This document shows positions 1-64,000 of a stretch of DNA of 64,000 bases, piece after piece. This DNA is from Oscillospiraceae bacterium. Its GTDB lineage: Bacteria > Bacillota > Clostridia > Oscillospirales > Oscillospiraceae. Made by a program: the position numbers and the translations under genes. The stretch spans positions 1 to 64,000 of the forward strand of contig SVLZ01000004.1 of the NCBI GenBank assembly GCA_015067665.1, in the 5' to 3' direction. Positions within the stretch are counted from its first letter, which is position 1. Each line of letters begins with the position of its first letter. Below the pieces are notes generated by a model. That model saw nothing but the letters and a program-made list of their open reading frames with translations, made no database searches and was not told the DNA's origin.

Positions 1-1
1 T

Positions 2-253
2 TGGTTCTTAAAAACAATCACATTTGAATCTGTACTTACAGAAGTAAATGAGACGGGCGGAGTTATGTTTGCTCAGGTCGGTAAAGAGGTAGATGGCTGT
101 GATTTGTTTATCAACTGCGGACAGATGGATGAAAGTAGCGTACCTGCGCCGGATTTGACGAACAACATTTGGAAGTTCAAGTTTGAAAACGAATTCAAGA
201 GCATCACTCTGACTCACACTGGCGAGTGCGACGAATGCACTGTAACGGAATAA
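2..253 (+). CDS. C-terminal fragment of a hypothetical protein, truncated by the window start
   Basis: Open frame 2 runs from the window edge (WFLKTITFESVLTEVNETGGVMFAQVGKEV...) to a TAA at 253. Confidence 0.4.
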   Translation, partial: WFLKTITFESVLTEVNETGGVMFAQVGKEVDGCDLFINCGQMDESSVPAPDLTNNIWKFKFENEFKSITLTHTGECDECTVTE

Positions 254-299
254 CCGAATCAACAACGAAATAAAAAGAGCCTGCGACGCACAAAACATC

Positions 300-330
300 G
301 TAGGGACACCCGTCCCCGGGTGTCCCTGCA
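300..330. repeat. Short palindromic intergenic repeat, GTAGGG-[palindrome]-CCCTGCA type
   Basis: gtagggacacccgtccccgggtgtccctgca; same plan as the units at 62173-62204 and 63150-63244. Confidence 0.55.
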
Positions 331-349
331 AAAGAATCTCAAAACCAAC

Positions 350-386
350 CAAGGCGGTGGAGTTTTTCTCCACCGCCTTGATTTTG
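350..386. terminator. Rho-independent terminator-like hairpin
   Basis: caaggcggtggag-ttttt-ctccaccgccttg followed by attttgg. Confidence 0.6.
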
Positions 387-419
387 GCGCAATGCCGGGT
401 TTTGTAGAGCGATTTGTTG

Positions 420-1076
420 TTATGTGGAGATTTCGTTGGGCGCCATTGCGGTTTTATGATTTCTTTTTTTAATAAGCGAGATGACAAAATCAATGCCGAG
501 CGTCTTGATCAGCAGACCCAAAAAGGAACTGAAGAAGATGGTTGTCCCTGAAAGGATCCCACCGATAATTACGATGGCAATGTCTGTGATCAGTAAGGCT
601 TTGCCAATTTTGAAGCGCGTATACTTGTTGATAATGAGCGCAATTACATCTGTTCCACCGGAGCTGGAATCTACATAGAACATAATACCGCTTGCAAAGG
701 CGATGATCACAGAACCGATGGCGGCAGATAAATAGGGGCTTTTAATAACCGGTGTTGGGAATACCAAAATCGGTTCCAATATACCGATGAGGGCAGTTGT
801 TAAAATGGAGCCTATAAGGGTCTTTATGCCCATTTCTTTTCCTAAAAGGATAAAGGCCAGCACGATCAGGAAAGAGTTGATCGCAGTTAAAATACTGCCG
901 GGGGAGAAATGCAGAAAGGACTCTAAGATAACGGAAATGCCGGATGTTCCACCTAACAGAAGAGAGTGAGGGAAGATAAACAGCAGTGTGCTGCAGGCGT
1001 ATAGAAGACTGCCGATAATAATAAATATGTAATCCTTAATAGATGTTACCCGTGCGGGCCGGTTTTCATGGCGCAT
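420..1076 (-). CDS. YitT family membrane protein
   Basis: 218 aa, multiple hydrophobic segments, YitT-like motifs (LLGGTSGISVIL, DSSSGGTDVIALI). Confidence 0.8.
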   Translation of the reverse strand: MRHENRPARVTSIKDYIFIIIGSLLYACSTLLFIFPHSLLLGGTSGISVILESFLHFSPGSILTAINSFLIVLAFILLGKEMGIKTLIGSILTTALIGILEPILVFPTPVIKSPYLSAAIGSVIIAFASGIMFYVDSSSGGTDVIALIINKYTRFKIGKALLITDIAIVIIGGILSGTTIFFSSFLGLLIKTLGIDFVISLIKKRNHKTAMAPNEIST

Positions 1077-1108
1077 GTTACCTCCTATGTTATGCGTAAT
1101 AGTTCGTT

Positions 1109-1813
1109 TTATAGAAGAATCTCCTTGTTTGTTCCGTAGAAAATATCGGCACGAAAACTGATAAGGTTGAAGAAATCTTCTAACTTTATCCAGTAATCCG
1201 GTGCGAAGTCCATTTCATAGGAATGACCCCAAATGTAGAAAATCTGCGGCGTTTCTGTCTGCAGTTCCACAAATGCCTGACCCAGCTCCATCATTTTCTC
1301 GAAATCGAGATGGAATACGGTAGGGTTAAAGCGCAGAAGATTCTCCTGTAGATCAAAGCGGTGATCACAAGTAATGGTACGCGCGTATTGAATACCTGTA
1401 TTGTGCTTTATAAGACCTGCAACGCGGTCGTCGTTATTCACACCGCCGCAGGGATATGCCATACCTACAACCTCATAGCCCGCGAGCTCGGATAGGTTGA
1501 GACGGTCGGTTTCAACTTGACGAATCACCTCGTCGTCGGTACATTTTGTGAGATTTTGGTGTGTAAGTGTATGTGCGGCAATTTCGTGCCCATCGTAAAT
1601 GGTTTTTATATCCTCGGGATGTACTTTGTAGTGAGCAATGCGCTGACTGTTATGAGGAAGGATGCCTCTTGTGGATAAAAGTTCAGAATTGATATTAAAA
1701 GTAGATTTTAAGCCGTATTTATTCAGCAGTTCTATCAATCGAATATCCTGTGTAACACCATCATCATAACTAAAGGTTATGGCTTTCTTCTTTTCCTGTT
1801 CTACAAAACGCAT
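1109..1813 (-). CDS. Polysaccharide deacetylase family protein
   Basis: ITFSYDDGVTQD...KYGLKSTFNIN...HEIAAHTLTH...YPCGG NodB-like motifs; start taken at internal Met (MRFVEQEKKKAITFSYDDG). Confidence 0.8.
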   Translation of the reverse strand: MRFVEQEKKKAITFSYDDGVTQDIRLIELLNKYGLKSTFNINSELLSTRGILPHNSQRIAHYKVHPEDIKTIYDGHEIAAHTLTHQNLTKCTDDEVIRQVETDRLNLSELAGYEVVGMAYPCGGVNNDDRVAGLIKHNTGIQYARTITCDHRFDLQENLLRFNPTVFHLDFEKMMELGQAFVELQTETPQIFYIWGHSYEMDFAPDYWIKLEDFFNLISFRADIFYGTNKEILL

Positions 1814-1954
1814 ATTAAGAACTCCTTTTAATCTGCGGGCGGTGCGGATTGCAGCTGACAAATAGGCATTGGCAATAATGATTTTTAATATCTAAATTGG
1901 TTCTGATGTGCCGTTAAAGGTAGTTGCTGTGCGCAGGCAAGCGTACGTATCCGC

Positions 1955-3049
1955 TTAATTGTATCTTCCGTATTTGTGTGCAGCGTTGTACATTGCAATA
2001 ACATTTTCAATGGGGGAGTTGTCCTGTATTGCATGTGTGGGTGCAAAATGATAGCCACCGACGGACATCATCGTTTCGAGCGTTTGTTTACAGACAGCCT
2101 CGGTCTCCTTGGCGGTGCCATAAGCAAGAGGGCCTGCGGTTGAAATACAGCCTCTGAAATTGAGTCTGCCGCCAAATTTTTCTGCGAGATATTCTGGGGA
2201 CATATTTGCTGCTTCAGGCTGAAGCGTGTCAACACCCCGGATACCGATCTCAATAAAATCCTCGTATGCCCAGCTGCTGCTTCCGCATGTGTGCATTATA
2301 CTTGGCAGATTATAGGATGCGGCTAACTCAGCAAACTGCTTATGTATTGGCTTTATGTGTTTTCTGTATAGATCAAGACTTATCATTGGCGCGATCTGCG
2401 TGCCGAGATCCTCGCCGAGCCAGACAAAATCAAGGTGATCCTTACATTTTTCGATCAATCGTTCCATCATTTTGAGCTGGAAATCGGCACGACGCTTTAT
2501 GAAGCTTAGAGCGGCCTCGTTTCCAAGAAAAAGATGGCAGAGGACATCCTCCATACCCATAATGCGACCATTGGAGTTGATGATATCAGGAACACCGGGG
2601 TTTCCTACATAAAGAGCGTACTGACCGTTATAGTGTTTTGCTACTTCAAGGGCACCATCGTAGTCAAAGTTGTCAGCGTCTGGAACAGGGAATGTATCAA
2701 AATCCTCGTCCTCAGCATCTTTAAGGGGGAAATCACAGAAATCCCAATAACCACCGGTGCCGTGCTGTACCCAACGCATAATACAGCCCTCGAGCTGATC
2801 GACGCGCCTGTTTTCGGGTGCTTCAAAAAGCGGTTTGCCGATATATTTTGCACCGATTCCACGGTAATCCACACCAAGTGCAACGAGGAGTTCCTCTTGA
2901 GAATTAGCGCCCAGTGCTTCGCAAAGTCGCTTGTTGATCCCTGCGTTTGCATCATAGCCGATGGTTACGCGGTCTGTTTTTTCGTAAGCAAAGGTGCGTC
3001 TGACACGTTCCTTTGAGGTCATAGTTTCTGGAGCTTTAATAATTTGCAT
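1955..3049 (-). CDS. Uroporphyrinogen decarboxylase (URO-D)/MtaA-like family protein, putative methyltransferase
   Basis: TSKERVRRTFAYEKTDRV N-terminus; IMHTCGSSSW metal-ligand-like motif; URO-D fold pattern. Confidence 0.75.
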   Translation of the reverse strand: MQIIKAPETMTSKERVRRTFAYEKTDRVTIGYDANAGINKRLCEALGANSQEELLVALGVDYRGIGAKYIGKPLFEAPENRRVDQLEGCIMRWVQHGTGGYWDFCDFPLKDAEDEDFDTFPVPDADNFDYDGALEVAKHYNGQYALYVGNPGVPDIINSNGRIMGMEDVLCHLFLGNEAALSFIKRRADFQLKMMERLIEKCKDHLDFVWLGEDLGTQIAPMISLDLYRKHIKPIHKQFAELAASYNLPSIMHTCGSSSWAYEDFIEIGIRGVDTLQPEAANMSPEYLAEKFGGRLNFRGCISTAGPLAYGTAKETEAVCKQTLETMMSVGGYHFAPTHAIQDNSPIENVIAMYNAAHKYGRYN

Positions 3050-3091
3050 CTTGACATCTCCTTGTTAAGATTATTGGATGGGAGGCCGTTT

Positions 3092-3742
3092 TTATAGCGA
3101 TTGGTCTCCTTCAATATATTTCTTAAAAATAACGGAAAGAAAAAGGGCGCGAATATATGCCATACAAGAGAATCCAATTATCATAAAAATAAAGATTTCC
3201 CACTCCAAGGCTCCAGCGATAAAAAATGCTGCAACAATAGGCAGGGCGGCAAGGAGCAAAAACATAATGGAGTAGGGGAGGTGCTTGAGGGCGAGTCCAA
3301 AGGCAGCGCGCAAGTATCCCTTTACGCTGTTATTAAACTGCGCCAAAAGAGGGTAGATGTACAGCGCGGCCATAAAAAAGAGTGCGGAAAATATAAGCAT
3401 TACAACAAATGCCCATTTGTATAGAACAGCATATTCCATAATATTCCACATTACAAAGAGATCAAAGACCACTATAATAGTAATTACAGACAGAATGAGA
3501 TGAAGGAATATTCCTTGCTTTAGGTTTTGACGAAAAGCGTGGAAGAAATCACGGGTCACATATGTTTCTTCGTTACGAACCAGTTTAAGGCAAACGCTAT
3601 AGAGCGCAGATATACAAGCACCTACGGTTACAATCGGTAGGCAGCCTAATAGGAATAAAATGTTCAGCCATATTAAGTCAAAGATGCGTGTGAAAAAGCG
3701 AAAAAAGCCGCTGAACAAAAAATTGTTTTTCAAACAGATCAC
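3092..3742 (-). CDS. YesL/DUF624 family membrane protein
   Basis: GFFRFFTRIFDLIWLNILFLLGCLPIVTVGACISALYSVCLKLVRNEE is YesL-like. Confidence 0.75.
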   Translation of the reverse strand: MICLKNNFLFSGFFRFFTRIFDLIWLNILFLLGCLPIVTVGACISALYSVCLKLVRNEETYVTRDFFHAFRQNLKQGIFLHLILSVITIIVVFDLFVMWNIMEYAVLYKWAFVVMLIFSALFFMAALYIYPLLAQFNNSVKGYLRAAFGLALKHLPYSIMFLLLAALPIVAAFFIAGALEWEIFIFMIIGFSCMAYIRALFLSVIFKKYIEGDQSL

Positions 3743-4572
3743 TCCTGAGGATTTGTATGTTCCTGTGTCGGTGTATGGCCGGTTATTTTTTTGTAGGTGC
3801 GGAAAAATGCAGAATAATCACGGTATCCAATTTGCCTTGCCACATCTTTTGCCGGCATACCCTTCTGCAAAAGATGCTGTGCCAAGGCAATGCGCCGATA
3901 GGTGATGTATTCAAAAGGCGTTGTGCCAACATAGTTTCTGAAAAGTCGATTCAAATGTATCTTGCTGATGTAGAATTGCTCGCAAAGCATTTCCAATGTC
4001 AGATACGCAGTTAAATTCTGATTTATGTAATTGATGATAGGGACAACCTTTGTAAAGAGCGGTGTGCTTTCTGCGGGATGCTGGAAGGAATGATGAATCT
4101 CTGCAAGCTTTGCCAGAAGTGCCTCAATGTAAAAAGAGCGAAGCTTTTCCGAGAGACTCATAGGAAGATTGTTGCAATTAATAAGTGCATCCATAAAAGG
4201 ATACAGATCAAATTTCCGCAAATTGGAATAGCAAACTTCTTGGGGTCCGCTGGCTTCGTTATCTGAAAACACGGAGAGCAAGAAAGATCTGTGCTGAGGT
4301 TCAATAAGCTTCGCGTCAAAATGAATCGTGTATCTTTTGTATCGGTCAACGGAGTTAACACGAACGCCGTGAATGGCGTGGGGCGCGAGCAACAACAGGC
4401 TATCCGGCTTTAATCTGTATTGCTTTCCCTCTACAAAATAGTCTGCTTCGCCTTCCACAAAGTAGTATAGCTCATAGATGTCATGATAATGCATCTGAAA
4501 CTCCCGATCGTACTCCACAGTGTCGAGGTAGTGGAAAACAACATCAGTATTGTAGCTTACCAAGGATGCCAT
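3739..4572 (-). CDS. AraC family transcriptional regulator (cupin N-terminal, HTH C-terminal)
   Basis: HYHDIYELYYFVEGEADYFVEG cupin; LEMLCEQFYISKIHLNRLFRNYVGTTPFEYITYRRI...IGYRDYSAFFRTYKKITGHTP HTH. Confidence 0.88.
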   Translation of the reverse strand: MASLVSYNTDVVFHYLDTVEYDREFQMHYHDIYELYYFVEGEADYFVEGKQYRLKPDSLLLLAPHAIHGVRVNSVDRYKRYTIHFDAKLIEPQHRSFLLSVFSDNEASGPQEVCYSNLRKFDLYPFMDALINCNNLPMSLSEKLRSFYIEALLAKLAEIHHSFQHPAESTPLFTKVVPIINYINQNLTAYLTLEMLCEQFYISKIHLNRLFRNYVGTTPFEYITYRRIALAQHLLQKGMPAKDVARQIGYRDYSAFFRTYKKITGHTPTQEHTNPQE

Positions 4573-4957
4573 ATTACAATGCCTCCTGTAATTGTTTTTC
4601 TATTGTTAATAATATCATGCAAAGGGAAAATGTCAATGGGAAGATAATAGGGGCAGAAATGCTTACATTTGGAAAATATGGGACAAAACGACCAATTTTA
4701 TAATGTAAAACCAGCGGAAAATAGATGTTATTGATAAAAAATATATAGGAATACGGAAAATGCATTTTAGAAAATATGGTAATTTGAGCAATGAAAATGT
4801 AAATACGAACAATTCCAAAGGCAGAGGGTTTATGGTAAAATTACAATAGAACCAAAATAAGCAAAAGAAATACAAGTGTTTTTATGGGAATATAGCAAAA
4901 ATGCTGATATTGCGTATATGCCTTTGCATATAAGAAATGGATTTTGGAGGATATGCT

Positions 4958-6022
4958 ATGCAGGATAGAATTTATCCCGGACGGCCGTGGCTGGACACCG
5001 ATGGCAATCGAATTCAGGCCCATGCGGGATATATGCTATACCACGACGACACCTTTTACTGGTATGGTGAGAATAAAGAGAAAAGCTTTTGTGAATATGA
5101 ATTATGGCACTGGGGCGTGAGACTTTACTCTTCAAAGGATCTTTACAACTGGAAGAGCGAAGGCATTATTGTGCCGCCGTGTATAGAGGACCCCAATCAT
5201 CCTCTTCATCCCAAGCGAATGATGGATCGCCCTCATATTCTTTATAACGAGAAAACCGGCAAATTCGTAATGTGGATAAAGATCATGAACCCCTGTGATG
5301 TGCAGTATATGGTAATTGCCACCAGTGATTCCATTAAGGGCCCTTATACCATCGTCAATAAGTGCCTCCGCCCCGGCGGTATGAACTCCGGCGACTTTGA
5401 TTTGGTTAAATTCGAAGATGGGCGTGCTGTGATCGTATTTGAAAAGGTTCATTCCGATATGATCGTTATGGATCTTACAGAGGATTACTTAGATGTAACA
5501 GATCACTGGACCTCTCATTATCCCAGACCTTGTCCGCCTCATGTCCGAGAAGGTCCTGCAGTCTTTTTCCGTAACGGAAAGGGATACATAATTACTTCGG
5601 GAACCACCGGCAAGATGCCGAACCCGTCGGAAACGGCAACATTTACGGATATTCACGGGGAGTGGACAATTCTTGGAGATCCCCATGTAGACGATCCCAA
5701 GAAAACCTCCTTTGACAGTCAGATCTCTTGTATTTTCAAGCATCCGCATTATGAAGATTTGTACATTGCAATGGCGGACCGCTGGCTCAATGACCTTTCG
5801 GAGGATGGACCTACGGGTATTGAGTTTTTTGCTGCCAAGCTGGATCCCAAGTATCCTATGGATCCTGCGCGTCGAGAGCAAATTCGCAAGATGCGGATGG
5901 AGGATGTTACACAGAAAAACACAGCAATGGCGGACTATGTTTGGCTGCCGATCAAGTTTGAAGACGATGTGCCTAAGATCTATTGGCACGATGAATGGAG
6001 AATTGAAGACGTATTAGAATAA
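4958..6022 (+). CDS. Glycoside hydrolase family 43-like protein
   Basis: RPWLDTDGNRIQAHAGYMLYHDDTFYWYGENK...DDP...DRPHILYNEKTGKFVMW five-bladed beta-propeller pattern; start at ATG 4958 behind GGAGG. Confidence 0.8.
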   Translation: MQDRIYPGRPWLDTDGNRIQAHAGYMLYHDDTFYWYGENKEKSFCEYELWHWGVRLYSSKDLYNWKSEGIIVPPCIEDPNHPLHPKRMMDRPHILYNEKTGKFVMWIKIMNPCDVQYMVIATSDSIKGPYTIVNKCLRPGGMNSGDFDLVKFEDGRAVIVFEKVHSDMIVMDLTEDYLDVTDHWTSHYPRPCPPHVREGPAVFFRNGKGYIITSGTTGKMPNPSETATFTDIHGEWTILGDPHVDDPKKTSFDSQISCIFKHPHYEDLYIAMADRWLNDLSEDGPTGIEFFAAKLDPKYPMDPARREQIRKMRMEDVTQKNTAMADYVWLPIKFEDDVPKIYWHDEWRIEDVLE

Positions 6023-6032
6023 TCCGAGGTGT

Positions 6033-7094
6033 ATGGATATGTATTTAGAACTCTTAAAGCAGCGCAATTTACCTGCGCTCCGCAGCAGAGAAGAAATGCT
6101 CAAAATATTGCAGGAAGAGGAATATGGCTATATGCCCCCTCCACCGGAGAAGCTGACTTGGACGGTCCAACCGGATGTTGTGTACAAGTTCGGCGGTGAC
6201 AAGGCAAGCTACAGCAGAGTGACCCTGCAATATACGCTTAAAGGAAAAACCGGACAATTCCCTGTAGATTGCGTGATTCCCAATAAGCCGGGAAAGCATC
6301 CTTTTTTCATACATATCGGCTTTAGCCAAGGGCTGCCCAATTATGGCAACCCTACAGAGGAGCTGATCGATGAAGGCTTTGCGGTTCTTTCCTTTGATAA
6401 AAACGATGTTACCCAGGATAACGATGACTGGACAGACGGGCTTGCCGGCATTTTGTATCCGGAAGGAAAACGGCAGAAGCCTACTGATCCCGGCAAGATC
6501 GCTATGTGGGCATGGGCGGCACAGCGCGTTATGGACTATGCCCTGACGGTAGAGAGCTTAGATCCCGCGGGCGGCATTGTTTGCGGACATTCCCGTTTAG
6601 GCAAGACTGCACTGCTAACCGCAGCGACCGATGCGCGCTTTGCGTTCGCCCACTCCAATGATTCCGGCTGTTCCGGTGCGGCGCTGGCAAGAGGAAATGC
6701 CCGGGAGACCGTTGCAAGGATCTGCGAACTGTTTCCCTATTGGTTCTGCGAGAACTATTTGAAATATCCGAATAATGAAGAGGAAATGCCTTTTGATCAA
6801 CACTTCCTGGTGGCTTCTATTGCACCCAGATATGTAAGCGTTGGCAGCGCGGAGCGGGATGTTTTTGCGGATCCTCTATCGGAACTGCTTACTTGTATTG
6901 CGGCAAGTGAAGCCTATGATGCACAGGGTGTAGACGGCCTTATATTTGAAAATGCCCCGTTAACAGCGGGAAATGCATATCAGAAGGGCAAAATTGGCTA
7001 CTATATGCGTGCCGGCACCCACTGCTTCAGCAGAACAGATTGGCTTGCACTGATTGCATTTATTAGAGAACATACAGGAAGGAACACGCAATGA
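6033..7094 (+). CDS. Alpha/beta hydrolase, CE15 glucuronoyl esterase-like
   Basis: GIVCGHSRLGKTALLTAATDARFAFAHSNDSGCSGAALARG nucleophile elbow and RFA..HSNDSG context resemble CE15/acetylxylan esterase families. Confidence 0.65.
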   Translation: MDMYLELLKQRNLPALRSREEMLKILQEEEYGYMPPPPEKLTWTVQPDVVYKFGGDKASYSRVTLQYTLKGKTGQFPVDCVIPNKPGKHPFFIHIGFSQGLPNYGNPTEELIDEGFAVLSFDKNDVTQDNDDWTDGLAGILYPEGKRQKPTDPGKIAMWAWAAQRVMDYALTVESLDPAGGIVCGHSRLGKTALLTAATDARFAFAHSNDSGCSGAALARGNARETVARICELFPYWFCENYLKYPNNEEEMPFDQHFLVASIAPRYVSVGSAERDVFADPLSELLTCIAASEAYDAQGVDGLIFENAPLTAGNAYQKGKIGYYMRAGTHCFSRTDWLALIAFIREHTGRNTQ

Positions 7095-8014
7095 AAGAGA
7101 GTCGGTTACATAGAACAGGCAGATTGATAAAAAAGTATTGGATCCTGTATCTGATGCTTCTGGCACCGATTGCTGCCCTAATTATCTTTCATTACGTGCC
7201 GTTTTACGGAATTTTGATGGCATTTCAAAATTTCAAACCAAGCTTGGGTGTTTCCGGCAGCCAATGGGTAGGATTCAAGCATTTTGAAACATTTATTAAC
7301 TATCCGTATTTTGGGCGGTTGATCAAAAATACGTTAACGCTGAGCCTCTATGCGTTGGCTTGTTTCCCTATGCCGATCGCGCTGGCGATCATGTTCAACG
7401 AGATCCGCAGCAATAGATTGAAGAAAACTTGTCAGACGATTCTTTATTTACCGCACTTTGTATCTACCGTCGTGGTATGCGGTATGACGCTGATGTTTAT
7501 TAAGGAAGAGGGCGGCCTCATCAATATGATCATAGAGGCCTTCGGGGGCGAGGCAAAAGAGTGGATTTCTTTCCCGGAGCTCTTCCCGCTCATTTACCAG
7601 TCCAGCGGCGTGTGGACGAGCCTTGGCTGGGGCACGATCCTTTACACAGCATCACTGGCCTCGCTTTCCCAAGAACATATAGAAGCTGCGCGAATGGACG
7701 GTGCCAGCAGGATGCAGATCATTCGGCATATTTATATCCCTCACCTGAAGCCCATTATTATCATTCAGCTGATTTTACAATTGGGCGGTATTTTGTCTGT
7801 TGGATTTGAAAAGGCATATCTCTTGCAGAATCCTTTGAATCTTTCGGCAAGCAGCATTATCTCTACCTATTCCTATGGTGTGGGCTTAGTCGGCGGTGAG
7901 TACAGCTACGCGGCGGCTATCGGCCTGTTCAATAACATTATCAGCATTATTATGGTGCTTACGACAAACTTTATCAGCAAAAAGGTCTCCGATGAGAGAC
8001 TGGGCCTGATTTAA
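7091..8014 (+). CDS. Carbohydrate ABC transporter permease (LplB/YteP type)
   Basis: KKYWILYLMLLAPIAALIIFHYVPFYGILMAFQNFKP; EAARMDGASRMQIIRHIYIPHL EAA loop. Confidence 0.88.
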   Translation: MKESRLHRTGRLIKKYWILYLMLLAPIAALIIFHYVPFYGILMAFQNFKPSLGVSGSQWVGFKHFETFINYPYFGRLIKNTLTLSLYALACFPMPIALAIMFNEIRSNRLKKTCQTILYLPHFVSTVVVCGMTLMFIKEEGGLINMIIEAFGGEAKEWISFPELFPLIYQSSGVWTSLGWGTILYTASLASLSQEHIEAARMDGASRMQIIRHIYIPHLKPIIIIQLILQLGGILSVGFEKAYLLQNPLNLSASSIISTYSYGVGLVGGEYSYAAAIGLFNNIISIIMVLTTNFISKKVSDERLGLI

Positions 8015-8029
8015 GGGAGGGGAGAGAAA

Positions 8030-8932
8030 ATGCTTAAGAAACAGCGAAAACGGATAGAGCTTTTTGATGTAGTAAATACCGGTCTTGTGGTATTCATTAC
8101 GATTTTGTTTTTATATCCGTTATATTTCTGCGTTGTCGCTTCCTTTTCGGCTCCCAGCGAGGTCATGGCAGGCAATACGATTTTCTGGTTTAAGGGCTTC
8201 AATTTTGAAAGCTATAAATATGCATTGCAGCAAGAACAGCTGTGGGTAGGTTATCGCAACACCATTATTTATACGTTTCTCGGTACACTGTACAGTTTGA
8301 TCATGACGATTCCGACGGCCTATGCGATGTCTAAGCGGGACTTGCCGTTGCGTAGAGGGGTTATGTGGCTGTACCTGCTTACTATGTATTTTGGTGGCGG
8401 CATGATTCCTACCTATTTCTTGATCAAGAACTTAGGCCTGCTGGACAACCCGTTGGTTATGATTGTTGGAACGGGCTGCTCTGCATTTCACCTGATCATT
8501 ACCAGAAACTATTTTACCAACAGCATCCCGGGGGATCTTTACGAAGCGGCAGAGATCGACGGTGCGAACGAATGGTTTTGCTTCAGTAAGATCGCAATGC
8601 CGCTGGCAAAGCCCATCATCGCGGTGGTGGCTGTGCAATGTGCCGTCGGCAAATGGAATAGTTACTTTAATGCATTGCTATACATTCGATCCGATGAGTA
8701 TAAGCCTTTGCAGCTTGTTCTGCGTGAAATGCTGATCACCAGTAAGGTTTCTACCGGCGATGTGGAAATCCTGGATCCGGATATGTTAGCGCAGATTATG
8801 GAGCGAATGCTCTTGGCAGAAGGTATGCAATATGCAGTGATCTTTATCGCCAGCGCACCGCTGCTGATCGTATTCCCGTTTATTCAGAAGTACTTTGTAC
8901 AGGGCACACTGGTTGGCTCTGTTAAAGGATAA
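8030..8932 (+). CDS. Carbohydrate ABC transporter permease (LplC/YtcP type)
   Basis: YEAAEIDGANEWFCFSKIAMPLAKP EAA loop; C-terminal FPFIQKYFVQGTLVGSVKG typical of the family. Confidence 0.9.
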   Translation: MLKKQRKRIELFDVVNTGLVVFITILFLYPLYFCVVASFSAPSEVMAGNTIFWFKGFNFESYKYALQQEQLWVGYRNTIIYTFLGTLYSLIMTIPTAYAMSKRDLPLRRGVMWLYLLTMYFGGGMIPTYFLIKNLGLLDNPLVMIVGTGCSAFHLIITRNYFTNSIPGDLYEAAEIDGANEWFCFSKIAMPLAKPIIAVVAVQCAVGKWNSYFNALLYIRSDEYKPLQLVLREMLITSKVSTGDVEILDPDMLAQIMERMLLAEGMQYAVIFIASAPLLIVFPFIQKYFVQGTLVGSVKG

Positions 8933-8952
8933 ATTAGTTTAGGAGGAACATT

Positions 8953-10698
8953 ATGAAAAAGACAATAAAGGCCATTTGCTTAATGCTCATATGCGCTATG
9001 GTACTGCCTCTGGTCGCCTGTGGTGGTGGCGGTGGTGGCAGCACCCAGAATAACGGCCCTAGAGATCTGGAGTGGCTGAATCTGGAAAGCGACCTTCCCA
9101 TTGTGAAAGAAGGAACAGAAAAGACGCTGGAGATCGTTATTCTTCATCCAGGCGCAGTAGGCACGACCGAAGAAAAGTGGTTCTATGAATTCGTTGAAAA
9201 AGAGATGAATATCAACCTTGATGTTACGGTGCTGAAGGATGGCGGTCAGCAGTTGACGCTGCTGTTTGCAGACGGCGATCTGCCTGACATCATCATCGGC
9301 GCCGGCTTGGACGAGGCAAAGCTGATGCGCTACGGTGCAGATGAGGGAATGCTGCAAAATCTGACACCCTACATCACACCTGAGCTGACACCCAATCTGT
9401 ACAAGATCTTTGCAGAGAATCCGGATATGAAAAAGGCATTTACGGATAAGGATGGAAAGATCTGGTCTCTGGACTGCATTGGTAATGGCAACAGTTCCGG
9501 CCTGATCTCTCGTGCTTTCATTAATTATGACTGGCTGGAGCGTGCAGAAATGGAAACACCCGCAACACTGGATGCGTTTCTTGCAATGCTCCGCGCATTT
9601 AAGAAAACCGGCAGCGATGTGACACCTATGGGTGGTTCTTGGTCTGCAGAAAATCCCATGCTGATCCTGCTCAATGCGTTCGGTTATATTACCGAGAATC
9701 CCAAGGGCATGGATGTTGCCCTGAGAGATGGGAAAATTGTGCTGCCTATAGCAGATCGCGAGCTTTTCGGTGAGTACCTGAAGCTTTTCAAGCAGATCTA
9801 TGACGAGGGCTTGATCCACAAGAATTTCTTTACGATGGGCTATAGCGATATCAAGACGATGATCGCACAAAACAAGACCGGCTATACTACCGCAGCGCCC
9901 TTTACACAGACCTCGAACTTTACTGCTTGGTGGGGAGCACAGCCTTTGACCAGCCAGTATAATACAACTGCCCAGTGGCCTATGGCTGATATTTCCGTGG
10001 GTGATTTTGTCATTAGCGCCAAGAGTGACAATGTAGAGCTGGCTATGCGCTTTGCGGATTGGTTCTTTGATCCCACCGGTGCAAACTACTATCTGTCCTG
10101 CAACGGTCCTGCATCCACCCAGCCTGAATATGTTTACAGTGATCTGGTTGCCGGCTATGAAGTAGATGCCGAGAATCTTATGAAGTACTACCCCGGTTAT
10201 ATTCGTAATCAGAAGAAATTCTCCAGCCTTGCTGACTATGCTGCAAAGCATATCTATTTGCTGCCCTACGGCTCTGTGGGCTGCTGCTTCGATAGTACCT
10301 ATAATGTTATGATGACGCAGATTATGGGCTACACCAAGGAAGAGATTTACGCCAAGTACACGGATGTATCTGCCGAGGGTATTCAGGCAGATGTGCGTAA
10401 GGAATACAATGTGGATGGTGACGAGCAATTCCGTGCTGCCCTGAAGGATACGATGGTTCCCTTTGCCACAGCACAGCAGCTGCCCAATGCGTATCTGGAT
10501 CCGGAGGTCGTTTCGGAACTGGCTAATGCATGGACGCTGGTAAACGAATATGCTACCATCGAAATCGCAAACTTTGTTATCGGAAGAACCGAGCTGAATG
10601 AAGAAAACTTAAACAAGTACTTCGATGAGATCGAAGCCCTTGGCGCAACAAAGATCCTCAATGCATACCGTAATTATTTTGAAGGTATCTATCAGTAA
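8953..10698 (+). CDS. Extracellular solute-binding lipoprotein of a carbohydrate ABC transporter
   Basis: Lipobox (VLPLVACGGGGGG); LipO/YtcQ-like length (581 aa) and position after the two permeases. Confidence 0.85.
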   Translation: MKKTIKAICLMLICAMVLPLVACGGGGGGSTQNNGPRDLEWLNLESDLPIVKEGTEKTLEIVILHPGAVGTTEEKWFYEFVEKEMNINLDVTVLKDGGQQLTLLFADGDLPDIIIGAGLDEAKLMRYGADEGMLQNLTPYITPELTPNLYKIFAENPDMKKAFTDKDGKIWSLDCIGNGNSSGLISRAFINYDWLERAEMETPATLDAFLAMLRAFKKTGSDVTPMGGSWSAENPMLILLNAFGYITENPKGMDVALRDGKIVLPIADRELFGEYLKLFKQIYDEGLIHKNFFTMGYSDIKTMIAQNKTGYTTAAPFTQTSNFTAWWGAQPLTSQYNTTAQWPMADISVGDFVISAKSDNVELAMRFADWFFDPTGANYYLSCNGPASTQPEYVYSDLVAGYEVDAENLMKYYPGYIRNQKKFSSLADYAAKHIYLLPYGSVGCCFDSTYNVMMTQIMGYTKEEIYAKYTDVSAEGIQADVRKEYNVDGDEQFRAALKDTMVPFATAQQLPNAYLDPEVVSELANAWTLVNEYATIEIANFVIGRTELNEENLNKYFDEIEALGATKILNAYRNYFEGIYQ

Positions 10699-10735
10699 TT
10701 CGCCAAAATGAAACATTCCAAAAGGAGGAAGCCCT

Positions 10736-12316
10736 ATGCAATTTAGAAAGCGGTTGGCATTTTTCCTGGCATTTGTTCTGATGATTTGCAACCTGTGCGG
10801 GTGTCTGCCCGCACAGGAACCCACATTGGACTTCAAGGTGGAGGATGTCCGTGTGCCGGTATTTGAACCCTATGTCCCTTCTGAAGATGAGGACAACCAT
10901 ATTATGATGGGAGCTGCGGTAGGTTCCTGGACGCGCGACATTGTAAATGATTATTCCTATGGCATTCGTTGTTCCTTCGATATGCGAGAGAGCACAAAAT
11001 GGAATCCGCAGGCAAATCAGGGTTATGTCGGAGATCCCGGCGTGGTATACCTATTAGATGGCTACTACGATGTGGACAGCCTGCGTATGAAATTTATCGG
11101 TACATATTATTTTGATTTGTTGGGCAGTGATAACGGTGTAGATTATACGCTTCTAAAGTCTGTCACCAAGGAGAATGCAGCTGAGTTTTATGATGAAGAG
11201 AGCCGCTGCACGCTTGAAAACCTGGAGGCAAAGCATATTTCCTATATCCGCATTATGTTCAAGGGAGCCGATAAGAATAATCCCTTTGTCAATTTCCACG
11301 AGCTCAGCTTCGAGGGTACATACCTTGCTCCAGGCCCGGTCTTTATTCCTGAGGAAGAAGATCCCAACAAGCTGCCGGATACTTTGATCCAATCTTATTT
11401 TCTGCATGGCACCTGGACCAGGGATCTGTCCACGGATGGCAGCTACGGTCCTGATAAGGCCTATGACAACAATGTTTTCAGCTTCTGGAATCCGCTGGCG
11501 AATGTAGGATTTGCTGACGAACCCGGCATTATTTTCTCTTTGAAGGCGAAAACAAATATTGGCAAGCTGGAATTTATTTTTGGCGGCGACAAGCATTATT
11601 TTGATGTATATGTAAGCCAAAACGGTGAAGATTACACAGAAATTGCTAAGATCAGCTACCTGAATGAAGAAAAGGCATACACGGTAAATGCCAATGGTGA
11701 CCTTGTCTGCACTTTGGATGGAATAAATCTGGCAGATGTGACATATGTGAAGGTCATCTTTACCGGACGCGCCAGCGGTACCCGGTATGTGAACTTCAAG
11801 GAAGCAGTCGTCAGCGAGGAAATTACGGAAGGTGTGGATACTTCCTGGATGATCCCTGACCTGTCAGATGTAGAGGTCAAGGCAACCGTGGAGGCCTATG
11901 AGTTTACTTACAACGGTGCCCCGAGCACAGATGCTTATCATTCCGGACTCACCAGCGACCCGAGAAATATTTATGACGGCAACCTCGGCTCCATGTGGAA
12001 TCCTGCTTTCAAGACACCCTTTGACACCTATCAGCCCGGTCTCGGCCTCCACCTGGATAACTATTATGATCTGACAAAGATCGTCTTTACCTTTGGCAAG
12101 AATACGAGCTATTTCAAGGTTTTGGTGAGCTCCGATAATCAGACCTTCACGGAAATGGCTTCTGTAACAGAGGATTCCCAGTATGACGCCGATCGGCAAG
12201 TCGTTCTGGACGGCCTGAGCGCAGAAAATGTTAAGTATGTACGGATCGTCTTCACCGGCGGTGCCTCCTGGGGTACGCTGAATGAGATGGAGATCTACGG
12301 TACATTGGCAAAATAG
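10736..12316 (+). CDS. Lipoprotein with three F5/8 type C (discoidin)-like repeats
   Basis: Lipobox (CNLCGC); three repeats of the pattern (S..WNP...Y.FDVYVS.....YTELAK......V.L.......YVKIIFTG....VNF.E). Confidence 0.75.
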   Translation: MQFRKRLAFFLAFVLMICNLCGCLPAQEPTLDFKVEDVRVPVFEPYVPSEDEDNHIMMGAAVGSWTRDIVNDYSYGIRCSFDMRESTKWNPQANQGYVGDPGVVYLLDGYYDVDSLRMKFIGTYYFDLLGSDNGVDYTLLKSVTKENAAEFYDEESRCTLENLEAKHISYIRIMFKGADKNNPFVNFHELSFEGTYLAPGPVFIPEEEDPNKLPDTLIQSYFLHGTWTRDLSTDGSYGPDKAYDNNVFSFWNPLANVGFADEPGIIFSLKAKTNIGKLEFIFGGDKHYFDVYVSQNGEDYTEIAKISYLNEEKAYTVNANGDLVCTLDGINLADVTYVKVIFTGRASGTRYVNFKEAVVSEEITEGVDTSWMIPDLSDVEVKATVEAYEFTYNGAPSTDAYHSGLTSDPRNIYDGNLGSMWNPAFKTPFDTYQPGLGLHLDNYYDLTKIVFTFGKNTSYFKVLVSSDNQTFTEMASVTEDSQYDADRQVVLDGLSAENVKYVRIVFTGGASWGTLNEMEIYGTLAK

Positions 12317-12381
12317 TCCTGAAATGCAGTAATTTAGTCGCAAAAATAACTCTGTTATTTATTAATAAGGAGGAAAAAGTT

Positions 12382-14076
12382 ATGAAAAAAGCATTAACCT
12401 TAATCGCGATTCTCTGTATGGCAGCATTGCTGTTTGTCGGCTGTAACTTACTTCCGACTACCCCTACAGAACCCAGTACACCCACTGAACCCACTGTTGA
12501 TCCCACTGATCCCCCTGTCGATCCCACTGATCCCCCTGTCGATCCTACTGATCCCACCGATCCTCCTCACACCCATACTCCGGGTGAAGACGATGGCGAC
12601 TGCACCACAGATATTCTCTGCACAGAGTGCGGTGAAGTAGCTGTCCCCGGTGCAGAGAATCATACCCCCGCAGCCGATGACGGTGATTGCACTACCGACA
12701 TTACCTGCACTGTTTGCGGCAAGGTAACCACCGAAGGTGCTGAGGCACATACTCCCGCAGCCGATGATGGTGATTGCACTACCGATATTACCTGTACCGT
12801 TTGTGGCAAGGTAACCACCGAAGGTGCTGAGGGACATACGCCCAATGCAGACGACGGTGACTGCACCACTGCGATTACCTGCTCCGTCTGCGGCAAGGAG
12901 ACTACCGCTGCCAAGGATCACACGCCCAATGCAGACGACGGTGACTGTACTACTGCAATTACCTGCTCCGTCTGTGGTAAGGAAACCACTCCTGCTGCTA
13001 CGGGACATACACCTAATGCGGACGACGGCAATTGTACCACTGCAATTACCTGCTCCGTTTGCGGCAAGGTGACTGCCGAAGGCGCTGCTTCCCATAGCTT
13101 TGGCACCAACGAGCCTGTCTGCACCGTCTGTGGCACCGCAAACCCCGACTATGTGCCTCCTGTGAAGATTGTTGATTTCAAGCTTTCTGCTGAATGGGTC
13201 GACAGCAAGATCACTTGGCAGAGTGTTCACCCGACCAAGAGCTTTGACGGAGATCCTGCAACCCGTTGGAATCCGCAGGTAAAGCCCGGTTACGCCGGTG
13301 AGCCCTCCATTGAATATATGCTCAACAGAGCGGCTGATATTAACAAGATCACAGTAACTGTGTCGAGCACCACAAAGTACTACTTTGATGTTTACACCAG
13401 CACCGATAATGGCGCGACCTACACACTTTTGGCGAAGATCTGCACAGCCAATGAAGCAAATGCCTATAGCGGCGCTGTCTGCACGCTGGATGGCCTGAAG
13501 CTGGAGGGAGTAACCAATGTTAAGCTTCTTCTGACCGGCGGCGGCAGTGAGTATGTTAACCTTTACGAGGTAACCGTCAGCGAAGAGGGCAGCGAAGGTC
13601 TCGACAATTCCTGGATGATCCCCGAGGAGCCTAAGGAGCCGGTAAAGGCAACTGTTTCTGTTCATGAGTATATTTCCAACGGCGTTGCAGGCACCGACGG
13701 TTTTTCTGCTGTTGGTTCTGCCAATCCTGCCTATGACGGCAGTACTACAAGCAAGTGGAATCCCTGCCTCAAGAATTATACCTCCGATACTGGCATCATC
13801 TTCCATCTGGACAAGAAGTATGACCTGACAAAGCTGGTGCTGACCTTCAGTAATCCGCATTTCTATGATATCTATGTGAGCTCCGATCACGAAACCTACA
13901 CGGAGCTCGCCAAGATAACGAGCGAGACCCAATATGATGAAACAGGGGCCGTTTGCACTCTGGACGGACTGGATGCAGCGGATATCCAGTATGTGAAGAT
14001 TATCTTCACGGGCAGAGCACCCAGCAACAGCCTGTGGATCAACTTCTTTGAGATCGAGATCTACGGCACCGTCTAA
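12382..14076 (+). CDS. Lipoprotein with Pro/Thr/Asp-rich linker, tandem Cys-pair repeats and two discoidin-like domains
   Basis: Lipobox (LLFVGC); (PTEP/VDPTDPP) linker; repeats of HTPxADDGDCTTxITCxVCGK; two C-terminal discoidin-like domains. Confidence 0.75.
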   Translation: MKKALTLIAILCMAALLFVGCNLLPTTPTEPSTPTEPTVDPTDPPVDPTDPPVDPTDPTDPPHTHTPGEDDGDCTTDILCTECGEVAVPGAENHTPAADDGDCTTDITCTVCGKVTTEGAEAHTPAADDGDCTTDITCTVCGKVTTEGAEGHTPNADDGDCTTAITCSVCGKETTAAKDHTPNADDGDCTTAITCSVCGKETTPAATGHTPNADDGNCTTAITCSVCGKVTAEGAASHSFGTNEPVCTVCGTANPDYVPPVKIVDFKLSAEWVDSKITWQSVHPTKSFDGDPATRWNPQVKPGYAGEPSIEYMLNRAADINKITVTVSSTTKYYFDVYTSTDNGATYTLLAKICTANEANAYSGAVCTLDGLKLEGVTNVKLLLTGGGSEYVNLYEVTVSEEGSEGLDNSWMIPEEPKEPVKATVSVHEYISNGVAGTDGFSAVGSANPAYDGSTTSKWNPCLKNYTSDTGIIFHLDKKYDLTKLVLTFSNPHFYDIYVSSDHETYTELAKITSETQYDETGAVCTLDGLDAADIQYVKIIFTGRAPSNSLWINFFEIEIYGTV

Positions 14077-14102
14077 TTCTTTCTTCTAAAAGAGGTGCAA
14101 TT

Positions 14103-16022
14103 ATGATTAAAAGAATTTTAGCGGCATGTCTGTTGCTTTGCCTTTTGGCAAGCTTGACTGTTGGTTGCGTAAAGGAAGAAGCACCCCGTGTAGAGTCCTC
14201 AGTCAATACGGATGCAGCAGATATGAGTGCTACCAATAATACTACCGGCTTGCTGGCTGGAACAGATGATTTGGGCCGTGTGGTGGATTTGGTTACAGGC
14301 AATGATGAGAGCAAGGATGTTGGTATTTTCTACCTAACATGGCTGGGCACTTACGATGCTGGCAGTCTTCACGATGTAAGTAAAATTTTGGAAAAGGATC
14401 CCGATGCGGCTTCTGATCCGATTCGTTGGCTGCAGGCTGGCGGCGGTGCTCCCGGTAACACACATTGGTGGGGCGAATCCCTGTTTGGATACTATTTCTC
14501 TAATGACCGTTGGGTCATTGAACGGGATGTTCAGATGCTGACCGATGCCGGTATCGATTTTCTGATGCTGGACTACAGTAACGGTGTCACCTATCCGGAG
14601 CAATGGGATATCCTGCTGGAAACACTGGATAAGTTCTACCGTCAGGGCTTCGAGGTTCCTAAGCTTACCTTTGTTATCAAGCTGAACAACAATACCTGCG
14701 TGGACTATCTGTATGAGAACTACTATATGGGTAAACCTGAATATGACCATTTGTGGTATAAACCCGACGGAAAGCCCCTTCTTGTGTGCAACAGCTTGTC
14801 TCAGACTATGGAGCCGGAGTACTACAAGTACTTTAATTTCCGGTATGCACAGTGGCCCAAGGAAACACCTATGAAGGTGGACGGACTGGCTTGGCTGGAT
14901 GAAGGCACCTGGACGGAGGATGGCAAGAATGCGATCTTTGGCGGCGTTGATGGCCTCAAAACCATTATGACCGTTCAGGTCGCAGACCATCGCGGTACGG
15001 TTGCTTTCAGTAGTAATGCCTTCTACGGAGATGAGACCAACCACGGACGAAGCTGGCACGACGGTGCGCCGGATTATTCGGAAAACGCATATGTTTACGG
15101 CTACAATATTGGTGAGCAGTACGAGTATGCGCTCCAGTGCAACCCGGATATTGTGTTCATCACCGGCTGGAACGAATGGGTAGCGACTCGCCAGCGCGTG
15201 TGGAACGGTCTGGAGGAAACAGAGCCTGTTATTCTTGTTGATACAGCGAATATTGAGAGCAGCCGTGACATAATGCCCATGAAGGGCGGTTATGGCGATA
15301 ACTACTACCTGCAGATGATGGATTTTATCCGTCAGTATAAGGGCGCGCCTACGATCAATATGGCGCTCAATACTGCGGCAGAAAGCAAGCCTATTACGAT
15401 GGATATGGCTGCCGGTATGAATCAGTGGAACGCTGTTGGCGGTTACTATCTGGACTACATCCGTGAGATTGGCAATCGTAAGGGCTTGGGCTACGGCGGT
15501 CAGATCTACCGTGACGAAACAGGTCGCAACGATATCTACAAGATGAAGGTTGCAAATGACAGCGAAAACCTGTATGCTTATGTACAGACAATGGATATTA
15601 TTCAGGGTCTGGACGGCGAGCACTGCCTGAGTATGTTTATCAGCACCGGCAACGAAAATAACGAAGCTTGGTGCGGCTACGACTTTGTCATCGGCCGTCA
15701 GGCTGCAACGAAAGACGGTCTTGTGATCGAAAAGCGGACTGCTGACGGCTGGGAAGTTGTGGGATATGCCAAGTATAGTGTTGCGCTTAACGAGCTGCAG
15801 TTTGCGATTCCGCTGGAGACCCTCGGCCTTTCTGCAGAGGATGTTTCCATTCAGTTTAAGTTTGCGGACAACTATCAGGGCGAGGATGATATCTTCTCCT
15901 TCTATCTCAACGGCGACGCAGCACCCTACGGCAGAATGAACTATGTTTATGAGAGCAAGGGCGCAGATGCCATCGAAAAGTTTGAGATAAACCCCAATAA
16001 GGCAACCCCGACTGCGAAATAA
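14103..16022 (+). CDS. Lipoprotein glycoside hydrolase, GH99-like/GH71-like, with C-terminal CBM9/DOMON-like domain
   Basis: Lipobox (LTVGC); ERDVQMLTDAGIDFLMLDYSNG and IVFITGWNEWVATRQR as in GH99-like proteins; C-terminal IYKMKVANDSENLYAYVQT. Confidence 0.6.
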   Translation: MIKRILAACLLLCLLASLTVGCVKEEAPRVESSVNTDAADMSATNNTTGLLAGTDDLGRVVDLVTGNDESKDVGIFYLTWLGTYDAGSLHDVSKILEKDPDAASDPIRWLQAGGGAPGNTHWWGESLFGYYFSNDRWVIERDVQMLTDAGIDFLMLDYSNGVTYPEQWDILLETLDKFYRQGFEVPKLTFVIKLNNNTCVDYLYENYYMGKPEYDHLWYKPDGKPLLVCNSLSQTMEPEYYKYFNFRYAQWPKETPMKVDGLAWLDEGTWTEDGKNAIFGGVDGLKTIMTVQVADHRGTVAFSSNAFYGDETNHGRSWHDGAPDYSENAYVYGYNIGEQYEYALQCNPDIVFITGWNEWVATRQRVWNGLEETEPVILVDTANIESSRDIMPMKGGYGDNYYLQMMDFIRQYKGAPTINMALNTAAESKPITMDMAAGMNQWNAVGGYYLDYIREIGNRKGLGYGGQIYRDETGRNDIYKMKVANDSENLYAYVQTMDIIQGLDGEHCLSMFISTGNENNEAWCGYDFVIGRQAATKDGLVIEKRTADGWEVVGYAKYSVALNELQFAIPLETLGLSAEDVSIQFKFADNYQGEDDIFSFYLNGDAAPYGRMNYVYESKGADAIEKFEINPNKATPTAK

Positions 16023-16026
16023 TTCC

Positions 16027-16064
16027 AAAACGGCACCAATACAAAATTGTATTGGTGCCGTTTG
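16027..16064 (+). terminator. Stem-loop terminator at the end of the GH43-to-GH99-like operon
   Basis: acggcaccaatacaa-at-ttgtattggtgccgt perfect stem followed by ttgt. Confidence 0.7.
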
Positions 16065-16161
16065 TAAAACGAAAAGCTTTGGACACAAAATTGTGTGGTT
16101 TTTTTCTGCGAAGAACAGGAGAAAACAACACTGCCATATTTATTTCCTTTTTTGGTGATGC

Positions 16162-16167
16162 TATAAT
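16162..16167 (+). promoter_or_regulatory. Candidate -10 box for the corrinoid/methyltransferase operon
   Basis: tgatgcTATAATag 29 nt upstream of ATG 16196; no strong -35 hexamer recognised. Confidence 0.4.
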
Positions 16168-16195
16168 AGAGCAAAAGGATGGGAGGAACAGAGAA

Positions 16196-17314
16196 ATGAC
16201 GAACATTGAACGCGCAATGAATATTTTGCACTATCGAGAAGTAGACAGACTGCCCGCGGTGCATTTTGGCTATTGGCCGGAATTGCTGACGGAATGGGCA
16301 CAGCAAGGCAAGATCCCACAGGAACTGGCTGTTGGCAACTGGGACGGCAGTCCCAAGGATCAGGAGCTGGACAAGCTCATTGGCTGGGATTTTAATTGGT
16401 ACAGCACTAAGGGCAGCAATAACGGCCTATATCCTTGCTTTGAAAAGAAAGTATTAGAAACATTTCCTGACGGAACGCAAAGAGTGCAAAGCAATCTGGG
16501 CCTTATTGAACGCATAAAGCCCGGTGTGACTTCCATCCCTTCTGAGGATGACTATTTACTCAAGGATAGAGAGGCCTTTGAAACACTCTATCGCCCGAAA
16601 ATGCAATTTACTCCGGAGCGTGTGAATCTGGATTACTATAAAAGCTTTAATGAGACCCGGCCTAAGGACAGACCTGTCGGTCTGTGCCTCGGAAGTGTCT
16701 TGGGACAGATCCGGGATATGGTTTCTGTGGTTGGTCTTAGTTATCTTATGTACGATGATGACGAGGATCTGCTGGCGGATATTATCGATACATATGCAGA
16801 AATGCAGTATCAGTGCGTAAAAACCATTTTGGAAACCGGTGCGAAGTTTGACTTCGCCCATTATTGGGAGGATATTTGTTTTAAGAACGGTCCGCTGATC
16901 TCTCCCGATAAATTTGAGGAGCTGTGCGCCAAGCACTATAAAAAGAGAAATGACTTGTGCCATCAGTACGGAATTGATATAATTTCTTTAGACTGCGATG
17001 GTGTAACGGAAAAACTGCTGCCGATCTGGTTCGAAAACGGTGTCAATACTATGTTCCCCATCGAGATCGGTGTTTGGGGCGATCAATTCGAGCCGGCACG
17101 GAAAAAGTACGGAAACGGTATGCTGGGTGTGGGTGCAATGGATAAGACAGCGCTGCGGAAGGATAAGGCGGCTGTAGATGCAGAGATAGAACGAATAAAG
17201 CGCCTCACAGCAATGGGCGGCTTTATTCCTTGTCCCGACCACCGGCTGATGCCCGGAACGAAATTTGAGCTTGTGCAGTACTATGCTGAGCAAATCAAGA
17301 ATATCCGGCTTTGA
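16196..17314 (+). CDS. URO-D-like family protein, candidate substrate-specific corrinoid methyltransferase
   Basis: MTNIERAMNILHYREVDRLPAVHFGYWPE; SLDCDGVTEKLLPIWFENGVNTMFPIE; GGFIPCPDHRLMPG; located with corrinoid genes. Confidence 0.72.
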   Translation: MTNIERAMNILHYREVDRLPAVHFGYWPELLTEWAQQGKIPQELAVGNWDGSPKDQELDKLIGWDFNWYSTKGSNNGLYPCFEKKVLETFPDGTQRVQSNLGLIERIKPGVTSIPSEDDYLLKDREAFETLYRPKMQFTPERVNLDYYKSFNETRPKDRPVGLCLGSVLGQIRDMVSVVGLSYLMYDDDEDLLADIIDTYAEMQYQCVKTILETGAKFDFAHYWEDICFKNGPLISPDKFEELCAKHYKKRNDLCHQYGIDIISLDCDGVTEKLLPIWFENGVNTMFPIEIGVWGDQFEPARKKYGNGMLGVGAMDKTALRKDKAAVDAEIERIKRLTAMGGFIPCPDHRLMPGTKFELVQYYAEQIKNIRL

Positions 17315-17351
17315 GTTTTCATTTGGGTACATAAGAGGGGGGGCACCCCAT

Positions 17352-18869
17352 ATGCGCGACTTCCCGGAAGAAAATTTTATTACACAAATTACAACTACAT
17401 ATGAAGATATCTATAATCCTGACTTGCCCTTTTCGCAGCTATATGTATGCGATGCGGTGCAGCTCAGCGTTGTGGTGGACGGTTGCGGAATCCACAAGGT
17501 CCTCAATGAAGCGACGGAGTGCCACGCGGGAGATATGTATATCATAGGCAGCGGTGTCCATCACGGCTATTTTGCAAAAAGTAAGGATGAAAAGCCTACG
17601 GTCTATAGCATTCGCTTTTGTCCCGCACAGCTTTTTGGAAAACAGTGGGCAGACCCGGACAGTACGCATTTTTGCTACGGTGTGTTTCCCGATCGTGTGC
17701 CGGTATCCTATGCGCTGCTCAATTCCAATGCAATGCGTACATTTTTGGAATCCTTCAAGGCCATAGGGGAAGAGCTGACGCAAAAGGATATGCATTGGCA
17801 AGCAGCAGCGATTTCTCAATTAAAGCTAATGCTTATTTCCGTTGCCAGATATATCAATATGGCGGATACAACGGCAAATGACCACTCTGAGGAATGGATA
17901 ACGGTATCTGCGGCGATGCGGCTGATTATGGAGCGCTGCAGCGACAGCAATATGACACTGGAGTCCATCGCATCTGCGCTTTATGTCAGTCGGTCTCATC
18001 TGAGCAGAATGTTTCCAAAGGTGACGGGAGAATCCTTTATGGAGTATGTGCGGAAAACAAGGATATCCTTGGCTTGTCGCCTGCTGAGTACCACTGCGCT
18101 GACAAATGAGCAGATTGTAGAAAAATGCGGACTGAAAGACGTTCCCTCTTTTTACCGGGGTTTTAAGACCTATATGGGGATGACCCCTTATCAGTACAGA
18201 ATGTCGCAGCAAGCCGACGGTGACAACAGCGCGATAGGCATATACCTGCAGATTTCTGAGAGCTTGCAAAGAGGAAAAGTCAAGCAGGTAGAAGAGCTGG
18301 TGCAAACGGCTATTGCGCAGGGTTGCTTAGCCACGGAAATTCTCGATGAAGGACTTATGACCGGAATGAATGCCGTCGGTGAGAAGTTTAAGAATAATGA
18401 GGTCTATGTCCCGGAGGTGCTGGTAGCCGCCAGATGTATGAATGCCGGTGTACAGCTCCTAAAACCGCTATTGGTAGCAGACGGCACGAAGGCAGCCGGT
18501 AAGGTCTGCATCGGCACGGTGCAGGGAGATCTCCACGACATCGGTAAAAACATCGTAAAGCTTATGATGGAAGGAAAAGGCTTGGAGGTCGTGGATCTGG
18601 GCACGGATGTGGCACCGGAAGTCTTTATCCGTGCCGCCATCGAGGAAAAATGTCGGGTGATCTGCTGCTCCGCGCTTTTGACGACTACAATGGGTGTGAT
18701 CGGAGATGTGGTAAAGGCGGCAGATACCGCCGGGATCCGCCCAAAAGTAAAAATAATGATCGGCGGCGCACCGATAACCCAGGATTTCTGCGATCAAATA
18801 GGGGCGGATGTGTACACCTCCGATGCTGCCAGTGCAGCAGATGCGGCAGTGGCACTTTGTCAACAATAA
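17352..18869 (+). CDS. AraC-type regulator fused to a C-terminal MtaC/MtbC-type corrinoid-binding domain
   Basis: Cupin plus AraC HTH (MTLESIASALYVSRSHLSRMFPKVTGESFMEYVRKTRISLACRLL) continuing in frame into GKVCIGTVQGDLHDIGKNIVKLMMEGKGLEVVDLG (B12 motif). Confidence 0.85.
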   Translation: MRDFPEENFITQITTTYEDIYNPDLPFSQLYVCDAVQLSVVVDGCGIHKVLNEATECHAGDMYIIGSGVHHGYFAKSKDEKPTVYSIRFCPAQLFGKQWADPDSTHFCYGVFPDRVPVSYALLNSNAMRTFLESFKAIGEELTQKDMHWQAAAISQLKLMLISVARYINMADTTANDHSEEWITVSAAMRLIMERCSDSNMTLESIASALYVSRSHLSRMFPKVTGESFMEYVRKTRISLACRLLSTTALTNEQIVEKCGLKDVPSFYRGFKTYMGMTPYQYRMSQQADGDNSAIGIYLQISESLQRGKVKQVEELVQTAIAQGCLATEILDEGLMTGMNAVGEKFKNNEVYVPEVLVAARCMNAGVQLLKPLLVADGTKAAGKVCIGTVQGDLHDIGKNIVKLMMEGKGLEVVDLGTDVAPEVFIRAAIEEKCRVICCSALLTTTMGVIGDVVKAADTAGIRPKVKIMIGGAPITQDFCDQIGADVYTSDAASAADAAVALCQQ

Positions 18870-18898
18870 AGAATAAATTCATAAAGGAGAAAAGCGTT

Positions 18899-19531
18899 AT
18901 GCGTATTTATATGGAAATTTCTGAGAACCTGCAGAAGGGTAAGAATAAGATCGTCAAAGAGCTGGTGCAGCAAGCCATCGATCAAGGCTGTCCTGCCGCT
19001 GAGATCCTCAACGATGCACTGATGGCAGGCATGAATATTATCGGTGAAAAGTTTAAGAACAACGAGGTGTATGTCCCGGAGGTGCTGGTAGCCGCCAGAT
19101 GTATGAATTCCGGTGTGCAGCTTCTAAAGCCTCTTTTGGTGGCAGACGGTGTGCAGGCGACCGGCAAGGTGTGCATCGGCACGGTGCAGGGCGACCTTCA
19201 CGACATCGGCAAGAACATCGTAAAGCTTATGATGGAAGGTAAAGGTCTTGAGGTGGTGGATCTTGGCACAGATGTTGCCCCTGAAGCCTTTGTACAGGCA
19301 GCCATCGAGCATGGCTGTCAGGTGATTTGCTGCTCTGCGCTGCTGACCACTACTATGGATGTCATGGCAGAGGTCGTTAAGGCGGCAGATGCTGCCGGTA
19401 TCCGACCCGGTGTAAAGATCATGGTAGGTGGCGCACCGATCACACAGGATTTCTGTAATCAGATTGGCGCGGATGTCTACACCTCCGACGCTGCCAGCGC
19501 AGCGGACGCGGCAGTGGCCCTTTGTCAGTAA
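18899..19531 (+). CDS. Corrinoid protein of a methyltransferase system (MtaC/MtbC-like)
   Basis: 210 aa; GDLHDIGKNIV lower-axial-ligand motif, CSALLTTT, GGAPIT; start ATG 18899 after aaaggag. Confidence 0.9.
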   Translation: MRIYMEISENLQKGKNKIVKELVQQAIDQGCPAAEILNDALMAGMNIIGEKFKNNEVYVPEVLVAARCMNSGVQLLKPLLVADGVQATGKVCIGTVQGDLHDIGKNIVKLMMEGKGLEVVDLGTDVAPEAFVQAAIEHGCQVICCSALLTTTMDVMAEVVKAADAAGIRPGVKIMVGGAPITQDFCNQIGADVYTSDAASAADAAVALCQ

Positions 19532-19532
19532 T

Positions 19533-20063
19533 ATGGAAAAGTATTTTAGTCATCCCGATATTTTTGAATGTAAGGTGATCCCGGCCAACGACATTCCCTT
19601 TGAGCAGTCTGTGGCAGATGCCTGCAAGTCAAACCAGTGCGGTAAGTACGGTACTTGCTGGACCTGCCCGCCCGGTGCAGGGCAGTTTCAGGAGCTGGAA
19701 AAGAAAATTAAGACCTATGAAACGGCGGTGGTCTTTACCTGCAAGTATGACCTGGAGGATCCTTTCGATTTTGAAGGTATGATCGACGGTCAGCAGAAAA
19801 CCATGCAGGTGCTCCGCGACATTATGGATGCTCTGCAGGCAGACGGAAAGAAATTCTTGGCGCTGGGGTGCGAGGGCTGCAATCTGTGCAAGAAATGCAC
19901 CTATCCCGATGCGCCTTGTCGCTACCCGGAAAAGGCGGTTGTTTCTGTGGAGGCCTGCGGCATCCATGTGGTAAACCTTTCTAAAAATATTGGGATCAAG
20001 TATAATAACGGTGTGAATACCGTCACCTACTTTTGTGTTGTTTTGTTTTCGGAGGCGCTATGA
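19533..20063 (+). CDS. DUF2284 family Cys-rich putative metal-binding protein
   Basis: CGKYGTCWTCPPG...LGCEGCNLCKKCTYPDAPCRYPEKAVVSVEACGI. Confidence 0.8.
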   Translation: MEKYFSHPDIFECKVIPANDIPFEQSVADACKSNQCGKYGTCWTCPPGAGQFQELEKKIKTYETAVVFTCKYDLEDPFDFEGMIDGQQKTMQVLRDIMDALQADGKKFLALGCEGCNLCKKCTYPDAPCRYPEKAVVSVEACGIHVVNLSKNIGIKYNNGVNTVTYFCVVLFSEAL

Positions 20064-21049
20064 AAAAAATCACAAAAGCATTATTACAGAACAAAAATAG
20101 AACGGTACCGATCTTGACTTTCCCCTCTGCGCAGCTTTTGGGGATCCGTGTTAAGGAACTGATCGGCTCTGCCGAAATGCAGGCGAAGGGTATGGAAGCA
20201 ATTTATAAGCGTTGTCCCATTGGTGCGGCGCTGAATATGATGGATCTTTCCGTAGAAGCAGAAGCTTTTGGCGCAAAAATACGCATCTATGAGGATGAGA
20301 TCCCTGCTGTTGAAAGTGGCATCATTGATGACATCTGCGATGCAGAGGACATCGCCGTGCCCCAAATAGGCGCAGGCAGAACGGCTATCTACATCGACGG
20401 CATTCGCAAGGCAAAGGAAAGAATTACGGATATTCCTGTATTTTGCGGTGTGATTGGTCCCTACTCATTGGCTGGCAGGCTTTTTGATATGACAGAGCTG
20501 ATGATGGAGTGCTACGATAGCCCGGATGAAGTGAAGATTTTGTTGGAAAAATGTTCGGAGTTTATTATTGCCTATATTAAGGCTTATAGGGAAGCCGGCG
20601 CAGACGGTGTGGTAATGGCAGAGCCGGCAGCAGGCTTGCTCTCTCCTGCACTTGCCGAGGAATTTTCTACCTGCTATGTGCAGAAGATCATCGAGGCGGT
20701 GAATAGCCCGGATTTTGTGTTCTGCTATCATAACTGCGGCAGTGCCGCCAGTGATATGATGGGTGCATTTGCCACTTTGGATGCAGATATTTTCCATTTC
20801 GGCAATGTGGTGGATATTGAAAAGGCCTGCCGGAGTTTACCGAAGGACAAGGTAATTATGGGTAATGTTGACCCGGTGCTGTTTCGAACCGGCACACCGG
20901 AAACGGTGGCTGGGGACACAAAGCGGGCGTATAACCTATGCAATCAGTATGAAAACTTCATAATTTCCACAGGCTGCGATGTCCCTGCGGCATCTTCTTG
21001 GGAAAATATCGACGCTTATTTCAGTAAGGTAACAGAGCTTTATGCATAA
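20060..21049 (+). CDS. MtaA/CmuA-like URO-D methyltransferase
   Basis: YHNCGSAASDM (HxC) and STGCDVP near the C-terminus: HxC...C zinc-type ligand set. Confidence 0.78.
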   Translation: MKKITKALLQNKNRTVPILTFPSAQLLGIRVKELIGSAEMQAKGMEAIYKRCPIGAALNMMDLSVEAEAFGAKIRIYEDEIPAVESGIIDDICDAEDIAVPQIGAGRTAIYIDGIRKAKERITDIPVFCGVIGPYSLAGRLFDMTELMMECYDSPDEVKILLEKCSEFIIAYIKAYREAGADGVVMAEPAAGLLSPALAEEFSTCYVQKIIEAVNSPDFVFCYHNCGSAASDMMGAFATLDADIFHFGNVVDIEKACRSLPKDKVIMGNVDPVLFRTGTPETVAGDTKRAYNLCNQYENFIISTGCDVPAASSWENIDAYFSKVTELYA

Positions 21050-22424
21050 GGTAATCATTGACGGCAAGGCTTTTTGTGCTGCCGACGGACAAAAATTATC
21101 CACACTGCTTAGGGGCACAGAGTTTTCTGTGCCCCATCCGTGCGGTGGCAGGGGTGTCTGCAAAAAGTGTACCGTTGTCGTAAACGGAAAGCCGGAACTT
21201 GCCTGTCAATACGAAATTCATTCGGATATTACGGTACATATCCCCGCACATACGGAAATACTGTCGGAAACCGGTGCTGTAGAAACGGGAAAGATGACAG
21301 AAAATATGTGCTTTGCCTTGGATGTTGGAACGACTACACTGGCACTTGCGCTGGTTTCGCTGGATCGGGGAGAAATTGTAAAGGTGCTGACCCGCACCAA
21401 CCCTCAGACAGCTTTTGGTGCGGATGTAATGAGCCGCATTGATTATTGCGGTAAAAACGGCGTGGAGAAGCTCCAAAATGTGGTTGCGAAAAGAGTCAGC
21501 GAGATGATTGCAGATTTTGGACTGCCAATCATCGATATGATGTATGTGTCGGGAAATGCCACGATGCTCCATCTGCTTTTCGGTGTTGATCCGTCATCTA
21601 TGGGGAAAGCACCTTATACACCTGCTTTTTTGGAAAGCAAGTGTATCCAAGCGGAGGTTCTTGGCATAACTGGGGTAAAGGGTCTTATTTCTCTGCCGTC
21701 TATTTCTGCCTTTGTAGGCGCGGATCTGGTGGCGGGACTGAACTATGTAGGAATGCCCCAAAAGGGAAAATATAATTTACTCATCGATCTGGGAACGAAC
21801 GCAGAAATTGTGCTTTATTCCCGGGATGAAGCTGTTTGTACTGCCGCTGCAGCAGGTCCTTGCTTTGAGGGCGCAAACATCCGATGCGGTATGGGTGCGG
21901 AAGATGGTGCCATTTGGGCATATGAAAAAGGTGAAATAAAAACCATCGGCAATGTTCCTGCAAAGGGAATTTGCGGCACAGGGCTTATTGATATTATGGC
22001 CTCGCTTTTGAAAAACGAAACGATCGAAGAAAGTGGCTATATGGAAGAAGATTTCTATTTAACAGAAGAGATCTATCTCTGTCAAGCAGATGTGCGGCAG
22101 TTCCAAGTGGCAAAATCTGCGGTATGCTCTGCAGTGCTGACACTAATGGAGAAATTGGGCGTTGGGTTTGATGAGTTGGAAGAAGTTTATCTCTCCGGTG
22201 GATTCTCCGGGAAGATCAATATCCCAAACGCAGGAAAGGTTGGCCTGCTTCCGGCGGAGTTGATGAAAAAATGCATTGCCGTGAAAAACAGCAGCTTGCT
22301 GGGAACGGCAAAATTTGCATATGAAAAGAATGATCTGTCTGCTTATTTAGGCGCAGAATATGTGGATCTTTCTGCAGACCCTCATTTTTCAGACAGATTT
22401 GTGGATAATATGCTTTTTGAATAA
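21042..22424 (+). CDS. ASKHA-domain corrinoid activation protein (2Fe-2S ferredoxin N-domain, DUF4445-type)
   Basis: PHPCGGRGVCKKCTVVVNGKPELAC 2Fe-2S motif; FALDVGTTTLALAL; NLLIDLGTNAEIVL; GTGLIDIMASLL; YLSGGFSGKIN. Confidence 0.85.
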   Translation: MHKVIIDGKAFCAADGQKLSTLLRGTEFSVPHPCGGRGVCKKCTVVVNGKPELACQYEIHSDITVHIPAHTEILSETGAVETGKMTENMCFALDVGTTTLALALVSLDRGEIVKVLTRTNPQTAFGADVMSRIDYCGKNGVEKLQNVVAKRVSEMIADFGLPIIDMMYVSGNATMLHLLFGVDPSSMGKAPYTPAFLESKCIQAEVLGITGVKGLISLPSISAFVGADLVAGLNYVGMPQKGKYNLLIDLGTNAEIVLYSRDEAVCTAAAAGPCFEGANIRCGMGAEDGAIWAYEKGEIKTIGNVPAKGICGTGLIDIMASLLKNETIEESGYMEEDFYLTEEIYLCQADVRQFQVAKSAVCSAVLTLMEKLGVGFDELEEVYLSGGFSGKINIPNAGKVGLLPAELMKKCIAVKNSSLLGTAKFAYEKNDLSAYLGAEYVDLSADPHFSDRFVDNMLFE

Positions 22425-22441
22425 AGCAAGGAGGAAAGGGT

Positions 22442-24988
22442 ATGGAAAAGGCAAGCTTATTGCAGGCACTTTGGGATTGTTTGGAAAACAAAGAAAAGAA
22501 AGACCGGATTTTCCCTTTTCTTTGGGTGCATGGCGAACCGCATCACCGTCTGCAGGAAGAATTGGATGCCATTTATAACTGCGGCTTGCGTGCGTTTTGC
22601 GTAGAAAGCCGCCCCCATCCGTATTTTTGTGAGGATGCCTGGTGGGAGGACTTGGGCTTTATTTTGCAGTATGCAAAGGCACGGGATATGCAGGTGTGGG
22701 TGCTGGATGATAAGCATTTTCCTACCGGCTATGCCAATGCCGCTATTGAGAAAAAATACCCTCACCTACGCAGAAAGTGCGTGCGGGTGGCTTGCATTGA
22801 TGTGGCAGGTCCTATGCGGGACGGCTGTTGCTTGTTTCCACAGATGGACGAGGATGAAACAGTTCTGTCTGTATGCGCCTACCGCCGCACAGGAGAAGGG
22901 GAGATTGTTGATGGCAACAGTGGTATGCTGCTGACGGATATTCGGGACGGTCTTGTATTTTGGGATGTGCCGGAGGGTGTGTGGCGCGTGTATTTTGTTA
23001 TAAATACCCATCGCGGTCCTGCCCACTTTAGAAACTACATCGATATGTGCGATGTGGACTCCTGCCGCGTTATGGTAGACGAGATCTATCAGCCCCACTA
23101 TGACCATTTTTCGGAATACTTCGGCAATACGTTCCGGGGCTTTTTCTCTGATGAGCCTTGCTTTGCCAATAATATCGGCTCTTTTGTAGATAAGCTGGGA
23201 ACACCGACTCTGAATATTCCTTGGCGAGAGGATATGGTGACCCTTTTGGCGCAGGAATGCGGCATTACCGAAGAGGAAGCAATCTGCCGTCTGCCGGCAC
23301 TTTGGCATACTGTTACAGAGCATACGGCTGTTCTTCGCCTTGGATATATGAATATTATCACGAAGCTGTATCGGGATAATTTCAGCAATATGCTGGGTTT
23401 ATGGTGTGAAAAGCGCGGCATAGAGTATATCGGTCACGTTATCGAGGATGGCGGCGCGCATATGCGCCTTGGCTATGGCAGCGGTCATTTCTTCCGGGCA
23501 CTGGAAGGACAGCATATGTCCGGTATGGACATTGTTCTGAACCAAATTGCGCCCGGCATTACCAAGATGGTACATTCTTATGCCAGTGCCTCCGGTAAGC
23601 AGGCAAGCCCTGACAGCTATGCGTACACCATTCCCAAGCTTGCCACTTCTGCTGCCCATTTGGACGAAAAGAAGCAGGGCAGAGTAATGTGCGAGCTATA
23701 CGGCGCCTTTGGCTGGGCAGAAGGTGTGCCGGAGATGAAATATTTAACGGATTGTATGCTTAGTCAAGGTATCAATCACTTAGTTCCCCACGCATTTTCC
23801 GATAAAGTGGAAGACCCGGACTGCCCGCCCCATTTCTTTAACGGTGGGAAAAATCCCCAGTACCCGGTATTCGGTAAGCTAATGGACTACACGGCAAAGC
23901 ATTTCCATATCTTAAATGCCGGCGTGCCACAGATCCCCGTGGCGGTCTACTATAACGCAGAGAGTGAATGGTGCGGCGGTGAGGTAGATCCGCTGGAGCG
24001 CGTTGCAAGCATTTTGGGACGAAATCATACAGATTTTGATTTTGTACCGATGGATGCGCTTATGACGGCCATGGAAGAAAAGGGAAAATTGCAGGTCGGC
24101 CCTTGCGCTTATCGCGCACTGATTTTGCCCTACAGTCAGGTGATCCCTGCCGCCTTGGCGCAGAAGATAGAAGCATTGACTGCTTCCGGTGTAGCTGTCC
24201 TGTACTTGGACGGCAAGCCGGAGCGGACAGAAACGGGAACTGCGCCTTCGTTATCGGGAAAAGTAGTAGCAAAGGCGCATCTTCCTGCGCTTATCAAAGA
24301 GGAGAAATGGGCAGCGGTGGAAACCACTGTGGCAGAACCGGATCTGCGGATACTTCATCGCGCAGATGGAGATACACAGGTGTATTTCTTCTTTAATGCC
24401 AGCTTGGACAGAACGATAGACACTTGTGTTGCGATTCAGTCCTCCGCGCCGGCAGTTGCTTATGATGCTTGGCTAAATACTTGCTGTCCAGTGGAAGAGA
24501 ATAAGCTGACACTGGCGCCGGGACAGGCAATTCTTTGGTGTGTTACGGAAGAAAAGCTTCCCGTTACAGACACGCCTGCGCAATGGGAGAATTTGCCGGT
24601 AGAAAAGGCGACTGTCACCCTCCGTCAACAGGAAGAGACAGTTTTGCAGGAAACCTGTGATGGGATGCCTAATAAGAATTATGCAAAAGATTATCCTGCC
24701 TTTAGCGGTGTCATAGATTACGACTTTGTATGCAGTGCAGAGTCGGCAAAATGGCTGAAGCTGGAGCAGGTAGGGGAGACGGCACGATTGTGGGTCAACG
24801 GCATCGACTGCGGATGTGCAGTTCGTGCGCCTTATGTTTATTATGTGGAAAACGCTTGGAAAGCTGGGGAGAATAAAATCCGTATTGAGGTGGCTGTCAA
24901 CCAAGGCTACGGCAGACGGGATCGTTTCTCCACAAATACAATTCTGCCTCCGATGGGCCTGTTTGGTAGAATTGAAATAAGCATTTAA
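22442..24988 (+). CDS. Large glycoside hydrolase, GH106-like (putative alpha-L-rhamnosidase family)
   Basis: 848 aa; AKARDMQVWVLDDKHFPTGYANAAI, FFSDEP, C-terminal sugar-binding-like domain (WVNGIDCGCAVRAPYVYYVE). Confidence 0.55.
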   Translation: MEKASLLQALWDCLENKEKKDRIFPFLWVHGEPHHRLQEELDAIYNCGLRAFCVESRPHPYFCEDAWWEDLGFILQYAKARDMQVWVLDDKHFPTGYANAAIEKKYPHLRRKCVRVACIDVAGPMRDGCCLFPQMDEDETVLSVCAYRRTGEGEIVDGNSGMLLTDIRDGLVFWDVPEGVWRVYFVINTHRGPAHFRNYIDMCDVDSCRVMVDEIYQPHYDHFSEYFGNTFRGFFSDEPCFANNIGSFVDKLGTPTLNIPWREDMVTLLAQECGITEEEAICRLPALWHTVTEHTAVLRLGYMNIITKLYRDNFSNMLGLWCEKRGIEYIGHVIEDGGAHMRLGYGSGHFFRALEGQHMSGMDIVLNQIAPGITKMVHSYASASGKQASPDSYAYTIPKLATSAAHLDEKKQGRVMCELYGAFGWAEGVPEMKYLTDCMLSQGINHLVPHAFSDKVEDPDCPPHFFNGGKNPQYPVFGKLMDYTAKHFHILNAGVPQIPVAVYYNAESEWCGGEVDPLERVASILGRNHTDFDFVPMDALMTAMEEKGKLQVGPCAYRALILPYSQVIPAALAQKIEALTASGVAVLYLDGKPERTETGTAPSLSGKVVAKAHLPALIKEEKWAAVETTVAEPDLRILHRADGDTQVYFFFNASLDRTIDTCVAIQSSAPAVAYDAWLNTCCPVEENKLTLAPGQAILWCVTEEKLPVTDTPAQWENLPVEKATVTLRQQEETVLQETCDGMPNKNYAKDYPAFSGVIDYDFVCSAESAKWLKLEQVGETARLWVNGIDCGCAVRAPYVYYVENAWKAGENKIRIEVAVNQGYGRRDRFSTNTILPPMGLFGRIEISI

Positions 24989-25006
24989 TACGAAAGAGGA
25001 AAAACT

Positions 25007-27001
25007 ATGAACATTATTGACTTTACACCGTCTAAATGGATTTGGACGAAAGACAATCTTACAAAAGACCAAAAGGTAGTTTTTCGAAAGAAGTTCTCTG
25101 TTTCTTTGCAACCGGAAAAGGCAGAAGCCTATATCGCCTGCGATACCAAGTTTTGGCTGTGGCTAAACGGAAAAATGGTAGTGTTTGAGGGCGGTGTGTT
25201 CCGGGAGAGCAGACCGGGCTGCGGCTATGCAGAAAAGGTGGATTTGGCACCCTATCTGCAAGAAGGGGAGAATACCCTCGCGGTGCTGGTTTGGTTTTAT
25301 GGAAACGGTGGCAGAAATAACACAAATTCCGGGCAGGCCGGCTTTATCTTCAAGTGTGATGCGTTGTCACTTTATTCCGACGAAGGATTTTTGGCTGTCA
25401 ACCATCCTGCCTATGTGCCTACCGATGCGCCACATCCTGCCCACTTATTTGGTGGCGAGAATATCGGTTTTGATGCCAATTTGGATTTCGGTGACTTTAC
25501 GGCATCGGAGTTTGACGATTCTGCTTTTGACCCTGCATCTGTTTTCCCCGATCAGGTGTGGGGCGACAGCATAGAATCCGAATTGCCTCTTTTGAAAGTA
25601 TTTCCTAAGACAGAACTGGCTTTTCGCCTTACAGAAAATGGAGCAACAGCAAAGCTTCCACACGCAATGGCGCTGACCGTCAGCTTTGAACTGGAAGCCC
25701 AGGGCGGTGAGAAGATCGATGTCCGAACGGATCGGTATGCCGTTCCCGGCGGCCCCGGAGATGAGGCTTATTTCTTCAACTGTCACCGGATCGAATATAC
25801 CTGCAAGCCGGGGGAAAATATCTTTGCGTGCTTGATGTACTTATACGGTGAAGAGGTGCTTGTAACCTTCCCGGAAACGGTAAAGCTTCAAAAGCTTTCT
25901 TTCACCGAAAGCGGCTACAACACAAAGCAGGTGGGTAGTTTTGTCACAGAGGATCCTCTCTTTAACCGCCTGATGGAAAAGTCTATCCGCACGCTCTATG
26001 TATGTATGCGTAATAACTTTATGGATTGCCCCGATAGAGAGCGCGGTCAGTGGATTGGCGACGTATCTGTGCAAGTGCCGCAGGTGTTCTTCGTATTTGA
26101 CGACGAAGCTAAAAAGCTGCTGAAAAAGGCGGTCAGTGACTTTATCCATCTGCGCAAGGGCGATGTGCTGGTAGGCAATGTGCCGGGACAGCACGCAAGT
26201 GAACTGCCGGGACAAAGCTTGGTTGCCATCAGCGAATATGGCTTGATCGGTGAATACTACCATTATTCCAAAGACCCAGAGATCCCGGAACTGGTTTTGG
26301 AGCCTTCGGTAAATTACCTGAAGCTGTGGGAGCTGGATGAGGAAGGGTTGCTCATTCCCCGGAAGGGCAACTGGTACTGGTTTGACCACCGCTGGAATGT
26401 GGATGCGCCAGTATTGGAAAACTGTATGTATGTGGGTGCGGCAAAATATGCTCTGCAAATGGCTGAGATCTGTGGAGATCACCGCTTTGACGATTTCCTG
26501 AACGAACGGATCACGATACTTTCCGAGAATATTGAAAAGAAATTCTGGAAGGGGAAGTATTATGCATCCGGCAGCTTTGTGGACGACAGGGCCAATGCCA
26601 TTGCGGTGCTGAGCGGTGTATGTCCCAAGGAGCGCTATGGGCTTGTGATGAAGGTGCTGATGACGGCATTTAATTCGACACCCTATTTTGAGCGATTTGT
26701 GCTGACGGCACTGTGCGAAATGGGCTATATTAAGGATGCCTACCGCCGTATGATGGCAAGGTATTATCCACTGATCACCAATGAAAACTCTACCCTTTGG
26801 GAGGATTTCTATCTGCTGGGCACACGGAATCACGCGTGGTCCGGTGGACCTTTGGAAATTGCCTACAAGTATTTCTTAGGCTTGCGGACGGAGGATGGGT
26901 TCAAGTCCTATACCGTTTCTCCTGTTTCGGGTATCTTCAAGGAGATGCACGTGACCTTCCCGGCAGGCGGCGAAATGATCGAAAAGCATATTGTTGAATG
27001 A
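25007..27001 (+). CDS. GH78-like alpha-L-rhamnosidase family protein
   Basis: NFMDCPDRERGQWIGDV motif with (alpha/alpha)6-type sequence; N-terminal jelly-roll AYIACDTKFWLWLNGK. Confidence 0.7.
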   Translation: MNIIDFTPSKWIWTKDNLTKDQKVVFRKKFSVSLQPEKAEAYIACDTKFWLWLNGKMVVFEGGVFRESRPGCGYAEKVDLAPYLQEGENTLAVLVWFYGNGGRNNTNSGQAGFIFKCDALSLYSDEGFLAVNHPAYVPTDAPHPAHLFGGENIGFDANLDFGDFTASEFDDSAFDPASVFPDQVWGDSIESELPLLKVFPKTELAFRLTENGATAKLPHAMALTVSFELEAQGGEKIDVRTDRYAVPGGPGDEAYFFNCHRIEYTCKPGENIFACLMYLYGEEVLVTFPETVKLQKLSFTESGYNTKQVGSFVTEDPLFNRLMEKSIRTLYVCMRNNFMDCPDRERGQWIGDVSVQVPQVFFVFDDEAKKLLKKAVSDFIHLRKGDVLVGNVPGQHASELPGQSLVAISEYGLIGEYYHYSKDPEIPELVLEPSVNYLKLWELDEEGLLIPRKGNWYWFDHRWNVDAPVLENCMYVGAAKYALQMAEICGDHRFDDFLNERITILSENIEKKFWKGKYYASGSFVDDRANAIAVLSGVCPKERYGLVMKVLMTAFNSTPYFERFVLTALCEMGYIKDAYRRMMARYYPLITNENSTLWEDFYLLGTRNHAWSGGPLEIAYKYFLGLRTEDGFKSYTVSPVSGIFKEMHVTFPAGGEMIEKHIVE

Positions 27002-27002
27002 G

Positions 27003-27038
27003 GAAAGGGCGTGTTGCAAAGCAACACGCTCTCCTTTG
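27003..27038 (+). terminator. Stem-loop terminator closing the methyltransferase/rhamnosidase operon
   Basis: gaaagggcgtgttgc-aaa-gcaacacgctctccttt followed by gtttt. Confidence 0.65.
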
Positions 27039-27067
27039 TTTTGGATCGCGGCGATAGAAAATTACAC

Positions 27068-27095
27068 TTGCACAAATGTGGCGGACTGCTATAAT
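27068..27095 (+). promoter_or_regulatory. Sigma-A-type promoter upstream of the PatB/MalY-like gene
   Basis: TTGCAC, 16 nt spacer, TATAAT. Confidence 0.6.
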
Positions 27096-27140
27096 AAGTA
27101 GTAGCAATACGACAAAATGCCTTTAGAAAGGATATAGGAT

Positions 27141-28352
27141 ATGAAATACGATTTTACTTCCATTATGGATCGCCGCGGCAAGGATGCCATTGCAGTGGAC
27201 GATGTGGGCAAGATGCCCGGCTTTGCGCCGGATGGTCCGAAGGATGGCTTTGACCTGATTCCAATGTGGGTAGCGGATATGAATTTTCCCACAGTGCCAA
27301 CCGTTCCGGAGGCGATCATCGCCCGTGCCCAGCATACGGCTTACGGTTATTTTTCTGCGACCGATGCATATTTTAATGCCATTATCCGCTGGCAGGAAAC
27401 GCGTAACGGTGTTACAGGACTAACCAAAGAACATATCGGCTATGAGAACGGTGTTTTGGGCGGTGTAGTCAGCGCGCTGGGTGTCCTCTGCTCCAGAGGT
27501 GACAATGTCCTCGTACACAGCCCTACGTATATCGGATTTACAAGAAGCCTGACCGATAACGGTTACAGAATCGTCCATTCGCCCCTTAAAAAGGATGAAA
27601 ACGGCATTTGGCGGATGGATTTTGCAGATATGGAAAAGAAGATCGTGGAGAACAAAATCCATGCGACGATTTTCTGCTCACCCCACAATCCTTGCGGCCG
27701 CGTTTGGGAAAAATGGGAAATTGAAAAGGCAATGGAACTGTATAAAAAGCACGATGTTTATGTGGTTTCCGATGAGATTTGGTCAGATATTATTCTCACC
27801 GGCAACAAGCATACGCCTACACAAAGTGTCAGCGAGGATGCCAAAAACCGCACCGTTGCAGTCTATGCGCCTTCCAAGACCTTTAATTTGGCAGGTCTTA
27901 TCGGCAGCTATCATATTATTTATAATAAATACCTGCGGGAACGGATCGAAAAAGAATCCTCTCTTTGCCACTATAACAGCATGAATGTGCTGTCGATGCA
28001 TGCACTGATCGGTGCGTATAAGCCTGAGGGCTACGAATGGACAGACGAGCTGTGTCAGGTCATTACAGGAAATATCGATTATGCGGTGAAGTATATCCGC
28101 ACCCATTTCGATGGCGTGGAGGTCTCCCGTCCCGAAGGAACCTATATGCTCTTTGTGGACTGCACCAAGTGGTGCGAAAAGCACGGCAAGACAATCGAGG
28201 ATGTGGAAAAGGCGGCTTGGGCTGTAGGTGTTGCGGTGCAGGATGGACGGATGTTCCATGGTAATTGCCATATCCGTATGAACTTGGCACTGCCCCTTTC
28301 CCGTGTAAAAGAAGCTTTTGACAGGCTGGATAAATACGTTTTTAACCCATAA
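27141..28352 (+). CDS. PatB/MalY family PLP-dependent C-S lyase/aminotransferase
   Basis: LIPMWVADMNFPT; FCSPHNPCGRVW; VSDEIWSDIIL; APSKTFNLAGL. Confidence 0.88.
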   Translation: MKYDFTSIMDRRGKDAIAVDDVGKMPGFAPDGPKDGFDLIPMWVADMNFPTVPTVPEAIIARAQHTAYGYFSATDAYFNAIIRWQETRNGVTGLTKEHIGYENGVLGGVVSALGVLCSRGDNVLVHSPTYIGFTRSLTDNGYRIVHSPLKKDENGIWRMDFADMEKKIVENKIHATIFCSPHNPCGRVWEKWEIEKAMELYKKHDVYVVSDEIWSDIILTGNKHTPTQSVSEDAKNRTVAVYAPSKTFNLAGLIGSYHIIYNKYLRERIEKESSLCHYNSMNVLSMHALIGAYKPEGYEWTDELCQVITGNIDYAVKYIRTHFDGVEVSRPEGTYMLFVDCTKWCEKHGKTIEDVEKAAWAVGVAVQDGRMFHGNCHIRMNLALPLSRVKEAFDRLDKYVFNP

Positions 28353-28370
28353 ATAATAGGAGGAAATGCT

Positions 28371-28739
28371 ATGAAAGTACTGGAAACAAAAAATGCCCCC
28401 GGAGCCATCGGTCCTTACAGCCAAGGCTTTGAGGTAAACGGTTTTGTATATACCTCCGGACAGATCCCGGTGAATCCCGTAACCGGAGAAGTACCTGAGG
28501 GGATTGCTGCGCAGGCAGAGCAGAGCTGTAAGAATGTAGGTGCTATTTTGGAAGCTGCCGGTATTGGATTCGAAAGGGTGTTTAAGACCACTTGTTTTTT
28601 GGCGGATATGGGCGATTTTGCTGCCTTTAACGAAGTTTATGCCAAGTATTTTGTCTCTAAGCCGGCTCGCAGCTGCGTGGCGGTCAAAACACTGCCCAAG
28701 GGCGTATTGTGCGAAATTGAAGCAATTGCTGCCCGATAA
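28371..28739 (+). CDS. RidA family protein
   Basis: APGAIGPYSQGFEVNGFVYTSGQIPVNP...RSCVAVKTLPKGVLCEIEAIA. Confidence 0.92.
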   Translation: MKVLETKNAPGAIGPYSQGFEVNGFVYTSGQIPVNPVTGEVPEGIAAQAEQSCKNVGAILEAAGIGFERVFKTTCFLADMGDFAAFNEVYAKYFVSKPARSCVAVKTLPKGVLCEIEAIAAR

Positions 28740-28802
28740 ATTATCCATTATTTTGTAGAGATATGCCCTACAGGGTGCCTTCTTTAGGAGAGAAAGTTTT
28801 TT

Positions 28803-29972
28803 ATGGGAAGTTTACTACTCTCACTTATTTATGTGTGCTTCATTAGCTTGGGATTGCCGGACTCGCTCCTTGGGTCTGCGTGGCCGGTGCTCCATCAGGA
28901 AATTCAGGTGCCGGTATTTTTTGCGGGAATTATATCTGCAACTATCTGCGCAGGAACCATTTTGTCAAGTCTTTTCAGCGATAAGCTGCTTCGCAGATTT
29001 GGTGCAGGGAGAGTGACGGCTGTCAGTATAGCAATGACGGCATTTGGCTTATTTGGGTTTTCCGGCAGTAATCAATTTTGGATGCTGATGCTGTGGGCGA
29101 TCCCCTACGGGCTGGGTGCCGGTGGTGTGGATGCGATTCTTAATAACTATGTGGCACTGCATTATAAGGCACAGCATATGAGCTGGCTGCACTGTATGTG
29201 GGGCGTAGGCGCATCTATAAGTCCTTATATTATGAGCTTTTCCCTTGTGCACTTAGAAAGCTGGAATTACGGGTATTTGATTGTAGCAACCATTCAGGCG
29301 GTGCTGTCGGCTGTGATCTTCCTGAGTATTCCTCTTTGGAAAAAAGGTGCGGAAAACGGTGAAAGTGCGCAAGAAGAAGTTTTGCCTGCGGCTCTTTCCT
29401 TTCGGGAGATCTTCGCCATTAAGGGTGCGCTGCCTTGCTTTTTGTCCTTTTTTTGCTACTGCGCTTTGGAGGTGACCACCTCTCTGTGGGCCAGCAGCTA
29501 TTTTGTAGAAAAATGGCACTTTTCGCCTGAGGCGGCGGCCGGCTTTGCCAGTATGTTCTATATCGGCATTACCTTTGGCCGGTTTATTAACGGCTTCTTT
29601 GCAATGAAGCTTAGCGATCACTTTTTGATCCGGGCGGGCGCAGCGCTCATCGTTGCCGGTATCGGACTTTTGTTTATATCCGTCAGTTCCACATTTGCCC
29701 TCAGTGGCTTTGTGGTCATCGGACTTGGCTGTGCGCCTATTTATCCCTGCATTATCCATATGACACCTGACGTGTTCGGAAAAGAAAAATCGCAGGCGAT
29801 GATCGGTATTCAAATGGCTTTTGCCTATACGGGCTTTTTGATCATGCCGCCGTTTTTTGGCGTGATTGCTGATTACATCACCATTTCTCTGTTGCCGGTC
29901 TTTCAGCTTATGCTTTTGACCGTTATGTTCCTTACCCACGAAATGGTGGCACGAAAGGATTGCAATAGGTAA
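28803..29972 (+). CDS. MFS transporter
   Basis: 389 aa, about 12 hydrophobic segments, GFASMFYIGITFGRFINGFFAMKLSD. Confidence 0.85.
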   Translation: MGSLLLSLIYVCFISLGLPDSLLGSAWPVLHQEIQVPVFFAGIISATICAGTILSSLFSDKLLRRFGAGRVTAVSIAMTAFGLFGFSGSNQFWMLMLWAIPYGLGAGGVDAILNNYVALHYKAQHMSWLHCMWGVGASISPYIMSFSLVHLESWNYGYLIVATIQAVLSAVIFLSIPLWKKGAENGESAQEEVLPAALSFREIFAIKGALPCFLSFFCYCALEVTTSLWASSYFVEKWHFSPEAAAGFASMFYIGITFGRFINGFFAMKLSDHFLIRAGAALIVAGIGLLFISVSSTFALSGFVVIGLGCAPIYPCIIHMTPDVFGKEKSQAMIGIQMAFAYTGFLIMPPFFGVIADYITISLLPVFQLMLLTVMFLTHEMVARKDCNR

Positions 29973-29976
29973 TAGA

Positions 29977-30006
29977 AAATGCCGCCCGATCCGGGCGGCA
30001 TTTTTA
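29977..30006 (+). terminator. Rho-independent terminator
   Basis: aaaatgccgcccg-at-ccgggcggcattttt. Confidence 0.85.
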
Positions 30007-30101
30007 TAGATGCCCAGGGGCAGTTCTTGCAAAAGCCTCCTAAATGTGCTATATTAACTTTTGATGCGCATTTGCACAAAAAGATTTCTGGGAGATTTAT
30101 T

Positions 30102-31358
30102 ATGAAACAGCTTTTTACCCAGTATGCCGGACTTAAAAGAGAGGTTTATATCCTCTTTATCGGCAAGCTGGTGACAGCGATGGGCTCTTTTGTGTGGCCT
30201 ATGCTGACCTTTTTCCTTACAACGAAGCTGGGCCTTGATGACGGCACGGCGACGCTGCTGATCGCAACGGCCTCTGTCCTTTCCTTCCCGGCAGCCCTTT
30301 TGGGTGGCAAGCTGGCGGACAGATTCAGCCGCAAGAATATCATCATTGTTTTTGATGTTTTAACCATCAGTTTTTATTTCTTAGCAGCGATCCTGCCGCT
30401 GACCATCGGCACAGCAGCACTGCTGTTTTTGGCGGGCTTGTTCCAGACCATTGAATCTCCTGCCTATGATGCGCTGAATGCTGATTTTTCCACATCCCAG
30501 CAGCGGGTAAAGGCCTATTCTCTTTCTTACTTAGGCTTTAACTTAGGTTTTGTGGTGGGCGCCAGTGTGTCCGGTCTGCTGTTCGAGAAATTTGTCCGGC
30601 TGGCATTTTGCTTAAATGGCGTTGCCATTGGCATTTCCACATTGCTGATCACACTGTTTGTCCATACCAAAAATGCTGTCTCCAACGACACAGCACAGCT
30701 GGAAAAGAATTACAGCGAATATGAGATGCCGGTGGATGAAAAGATCTCCATCCTTACCGTTTTACGGCAGCGCCCGGTGCTGCTTTTTATGATGCTGGTA
30801 GGCTGCATTGCTTCGATGCCCTCTAATTTGGCTGGCATCTTACTGCCGTTGCAGCTAAAGGACGCAATGGGAGAGGCAGGTGCCACGATTTACGGCTACT
30901 TAAATTCTCTCAATGGCTTTGTGGTCATTCTGTTTACGCCTATCTTTACGGTGCTTCTGCGAAGGCTGACGGAGATCCCCAAGACGATTATCGGACTTAT
31001 GCTGTTTATAGCAGGCGTTGGCTTCTTCTCCCTGAATACGGCGGTGGCGGTGCTGTTTGTAGGTATGTTCGTCTTCACTTTGGGTGAGGTCGTTACGGTG
31101 CTGGGACACAATCCCTACAATTCCCGCCGTGTCCCGGCATCCCACAGAGGGCGTATCGGTGGTCTTTCCACGGTAGTACATTCGGTATGCAACTCCGCGA
31201 CTCAGTATATTATCAGCTTTATGCTGATCCTGACCGGCAGTAACTACCGGCTTATTTGGCTGGTCTTTATTCTCTGCGGGCTTGTGGCGGCAGGTCTTTA
31301 CGGACTGCTGTATCGCCCGGATAAGCGCACCTTCCCCAAGCTTTATGAAAAACAATAA
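30102..31358 (+). CDS. MFS transporter
   Basis: LGGKLADRFSRKNIIIVFD MFS loop motif; start at ATG 30102 behind gggaga. Confidence 0.85.
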   Translation: MKQLFTQYAGLKREVYILFIGKLVTAMGSFVWPMLTFFLTTKLGLDDGTATLLIATASVLSFPAALLGGKLADRFSRKNIIIVFDVLTISFYFLAAILPLTIGTAALLFLAGLFQTIESPAYDALNADFSTSQQRVKAYSLSYLGFNLGFVVGASVSGLLFEKFVRLAFCLNGVAIGISTLLITLFVHTKNAVSNDTAQLEKNYSEYEMPVDEKISILTVLRQRPVLLFMMLVGCIASMPSNLAGILLPLQLKDAMGEAGATIYGYLNSLNGFVVILFTPIFTVLLRRLTEIPKTIIGLMLFIAGVGFFSLNTAVAVLFVGMFVFTLGEVVTVLGHNPYNSRRVPASHRGRIGGLSTVVHSVCNSATQYIISFMLILTGSNYRLIWLVFILCGLVAAGLYGLLYRPDKRTFPKLYEKQ

Positions 31359-31370
31359 GGAGAGAAAATT

Positions 31371-31934
31371 ATGCTGACATTGGAACGGGCAAAAGAATTA
31401 CTGGCAACTACCACTACCGAGGAGCATCTGTTCCTCCACGCGAAAAATGTATCTGTTGCTATGGGTGGACTTGCCAAGCACTTTGGCGAGGATGAGCAGC
31501 ATTGGATGGCGATTGGCTATCTCCACGACTATGACTATGAGCAGTATCCGGAGGAGCATCTGCAGCATACCGAAGCGCCTCTTTTAGCCGTGGGTGTGAC
31601 GGAGGAAGAGGTTCGGGCTATTTTAGCGCACGGCTTTGGGCATACAAACGATGTAGAGCCCATTACCGTTCTGGAAAAATCCCTCTATACTGTGGATGAG
31701 CTGACCGGCATCATTCAGGCAGCTGCCCGGATGCGTCCTATGGGCATTACGGATATGGAAGTTTCCAGCTTTATGAAGAAATTCAAGGATAAGAAATTTG
31801 CTGCCAAGTGTGACCGTGCCATTATTACCAAAGGCTGCGAAATGCTGGGGCTGGACGTCCGCACGGTAGCAGAAATCTGTATCGAAGCGATGAAAGCGTA
31901 TGCCGACGAGCTGCAGATCGGTCCCAGAGTGTAA
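31371..31934 (+). CDS. HD domain protein
   Basis: HLFLHAKNVSVAM...GYLHDYDYEQYPEEH...ILAHG. Confidence 0.8.
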   Translation: MLTLERAKELLATTTTEEHLFLHAKNVSVAMGGLAKHFGEDEQHWMAIGYLHDYDYEQYPEEHLQHTEAPLLAVGVTEEEVRAILAHGFGHTNDVEPITVLEKSLYTVDELTGIIQAAARMRPMGITDMEVSSFMKKFKDKKFAAKCDRAIITKGCEMLGLDVRTVAEICIEAMKAYADELQIGPRV

Positions 31935-32007
31935 AGATTTTACAATTTACTTTTGGCGGGAATTATGCTAACATATCATAGGTAACAGTGAAATCGGAGG
32001 GAAAACT

Positions 32008-33405
32008 ATGTCGAAATCACCGAAAAATGCCCTTACCAAAAAGCATTGGTTTGGCTATATGTTTGGCGACTGGGGCGGCTGTATGACCTTCGCTCTGATG
32101 TCCAGCATTTTCTCCATCTACTGCACAAATGTTTTGGGCATCAGTGCCACAGTTATGGGTATACTTACCGTTGTTTGGACCATTTGGGATGCAGTAAATG
32201 ATCCTATGATGGGCGCGCTGATGGACAAGGCATTTGCCAAAAAACGCAATAAGCGTGGCAAGTTCCGTCCGTGGCTGCTGCGCGCAACGCCGCTGCTGGC
32301 AGTTTCTGCCATTGCACTGTGGACGGTTCCTACTTTTATGGACGGAATTCCTCTGCTGGTTGCCCTGTTCTCCTTTAAGATCCTCTATGAGGCGTCTTAT
32401 ACGATGTTCAATATCCCTATGGGCTCGCTCCTTTCTGCAATGTCCAAAAACGATGCTGAGCGGGCGTCTTTATCTTCTGCCCGTGGTGTCGGCGCTGCGT
32501 TCGGCAATATGATCCCCGGTATGCTGGGTCCTGTTGTCATCGGTATGTTCGGTGAGAATAAATCCACCGGCTATATGATCACCGGTGTGGTCTGCGCTGC
32601 CATCGGCTTTGTGGTCTGCCTGCTGCACTATGCTATGACTGAGGAACGCGTGATTGTAGAAGAGGAGACCAAGGCAGACGATATTAAGCTAACGGATATT
32701 CTTACAGTAGTAAAGAAAAACCGTCCTTTTATCGCGCTTTGTATCCACGGCGTATGCATCTGCGCAATGCAGTATCTGGCAGAGAATATCAGTATGTATA
32801 TGTATTCTGCTGTCTATAATGATGTTACCTATAAGACAATTGCTTCTGTGCTATCTGCACCTTTCATGATGGGCTCTATGATCGCCGTTCCCTTTATGTG
32901 CAAAAAGCTGGGTCTTGAAAAGGTCATTCGTATCAGCTTGCTCATCGGCGGCGCCATCTGTGCTGTGTTGTTTGGTATGCATATGGTAATGGATGTGCCT
33001 CCGCTGCTCCACGGCGTGATATTGGGCGTTGGCTCCGGTATGGCAATGGTCTCGATTCAAATGCAATGGGGTCTTGTCGGCGAAGCCATCGATTATAACG
33101 AGTACATTACAGGCAAGCGCACCGAAGGCTCTATTTACGGCACTTTTAATCTTGCCCGCCGGATCGGTCAGACTGTGGGCTTGGGCATCAGCTTCTTTGC
33201 GCTGGACTGGATCGGCTATAAGCCTGCCCTGGATATGCAGAGCGCCGGTACCATCTTTGGCTTTAAGAGCCTATGCGTGCTGATCCCTGCAATCTTCATT
33301 CTTGGTTCTTGGGCAGCCTTTAAGTTCGTATGGCGAATTTCTCCCGAGACCCGGGCAGCAATGGCGGCAGAGAAAGCAGAGAAATCTGTAGAGGCTGGGG
33401 AGTAA
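32008..33405 (+). CDS. MFS/GPH-type sugar:cation symporter
   Basis: GYMFGDWGGCMTF; WDAVNDPMMGALMDK; RGKFRPWLLRATPLL GPH signatures. Confidence 0.88.
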   Translation: MSKSPKNALTKKHWFGYMFGDWGGCMTFALMSSIFSIYCTNVLGISATVMGILTVVWTIWDAVNDPMMGALMDKAFAKKRNKRGKFRPWLLRATPLLAVSAIALWTVPTFMDGIPLLVALFSFKILYEASYTMFNIPMGSLLSAMSKNDAERASLSSARGVGAAFGNMIPGMLGPVVIGMFGENKSTGYMITGVVCAAIGFVVCLLHYAMTEERVIVEEETKADDIKLTDILTVVKKNRPFIALCIHGVCICAMQYLAENISMYMYSAVYNDVTYKTIASVLSAPFMMGSMIAVPFMCKKLGLEKVIRISLLIGGAICAVLFGMHMVMDVPPLLHGVILGVGSGMAMVSIQMQWGLVGEAIDYNEYITGKRTEGSIYGTFNLARRIGQTVGLGISFFALDWIGYKPALDMQSAGTIFGFKSLCVLIPAIFILGSWAAFKFVWRISPETRAAMAAEKAEKSVEAGE

Positions 33406-33421
33406 TTAACCGGCAAATTTT

Positions 33422-33451
33422 ATCGGCACGGCCAATGCCGTGCCGATTTTG
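33422..33451 (+). terminator. Hairpin/terminator between symporter and esterase
   Basis: atcggcacggc-caat-gccgtgccgat followed by tttgt. Confidence 0.6.
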
Positions 33452-33465
33452 TAAGGAGAAAAACT

Positions 33466-34806
33466 ATGGATTACATTGTAAATACACCTTGCGGTGCTGT
33501 TCGCGGCTATGCCGACCGGGTGGAGGGCACAGTGGCCTATAAGGGCATCCGCTACGCCACGGCCGGACGTTGGGAGTATCCCAAGCAGGTCACTGCTTGG
33601 GAGGGCATCTATGATGCTGCCCAGTATGGCGCTTGCAGCTTCCAGACCCGTGCTTTTTGCAATGAAGAGGAACTGCCTAAGAAAAAATTTTACCACAATG
33701 AGTTCCGTAAGGGCAATACCTATTCTTACAGTGAAGACTGTCTGTTTTTGAATATTTTCACCCCGGAAACAGCAAAAGAGGGGGATAAATTGCCCGTTCT
33801 TATCTATATCCACGGTGGTGGCTACACCGGTGGCAGCGGTCACGAAAAGCATTTTGATGGCCCTGTATGGCCCACGAAGGGGGTTATTGGTGTGACGCTC
33901 AACTACCGCCTTGGACCGATGGGCTTTGTGTGCCTGCCCCAGCTGAAGGAAGAAGCGGGACACACCGGTAACTATGGCCTGTTTGACCAAATGACTGCAA
34001 TTCGCTGGATAAAGGACAATATTGCTGCCTTTGGTGGCGATCCGGAGAACATAACCATTATGGGACAAAGTGCCGGTGCTGCCAGCGTGCAGATCCTCTC
34101 CTGCAGTCCTTTGACAAATGGCTTGTTCCAAAAGGGCGTTATGGCAAGCGGCTGTGGCCTTGGCGGAATGCTGGCAGGTACAGAAGAAAAGTCCGGTGCT
34201 TTCTGGCAAGCAGTGATGGCAAAGTGTGGCTGTGAAACGCTGGAGCAGTTCCGGGCGCTGCCTCCCGAAAAGCTGTTTTCTGCTTGGGAGGAAGGTAAAA
34301 AGGCGCTTAAGGGCGGCAATGCGGCAGTGTTCCCCATTAAAGATGGGGTGCTCACTGTCAGCGGCGCAAAACCCCACGACCTTCCTTATATGGCAGGCGC
34401 TACCAGCGAGGATATGGCACCTCCGGTGCTGCAGGGTATGGCGAAAAGCTGGATCGCAAAGCGGGAAAAACCCAGCTATACTTGGCATTTTAACCGTCAG
34501 CTTCCCGGCGACGACAATGGCGCCTGGCATTCTTCCGATCTTTGGTACTGGTTTGGTACGCTCCCTAACAGCTGGCGGCCTATGGAGGAGAAGGATTATG
34601 CCCTGAGCCAGCAGATGGTTTCCTATCTCTGTAATTTTGCAAAGACGGGCAACCCAAATAAGAGCGGTGAGCTGCCCACTTGGATTGCCTCCGGAAGGGG
34701 ACAAAATCGCGTTCTTATCTTAGGAGAAAAGGATACCCATATGGGGAAACCTGCCTTCTTTAAGATGGTGCACACAATGTTGACCAAAAAGCCGGTGGGA
34801 GAATAA
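33466..34806 (+). CDS. Type B carboxylesterase family protein
   Basis: SEDCLFLNIFTP; LIYIHGGGYTGGSG; FGGDPENITIMGQSAGAASV. Confidence 0.92.
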   Translation: MDYIVNTPCGAVRGYADRVEGTVAYKGIRYATAGRWEYPKQVTAWEGIYDAAQYGACSFQTRAFCNEEELPKKKFYHNEFRKGNTYSYSEDCLFLNIFTPETAKEGDKLPVLIYIHGGGYTGGSGHEKHFDGPVWPTKGVIGVTLNYRLGPMGFVCLPQLKEEAGHTGNYGLFDQMTAIRWIKDNIAAFGGDPENITIMGQSAGAASVQILSCSPLTNGLFQKGVMASGCGLGGMLAGTEEKSGAFWQAVMAKCGCETLEQFRALPPEKLFSAWEEGKKALKGGNAAVFPIKDGVLTVSGAKPHDLPYMAGATSEDMAPPVLQGMAKSWIAKREKPSYTWHFNRQLPGDDNGAWHSSDLWYWFGTLPNSWRPMEEKDYALSQQMVSYLCNFAKTGNPNKSGELPTWIASGRGQNRVLILGEKDTHMGKPAFFKMVHTMLTKKPVGE

Positions 34807-34820
34807 TTGACAGTTTGCTA

Positions 34821-34857
34821 TCAAAACCTTCCCCCAAGGGGAAGGTTTTGATTTTTC
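34821..34857 (+). terminator. Rho-independent terminator
   Basis: tcaaaaccttccccc-aa-ggggaaggttttgatttttct. Confidence 0.8.
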
Positions 34858-34860
34858 TCA

Positions 34861-34889
34861 TTGAAAAAATATTATTCTTGCGTTATACT
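34861..34889 (+). promoter_or_regulatory. Sigma-A-type promoter
   Basis: TTGAAA, 17 nt spacer, TATACT, upstream of ATG 34912. Confidence 0.7.
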
Positions 34890-34911
34890 GAGGGAAAAGA
34901 GGAGGGGTTTT

Positions 34912-36195
34912 ATGAAAACCAAGCTGGATCGCCGTTTTTGGCTGTGCCTGACCATTTTTAGTTTGATGGGTCAAATTGCGTGGGTCGTTGAAAATATGTA
35001 TTTCAATGTCTTTATCTATAAGATGTTCCACGCGTCTGCTGCGGATATCTCCAATATGGTTATGGCTTCTGCCGTGACTGCTACGCTGACCACCGTCCTG
35101 ATGGGGCCGCTGTCGGATAAACTTGGCAAGCGGAAGCTCTTTATCTGCGGTGGCTACCTGATGTGGGGTATTTCTATTTTTAGCTTCATTTTCCTGCGGG
35201 AGGACATTATCAGCAAGACCCTCGGGATGACGGTTTCTGCCGCCACCGTAGGTGTGAGCCTGACCATCATTTTGGACTGCGTAATGACCTTCTTCGGCTC
35301 GACTGCCAACGATGCTGCGTTCAATGCGTGGCTGACGGATTCCACCGATGACAGCAACCGCGGCGCTGCAGAGGGAATCAATGCAATGATGCCGTTGGTA
35401 AGCATATTGGTGGTCTTTGGCGGTTTTATGTTTTTTGATCTGGAGCAGTCCTCCAGCTGGAGCATTATCTTTGCAGTAATCGGTACGCTGGTGACCGTTG
35501 TGGGTATTTTGGGCTTCTTTCTTATTAAAGAGCCGAATATCCAGCCGGTGAAGGACTCCTACTTGGGTGGTATCCTCTACGGCTTCCGTCCCAAGACCAT
35601 TGGAGAGAATAAGAAACTGTACTTAGCGATGGTCGGCTATATCCTCTTTAACATCGCTATTCAAATCTATATGCCCTATCTCATCATTTACTATGAGGTA
35701 TCGCTGCAGATGACGGATTATGTGCTGATTATGGCACCTGCCATTATTGTTGCTTCTGTGGTCACTGCCTTTTGGGGCAGAGTGTACGATAAGAAGGGTT
35801 TCCGTTTTTCCGGACTTTTGGCAGTTTCTGCGCTGCTTGTGGGCTTCGTGATACTGTACTTGACCCGCACCACGCTTCCGGTCTTTATCGGGTCGCTCTT
35901 TATGATGAGCGGCTACCTTGCCGGTATGGCAGTCTTTGGCGCTGTGATCCGGGACTATACTCCGGTTGGCAAATCCGGCAGACTGCAGGGTGTGCGGATC
36001 TTCTCGCAGGTTTTTGTGCCCGGTATCGTTGGCCCGGCCATCGGTAAGAAAGTACTGGAAAATGCGGAGGTCATTACAAACAACGACGGTACGACTTCCT
36101 TTGTGCCCAATGCCAACATTTTCCTCGCAGCTGCCATTGTTTTGCTTTTCGTCTATCCCTTCTTCTTCGTTAAAATGGAAAAGAAGAAAAAATGA
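34912..36195 (+). CDS. MFS transporter (GPH-like)
   Basis: MGPLSDKLGKRKLFI; Asp/Asn-rich TM motifs; about 12 TM segments. Confidence 0.85.
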   Translation: MKTKLDRRFWLCLTIFSLMGQIAWVVENMYFNVFIYKMFHASAADISNMVMASAVTATLTTVLMGPLSDKLGKRKLFICGGYLMWGISIFSFIFLREDIISKTLGMTVSAATVGVSLTIILDCVMTFFGSTANDAAFNAWLTDSTDDSNRGAAEGINAMMPLVSILVVFGGFMFFDLEQSSSWSIIFAVIGTLVTVVGILGFFLIKEPNIQPVKDSYLGGILYGFRPKTIGENKKLYLAMVGYILFNIAIQIYMPYLIIYYEVSLQMTDYVLIMAPAIIVASVVTAFWGRVYDKKGFRFSGLLAVSALLVGFVILYLTRTTLPVFIGSLFMMSGYLAGMAVFGAVIRDYTPVGKSGRLQGVRIFSQVFVPGIVGPAIGKKVLENAEVITNNDGTTSFVPNANIFLAAAIVLLFVYPFFFVKMEKKKK

Positions 36196-36204
36196 GGTGT
36201 CAGT

Positions 36205-36534
36205 ATGGCAAAATATGAAACAACTGTCCGTGGGGATTTTTCTGCGGTCCTTAATAAAATTACTGACGGCATCTTAAACGGCAGCTTTACTGCGTCTTTG
36301 GAGGACAGCAGTGATTTCAGAAGCGGTGATGCCCGATGCAGTGTTCGTGTCTTTGAGCGCTATAGCTATATGGGCTCCAACCGGGTCAGCCTGAATGTGA
36401 CGGTCTTTCAAAACGGCGGAGACCCCATAAAGGTCTCAGCTATCACCTCCGGCGGCAGTCAGGCGATGTTTTTTAAGGTCAATACATTGGGAGAGGAAGC
36501 CTTCCTCGATAAACTAAAGGAAATTTTGGAGTAA
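36205..36534 (+). CDS. Small protein, DUF6054-like
   Basis: MAKYETTVRGDFSAVLNKITDGILNGSFTASLEDSSDF; GGSQAMFFKVNTLGEEAFL. Confidence 0.6.
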   Translation: MAKYETTVRGDFSAVLNKITDGILNGSFTASLEDSSDFRSGDARCSVRVFERYSYMGSNRVSLNVTVFQNGGDPIKVSAITSGGSQAMFFKVNTLGEEAFLDKLKEILE

Positions 36535-36634
36535 AACGCACAGGGGCTGTTATGAATTCTTTTGCTTGACTTTTTGTGCGCAGTTATGCAATAATGAGTA
36601 TTGCGAAAGTAATCTGTATTTGGAGGTGTTACAT

Positions 36635-36874
36635 ATGGATATGGTGAAAAAGTACTTTCCTTTTTCCTTCGGTCTTGCAGACGTTAAGAAGCTGGTAATT
36701 TCCATCCTCATCTATGTAGTGATTGGTGTTGTTTCCGGTATTGTCTGCGGCATTCTGGGCATCGTTCCTCTGTTGGGAGATATTGCTGCTTGGGTAGTAG
36801 GCACAGTTTCCGGCATCTATACCACAGTAGGTATCGTCCTTTCTGTCCTGTCTTTCCTGAAGGTTATCCAGTAA
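36635..36874 (+). CDS. Small two- to three-TM membrane protein
   Basis: 79 aa hydrophobic; ggaggtg RBS before ATG 36635; TTGACT promoter-like hexamer at ~36564. Confidence 0.6.
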   Translation: MDMVKKYFPFSFGLADVKKLVISILIYVVIGVVSGIVCGILGIVPLLGDIAAWVVGTVSGIYTTVGIVLSVLSFLKVIQ

Positions 36875-36885
36875 GAAAAACAAAG

Positions 36886-36920
36886 GTCCGCTGACTGATT
36901 TGGTCAGCGGACTTGTTGTT
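36886..36920 (+). terminator. Stem-loop terminator
   Basis: gtccgctgac-tgatttg-gtcagcggac followed by ttgttgtt. Confidence 0.65.
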
Positions 36921-36933
36921 CCAAACAAAAAGA

Positions 36934-36962
36934 TTGCTTTTATAGGGGGTATATGGTATAAT
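36934..36962 (+). promoter_or_regulatory. Sigma-A-type promoter for GH25 gene
   Basis: TTGCTT, 17 nt spacer, TATAAT. Confidence 0.65.
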
Positions 36963-36999
36963 TCTCGGTGACGCGAAAAAACAGGAGAAGAAACACACG

Positions 37000-38274
37000 A
37001 TGAAATTGACTTTTAAGAAGCCATATCTCTATATTCCTGTGATTGGTATAGTGGTGATCATTGCGCTTTCACTGCTGCTTATCTTCTTGCCGGATGACGG
37101 AGTTCCTTCACCTACGGAACCGCCGCAAATGATGGAACCCACAGAGGCGCCGACTGAGGTGCCTACAGAAGCGCCTACAGAAGCGCCTACAGAAATCCCA
37201 ACTGAGATACCTACGGAGGCACCTACGGAACCGACACCAACTGAGCCGCCTCGTCGTGCGTTTGTTACGGTTAAAAGGCTCAATGTTCGTAAAACCGCCG
37301 GTACTTCTCACGAAAGCGTGGATGTTTATACATACGGCACAGAAATTTCTATTTTAGAAGAGACCGATCTGAATGGCGTTCGTTGGGGTAGAACAGAAAA
37401 GGGCTGGGTTTGCCTTTGGTATGTTCACATTGGAGACAGCTTGCCACCTACGGAACCTCCCACGGAACCTCCTACGGAACCTCCCACGGAACCGCCCACG
37501 GAACCGCCCACGGAGCCTCCTACGGAACCGCCCACCGATCCGATACCTACAGAGCCTCCGGCTGCCTCAGTGCTGAAACCAAACCCCTTTGAGCGAGATG
37601 ACTTTGTAAAAAACGGTCAGTTTATTTCCTGCAAAACAGAAAAAACCGCCATTGGTGTGGATATTTCCAGCTGGCAGGAAAATGTGGATTTTGAAAAGCT
37701 AAAGGCTGCCGGTGTAGATTATGTGATGATTCGCGCGGGCTTCCGCAGTACCGCTTGGGCGGGGAAGCTTAATAAGGATCAGTATGTTGAGCAAAACTAC
37801 CTTGGTGCAAAGGCTGCCGGATTAAAGGTCGGCTTCTATTTCTATTCCCAAGCCAGAACAGCCAAGGAGGCCGAGGAAGAAGCGCAGTTCCTTTTGGACA
37901 TTGTAGAGGGCTGGGATGTTGACCTGCCGTTGGTTTGTGACTGGGAGTATACCAGCGGTTCCTCCCGCGTAGAAAATGTGTCTCGCCGTAATGCTACGGA
38001 CAGTGTCAAGGCCTTTTGTGAGAAGGTCAAGGCTGCCGGCTACACGCCTATGTTCTACACTGCCGAGTATCTTGTGAAATATAAGATTTATATCGAAGAG
38101 CTGGGCGAGTATGGTATTTGGTATGCAGATTATCGCAATTACTTAAGTGCCAGCTTCCGGGCGGATATGTGGCAGTATACTGCCAAGGGACGGGTAGATG
38201 GCATCCAAGGGTACGCGGACATAAACGTTCTGTTCCTGGAGAACAGCATCTTCGCGGAAATGTTTGAGAAATGA
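37000..38274 (+). CDS. GH25 lysozyme with SH3-like domain and two PTE(P/A)-rich linkers
   Basis: N-terminal TM; PTEAPTE and PTEPPTE repeats flanking an SH3b-like segment; GH25 motifs IGVDISSWQENVDFEKLKAAGVDYVMIRAGFR, GFYFYSQA, DWEYTSG. Confidence 0.88.
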   Translation: MKLTFKKPYLYIPVIGIVVIIALSLLLIFLPDDGVPSPTEPPQMMEPTEAPTEVPTEAPTEAPTEIPTEIPTEAPTEPTPTEPPRRAFVTVKRLNVRKTAGTSHESVDVYTYGTEISILEETDLNGVRWGRTEKGWVCLWYVHIGDSLPPTEPPTEPPTEPPTEPPTEPPTEPPTEPPTDPIPTEPPAASVLKPNPFERDDFVKNGQFISCKTEKTAIGVDISSWQENVDFEKLKAAGVDYVMIRAGFRSTAWAGKLNKDQYVEQNYLGAKAAGLKVGFYFYSQARTAKEAEEEAQFLLDIVEGWDVDLPLVCDWEYTSGSSRVENVSRRNATDSVKAFCEKVKAAGYTPMFYTAEYLVKYKIYIEELGEYGIWYADYRNYLSASFRADMWQYTAKGRVDGIQGYADINVLFLENSIFAEMFEK

Positions 38275-38275
38275 G

Positions 38276-38314
38276 AATATCCACCAACTTCACTACAGTT
38301 GGTGGATATTTTTT
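38276..38314. terminator. Terminator between convergent GH25 and aspartokinase genes
   Basis: atatccaccaact-tcactac-agttggtggatattttttc. Confidence 0.75.
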
Positions 38315-38348
38315 CGCCAGTATAAGAAGTTACGCTTTGGGCTAAAAT

Positions 38349-39080
38349 TTAACCAACGATGGTGCCGGGGGCGCCGGTCATAGAAGAGAGAACTTCGATT
38401 TTTAGGTTATAGGCGCGAGCCATTTCTACACTGCGGTCATGGAGGACTTGTGCGCCGTTTTGGATGAGCCCGAGCATTTCTTCATAGCTTATCTCAGAGA
38501 AACGCTGGGCATCGGGGTAGCGGCGGGGATCCCGGTCATAAATGCCGTCCACATCGGTAAAAATCTGGCAAAGGTCTGCACGCAGAAAGGCGGCCAATGC
38601 AACAGCGGTGGTATCCGAACCGCCCCGACCTAAGGTCGTGATGTCGCCGTGCCGGTTTATACCCTGAAACCCGGCAACAACGACTACATTTCTTTTTTCC
38701 AGTTCTGTTAAAATGCGGTCATTGCACAGCTCCAAAATCCGTGCGTTGCCATAAACCGCATCTGTAAGGATACCTGCCTGCCAGCCGCACAGACTGACTG
38801 CACAGACACCCAGTGTCTCTAAAGTCATAGAGAGAAGGGAAGCGGAAAGCTGCTCACCGGCAGCGAGATAGGCATCCATTTCTCGCGCTGAGCCTTGAGG
38901 ATTTACTTGGCGGGCTTTCTCGATCAGTTCATCGGTAGTGTCTCCTTGGGCGGATACCACAACAATGACCTGCACACCCTGCCGGGCAAGCTTGCTGACC
39001 CGCTGCGCGGCGGCTTGCAGCCTTTCGGCATTGCAGAGGGAGGAGCCACCGTATTTTTGCACGATACGCATAGGAATCAC
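38349..39080 (-). CDS. Aspartokinase, catalytic domain only (no ACT domains)
   Basis: VQKYGGSSL; TTLGRGGSDTTAVALAAFL; DVDGIYDRDPR; 243 aa, ends after the kinase domain. Confidence 0.85.
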   Translation of the reverse strand: MIPMRIVQKYGGSSLCNAERLQAAAQRVSKLARQGVQVIVVVSAQGDTTDELIEKARQVNPQGSAREMDAYLAAGEQLSASLLSMTLETLGVCAVSLCGWQAGILTDAVYGNARILELCNDRILTELEKRNVVVVAGFQGINRHGDITTLGRGGSDTTAVALAAFLRADLCQIFTDVDGIYDRDPRRYPDAQRFSEISYEEMLGLIQNGAQVLHDRSVEMARAYNLKIEVLSSMTGAPGTIVG

Positions 39081-39161
39081 CTCTGTGTCATTCTATTGGG
39101 AAAAGAGCAAGAAGGTGCGAAAAAACGGGCGTATTTTGTTTATACGCCCGTTTTCCATATA

Positions 39162-39602
39162 TTACCCTGCTAAGATTTCTGCCTTAACAACACCGGATGT
39201 GTCCCGCAGTGTCAGCAGTAAGTCCTCCAAGTCTATATCGATATGTATGGTCTCTGCAGAAATGGTCACGACAGCGCAGCCGTCGGTAGGTACGATGGAA
39301 TTGATGGTGATGATATTGGCATTGTGCTCGGAGAAGATGCCTAAGATGCTTTGCAGCATACCGGGTCTGTCGTGGAGCAAAAGCTGGAAGGTGATGATCC
39401 GTCCGGAAGTCATATTTTGGAAGGGGAGCAGTGCGTCTCGATATTTATAAAATGCACTACGGCTGATGCCGGTCATTTTAGCAGCATCATTTACAGTGCC
39501 TGCCTGGCCGGTGGTCAGCAAATGCTTAGCTTCTGCGACTTTCAGGAAGATTTCCGGTAGAGCCGATGCTTCCACGATATAGTATTTTGGGGTGTTTGCC
39601 AT
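39162..39602 (-). CDS. ACT domain-containing protein, PheB-like (UPF0735-type)
   Basis: PKYYIVEASALPEIFLKVAEAKHLL...GISRSAFYKYRDALLPF; LLLHDRPGMLQSILGIFSEHNANIITINS ACT. Confidence 0.88.
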   Translation of the reverse strand: MANTPKYYIVEASALPEIFLKVAEAKHLLTTGQAGTVNDAAKMTGISRSAFYKYRDALLPFQNMTSGRIITFQLLLHDRPGMLQSILGIFSEHNANIITINSIVPTDGCAVVTISAETIHIDIDLEDLLLTLRDTSGVVKAEILAG

Positions 39603-39715
39603 GATGGGGCCTCCTGTCTTTCTGTAAACGACAATTTTCTTTGTCCGAATTACAGCTATTGTAGCATATATTTTATAAAATGCAAGTGCCTTTCTGCATA
39701 TAAGAGGAGGGAATT

Positions 39716-40762
39716 ATGCCAAAGGATTCAGTAAAATGGCTATTAGGTATGCTATTGGGTTTCGGCGCCCTTTGGGTGAGCGTTCGATATTTGCTGCCGG
39801 TGGCCCTTCCATTTTTATTAGGACTGCTGCTTGCATTGGCAGCAGAGCCGGTAACATCTCTTTGTACCCAAAGAGGTCGTCTGCCCCGGACGGTATCATC
39901 GGGAGTTGGTGTGGGAATTGTGTTAGTATCCCTGCTGGTGCTTTTTTCTCTGCTGGGTGCGGTGGCTGTTCGGGAAATTGGTGTTTTGATGCGGGCAATG
40001 CCGGATTTGCAGCAGACGGCAAGGGATGGGGTTTCCATGGCACAGACCCAACTGCTTCAACTCGCAAAGCAGGCGCCTGATGGCCTGCAACCGTTGCTCT
40101 CAAGGATGGCAGAGCGGTTTTTCAGTGATGGAACAGCGGTAATGGATTTGGTGACAGATCGCTTGCCCGGCGTGTTGGGTAAGGTGCTTGGCGCAGTGCC
40201 GGACAGCGCGCTGATGATCGGCACGGGAATACTGGCGGGGTTTATGATCTCTGCCCGGCTGCCGCAATTGCGGGACGGTCTGGCGCGGTACGTTCCCCAA
40301 AAATGGAAAAACACGTATTTTCCTGTAATTAAGAGGATCCGCAGCGCCCTTTGGGGATGGCTAAAAGCGCAGCTTCTTTTGTGCCTTGTGACATATGGCA
40401 TCGTTGCGGCAGGTTTTTTGCTTATGGGAATCCCCTTTGGGCCTGTGTGGGCGGTGCTGGTGGCACTGGTAGATGCGGTGCCCCTTTTAGGAACAGGTAC
40501 GGTGCTGGTGCCCTGTGCGATCGTGAGCATTTTGCAAGGGGCGGGGAACCGCGCCCTTTCCTATCTTGTTATTTATGGATTGTCTGCCGGGGTTCGTGCG
40601 ATCTTGGAACCGCGGCTGGTGGGAAAAAATTTGGGACTTGATCCACTGGTAACCCTTTTTGCGATTTATACCGGCTATCGTTTCTGGGGATTCTTGGGGC
40701 TTATCTTTGCCCCGATGACAGCGGCGGCTTTTTTGCAAATTTTGCGTGCGGAAAAAATGTAG
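39716..40762 (+). CDS. ytvI: AI-2E/YtvI family sporulation-type membrane protein
   Basis: LLPVALPFLLGLLLALAAEPV; GIPFGPVWAVLVALVDAVPLLGTGTVLVP; LEPRLVGKNLGLDPLVTLFAIYTGYRFWG. Confidence 0.82.
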   Translation: MPKDSVKWLLGMLLGFGALWVSVRYLLPVALPFLLGLLLALAAEPVTSLCTQRGRLPRTVSSGVGVGIVLVSLLVLFSLLGAVAVREIGVLMRAMPDLQQTARDGVSMAQTQLLQLAKQAPDGLQPLLSRMAERFFSDGTAVMDLVTDRLPGVLGKVLGAVPDSALMIGTGILAGFMISARLPQLRDGLARYVPQKWKNTYFPVIKRIRSALWGWLKAQLLLCLVTYGIVAAGFLLMGIPFGPVWAVLVALVDAVPLLGTGTVLVPCAIVSILQGAGNRALSYLVIYGLSAGVRAILEPRLVGKNLGLDPLVTLFAIYTGYRFWGFLGLIFAPMTAAAFLQILRAEKM

Positions 40763-40819
40763 AATCCTATTGTGCATTGCTGACATTTTTGTTATAATAC
40801 AAAGAAAATGATATAATGG

Positions 40820-42877
40820 ATGTGTTATGCTTTGAAATACGGAATCTGGAATGTGGCGAAGATTGAAGCGGAAAATGTAAATGCGTTGGTACGTGCCGGC
40901 TATGCACCTCTGACAGCAATGGTGCTGTCCTCCAGAGGTATTGTTGACGAGAAACAGGCGCAACAGTATTTGGGCTGCGGAGATTTTCTGCCGGACCCCT
41001 TTTTGCTGACGGATATGGTGCCGGCGGTGGAGCGACTCCGCGCAGCCATTGCCTGCGGTCAGCGAATCGCGGTGTTTGGCGATTATGATGTGGATGGCAT
41101 TACCGCTACCTGCTTGCTTACGGATTTTCTCCGGGAACAGGGCGCGGACTGCGTGCCTTATATTCCTGCGCGCCTGGAAGAGGGCTATGGTCTCAACAGC
41201 TTGGCAATTAACCAGCTTGCCCAACACGGTGTGAAGCTGATCGTTACGGTGGACTGCGGTATTACTGCCGTGGAGGAGGCATTTCTGTGCCGGGAAAAGG
41301 GCATTGACCTGATTATTACCGACCATCACGAATGTAAAGAAACGCTGCCGGATGCAGTGGCGGTTATTGATCCGCACCGACCGGACGGCGGCTATCCCCA
41401 TAAGAATCTGTCCGGTGTCGGTGTGGCATTTAAGCTGGCGGCTGCCCTCTGCGGCAATCAGCGGCAGGTGCTGGAAAAATACAGTGATTTGGTCTGCCTT
41501 GGCACTGTAGCGGATGTAATGCTGCTGCAAGGTGAAAACCGCCGTTTTGTAATAGAAGGGCTTATGCAAATGAAGACGGCACCGCGGACAGGTATTGCTG
41601 CGCTGATGAAGGCCTGCGGCTGCAATGGGCAGGATCTGAGCGCTTCTTCCGTGGGATATGTATTGGCTCCGCGGATCAATGCGGCAGGCAGAATGGGTGA
41701 GATCCATTTGGCTGTTGAACTTTTTCTCACAAAAGATAAGCGCCAGGCGGAGGCTTTGGCGTCCGGCCTTTGCGAACTAAATCGCCAGCGGCAGATTGTG
41801 GAAACTACCATTTATGAGCAGGCGATCGAAATGCTCCCGGCTGAAAAACTGCCGGAAGCCGTGGTGTTGGCGGACGATACTTGGCATCAGGGTGTTGTGG
41901 GCATCGTTGCCAGCAGAATTGCAGAGGAATGCTGCTGTCCTGCGGTGCTGATTTGCTTGGATGGAGAACACGGCAAGGCCAGCTCCCGGAGCTACGGCGG
42001 CTTTAACCTCTTTGCCGCGCTGAAAGAAAATGCCCATTTACTGGAAAGCTATGGCGGTCACGAATTGGCGGCCGGCTTTACGATCCTTCGTGAAAAGATC
42101 GGGGCGTTCCGCGAGGCGCTGTGCGCAACAGCTGAGCGCTATTATGCAGAAGCGGGAGAAGCGACTGCGCTGAGCGGTGACTGCGTGATCACACCGGAGC
42201 TTTTAACCATTTCCAATATTGATGCCCTGAAGGTTTTGGAGCCTTGCGGTTCCGGCTGCCCCAAACCGCTGTTTGTGATGGAGAATCTGACAGTGGAACG
42301 AATCAGTCAGGTGGGTAGCGGCAAGCATATGCGCCTGCGGGTCAGAAGCGGTCGGTATAGCTTCCAAGCAATCTATTTTTCCGCTACTGCAGAAACGGCT
42401 TGTATTTGCCCCGGTGAAACGGTGGATATTGCCTTTACTGCCCAGGTTAACGAATACCGGGGTGAGCGTTCTGTACAGATGAATGTGGTGGATATCCGCC
42501 CCAGCTGTAAGGCAGAGTGCCCGTCACAAACAGACAGTTACCGTGCGCTGTGTAACGGCACACTTACCGCCGCAGACGCAGAAAAGCTGCTGCCTGAACG
42601 GGAGACCCAAGGCCTTATTTGGCGGTATCTGGCAGCCCATAAAGGTCTCATTAAGGAAACCCCGATGAGCCTTTGCCGGAAGATCGTTCGTTGGTCCGGC
42701 AAATCGCTGAGCTTGCAAAAGCTGCTGGTCACCTTGGATATTTTTGCAGATGTGGGTTTACTTACCCGAAATCGGCAGCATAAGTACATTCTGCTTCAGG
42801 CGAATTCCGTTGCAGAAAAAACAGACCTGAATTTGAGTCCCACGATGCAGCGCCTGCTGCGTGCGAAAGAGAGTTGA
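40820..42877 (+). CDS. recJ: Single-stranded-DNA-specific exonuclease RecJ
   Basis: FGDYDVDGITAT; IIVTVDCGIT; IITDHHE; LAPRINAAGRMG; start uncertain (TTG at 40832 possible). Confidence 0.92.
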   Translation: MCYALKYGIWNVAKIEAENVNALVRAGYAPLTAMVLSSRGIVDEKQAQQYLGCGDFLPDPFLLTDMVPAVERLRAAIACGQRIAVFGDYDVDGITATCLLTDFLREQGADCVPYIPARLEEGYGLNSLAINQLAQHGVKLIVTVDCGITAVEEAFLCREKGIDLIITDHHECKETLPDAVAVIDPHRPDGGYPHKNLSGVGVAFKLAAALCGNQRQVLEKYSDLVCLGTVADVMLLQGENRRFVIEGLMQMKTAPRTGIAALMKACGCNGQDLSASSVGYVLAPRINAAGRMGEIHLAVELFLTKDKRQAEALASGLCELNRQRQIVETTIYEQAIEMLPAEKLPEAVVLADDTWHQGVVGIVASRIAEECCCPAVLICLDGEHGKASSRSYGGFNLFAALKENAHLLESYGGHELAAGFTILREKIGAFREALCATAERYYAEAGEATALSGDCVITPELLTISNIDALKVLEPCGSGCPKPLFVMENLTVERISQVGSGKHMRLRVRSGRYSFQAIYFSATAETACICPGETVDIAFTAQVNEYRGERSVQMNVVDIRPSCKAECPSQTDSYRALCNGTLTAADAEKLLPERETQGLIWRYLAAHKGLIKETPMSLCRKIVRWSGKSLSLQKLLVTLDIFADVGLLTRNRQHKYILLQANSVAEKTDLNLSPTMQRLLRAKES

Positions 42878-45063
42878 AACATACTGTGGAAACCTTTGAA
42901 AACCATTATGCGTCCCTATGTACTGCCATTGCCCGGCATATGCCCACGGCGGATATGGATCGCATTGACCGGGCAGTGGAATATGCCCGTGAAAAGCATA
43001 AAGACCAAAAGCGCAAGGATGGCTCGCCTTATGTGATTCACCCGCTGGCTGTAGCGGAAATTGTAGCGGAATTAGGCCTTGATGAAGAAGCCCTTTTGGG
43101 CGCGTTGCTTCACGACTGCATTGAGGATACCGATGCATCCTATGATGAGATCGTTAAGCTTTTTGGCAGGACTTGTGCAGAACTGGTGGAGGGCGTTACC
43201 AAGCTGACCCGCGCGAACTTTACCAGCAGTGAGCAAGCACAGATGGAAAACCTGCGCAAGATGTTTATGGCAATGTCTAAGGACATCCGGGTAGTGCTGA
43301 TCAAGATTTCTGACCGGCTCCACAATATGCGTACGATGCAGTACCAGTCTCCCGCAAAACAGCTGATCAAATGTCGGGAGACGATGGACATCTATGCGCC
43401 GCTGGCTTACCGCCTTGGTATGCAGAAGATCAAGTGGGAGCTGGAGGACATTGCCCTTCGGTATATTGATCCTGCTGCCTATCAGGACATTATGGATCAT
43501 TTGCAGGCCCATAAGGAAAAAGACGAGGCCTTTATGCGGGCCATTCAGGAAAAAATCCGTTTACGTCTGGCAGAGGTGGGAATCCACAACTCTACCTATG
43601 GGCGAATTAAGCACGTCTATTCCATCTATCGGAAGATGAACGCCCAGGATAAGACTATGGACGAGCTGTATGACATTTATGCGTTCCGGGTAGTGGTGGA
43701 TTCCATTCCTGACTGCTATAACGTGCTGGGACATATCCACGACCTGTTTAATCTGGTGCCCGGTCGCTTTAAGGACTATATTTCTACCCCAAAGCCGAAT
43801 ATGTACCAGAGCTTGCATACGACTGTCATCGGTGTACAGGGTATTCCTTTTGAGGTGCAGATCCGTACTTGGGAAATGCACGAAACTGCGGAGTACGGTG
43901 TTGCCGCCCACTGGAAGTATAAGCAGGGCGGAGGAGATGAGAAGGACTTCGAATGGATTCGGAGACTCCTGGAGAGTCAGCAGGATACAGATGCTGAGGA
44001 CTACGTCAGTTCCTTTAAGATCGATATGTTTGACGATGAGGTCTTCGTCTTTACCCCCAAGGGTAAGATCGTATCTCTGCCTGCCGGCTCCACACCTATT
44101 GACTTTGCTTACTTTATCCACTCCGGTGTTGGTAACGCCATGGTAGGCGCAAAGGTCAATAATCGAATCAGTAACATTGATACAACGCTGAAAAATGGCG
44201 ATGTTGTAGAAATCATCACATCGAAAACTGCCAAGGGTCCCAGCCGTGACTGGCTGAATGTTTGCCAGTCCAATCAGGCGCGGACGAAAATCAAGCAGTG
44301 GTTTAAGAAGGAAAAGCGGGAAGAAAATATCGCCCACGGACGCAGCAGCTTTGAAGCAGAAATGCGTCGCCTGATGCTGCCCCTTTCTGCCCTAACCGAC
44401 GCGGAGCTGGAGCAGACGCTTCTGAAAAAACTGGCATTTGATTCTTGGGATGATATGTATGCGGCTATCGGTTACGGTGGACTTACTGCCACAAAAGCGG
44501 TTGGGCGGATTCGTGACGATATTAACCGCGCTTCCCGTCCTCAGCCGGAGCGAACCGGTCCGCTGCGCCTTACTCCGGAGAACGAAAATGCCAAGCACAG
44601 CCGTCACAGCGCAGGTGGTGTTATTGTGGAGGATATTGAGTCGTGCATGATCAAATTCTCCAAGTGCTGCACACCGGTGCCCGGTGACTCCATTATCGGC
44701 TTCATTACCCGTGGTTTTGGTGTTTCTGTCCACCGGATAGATTGCCCCAATACCGCAAACCGCAACAATCCGGAAACGGCTGCCCGCTGGGTGCCTGTCC
44801 GCTGGGCAAATCAAGAGGCACAGCCTTTCGATACTACCTTGGAGCTGGACTGCATTACCCGTGATGGCCTGCTTTTGGACGTGGCGACCACAATGACGGC
44901 TGCCCGAGTCCGTGTGAAGGAACTGAACGGCAAGGACCTGCCCGGTGGACATAGTGTCTTTACGGTGCGGTTTGAGGTCAAGAATGTAGCGGAATTAGAA
45001 GCAATTCGCAATAAACTGCTGAACATCCCGGATGTGATCGGTTCCCGCCGGGGTCAGAATTGA
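42874..45063 (+). CDS. Bifunctional (p)ppGpp synthetase/hydrolase, RelA/SpoT family
   Basis: HD domain LLGALLHDCIEDT; SYN domain YDIYAFRVVVD; TGS; C-terminal ACT; TTG start overlapping the recJ stop. Confidence 0.95.
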   Translation: MKHTVETFENHYASLCTAIARHMPTADMDRIDRAVEYAREKHKDQKRKDGSPYVIHPLAVAEIVAELGLDEEALLGALLHDCIEDTDASYDEIVKLFGRTCAELVEGVTKLTRANFTSSEQAQMENLRKMFMAMSKDIRVVLIKISDRLHNMRTMQYQSPAKQLIKCRETMDIYAPLAYRLGMQKIKWELEDIALRYIDPAAYQDIMDHLQAHKEKDEAFMRAIQEKIRLRLAEVGIHNSTYGRIKHVYSIYRKMNAQDKTMDELYDIYAFRVVVDSIPDCYNVLGHIHDLFNLVPGRFKDYISTPKPNMYQSLHTTVIGVQGIPFEVQIRTWEMHETAEYGVAAHWKYKQGGGDEKDFEWIRRLLESQQDTDAEDYVSSFKIDMFDDEVFVFTPKGKIVSLPAGSTPIDFAYFIHSGVGNAMVGAKVNNRISNIDTTLKNGDVVEIITSKTAKGPSRDWLNVCQSNQARTKIKQWFKKEKREENIAHGRSSFEAEMRRLMLPLSALTDAELEQTLLKKLAFDSWDDMYAAIGYGGLTATKAVGRIRDDINRASRPQPERTGPLRLTPENENAKHSRHSAGGVIVEDIESCMIKFSKCCTPVPGDSIIGFITRGFGVSVHRIDCPNTANRNNPETAARWVPVRWANQEAQPFDTTLELDCITRDGLLLDVATTMTAARVRVKELNGKDLPGGHSVFTVRFEVKNVAELEAIRNKLLNIPDVIGSRRGQN

Positions 45064-45073
45064 GAGGACTGTT

Positions 45074-45544
45074 ATGCGCGCTGTACTGACAAGAGTAAAA
45101 TCTGCCTCCGTCACCATTGACGGAAAGGTGGTTGGGGAAATCTCTAAGGGCTTTTTGATTCTCTTGGGTGTTGGCCCGGAGGATAACGAGGAAAAATGCC
45201 GGTATTTGGCAGAAAAAGCCCTCTCTCTTCGGATTTTTGAAGATGAAAACGGTAAAATGAATCTGAGCCTTTCTGATGTGGGCGGGCAGGTACTGGTCGT
45301 GAGCCAGTTTACGCTCTACGGCAATTGCCGCAAGGGTCGTCGCCCCAGCTTTACGGAGGCTGCAGGCCCGGAGCTGGGCAACCGTTTGTATGAAAAATTC
45401 CTCGCAGACTGCACCGACTTGGGTTATGTACCCCAGCACGGCGTTTTCGGTGCGGATATGCAGGTCGCCTCGATCAATGACGGCCCGGTGACCTTGATTT
45501 TGGACACGGATGTGCTTTTGGACACACCCCGCAGGAAGGGATAA
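45074..45544 (+). CDS. dtd: D-aminoacyl-tRNA deacylase
   Basis: MRAVLTRVKSASVTIDGKVVGEI; VVSQFTLYGNCRKGRRPSFTEAA; NDGPVTLILDT. Confidence 0.95.
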   Translation: MRAVLTRVKSASVTIDGKVVGEISKGFLILLGVGPEDNEEKCRYLAEKALSLRIFEDENGKMNLSLSDVGGQVLVVSQFTLYGNCRKGRRPSFTEAAGPELGNRLYEKFLADCTDLGYVPQHGVFGADMQVASINDGPVTLILDTDVLLDTPRRKG

Positions 45545-45545
45545 T

Positions 45546-46124
45546 ATGGAGATACTTGCAATATCGGTAGGGTCTTACCAAACCAACTGCTATATTGTTT
45601 GGCAGGCGGACAGGGAGGACTGTGTGCTTATTGACCCCGGTGACCAGCCGAAGAAAATACTGGAAGCTGTAGAGCAGCAGGGAAGGCGAATTGCCGCCAT
45701 TTTGCTGACCCACGGTCACTTTGACCACGTGGGTGCCGTGCGGAAGATTGCGGAAAAAGCCGATTGCCCGGTCTATCTCCACCCGGCAGAGAAGAAATTG
45801 CCCTTTTTTATGACTGCCGGACCCCTCTATAGTACCGATGGCTACGAAAACACCCTTTCTGCAGCCGGACTGGAGTTTACCGTTCTCCACACACCGGGAC
45901 ATACTCCCGGCTCGGTGTGCCTAATTTGCGGAGATGTAATTTTTTCGGGAGACACCCTTTTTGCCGGCTCCTGCGGCAGAACGGATTTCCCCGGCAGTGA
46001 CCCGAAGGAAATGGTTTTGTCGCTGAAAAAGCTCAGGGAGCTTCCGGGCGACTATCGGGTATTTCCGGGTCACGCAGAGAATACAAAACTATCCTATGAG
46101 AGAGAAAATAACCCCTATATGTGA
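45546..46124 (+). CDS. MBL-fold metallohydrolase (glyoxalase II-like)
   Basis: LTHGHFDHVGAV; TPGHTPGSVCL; SGDTLFAGSCGRTDFPG; FPGH. Confidence 0.9.
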   Translation: MEILAISVGSYQTNCYIVWQADREDCVLIDPGDQPKKILEAVEQQGRRIAAILLTHGHFDHVGAVRKIAEKADCPVYLHPAEKKLPFFMTAGPLYSTDGYENTLSAAGLEFTVLHTPGHTPGSVCLICGDVIFSGDTLFAGSCGRTDFPGSDPKEMVLSLKKLRELPGDYRVFPGHAENTKLSYERENNPYM

Positions 46125-46140
46125 GGTTAAATCATTCGTT

Positions 46141-46238
46141 GTCATTGCGAATCAGTGACAGATGTCACTGGTGTGGCAATCTAAAAATATAAGCCTATAG
46201 ATTCCCGCGCCAGTTTGCGAACCGGCTCGGAATGACAG
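46141..46238. repeat. MITE-like/interspersed repeat of the GTCATTGCGA...GTGGCAATCT...CTCGGAATGACA type
   Basis: gtcattgcgaatcagtgacagatgtcactggtgtggcaatct...agattcccgcgccag...ggctcggaatgacag: inverted sub-terminal motifs in a non-coding gap. Confidence 0.55.
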
Positions 46239-46257
46239 TACAAATGCGAGGAAGATT

Positions 46258-47688
46258 ATGAAATTAGAGCTGGTTGGCCATACAGAAGAATATGCAGTTT
46301 CTCAGCTGCAAATGGCGCTGTTTCCCGGTATGACGGAGGGACAGGCCGTCTCCCGTCTGTATAGAGGGGAGAAATGGCTGACAGCTGTAACGGAAATCTG
46401 TATAGGAGAAAAGAAAACCCGTGCGGTGAAGAAAATGCAGGCGGAAAAAGAAGATGTTCGTATGCGCCGCCGCATTTTACAGCAGAGCTTTTATAATGCG
46501 GCGCTGCCCCATTTGCCGGAAGCGCCTGCCTGGGGCGCCCTTTCCGGTGTTCGCCCCACGAAAATCACCACAAAGCACCTGCTGGAGGGCGGCACACCCA
46601 AAAGCGCTGACCGCCTTTTGCGGGATACCTATTATGTAAGTGATGCCCGGCGGAAATTAGCGCTTGATTGCTCCTTTTCCACGGTAGCAGCTGTGGAAAA
46701 GATGGGAGATAAGGATGTGTCCCTTTATGTGGGCATTCCTTTTTGCCCCACCCGTTGTACGTACTGCAGCTTTGTCAGCCGTACAGTAGGGAAGAACCTG
46801 TCCCTTTTAGACCCCTATCTGGAGGCACTGCTTACAGAGCTTTCCCATACTGGAAAGCTGCTCAGGGACTCCGGACACACAGTGCGCACCATCTATATCG
46901 GTGGCGGTACGCCCACAACGCTTTCAGCTACCCAAATGGAGCGATTAATGGGCGGTATTTCCCACAATATAGACTTAAGCCGCTGTATAGAGTTTACAGT
47001 AGAGGGCGGACGACCTGATACCTTGGATGAAGAGAAGCTTCGTACGATCTACCGCTGCGGTGCAGACCGCATCAGTATCAATCCCCAGACAATGGAGGAT
47101 CACGTCCTTCGCGCCTGCGGCAGACCCCACACGGCAGATGACGTGGAAAAAGCCTATCATATGGCTGTGGATGCCGGCTTTGCGGCAATCAATATGGACC
47201 TGATCGCAGGTCTTCCGGAGGATAGCTACGATGGCTTCTGCAGGTCGCTGGACCGCGTAGCTGCCTTGGAACCTGCAAATATTACGGTACACACCCTGGC
47301 ACTGAAAAAGGGTGCAGACCTCTTTGAGAAGCGCGGAGCACTGCCCGGCTATGAGGAGGTTTCGCAAATGGTAGCTTATGCCAACGATCAGCTTGCAGCG
47401 CGCACCTACAAGCCCTACTATCTCTATCGGCAGAAATATATGTCGGGCAGCTTTGAAAATGTAGGATGGAGTAAAGATGGGCAGGACTGCCTGTATAATA
47501 TATATATGATGGAAGAGCTTCACCCCATCCTGTCTTTGGGCGGCGGTGGTATGAATAAGGTGAATTTGCCGGGGGGTGCCCTGCAACGCTTCCATAACCC
47601 CAAATTCCCGGAGCAGTATATCGGGCAGTTAGACGATGTACTGCGTCAAAAAGAAGAACTGTTTGCCCTGATGAAAGGAAGTGTTTGA
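46258..47688 (+). CDS. hemZ: Radical SAM coproporphyrinogen III oxidase-like protein HemZ
   Basis: LYVGIPFCPTRCTYCSFVS CxxxCxxC; IYIGGGTPTTLSATQ; ISINPQTMEDHVL. Confidence 0.9.
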   Translation: MKLELVGHTEEYAVSQLQMALFPGMTEGQAVSRLYRGEKWLTAVTEICIGEKKTRAVKKMQAEKEDVRMRRRILQQSFYNAALPHLPEAPAWGALSGVRPTKITTKHLLEGGTPKSADRLLRDTYYVSDARRKLALDCSFSTVAAVEKMGDKDVSLYVGIPFCPTRCTYCSFVSRTVGKNLSLLDPYLEALLTELSHTGKLLRDSGHTVRTIYIGGGTPTTLSATQMERLMGGISHNIDLSRCIEFTVEGGRPDTLDEEKLRTIYRCGADRISINPQTMEDHVLRACGRPHTADDVEKAYHMAVDAGFAAINMDLIAGLPEDSYDGFCRSLDRVAALEPANITVHTLALKKGADLFEKRGALPGYEEVSQMVAYANDQLAARTYKPYYLYRQKYMSGSFENVGWSKDGQDCLYNIYMMEELHPILSLGGGGMNKVNLPGGALQRFHNPKFPEQYIGQLDDVLRQKEELFALMKGSV

Positions 47689-49005
47689 GTGGATACGCTG
47701 ATTTCCAATGTAACCACCGTGACAATGAATGAAAAGATGGAGGTGCTCTTTGGCAGCTTCATCGGTATCTCAGCCGGAAAAATCACCTACATAGGGTCTT
47801 CTGCCCCGGAGGAAGCTCCGGAGAGGATCATTGACGGCACCGGAATGGTTGCGATCCCCGGCCTTGTGAATGCCCATACCCATTTGGCAACCACCGCTCT
47901 GCGCAGCTTTTTAGACGATGCAGAAAACAAGGAAGCACTCTTGCAGCTGCTCCAAAAGGAAGCAAAAATGGACAGCAAAGCGGCCAAAGCTTCCGCACTT
48001 CTTGGCATTGCAGAGTGTCTGCGGTTTGGAATCACCTCGGTATCAGATCTTTACTATTTCCCGGCGGCCACTGCGGAAGCTGCGGCAGAAGCAGGCATCA
48101 AGGCAAATGTGGCGCTGTCTGCTAACCGATTTATTGACGAAAATGAAGAATTTGACTTTGAGACTGACGAGCAATGTCAGGAGATTTGCCGTGTTGTTGA
48201 TAAGTGGCACGGCTACGATGGCGGCAGAATAACGGTCGACTGCGGTATCCACAGTGAATATACCAGTAACTATAAGCTTTGGGAAGCGCTGGGCGCTTAC
48301 GCACTGGATACAGGTCTGCGGATGCAGCTGCATCTTGCCGAAACAGAGGAAGAAGGGGAGTCCTGCTTGGATCGCACCGGCCTTTCACAGGCAGAGCTTC
48401 TTTCTGCCCATCGGCTCTTTACTGTTCCCGCTACCGCGACCGGCTGTGTAGCTATGACGGAGGCAGACCGCAAGATCTTAGGCAAAAAGGGTGTTTCCGC
48501 AGTGGCAACGCCCATCGCCTACGGTAAAATGGGGCATCCCACCACCCCCATTGCTGACTGCGTCAAGGCGGGGATGAATGTGGCGCTGGGTACCGGCGGC
48601 GCGGTGGAGTGCGGAAATTTGGATATGTTCGAAGTGATGCGGCAGACCGCAATGACTGCCCGTACTGCCGGAGGCGATGCTGCTGGGATGCCGGCTCCCG
48701 CGGTGCTGATGATGGCAACGGTCTGTGGCGCAAGAGCCCAAGGCCGTGCGGAAAACACCGGTATGCTGAAAGAGGGAATGGATGCGGACATTGTACTTGT
48801 GGACTATTCCGCACCGCACTTGATGCCTTGCCACAATGTGCTTTCGTCTCTTGTTTTTTCTGCTAAGGGCGGCGATGTGGCGCTTACGATGGTCCGTGGC
48901 AAAGTTCTCTATCAGAACGGTCAATTTCCTACCATCGATCTCGGCAGCGTTGTACAGACCCTTACAGAATATGCCATTCCCACGCTATTCCGGGAAGCGG
49001 AATAA
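47689..49005 (+). CDS. Amidohydrolase family protein (MTA/SAH deaminase-like)
   Basis: GLVNAHTHLATTALRSFLDD; MQLHLAETEEE; LGTGGAVECGNLDMFEVMR; GTG start. Confidence 0.85.
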   Translation: MDTLISNVTTVTMNEKMEVLFGSFIGISAGKITYIGSSAPEEAPERIIDGTGMVAIPGLVNAHTHLATTALRSFLDDAENKEALLQLLQKEAKMDSKAAKASALLGIAECLRFGITSVSDLYYFPAATAEAAAEAGIKANVALSANRFIDENEEFDFETDEQCQEICRVVDKWHGYDGGRITVDCGIHSEYTSNYKLWEALGAYALDTGLRMQLHLAETEEEGESCLDRTGLSQAELLSAHRLFTVPATATGCVAMTEADRKILGKKGVSAVATPIAYGKMGHPTTPIADCVKAGMNVALGTGGAVECGNLDMFEVMRQTAMTARTAGGDAAGMPAPAVLMMATVCGARAQGRAENTGMLKEGMDADIVLVDYSAPHLMPCHNVLSSLVFSAKGGDVALTMVRGKVLYQNGQFPTIDLGSVVQTLTEYAIPTLFREAE

Positions 49006-49017
49006 AGGGGGACAAAA

Positions 49018-50703
49018 ATGGAAAAGAATAACAATAAGCAGAGCTTCCTCCACGGCGCGGCGCTGCTTGCCATTGCGGTGGCAGTAGTAAAGGTCATCGG
49101 TGCGCTGTATAAAATTCCCCTAAAGGGTATCATCGGTGACCAAGGCTATGGCTACTTTACCACGGCTTACGATATTTACTCTGTGCTGCTGATGATCTCC
49201 ACAGCAGGTCTGCCCATTGCAACCAGCCGTCTTATCAGTGAAGCCAATTCCTTGGGACATTACAATCAGGTTCGCAAGATCTACCAGACCTCACGGACAG
49301 TGTTTTTATGCCTCGGCATTTTTAGTACCTTAGTTATGGTGCTGGGCTGCCATTGGCTGGCAAATGTGATGGAGCAGCCCGATGCATGGGCGGCGATTTT
49401 GTGCCTTGCGCCCTGTGCGCTCTTTATGGGCATTATGTCTCCCAGCCGCGGCTTCTTCCAAGGACAAGGCAATATGCGCCCCACTTCCCGGTCGCAGATG
49501 CTGGAGGCGGTTATTAAGCTGGTTGTTGGGTTAGCTTTGGCATTTTGCATTATGCAGATCACCCGGAAGGTCCATTTGGCGGCTGCCGGTGCGATTTTGG
49601 GCGTGACGGTCAGCTGTGCCGTATCGGCAGCTTACCTTATGACAAAGCTCCAAAAGGCCTATAAGGTACTGCCGGAGAGCGGAGAACCCCCGGAAACCTT
49701 TGCGAAAACTGCTAAGGAGCTCCTAAAGGTCGCTGTTCCCATTACCATTGGTTCGGCGGGCTTGCAGCTGCTGACGGTGGTGGAAACCGGACTATATATG
49801 GATCGGATCGTGGAGCTTTTGGACACGAACCGCTATAGCGGTCCGCTTATTGATCTTCTTCGCCAGCAGGTGACCGAGGCATCTCCGGGACTGACAAATT
49901 CGCAGGTCAGCTCACAGGTCGCTGTTAACCTGAAGGGTATTTACAATTTTGCGCAGACGATTTTCAATATGCCCTGCGCATTCATCATTCCTATCGGCAC
50001 CAGCGTTATTCCTGCCATCACCGAGCATTTGACCCTCCGTCGGGATCAGCAGGTAAGAGCAACAGAGGAGTCCGCAGCCCGAATTACCGGACTGATCTCT
50101 ATGCCCTGTGCCGTGGGCCTTGTAATTCTTTCCGAGCCGGTTATGGCGCTGCTGGGCGGCTATACAGGACTAAAGCTGACCCTTGCCGGACAGTTGATGG
50201 CACTGCTGGGTTTCTGCATTTTTGCCTACACGGTCATTCAGTACACCAACGCGGTGCTGCAGTCTCACGGCTATGCCCACGTACCGGTGGTCAATATGCT
50301 GCTGTGCGGAGCCGTAAAGCTGGTAGCGGTTTATTTCCTTGCAGGAAATCCCAATATTGGCATTTTGGGTGTTCCGATGGGTACGATTCTTTGTTATACC
50401 TCTATTGCCCTTATGAATTTGGCATCTATCCGACGCTGCGTACCCCAAAAGCCAAAATTGGTGCGTAATTTGCTGCGGCCCATTCTTGCTTCTGCCGTTA
50501 TGGGCGCGGCGGTTTACGGTGCCCTTTGGTTGCTTCGGGATGTGCTGCACATCTCCAGCAGGATTATTCTCTGCGGGGGCCCTGTCTGCGTGGGCGTAGC
50601 GGTGTATCTTGTGATGGTAATTATAACCCGTACAATTACCAAGGAAGACTGTGCATTGCTGCCTAAAGGAGATAAAATTGCCAAAATTCTTCGCCTGAAA
50701 TAA
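49018..50703 (+). CDS. SpoVB/MurJ-like polysaccharide flippase family protein
   Basis: ALYKIPLKGIIGDQGYGYFTTAYDIYSVLLMISTAGLPIATSRLISEA. Confidence 0.85.
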   Translation: MEKNNNKQSFLHGAALLAIAVAVVKVIGALYKIPLKGIIGDQGYGYFTTAYDIYSVLLMISTAGLPIATSRLISEANSLGHYNQVRKIYQTSRTVFLCLGIFSTLVMVLGCHWLANVMEQPDAWAAILCLAPCALFMGIMSPSRGFFQGQGNMRPTSRSQMLEAVIKLVVGLALAFCIMQITRKVHLAAAGAILGVTVSCAVSAAYLMTKLQKAYKVLPESGEPPETFAKTAKELLKVAVPITIGSAGLQLLTVVETGLYMDRIVELLDTNRYSGPLIDLLRQQVTEASPGLTNSQVSSQVAVNLKGIYNFAQTIFNMPCAFIIPIGTSVIPAITEHLTLRRDQQVRATEESAARITGLISMPCAVGLVILSEPVMALLGGYTGLKLTLAGQLMALLGFCIFAYTVIQYTNAVLQSHGYAHVPVVNMLLCGAVKLVAVYFLAGNPNIGILGVPMGTILCYTSIALMNLASIRRCVPQKPKLVRNLLRPILASAVMGAAVYGALWLLRDVLHISSRIILCGGPVCVGVAVYLVMVIITRTITKEDCALLPKGDKIAKILRLK

Positions 50704-50782
50704 AAAAAGCCTTGCAATTTACACAAAAATGTGGTAATTTGTTGATAGCGATTCACCAAAAAAATAAGAGAGGTATTTTATT

Positions 50783-51058
50783 ATGAATAAGACCGAACTC
50801 ATCGCCGCTGTCGCTGAAAAGACCGGCCTGACCAAGAAGGACGCAGATCGCGTCGTAGCTGCTACCTTTGAGACCATCGCACAGGCTATGGCTGATGGCG
50901 ACAAGGTCCAGGTTTCCGGCTTTGGCATTTTCGATGTCAAGAAGCGCGAAGCCCGCACCGGCCACAATCCCCGTACAAAGGAAGCAATTGAGATTCCCGC
51001 TTCCAAGCAGCCTGCTTTCAAGGCCAGCAAGACCCTGAAGGATCTGATCGCTAAGTAA
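50783..51058 (+). CDS. hup: HU family DNA-binding protein
   Basis: MNKTELIAAVAEKTGLTKKDADRVV...VQVSGFGIFDVKKREARTGHNPRTKEAIEIPASKQPAFKASKTLKDLI. Confidence 0.97.
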   Translation: MNKTELIAAVAEKTGLTKKDADRVVAATFETIAQAMADGDKVQVSGFGIFDVKKREARTGHNPRTKEAIEIPASKQPAFKASKTLKDLIAK

Positions 51059-51297
51059 TGCGGCTTGATAAGTACCTGAAAGTCTCCCGTCTCATCAAGC
51101 GCCGGACAGTTGCCAACGAAGCGTGTGACAATGGTCGCATCAGCGTCAATGGCAAGGTGGTCAAGGCCAGCTATGAAGTGAAGGTTGGAGATAAGCTTGA
51201 AATCTCTATGGGTCCCCGTACGGTATCTGTGGAGGTCGTTCAGGTGGCCGACAATGTCCGCAAGGACGATGCCGGTATGATGTACAAAGAGATATAA
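51058..51297 (+). CDS. rqcP: S4-domain RNA-binding protein, RqcP/YabO-like
   Basis: MRLDKYLKVSRLIKRRTVANEACDNGRISVNGKVVKASYEVKVGD. Confidence 0.9.
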   Translation: MRLDKYLKVSRLIKRRTVANEACDNGRISVNGKVVKASYEVKVGDKLEISMGPRTVSVEVVQVADNVRKDDAGMMYKEI

Positions 51298-51334
51298 AAA
51301 AAGGATGTGCCGTTTGGCACATCCTTTTTTTCTT
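51296..51334. terminator. Bidirectional terminator between convergent genes
   Basis: aaaaaaaggatgtgcc-gttt-ggcacatcctttttttc. Confidence 0.9.
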
Positions 51335-52212
51335 TAGATACCTGCCAGCTTCAGAAGTTCGGGAACCTTTGCTTCCCAGCCCAGCGCCATAATATGCACA
51401 CCCTGACAGTAGGGTCTGCATTCGCGGATGATCTGTGCAGCGATCTCCACACCGGTAATACCGGCCTTTGCCCGCTCCTTATCAGCCGCCAGCGCGTCGA
51501 TCATATGCTGGGGCACATGGACACCGGCCACATTGTTGTTCATAAACTTTGCCATACCCGCAGATTTAGGAATGATCACACCCAGCTGTACAGGCTTTCC
51601 GAACTGCTTTGCCTTTTCCATAAACTGGATAAACTTCTCGGAATCAAAAACAGCTTGGGTTTGGAAATACTCCGCACCGGCCATAACCTTGCGCTCCATC
51701 TTGGCAAGCTGTGCATCCACGGAGTCAGAGCAAGGGGAAACAACAGCGCCTTTCGCAAACTTGGGAGGCTCGCCAACCAGAGGCTGACCGCCGAGGTCGA
51801 TACCCTTTTCCAGCTGGCAAGCGGTGTGCAGCAGGGAAACGGAGTCTAAGTCAAAAACGGGCTTTGCACCGGGATGGTCGCCCATCTTGGTATGGTCACC
51901 GGTAAGACACAGAATGTTGTCGATGCCCAACATAGCGGCACCCAGCAGCTCGGACTGCAGCGCGATCCGGTTGCGGTCACGGCAGGTCAGCTGCAGAATG
52001 GGTGTCAGTCCTGCGTTTTTCAGCGCAACGCAGGTGGGCAAGCTGCCCATACGCATAACGGAGGACTGGTTATCGGTTACGTTCACAGCAGTAATGCCAC
52101 CGAGGTATTCCTTGGCTTCTTCCACCAAGTGGTCAACGTGGATGCCCTTAGGAGGGCCAACCTCTGCGGTTACAACAAACTGACCGTTATCAAAAAGTTC
52201 GGTAATTCTCAT
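51334..52212 (-). CDS. metF: Methylenetetrahydrofolate reductase (MetF-like)
   Basis: VTAEVGPPKGI; GGITAVNVTDNQ; CRDRNRIALQSELLGAAMLGIDNILCLTGDH; YFQTQAVFD; MALGWEAKVPELL. Confidence 0.9.
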   Translation of the reverse strand: MRITELFDNGQFVVTAEVGPPKGIHVDHLVEEAKEYLGGITAVNVTDNQSSVMRMGSLPTCVALKNAGLTPILQLTCRDRNRIALQSELLGAAMLGIDNILCLTGDHTKMGDHPGAKPVFDLDSVSLLHTACQLEKGIDLGGQPLVGEPPKFAKGAVVSPCSDSVDAQLAKMERKVMAGAEYFQTQAVFDSEKFIQFMEKAKQFGKPVQLGVIIPKSAGMAKFMNNNVAGVHVPQHMIDALAADKERAKAGITGVEIAAQIIRECRPYCQGVHIMALGWEAKVPELLKLAGI

Positions 52213-52239
52213 GATCTATTACACCTCATCTTAAAATGA

Positions 52240-52851
52240 TCAAGCCTGCTCGTCGGTGGCGTAATTGCGCACCTGTACAGGGCACTTAAGCGCGTCTAAG
52301 CGGCCAATCTTTTCCAGACGCTTCTGGATGCGCTCCCAGCCGCATTCCATATCGGGGTCGACCTCACACTTGCCGTTCTTTGCACCGCCGCACTGACCGT
52401 TCACGAGCCCCTTAGAGCAAGCGGTAAGTGGACAGATGCCGCCGGTGAGATTCAGAAAACACTCCCCGCATTGTGCGCAGTTGTGCGGCAGGGGGGTTAC
52501 GCCCTGAAAACCGGGCAGTGCATAAGTATCGCAGCCGGCGCAGACCCGCTTAGCGGGGAACATCTCTGCAACAGTTTGGACACCGACACCGCAGGAAAGC
52601 ACCAAAATGGTGTCTGCGTTTTCGATAGCGGGCTGCTTTTGCAGACGCAGCTTCAGGTTCTCAACATTGCAGATATAGTCTGTTACCAGTGTGCCGGTAA
52701 CGATGCCGCTATCTTTCAGTTCGGCAATTAGCGCATCTGCTTCCTGCTCGGGGAAATGAATTTCCTTACAGCCGTGGCAGACAAGAACGAAAACGTTGCC
52801 TACAAGCTGTGCTTTGATGATCGCTTTGCTTTTCAGTTCTGTAATCAGCAT
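52240..52851 (-). CDS. metV: MetV-like zinc/iron-sulfur subunit of methylene-THF reductase
   Basis: CHGCKEIHFP; LSCGVGVQTVAEMFPAKRV; CAQCGECFLNLTGGICPLTACSKGLVNGQCGGAKNGKCEVDPDMECGWERIQKRL; start ATG overlaps the upstream stop. Confidence 0.85.
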   Translation of the reverse strand: MLITELKSKAIIKAQLVGNVFVLVCHGCKEIHFPEQEADALIAELKDSGIVTGTLVTDYICNVENLKLRLQKQPAIENADTILVLSCGVGVQTVAEMFPAKRVCAGCDTYALPGFQGVTPLPHNCAQCGECFLNLTGGICPLTACSKGLVNGQCGGAKNGKCEVDPDMECGWERIQKRLEKIGRLDALKCPVQVRNYATDEQA

Positions 52852-54812
52852 TATTTCAGCCCCCTTACACCGTTCTTGCCCATTTTGATCATTGTGACCA
52901 GGGGCAGCTTGGAAGAGCAGATATATTCGCAGCAGCGGCATTCCATACAGTCCATGATCTTCATATCCTTGCAGCCTTGCCAGTCCTGCGCGCCTACCAG
53001 CTTAAAGTAGTGCAGGGGCTTCAGCTCCATGGGACACACATCTACGCAGCGGCCGCACTTGATGCATTCAGCCGGCTCAGTTTCATCGTTGTCAATGGCA
53101 ATAATGCCGTTGGAGCCCTTCATAATGGGGGTATCCAGCGTAGTCTGGGGGAAGCCCATCATAGGACCGCCGGCCTTAATAAGCACATCTTCGGCAGAGA
53201 TGCCGCCGCAGGCTTCTACCAGCTCGGAAGCGGGGGTGCCGATGCGGACAATGAAATTCATGGGATTGGGTATGTACTTGCCGGTGACGGTGGTCACGCG
53301 CTCCACAAGAGGCATACCGGTCTTGATGGCATCGGCAATGGCCTTGACAGTAGAAACGTTGCTGACACAAGCGCCCACATCGGCCGGCAAACCGCCGCTG
53401 GGAACGCTGCGACCCAGAGCGCGCTTAATGAGCATCTTTTCGCCGCCTTGAGGATACTGGGTAGCAACTTCTAAAATCTCGATTCCTTCGATACTTGCAG
53501 TCTTTTCCCGCAGCAGTGCGATGGCATCGGGTTTATTTTCTTCGATGACGATAATGCCCTTGGGGGCGTTGACCGTCTTCATTTCAGCCAGCAGGCCGAA
53601 GATAATATCATCGGCAAATTCCAAAAGAACACGGTGGTCCGCGGTAAGCATTGGCTCACACTCGCAGGCGTTTACCAAAACGGCATCGATAGGTTTGCCG
53701 GGATTCAGCTTTACGTAGGCGGGGAAGCCGGCGCCACCCATACCGACAATACCGGCATTCTTGACGATCTCGATAATTTCCCCGGCGGTCAGCTCCTCCA
53801 AAGCCTTATTAGGCTGTACAGAGGAATGCACAGTGTCCTTAAAATCATTTTCCACCACAACGCTCAGGCAGGTGCCGCGGGTCGCGTGAGGACGTTCCTC
53901 TATGGCAATGACCTTGCCGCTGATACTGCTGTGAATAGGTGCGGAGATGAATCCGGCAGCCTCGCCGAGCTTCTGACCGATATCTACGTGGTCGCCCACA
54001 GCGACGATGGGGTTGGCGGGCGCACCTAAGTGCATACTAAGAGGGAATACTGCGATCTTGGGAGCAGGGAAGCGCACAAGGCCCTTATGCTCGGTGGGCT
54101 CTTTGCCTTCTACAGGATGTACACCGCCGTACCAGCCTTCCAAACGCTTTTCGCGAATCGCTTTTACATATTCATTGATCACCTTAAAGTTGACCTTAGA
54201 ATAGTCGCGAACCTGCACAGCTTGCGCTGTCAGCTCCTGTAAACGGCCTTGCTGTGCCAAGCGCTGCTGAATTTTTTCCCAAGCGCAATCCTTATCGGCG
54301 CACACCTCGCACTTGCCGTCTTTTGCACCGCCGCACTGACCGTTGAGAAGACTCTTGGAGCAGTCTACCACGGGGCAGATACCACCGGTCATAGTGAGGT
54401 AGCATTGCGCGCAGGCATCGCATGCCTTCTTTGTCAGTGCCATACCGTGATGGCCGGTATAGTTAATAGAATTGGTTGCGGTATAGACGGGAACGTCGAG
54501 GGTTGCAGCTGCCGTCTGCACACCCAGACCGCAGGAGATTACGATCACGTGCTCTGCGTTTTCAGGGATCATATGCTTAAGTCCGTTTTGAGCCTTCCAC
54601 TGATTGCAAAGAAAATCTGCTTTGGCAGTACCGACAACGGTTTTGCCTAAGCCTTCTGCCAGCTTCAAAAATTCTTCCGACTCCGGCTCGTTTGTGGTGT
54701 CAAACGCTTTGTAGCACTTATTGCAGCTGACAACAAACAGATTGTCCTTGCCTTCCAGCAGAGCGTTCAGTTCGTCAGCATTTTTCAGCGCATACTTGGT
54801 ATAGTTTTCCAC
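52851..54812 (-). CDS. RnfC2-type electron transfer protein with N-terminal MetV-like domain
   Basis: N-terminal CDACAQCYLTMTGGICPVVDCSKSLLNGQCGGAKDGKCEVCADKDCAWEKIQQRL (MetV-like); then RnfC domain (GMGGAGFPAYVKL, ECEPMLTADHRVLLE, CIKCGRCVDVCPMELKP, CMECRCCEYICSSKLPLV). Confidence 0.88.
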   Translation of the reverse strand: MENYTKYALKNADELNALLEGKDNLFVVSCNKCYKAFDTTNEPESEEFLKLAEGLGKTVVGTAKADFLCNQWKAQNGLKHMIPENAEHVIVISCGLGVQTAAATLDVPVYTATNSINYTGHHGMALTKKACDACAQCYLTMTGGICPVVDCSKSLLNGQCGGAKDGKCEVCADKDCAWEKIQQRLAQQGRLQELTAQAVQVRDYSKVNFKVINEYVKAIREKRLEGWYGGVHPVEGKEPTEHKGLVRFPAPKIAVFPLSMHLGAPANPIVAVGDHVDIGQKLGEAAGFISAPIHSSISGKVIAIEERPHATRGTCLSVVVENDFKDTVHSSVQPNKALEELTAGEIIEIVKNAGIVGMGGAGFPAYVKLNPGKPIDAVLVNACECEPMLTADHRVLLEFADDIIFGLLAEMKTVNAPKGIIVIEENKPDAIALLREKTASIEGIEILEVATQYPQGGEKMLIKRALGRSVPSGGLPADVGACVSNVSTVKAIADAIKTGMPLVERVTTVTGKYIPNPMNFIVRIGTPASELVEACGGISAEDVLIKAGGPMMGFPQTTLDTPIMKGSNGIIAIDNDETEPAECIKCGRCVDVCPMELKPLHYFKLVGAQDWQGCKDMKIMDCMECRCCEYICSSKLPLVTMIKMGKNGVRGLK

Positions 54813-54992
54813 TTTTCCACCTTCCTTGTATCCGTAAACATAGCGCTTATGTTATAAAAAGCGCACTACAAGACTTAGTATAACATATCAAAATGAATCT
54901 GTCATCTAAAAAAATAAATTTTTATCGATTTTTGTGAAAAATATGAATGGGATAGGGCTTGCTATAAAGAGAATATAGCAAAAAGATAATAA

Positions 54993-55044
54993 AAAGAGCA
55001 AGCGCAGAAGAAAAAACGCTCTTCGCACTTGCTCTTTTTTGATT
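54993..55044. terminator. Hairpin terminator near the potCD 3' end
   Basis: aaaaagagcaagcgc...gcgcacttgctcttttttg imperfect inverted repeat with flanking A/T runs. Confidence 0.6.
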
Positions 55045-55052
55045 ATTTGGGA

Positions 55053-56963
55053 TTAGCCAAGCCGGACTTCGGTCGTAAAAAGACTATCTACATAGCGGGT
55101 GATTTCTTCCGGTAGGAAGGAGTAGCTTCTGCCGCGGGCCAAAACCTCATCCGGGGGATAAATGACTTCGCTATTTGCCAAGTATTCATCCATAAATTCA
55201 GTCGCACCGGTAATGGGGGAGCCATAGCAGATGTAGTCCATATTGGCGCCGGAAATTTCGGGATTGCACATAAAGTTGATGAACAGCTCTGCGGCCTCCG
55301 GCTGCTCGCTGCAGGTGGGGATACACATAGCGTCAATGAAGAGATTAAAATTCTGATTCTCCGGCAGGTAGAACCGCAGATCGGGATTTTCTTCCATCAT
55401 CATCATAGCATCGCCGGCATAATAAGGCGCGATCCAGGCGTTGCCTTCGATCATCTTGTCGTAGACCTGATCCATTACATATTGCTGAACCAAAGGCTTC
55501 TGCTTTTTGAGTTCGTCGGCACAGCGCTGAATCTCTGCCCTGTCAGTGGTGTTCACATCAATGCCAAGCTTGTAGGCAGCTACACCGAAAGCGTCTCTGG
55601 AGTTATCGAACATCAAAATTTTCTTAGCGTACTTCTTATTCCAAAGAAGCTCCCAACCGGTCACATCCTCTTCGGAAACATACTTAGAATTGTAGATAAT
55701 GCCCACTGTACCCCAAGTGTAAGGCACGGAATACTTGTTTTCCGGGTCATACGCCTGATCTTTGTAGGTGTCCGCCACATTCTTATAGTCGGGGATGTTG
55801 TTAAAGTCCAAAGGCAGCAGCATATTTTCATTGATCATCCGGGCGATCATATAATCGGACGGAATGATGAGATCTACTACAAGACCACCGTTGGAGAGCT
55901 TGGTATACAGCTCTTCATTGGAGGCATATTCGGAATAATTGACCTGAATATGGGGGTACTTCTTTTCGAAAGCCGCGATAATGTCTACTGTGCCGTCACT
56001 GCCGTCTGCAATGTTTTGACCCCAGTTCATAATGTTCAGGGTGATCTTATTGCTACGGGTGGTGACGAGCAGAAGCACTGTGCCTGCCAGCAAAACCGCA
56101 ACGCAGGCGATGGCACAGACCCGCTTAAAGACCCGCATCGTCCGGCTTTCGGCCTTTGCCCGCCGCTGTGTTTTGCGCTTATCCGCACGCAGCTGCAGCA
56201 GGTTCATCGTTACCATCAGCACGAAGATCAAGGTAAAGAGCAATGTAAACATAGCATAGACCTTGGGATGGATGGGCTTTCTGGTAAAGGAGTAGATCTT
56301 GACCGGCAACGTTACAAAGTCCGAGCCGGTGACAAAGTAGCTGATCACAAAATCATCAAGGCTCATTGTAAAGGCCATAATGGCACCGGACACGATGCCG
56401 GGCATAATTTCGTGAATGGTTACCTTAAAGAAAGAATGCAGCGGTGTACAGCCTAAATCCATAGCCGCATCCTGCAGGGCGGGATTCATCTGCTGGAGCT
56501 TGGGCATTACATTGAGGATCACATAAGGGAGGCTGAATGTAATATGAGCGATCAGCAGTGTCCAAAAATTCAGGCTCTGCTTATTGCCCAGCATACCGGT
56601 ACCCACAAAGACGAACAAGAGAGAAAGGGAGATACCGGTAACGATATCCGGATTCGTCATAGGGATATTGGTTAGACTCATAACCGCCTTGCGCATTTTG
56701 GGCTTCAGATTATGAATACCTACAGCTGTAACGGTACCAAATGCTGTTGCAATGGAGGTGGCAAGGATGGAGATCAGCAGGGAATTACCCAAAAGCGCCA
56801 AAAGATCCTTGTCGTTAAAGAGTTCAGCGTACTGCTGTAAGGTAAAGCCTTCAAAATGAGAAAGGCTTTTTCCCGTATTAAAGGAGCCGATGATCAGCAC
56901 CGCCATAGGGATATAAAGGAAAACGAAGATCAGCACGGTGATGAGCTTGTTGGCTTTTTTCAT
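55053..56963 (-). CDS. potCD: Spermidine/putrescine ABC transporter PotC-PotD fusion (permease plus substrate-binding domain)
   Basis: N-terminal PotC permease (AAMDLGCTPLHSFFKVTIHEIMPGIVSGAIMAFTMSLDDFVISYF) continuing in one frame to PotD (LNIMNWGQNIADGSDGTVDIIAAFEKKYPHIQVNYSEYASNEELYTKL). Confidence 0.92.
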   Translation of the reverse strand: MKKANKLITVLIFVFLYIPMAVLIIGSFNTGKSLSHFEGFTLQQYAELFNDKDLLALLGNSLLISILATSIATAFGTVTAVGIHNLKPKMRKAVMSLTNIPMTNPDIVTGISLSLLFVFVGTGMLGNKQSLNFWTLLIAHITFSLPYVILNVMPKLQQMNPALQDAAMDLGCTPLHSFFKVTIHEIMPGIVSGAIMAFTMSLDDFVISYFVTGSDFVTLPVKIYSFTRKPIHPKVYAMFTLLFTLIFVLMVTMNLLQLRADKRKTQRRAKAESRTMRVFKRVCAIACVAVLLAGTVLLLVTTRSNKITLNIMNWGQNIADGSDGTVDIIAAFEKKYPHIQVNYSEYASNEELYTKLSNGGLVVDLIIPSDYMIARMINENMLLPLDFNNIPDYKNVADTYKDQAYDPENKYSVPYTWGTVGIIYNSKYVSEEDVTGWELLWNKKYAKKILMFDNSRDAFGVAAYKLGIDVNTTDRAEIQRCADELKKQKPLVQQYVMDQVYDKMIEGNAWIAPYYAGDAMMMMEENPDLRFYLPENQNFNLFIDAMCIPTCSEQPEAAELFINFMCNPEISGANMDYICYGSPITGATEFMDEYLANSEVIYPPDEVLARGRSYSFLPEEITRYVDSLFTTEVRLG

Positions 56964-57790
56964 ACCACCACACCGCCTTCCTCTTCACCGCCGAAGCGGT
57001 TCATCACGCCGGTACAGATAAAGACCAGAAGCATCAGCACCAAGCTAAGGGCAGCGCCTAAATTGGGATTACCGGCAGATTTGAAGAGCCGCTCGATAAT
57101 ATCGCCAATGAGCATCGTTTCCGTACCGCCCAGCTTTTGGGAGATGTAGAAGGTGGAGATTGCCGGGACAAACACCATTGTAATGCCGGAGAGGATACCG
57201 GGCATAGAAAGGGGTAGGATCACCTTGGAAAAAACTTGGGTACCGCTGCAGCCGAGATCCTCTGCAGCTTCGATGAGCCGATGGTCGATCTTCACGATAA
57301 TGGCATAAAGGGGGAGGATCATATAGGGAAGGTAGTTGTATACCATACCTAAAATGACCGCGCCGGGTGTACCGATCATCGTAATGGGCTTTAAGTGCAG
57401 TGCACCGAGCAGACTGTTGAGAATGCCGTTGTTTTCCAGCAGTCCTACCCAAGCCAGCGTACGCAGCAAAAAGCTCATACACATAGGAAGCATAACCAGC
57501 ATATAGAGGATCTTCTGTATCACCGGTGTCCGGTGGGCAATATAGTAAGCAACGGGGTAGCCCAGCAGCAGGCAGATTAGCGCAGAGACCAACGCATAAG
57601 CACCGGAGATGCCCAAGGTGGGCAGAAACATTCCTAAGTCACGGATGTTTTGTAGCGTAAACTGCCCGGTGCTGGGGTCTGTCAGGGCATAGTATGCCAC
57701 CACGCCTAAGGGGATGAGGGTAAACACCAACATCCAAATGGCGTAGGGAATACTAAGCAGGATGGATTTATTCTTCTTCATCATCGGCAT
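56960..57790 (-). CDS. potB: Spermidine/putrescine ABC transporter permease PotB
   Basis: [50 protein letters not shown] loop. Confidence 0.92.
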
Positions 57791-58889
57791 CCTCCGTCAG
57801 CTCGTCGTACTCGGCAGAATACGAGCTGTAGTCACCAAACATACCGGAGTACTCACTCTTCTTCATAACGTGAATGTCCTCCGGGTTCAGCCGAATGCCT
57901 ACCTTGGCGCCAACGCTCTGATGATCGGTGGTTTGAATCAGCCATTTGAAGCCGCGGAAATCTACGATAATATCGTAATTGAGGCCCTTAAAGGTCACAG
58001 AGGTAACAGTGCCCACAAGATGACCTTCCTCTACAGGGACAAAGTCAATATCCTCAGGGCGGATAACAACATCCACCGGTTCTCCCCGTGCAAAGCCTGC
58101 GTCCAAGCATTTGAAGGTCCGACCGAAGAACCGTACCTTGTAGTCCTCCAGCATCACACCGTCAAGAATATTACTCTCGCCGATAAAGTCTGCAACGAAG
58201 GCATTCTTGGGCTCGTTGTAAATATCCTCAGGTCTACCGATCTGCTGGATGCGTCCCTTGTCCATAACCACAACGGTATCGGACATAGAAAGGGCTTCTT
58301 CCTGGTCGTGGGTAACATAAATAAAGGTAATGCCCAAAGTCTGCTGGATACGCTTTAATTCATTCTGCATATCCTTGCGCAGACGCAGGTCCAATGCAGC
58401 CAAAGGCTCATCAAGCAGAAGGACCTTAGGCCGGTTGACCAGTGCGCGGGCTATGGCAACACGCTGCTGCTGACCGCCGGAGAGTGCATCGATGCGGCGG
58501 TGTTCGTAACCCTTAAGGCCTACGATGCCCAGCATTTCTGTGACCCGCTCCTGAATTTCGTTTTTAGGCAGCTTTGCCACCCGAAGACCGAAGGCGATGT
58601 TGTCGTAAACATCTAAGTGCGGGAACAGGGCATAGCGCTGGAAGACCGTATTGACCTGTCTCTTGTAAGGGGGCACTTCGTTGGTGCGTTGACCGTCAAA
58701 AAGCACTTCACCTGAGGTCGGGGTTAAAAATCCACCGATGAGGCGCAGTGTAGTGGTCTTACCGCAGCCGGAGGGGCCCAGCAGTGTGAGAAATTCGTGG
58801 TCGTTAATATAGAGATTGATACCATCAAGTATCCGTTCCCCGTCGAACTCCATCGTGAGGTCTTGGAGTCGAATGAGCTCTTTGGACAT
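57768..58889 (-). CDS. potA: Spermidine/putrescine ABC transporter ATPase PotA
   Basis: [18 protein letters not shown] Walker [27 protein letters not shown]; start set at [17 protein letters not shown], since the longer ORF overlaps an antisense gene. Confidence 0.93.
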
Positions 58890-59051
58890 GTATCCTCCCC
58901 CATTTCTGTGTGTATTTTTGTGTGCAATTCGACAATTATGACTATACATTGCAACGGGGATTTTGTCAATAAAAAATCCCCACAATAAAAATTGGAAAAA
59001 GGGTTTAGAAATAGAAAATGTGGTGATAATGGTCTTCGGAGGTGCTGAAAT

Positions 59052-59696
59052 ATGCAAAATAAAAAATTTGGCAACATTCTCTCCGGTAAGGGCTACTACA
59101 TAGCCCTGATCCTGTGTGCGGTTGCCATCGGGATTTCCGGCTATTTGTACTACCAGAATGCAAACGAACCAGCAAACGGCGATGTTCCTGCGATTGCCAC
59201 TGACCCCACCACCGGTGCGACATTGCCAAATGGCAATACGCCAACTGACCCCACATCGCCCACCACACCCCAAAAGCGCCTGACGGCTACTGTTTCCCCT
59301 GTAACAGGAGAAAAGGTGATGGAGTACGCCATGGACTGTCTGACCTATAATCCCACCACAAGGGACTGGCGCACCCACGATGGCGTGGACATTGCGGCAG
59401 ATGCAGGCACGGCGGTCTGCGCGGCGGCAGACGGCACAGTCTACACGGTCTATGACGATGATACAATGGGTGTAACGGTCGTTATTCGTCACGAAGACGG
59501 GTACGCCACCAGCTATGCCTGCCTTGCAGAAGAGGTGGCGGTAAAGCCCGGTGATACCGTTACGATGGGACAGGCCATCGGCGCGGTGGGGCAGACAGCC
59601 CTTATGGAATCGGCCATCGGTCACCATTTACACTTTAGCGTGACTTTGAACGATGAATCCATCTCCCCGGCAGATTTCCTAAGCATTGGCAAATAA
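59052..59696 (+). CDS. M23 family peptidase-like protein, SpoIIQ-like
   Basis: N-terminal [32 protein letters not shown]. Confidence 0.85.
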
Positions 59697-59744
59697 GTAT
59701 ATTAGCCCCCTCGTCAGAGGGGGCTAATATACTTGCTTTTTTCG
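59697..59744 (+). terminator. Strong Rho-independent terminator
   Basis: agtatattagccccct-cgtc-agggggctaatatact followed by tgcttttttc. Confidence 0.88.
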
Positions 59745-59760
59745 GGGATTTTGCTATACT
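59733..59760 (+). promoter_or_regulatory. Sigma-A-type promoter
   Basis: TTGCTT, 16 nt, TATACT, immediately before the DUF6062 gene. Confidence 0.55.
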
Positions 59761-59782
59761 AATGAAAAGAGGAGGGGATATT

Positions 59783-60532
59783 ATGCGACACGAGATCGAT
59801 ACCATTCCCGTAAACGATGCCTTTGATGCCGGGGACGAGTGCCCCTTTTGCTACTTGGAGCGAAAAGCGGAGCAAAGCACCATCCGCTCGATTGCAGGAA
59901 ATTCTGCCAGCTATATGGAACCGGATGCCCGTGCGGAGACGGATAAGTTCGGTTTCTGCCCCGTACATATGAAAAAGCTCTATGATTACGGCAATGCCCT
60001 CGGAAATGGCTTGATCCTGCAGACCCATTATGCAAGCCTGCTCAAATCCTTCCGGGCAGAAATGGAAAGCTTTGTTATGCCGCCGAAGAAAAGCCTTTTT
60101 GGCAGCAAAGCACCTACGGGGGAGCCTTATTGGGAAAAATTGGAAAAGCAAGCAGGGGAGTGCCTGATCTGCAAGCGGATCGATTACCATATGGAGCGGT
60201 ACTATACCACCTTTTTCCATATGATCAGGGACGAAGAATTTCGCCACAAAGTAGAGCATAGCAAGGGCTTCTGCCTGCGCCATTTTCCGCAGCTACTCCG
60301 TAATGCGGAGGAGAAGCTTCCCAATGCCCAGCGGGAGTGGTTTTATCCTGCCGTTTTTCGCGTCACCGAGGAAAACCTCACACGGGTCAAGGAAGACCTT
60401 GACTGGTTCGTAGCAAAATTCGACTACCGCAATGCATCTGCCGACTGGAAAAACTCCCGGGATGCAGTTTCCCGTGCAATGCAGAAATTAGAGGGTATTT
60501 ATCCCGCCGATCCGCCTTATAAGAAAGACTAA
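59783..60532 (+). CDS. DUF6062-like Cys-containing protein
   Basis: DECPFCYLERKAEQ...FCPVHMKKLYDYGNALG...CLICKRIDYHMERYYTTFFHM...GFCLRHFPQLL; RBS aggaggg before ATG 59783. Confidence 0.65.
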   Translation: MRHEIDTIPVNDAFDAGDECPFCYLERKAEQSTIRSIAGNSASYMEPDARAETDKFGFCPVHMKKLYDYGNALGNGLILQTHYASLLKSFRAEMESFVMPPKKSLFGSKAPTGEPYWEKLEKQAGECLICKRIDYHMERYYTTFFHMIRDEEFRHKVEHSKGFCLRHFPQLLRNAEEKLPNAQREWFYPAVFRVTEENLTRVKEDLDWFVAKFDYRNASADWKNSRDAVSRAMQKLEGIYPADPPYKKD

Positions 60533-60565
60533 GGATAGGGGTCAGCGCCTTCGACGACCCGAAAT

Positions 60566-60593
60566 AAAAACCGACGCATCGCGCGTCGGTTTT
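60566..60593. terminator. Terminator between convergent genes
   Basis: aaaaaccgacgc-atcgc-gcgtcggtttt. Confidence 0.75.
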
Positions 60594-60599
60594 GTTCAT

Positions 60600-61964
60600 T
60601 TATTTGCTTCTTGCGTATTCCTGTAAGACCTCATAGACTGTGCCGGTGACACAGTTTTCTGTCCGGGTCTTTTCGCAGGCTGCCACATATTCTTCATAGG
60701 TGCAGGTAGCGGGATTGCATTTTACATCCTCGTTTTCTGTGATGAACTGCAGCTGACAGGTGTAAACACCCCAAGAGGAAGTCCACCAGCCGGTAACCAC
60801 TGTTTTGTAATTCCAAAGGGTCCAGGAATAGTACCGATCATCGAAAAATTTGAGTCCTGCAGCCCAAGCGTCCCGATCCTCGAAGAAGGTAAACTCGCCG
60901 ATCAGCACCGGCACATCGTAGTTGCGCAGTAGATTAAAGAAATCCTTAAAGATAAAGAAAACGGAGAAGGGGATCCTCTCGTGCTCCCAGTTGTACCAGT
61001 GGTACTGATACTGGACATTTTTCCACCCGTACTCATTGGGGTCAGGCAGATGGATGAAATCCCAGCAGCCGGACATAGTGATCACGTGCTTGTCACCGTT
61101 TTCGCGGATCAAATCGTACAGCCGGTCAAAGAAATCCCAACACTCTCGGGTGGTATTACCCTTGTAGGTATAAGTCGGCTCGTTGAGCAGATCGTAGGTG
61201 GCGATCCATTTGCCCAGATCCGGGCGCTCGTTCGTATAGTGCTTGGAAATCATATCCCAAATCCGTGCGGTGGCATCCAAGTAGCTCTGATTCGTCCAAA
61301 GACCGGCTGTGTGACCGGGCTCGCCGGAATGCTCATAGCCGTTTTGGCTGCCGGGTGCGCCGTGCAGGTCCAAGATGATATAGAGCCCATTTTTGGCAGC
61401 CTGCTCGATAAACCAGTCGATATAGGAGAACGCATCCTCACGGGGTGTCAAATCCTCGTTCAGGATGTTGAGATAATAGATCGGGAAGCGGATGGTGTTA
61501 AGCTGCAGTTCCTCTTTAATGATCCGAAAATCCTCCTCGGTCATAAAGGCATCCCAGTAAAGACGCAGTAGCGCATCCAAATCATACCCTTGAAGATTGG
61601 GGTTTTCTTTCAGTGCCTTGCGGAATTCTGCCTCCGTAAATTCGGGATACTGAATGTTGCCGCCATCGTCCTTTACGTAAGAGCCGTCCTCGTTGCGGAG
61701 TGCTTCGGTGGCAAATGCGCCCATCCAGCCCTCCTGTAAAAGGATCTGTCCTGCATTAACACCGTAAAGCTGCAAAATATTGCCGTCTGCATCATAAAGA
61801 GCGCGGCCGCTGGCCTGTACAAGACCGGTGCTGTTTTCAATTTTTGTATCCTGTTTTGGTACCTGATAAGTCAGGGAATGGGCGCAGGCAATGCCGACCA
61901 TCAAAAGCGCCAGCAAAAGGAGGATACCAATGGAAGAAAAAATAAACTTCAGGAATCTACCCAT
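60600..61964 (-). CDS. GH5-like cellulase-family glycoside hydrolase, membrane-anchored
   Basis: N-terminal TM; YIILDLHGAPGSQNGYEHSG; TYDLLNEPTY; PVLIGEFTFF. Confidence 0.85.
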   Translation of the reverse strand: MGRFLKFIFSSIGILLLLALLMVGIACAHSLTYQVPKQDTKIENSTGLVQASGRALYDADGNILQLYGVNAGQILLQEGWMGAFATEALRNEDGSYVKDDGGNIQYPEFTEAEFRKALKENPNLQGYDLDALLRLYWDAFMTEEDFRIIKEELQLNTIRFPIYYLNILNEDLTPREDAFSYIDWFIEQAAKNGLYIILDLHGAPGSQNGYEHSGEPGHTAGLWTNQSYLDATARIWDMISKHYTNERPDLGKWIATYDLLNEPTYTYKGNTTRECWDFFDRLYDLIRENGDKHVITMSGCWDFIHLPDPNEYGWKNVQYQYHWYNWEHERIPFSVFFIFKDFFNLLRNYDVPVLIGEFTFFEDRDAWAAGLKFFDDRYYSWTLWNYKTVVTGWWTSSWGVYTCQLQFITENEDVKCNPATCTYEEYVAACEKTRTENCVTGTVYEVLQEYARSK

Positions 61965-62098
61965 AAAAGAACCTCGCTTTTCTTCATTCGTAAATAGTAT
62001 GCCGGAAAAAGCGGGAATAAACCAAAGAAAGCAACAATACTATATCACGGCTTTCCTAAAATTGCAACCGTTTACATAACAAAATTCCACCCGCTATT

Positions 62099-62153
62099 GT
62101 AGGGAATGCATAAATGCATTCCGCAATGTGGAACGGATAAATCCGTTCCCTAC
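62099..62153. repeat. Palindromic intergenic repeat unit (two palindrome modules, GTAGGG...CCCTAC ends)
   Basis: gtagggaatgcataaatgcattcc-gcaatgt-ggaacggataaatccgttccctac. Confidence 0.75.
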
Positions 62154-62172
62154 GGCATCATCGATAGGGGTT

Positions 62173-62204
62173 GTAGGGGCGACCATCGGTCGTCCGCCCC
62201 TGCA
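62173..62204. repeat. Palindromic intergenic repeat unit
   Basis: gtaggggcgaccatcggtcgtccgcccctgca. Confidence 0.7.
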
Positions 62205-62210
62205 ATGTAC

Positions 62211-62246
62211 GAAAAAAACCGACCTCCCGTTCGGGAGATCGGTTTC
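62211..62246. terminator. Terminator-like hairpin at the 3' end of the YwaF-like gene
   Basis: aaaaaaccgacctcccg-ttc-gggagatcggttt. Confidence 0.7.
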
Positions 62247-62251
62247 GGCAA

Positions 62252-62986
62252 TCAATAATGGAATTTTTCTACCTTGTACTTTTCGAAGCCCTTTGCCCAG
62301 ACCCAGAAGAAGCCTGCCAGCACCGGGAACAGAGGATAGAGATAAAAATAGGGGTAGGGGATAAGCGTTTGCAGCATTTCCAGTAGTCCCACCTTTTCCG
62401 CATCGTAAATAAAGGAGAAGCTGGTCCCCGGCGCAAGAACGCCGTAGTCAATAAGGGTCTTAATGAGAATGTATGCGGCAGTAAAGTAGATAAATACCAG
62501 ACAAAGCACCCAGGGAATGTACTTCTTTTGGGGCTTCAAACGCCGGGCAGCCACCATCCACAGTGGCAGCGCCACCGCAAAGACGTGGTTAAACCAGGAA
62601 TTAAGCACCGTCAGGTCGTTCCATTCGTAGTTTTTCCATGCACTGGAAATGGACACAAAGGTGGTGCAGGCCGCCGCCGCGGAGAAAAATACGGAATACT
62701 GCCGCGCCAGCTCAAACTTAGGGATCAGCATTAGTAGCACCAAAATAAAGTTGAAATTGCATACCTGCAGCATTTGGGTCGCCAGCGTTTTGAAGTTAAA
62801 TCCGCCGTCAAAGGACAGATTCATTCCGTACCGGAAGAAAATGCCGGCAGCGCAGTAGATCGCCGCCATAAAAAAGGCAATATTCTGCCCCACCCGGGGC
62901 AGCTTTGCAACCACCAAAGTGGAAATGGCCAAAAATGCCACCGTTCCAATGAGCAGTCCAATATGCGCGCTGTCAAACATAGTCAT
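62252..62986 (-). CDS. YwaF/TIGR02206-like multi-pass membrane protein
   Basis: 244 aa, about 7 hydrophobic segments, LQVCNFNFILVLL...LTVLNSWFNHVFAVALPLW. Confidence 0.5.
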   Translation of the reverse strand: MTMFDSAHIGLLIGTVAFLAISTLVVAKLPRVGQNIAFFMAAIYCAAGIFFRYGMNLSFDGGFNFKTLATQMLQVCNFNFILVLLMLIPKFELARQYSVFFSAAAACTTFVSISSAWKNYEWNDLTVLNSWFNHVFAVALPLWMVAARRLKPQKKYIPWVLCLVFIYFTAAYILIKTLIDYGVLAPGTSFSFIYDAEKVGLLEMLQTLIPYPYFYLYPLFPVLAGFFWVWAKGFEKYKVEKFHY

Positions 62987-63015
62987 AATAAGTACCTCCT
63001 GAGAGTAGCGTACAT

Positions 63016-63042
63016 CTTGGCTCTCCCTTTGGGAGAGCCAAG
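63016..63042. terminator. Perfect hairpin, terminator-like
   Basis: cttggctctccc-ttt-gggagagccaag followed by aaaaag. Confidence 0.55.
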
Positions 63043-63060
63043 AAAAAGCCGGGAATAGGC

Positions 63061-63129
63061 GTAGGGAACGGATTTATCCGTTCCATAAAGGTCCGAAGGG
63101 AACGCGGAATGCATAAATGCATTCCCTAC
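63061..63129. repeat. Palindromic intergenic repeat unit, inverted relative to 62099-62153, with extra internal sequence
   Basis: gtagggaacggatttatccgttcc-...-ggaatgcataaatgcattccctac: same modules in reverse-complement order. Confidence 0.75.
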
Positions 63130-63149
63130 AATGATCCTTCAAGCCCCTC

Positions 63150-63244
63150 GTAGGGGACGGGTTCCCCGTCCCTCGGGAGGCGAAACGCCTCCTCTACAAT
63201 TTTCGTTGATGGTGCATCGTAGGGGCGATTCACGAATCGCCCGC
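63150..63244. repeat. Cluster of two more palindromic intergenic repeat units
   Basis: gtaggggacgggttccccgtccctcgggaggcgaaacgcctcctctac and gtaggggcgattcacgaatcgcccgc. Confidence 0.65.
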
Positions 63245-63280
63245 TAAGTCTCCCCAAAGAGGAGAGTTTTGCATCGGTTT

Positions 63281-63835
63281 TTATGAATTTAAGTATTGCT
63301 TACAAAAGAAACACGAATCCTGAGAATAGCCGTTGACTTCATTATGAATTGGCTTATTACAATCATAGTAATCACATCGACAGTCTCCGCTTATGTCAGC
63401 GCAGTTGTGGGTTTCAGGTTCCGTAGCAGGTTCGGTTTCAGGCTCCGTAGCAGGCTCCGTTACAGGCTCCGTAGTTGGTTCAGTAATTGGCTCTGCCTTG
63501 CAGTAAGGGGCATCTGTATCAGAAGAAACGATGATTGTGCCAACTTCAGTGGGCGCGGTGGTCGTGCCGTCCTCTTGCAGTTCGCCATCGGAAACCCGGA
63601 AATAGTAACCCTTCGCCTTGATGAAGAAATCTTTCTTAGTACCTAAGTTGGTTACATTGTCGATGGAGTAGTGCATGAAGATACTGCTGGCCTCCTGCAA
63701 GGCGGCAGATTCGCGGGCTTTGTCCACCAAATTGGAAAATGTGGGAACCAGCACGGTGGCTAAGATGGCAATGACTGCGATGACGATCACCAGCTCCACC
63801 GTGGTAAAGCCTTTGCGGCGGCTCCGCTTCTTCAT
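63281..63835 (-). CDS. Type IV prepilin/pseudopilin-like protein with (T/A)EPE-rich linker and Cys-rich tail
   Basis: RKGFTTVELVIVIAVIAILATVLVPTFSNLVDKARESA prepilin signature; EPTTEPVTEPATEPETEPATEPE; C-terminal CADISGDCRCDYYDC; start at Met 63835. Confidence 0.8.
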   Translation of the reverse strand: MKKRSRRKGFTTVELVIVIAVIAILATVLVPTFSNLVDKARESAALQEASSIFMHYSIDNVTNLGTKKDFFIKAKGYYFRVSDGELQEDGTTTAPTEVGTIIVSSDTDAPYCKAEPITEPTTEPVTEPATEPETEPATEPETHNCADISGDCRCDYYDCNKPIHNEVNGYSQDSCFFCKQYLNS

Positions 63836-63928
63836 TCGGAGAAACCTCTTCTTTCTACAAGCGTTCTGTAACAACGAAAGCTTAATTTCTGGTGTGGGAG
63901 CAATCAAGGCTCCCTTGTGTAAAGGGTA

Positions 63929-63980
63929 GATTTCCCCGTTAGCGGGGAAAATGTCCGCAACGCGGACAAAAGGGGCGCGG
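63929..63980. repeat. Tandem short palindromes at the window end
   Basis: tttccccgttagcggggaaa and tgtccgcaacgcggaca in tandem. Confidence 0.55.
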
Positions 63981-64000
63981 GCCCGGCAGGGCTGTCAGCC

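Follow-up and report, generated by a model that had tools for sequence, protein, structure and literature searches.

The window analysed here is a stretch of 64,000 nucleotides from an Oscillospiraceae bacterium, in which a run of eight genes between positions 16196 and 27001 forms a corrinoid methyltransferase operon. The operon, its flanking signals and the genes upstream of it all lie on the plus strand. Gene number, order and families as given in the initial annotation were borne out by a check of the open reading frames and by Pfam and NCBIfam matches: a URO-D-type methyltransferase (MT1) is followed by an AraC-corrinoid fusion, a corrinoid protein, a DUF2284 protein, an MtaA-like URO-D protein, a RACo-type activator, a GH106-like and a GH78-like protein. 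Neighbouring genes overlap or are separated by 1–31 nt, and the likely start codons were revised to ATG at 17352 (AraC fusion), 18899 (corrinoid protein) and 20060 (MtaA-like protein). The terminator announced behind the last gene was also recovered, as a 12-bp stem at 27006–27032 with T-rich DNA behind it ranked at the top of the terminator scan. On the other side, a near-perfect hairpin at 16028–16063, not flagged by the terminator scanner, is the probable 3' end of the upstream transcript. It precedes an extended -10 element (TGcTATAAT, 16159–16167), the likely promoter element of the operon, directly followed by a GGAGGA ribosome site and the ATG at 16196. These two elements suggest that the operon is probably a transcription unit of its own, apart from the upstream run of GH43, CE15, ABC transporter and GH99-like genes. 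The Rfam scan of the window returned no matches, and no cobalamin riboswitch was seen.

MT1 (16196–17314) matches the Pfam URO-D family with 33 bits. The top PDB fold match of its predicted structure (AF2, pLDDT 93) is MtaA (4ay7). Among the URO-D proteins compared in the tree, it forms a clade with 100/100 support, separate from the others and far from MtaA. According to the zinc-site rule, a His-Cys-Cys site indicates sulfur or selenium substrates and carboxylates indicate oxygen (PMC10418091). Profile alignment and residue invariance revealed no His-Cys-Cys site in MT1, the most conserved member of the operon. Its invariant residues are D266-x-D268 ... D348-H349, an Asp/His pattern that points to an O-type enzyme, the ligands being assigned from a low-probability profile alignment (19%) combined with invariance.

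The AraC fusion (17352–18869) contains HTH_18, B12-binding_2 and B12-binding domains within a single open reading frame, with an intact DLHDIG motif; it thus joins an AraC regulator to a complete corrinoid protein. Its corrinoid part shares 83% identity with the free corrinoid protein (18899–19531), the predicted methyl carrier, which was identified from Pfam, NCBIfam and further comparison. The ATP-dependent reductive activator (21042–22424) belongs to the RACo family, with N-terminal 2Fe-2S cysteines, RACo_middle and RACo_C_ter domains, NCBIfam support and PDB matches to 3zyy and 4c1n. Electrons may perhaps be supplied to it by the cysteine-rich DUF2284 protein (19533–20063; Pfam, 156 bits), a conserved partner. 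The operon therefore comprises a URO-D-fold MT1, a DxHxxG-bearing corrinoid protein and an ATP-dependent activator, as found in corrinoid methyltransferase systems of the URO-D superfamily.

The second URO-D protein (20060–21049) scored 182 bits against Pfam URO-D and was recognised as MtaA-like in NCBIfam. It resembles the methylcorrinoid:thiol methyltransferases MtaA, MtbA and CmuA in matching the MtaA and CmuA subfamily models, with 148 and 124 bits respectively, below their curated cut-offs of 244 and 235, and in keeping H-x-C...C. By the site rule it would be an S-type methyltransferase, and is thus unlikely to be an ordinary MT2 acting on tetrahydrofolate. The initial annotation had counted the corrinoid set as complete, which was borne out, and the set is kept as an operon in 62 of the 92 loci examined, many of the others being cut by contig ends. 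Its proposed acceptor enzyme is unlikely to be the classical one.

No tetrahydrofolate MT2 of the pterin-binding type (MtrH/MtvA) was found in these operons, and pterin-binding domains are confined to MetH-size frames in nearly all other genomes of the same group (group A). A search of the host genome with PF00809 gave no match; the idea that the host has no folate methyltransferase at all was dropped, as contig C45 carries a 269-residue pterin-binding protein beside another URO-D and corrinoid protein. A homocysteine S-methyltransferase (PF02574) is encoded inside the operons at loci L129/L130 and L147, where the MtaA-like gene is missing. The two genes never occur together and seem mutually exclusive (p ~0.02 with L129 and L130 counted separately, the cases being just two independent ones), and certain operons have no visible acceptor enzyme. 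The O-type MT1, the S-type MtaA-like protein, the missing classical MT2 and the homocysteine S-methyltransferase in two independent operons together suggest that the methyl group probably passes from a sugar oxygen via the corrinoid to a thiol. Coenzyme M is not known to serve as a cofactor in hosts of this kind, and a different thiol is therefore expected as acceptor. Two acetyl-CoA synthase genes in the genome, together with metF and RnfC2 in the window (51334–54812), make the host a probable acetogen; with a pterin-binding MT2 on contig C45, a folate route is also possible.

The two glycoside hydrolase genes follow the activator gene after gaps of 17 and 18 nt. The GH106-like protein (22442–24988) gave a weak Glyco_hydro_106 match (34.5 bits) that covers the domain incompletely, and its significant PDB match is confined to the C-terminal domain. 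The GH78-like alpha-L-rhamnosidase (25007–27001) is better defined by a Bac_rhamnosid6H match of 67 bits (cut-off 24.5); alignment to 2okx revealed the catalytic motifs DCP-RERxxWxGD and TLWE, and both the six-hairpin domain and the catalytic glutamate motifs of GH78 are present. The glycoside hydrolase linkage claimed initially thus holds for these two rhamnosidase-like genes, which share the methyltransferase transcript, whereas the upstream GH43 and CE15 genes are probably transcribed separately, given the hairpin and the extended -10 element. The GH43 protein (4937–6022; Pfam, 55 bits) has exo-beta-1,3-galactanases as nearest solved relatives (PDB 6eug, 7byv, 3vsf and 5flw), and the CE15 glucuronoyl-esterase-like protein (6033–7094) carries the GHSRLGK motif and matches Pfam and the structures of OtCE15A and MZ0003. 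Next come a sugar-type ABC importer with two permeases and a lipoprotein binding protein (7091–10698), then two F5/8C-domain lipoproteins and a GH99-like lipoprotein (10736–16022), recognised by Pfam and lipobox; the GH99 match was below cut-off and the PDB search gave no match. All four enzymes, GH43, CE15, GH106 and GH78, were predicted without signal peptide and would therefore act alongside the corrinoid proteins. Arabinogalactan loci with a GH43 exo-beta-1,3-galactanase similarly combine GH43, rhamnosidases, uronate-related enzymes and an importer, and we know of none with a corrinoid methyltransferase system. Given the kinship of the upstream GH43 with these galactanases, arabinogalactan carrying 4-O-methyl-glucuronate would be our favoured candidate substrate; this polymer bears both 4-O-methyl-glucuronate and rhamnose (PMC8377490).

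The search gave 206 relatives. Many Clostridia of herbivore guts carry close MT1 orthologues (71–80% identity) within corrinoid operons; among them is the cultured strain Eisenbergiella porci WCA-389-WT-23B (L111), whose MT1 is 78% identical. These orthologues are scattered over families and accompanied by genes for the corrinoid protein, DUF2284, RACo and mostly the MtaA-like protein; none was detected among the sampled members of the genus and family of the window. This scattered distribution, the absence in sampled close kin and the joint occurrence of the partner genes suggest a functional unit that has been transferred. Carbohydrate genes recur in or beside these operons in unrelated genomes. 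At L129/L130, a GH95 and a cellulase-like hydrolase gene lie between MT1 and the corrinoid protein; GH106 genes stand on both sides at L123, and one adjoins MT1 at L141. Further neighbours are GH29 and DUF4838 (L046), a GH78-like gene (L044), rhaA and rhaD directly downstream (L052), uxaA and uxaB directly upstream (L042), and KDPG aldolase/kinase with a heparinase-like gene (L147). At L065, a more distant MT1 subgroup is placed after a rhaB-rhaA-rhaD operon. Sugar genes (glycoside hydrolases or sugar catabolism) were found at 18/107 MT1 loci, against 5/72 for genes drawn at random from these GH-rich genomes (17% versus 7%, p = 0.04), and glycoside hydrolases alone at 13/107 against 5/72 (p = 0.19). 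In 3 of 19 genomes a GH78 gene lies no more than 10 kb from MT1, with about 0.8 expected. An assumed strong enrichment of glycoside hydrolases was abandoned after this random-gene control. The grouping of the linked enzymes as releasers of 6-deoxyhexoses (GH78, GH106, GH29, GH95 and rha genes) was post hoc and was also given up, since GH2, GH3, GH10 and uronate genes occur too. The recurrence put forward as a check in the initial annotation, and with it the proposal of a sugar methyl ether as substrate, is therefore supported in part: sugar genes do recur at MT1 loci, but the enrichment is modest, the hydrolase families differ widely between loci, and around many operons no sugar gene is close enough to count.

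Among known systems, MtvABC and Odm/Vdm of acetogens and archaeal Mto likewise consist of a URO-D MT1, a corrinoid protein and an ATP-dependent activator, and a similar anaerobic cleavage of methyl ethers is proposed here. Unlike them, the operon contains an MtaA-like S-type enzyme, DUF2284, an AraC-corrinoid fusion and glycoside hydrolases, and no MtrH-type MT2, the host's copy being elsewhere, on contig C45. The known systems take aromatic ethers, and MT1 forms a separate clade within the set of proteins compared. Oxidative demethylation of 6-O-methyl-galactose by P450 in marine porphyran degraders also strips an O-methyl group from a sugar during polysaccharide use, but it requires oxygen and releases formaldehyde; the present system would be anaerobic and would save the methyl group.

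Taken as a whole, we give a probability of about 0.5 to the reading of the operon as a corrinoid-dependent module for O-demethylation that works in the cytoplasm and is joined to a locus for the use of plant glycans. Gene content, gene order, conservation, metal-site residue patterns and the fusion form its basis, and from these we infer substrate, acceptor and regulation. The lipoproteins would bind glycan fragments, most likely of type II arabinogalactan, which the ABC transporter would import for the release of end sugars by the cytoplasmic GH43, CE15, GH106 and GH78. From an O-methyl sugar, with 4-O-methyl-glucuronate as our first candidate and an O-methyl 6-deoxyhexose as the next, MT1 would then move the methyl group to Co(I) in either the corrinoid protein or the AraC fusion. 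The MtaA-like enzyme would hand it to a thiol, with homocysteine or sulfide as the probable acceptor. Re-reduction of the corrinoid would fall to the RACo-type protein, in which DUF2284 may assist, and through the AraC fusion transcription would depend on the state in which the methyl carrier is found.

Aromatic O-demethylation is a less likely alternative: the rhamnosidases would free methoxylated phenolics such as flavonoids, lignans or lignin-carbohydrate pieces, and MT1 would demethylate these as MtvB or OdmB do. GH78 and GH106 also cleave phenolic rhamnosides, CE15 targets lignin-carbohydrate esters, and the probable acetogenic nature of the host would fit. Moreover, those O-demethylases of the superfamily URO-D that have been characterised take aromatic methyl ethers (PMC13222342; PMC8630106). 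Against this, the rhaA/rhaD, uxaA/uxaB, KDPG aldolase, GH95, GH29 and heparinase-like genes of other operons indicate processing of sugars and uronates rather than phenolics, an MtrH-type MT2 is missing from the operons, and BLAST found no significant similarity between MT1 and the URO-D protein of the classical URO-D/corrinoid protein/MT2 system on contig C45. The operon could also be a relative of the mlp clusters that demethylates a methyl thioether or selenide, with the hydrolases as passengers. It shares with type 1 mlp clusters several URO-D proteins, a corrinoid protein, a Ram/RACE-type activator, the lack of a classical MT2 and an MtaA-like protein with His-Cys-Cys (Kountz and Balskus, PMC10418091). 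Clusters of this type have at least one Mlp2 and one Mlp3, and the window operon encodes a single MtaA-type protein. The mlp reading is quite improbable, as the main URO-D protein has no His-Cys-Cys zinc site and the neighbours are carbohydrate genes, sulfur or selenium genes being no theme apart from homocysteine methyltransferase.

Pectin-type genes near MT1 (rhaA, uxaA/uxaB, GH78, GH106) would agree with methanol or the methyl-ester groups of pectin as substrate. We consider this very improbable: known methanol enzymes are MtaB, of another family than MT1, and no pectin methylesterase was found among the scanned proteins of the window or in the neighbourhood tallies. The linkage might finally be incidental, GH-rich genomes placing hydrolases beside any operon and the substrate being some other small methylated compound. 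The modest enrichment, including the GH78 counts, leaves room for this, yet it appears improbable with hydrolases inside operons in the window, L129/L130, L123 and L141, and with monosaccharide catabolic genes adjoining those of L052, L042, L147 and L065.

O-methyl sugars are common in plant food, with 4-O-methyl-glucuronate in xylan and arabinogalactan and 2-O-methyl-fucose and 2-O-methyl-xylose in RG-II. Our literature search found no account of the removal of their methyl groups by anaerobic gut bacteria, for which the operon would be a concrete and widely distributed candidate in herbivore-gut Clostridia, linking fibre breakdown with C1, sulfur and acetogenic metabolism. More tentatively, it may represent an undescribed anaerobic O-demethylation of sugars in which the methyl group reaches a thiol via the corrinoid, giving methionine or methanethiol, under the control of an AraC methyl carrier through which the promoter would sense the methylation or redox state of the catalyst itself. 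Such a fusion would be a new means of sensing the state of a B12 enzyme. A corrinoid protein of the operon's type was found in all MT1 genomes checked (19 + 22). In several genomes of 96–98% completeness the AraC fusion is the sole corrinoid carrier besides MetH, which suggests that it is more than a regulator and combines regulator and catalyst in one protein.

All eight plus-strand genes described at 16196–27001 in the initial annotation are present and belong to the families named there, with spacings of 1–31 nt or overlaps. The terminator expected after the last gene was also recognised, as a 12-bp stem with a T-rich tail (27006–27032) that closes the unit. A near-perfect hairpin (16028–16063) lies directly upstream, and an extended -10 element (TGcTATAAT, 16159–16167) precedes the ribosome site and the ATG at 16196. 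These two elements indicate that the GH43/CE15/ABC/GH99-like run at 4937–16022 is probably transcribed separately. The methyltransferase genes and both rhamnosidase-like genes are probably carried on a single transcript. The operon is a URO-D-type corrinoid methyl-transfer system in a new, widely distributed form, and it has an unusual carrier-regulator fusion.

Relatives of the first methyltransferase (MT1, 16196–17314) were found in 50 of 394 genomes of the order. They fall into group A, including the window (71–80% identity), and, after a gap, group B (44–53%), followed by weaker paralogues. Among the genomes listed, group A was not found in the window's own genus or family, which points to spread by horizontal transfer. 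When genomes of 85,462 species were scanned, 206 relatives turned up; the 80 retained (best-segment identity 74–84%) came almost wholly from Clostridia of ruminant or other herbivore guts, plus the isolate Eisenbergiella porci. Groups A and B formed one clade (support 100/100), with the MtaA-like proteins and the URO-D protein of contig C45 from the same genome outside. MT1 had no match in NCBIfam and no meaningful match among PDB sequences. Its AlphaFold model (pLDDT 93) was nearest in fold to MtaA (4ay7), then to uroporphyrinogen decarboxylases.

MT1 residues D266, C267, D268, G269, C346, P347, D348 and H349 are the same in all 35 sequences compared. In a low-probability profile alignment, this invariant stretch lines up with the zinc ligands (H-x-C and C) of the MtaA-like proteins. 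The latter retain HNC and, among the sequences aligned, Cys307. Following the metal-site rule of PMC10418091, MT1 would be O-type, as far as its low-probability ligand alignment allows, and the MtaA-like protein (20060–21049) S-type. MT1 is adjoined by at least two of the MtaA-like, RACo and DUF2284 genes in 62 of 92 loci, many others ending at contig edges. The MtaA-like gene occurs in 41 of 56 operons having activator and carrier. A homocysteine S-methyltransferase gene (PF02574) lies inside operons L130, L147 and L129, all without the MtaA-like gene, suggesting homocysteine or another thiol as methyl acceptor. In L129 the activator gene is cut. Two conserved URO-D-like families (~354 and 408 aa) without Pfam match travel with these operons (L041:1753–4090; relatives in L040, L047, L052, L074 and L076).

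The corrinoid part of the AraC fusion (17352–18869) is 83% identical to the adjacent free corrinoid protein. Beyond the window, 23 distinct loci encode fusions in which the D-x-HDIGKN motif is intact (L035, L037, L052, L075, L085, L123 and L140 among them). Of the operons that have two or more core partners, 13 have the fusion as sole carrier. Six genomes (G285, G171, G089, G182, G192, G212) yielded no corrinoid-protein homologue other than the fusion and MetH-size frames; G285, G171 and G089 are 96%, 96% and 98% complete, and G171 yielded no MetH-size frame either. On the simplest reading, the fusion would serve as both catalyst and regulator, possibly as a self-sensing methyl carrier. A literature search turned up no paper on such a fusion.

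The operon likely acts on sugar methyl ethers, as the initial annotation proposed, with the substrate as the main uncertainty. The recurrent glycoside hydrolase linkage is real in particular operons and statistically modest overall. GH95, a cellulase-like GH and the homocysteine S-methyltransferase are inserted among the corrinoid operon genes in L129 (11116–17442) and L130. Codirectional, operon-like chains with MT1 contain GH106 (L123, L141), GH29 and DUF4838 (L046), a GH78-like gene (L044), rhaA and rhaD (L052), uxaA and uxaB (L042), heparinase-like and KDPG aldolase/kinase genes (L147), GPH-type sugar transporters (L077, L084, L091, L103, L106), GH2 (L112), GH3 (L146) and GH10 (L109). Several of these single-locus names derive from tallied Pfam families matched to recognised sequences and are less sure than loci scanned singly. 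In L065 (3581–10721), a group B MT1 (47%) follows rhaB-rhaA-rhaD after 22 nt, as also in L063 and L066; L065 has no corrinoid protein near MT1 and one elsewhere in its genome. GH/PL and sugar-catabolic genes make up at least 18 of 107 neighbours, versus at least 5 of 72 genes picked at random from the same genomes (p = 0.04; GH alone p = 0.19). Both counts are lower bounds, as the Pfam tallies cover the 25 top families of each batch. GH78 lies within 10 kb of MT1 in 3 of 19 genomes (~0.8 expected), and the discovery locus is among these three.

The nearest relatives of the window's GH43 are exo-beta-1,3-galactanases, and those of its CE15 are glucuronoyl esterases. Judged by eye, no recognisable signal peptide was seen in the GH43, CE15, GH106 or GH78 proteins. 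Type II arabinogalactan bears 4-O-methyl-GlcA and rhamnose (PMC8377490). Taken together, these features favour 4-O-methyl-glucuronate from arabinogalactan as the putative methyl donor, with O-methyl deoxyhexoses ranked next.

The draft genome (1.83 Mb, 85% complete) encodes two different acetyl-CoA synthases (L173:16817–18943; L174:7481–9640). An acetogen-type methylene-THF reductase cluster with MetF, an RnfC2-like gene and a small protein lies at 51334–54812 (minus strand). Together with the acetyl-CoA synthases, this makes an acetogen the probable host. The small protein (52240–52941) is perhaps MetV. Acetyl-CoA synthase had no match in the other 18 genomes carrying close MT1 orthologues, and MetE none in all 19. 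Pterin-binding domains in these 18 genomes lie in MetH-sized frames, except for a second, FolP-like match in G014 and a 274-aa frame in G223; none was found in G086 and none above cut-off in G015. Contig C45 holds a second corrinoid system (L176:1605–4502) of classical three-component layout: a URO-D protein (411 aa), a corrinoid protein and a pterin-binding MT2, which the PF00809 genome search missed. Another URO-D protein with an HTC...H motif (1955–3049, minus strand) is encoded in a divergent operon of the window, next to a polysaccharide-deacetylase-like gene, DUF624 and an AraC regulator.
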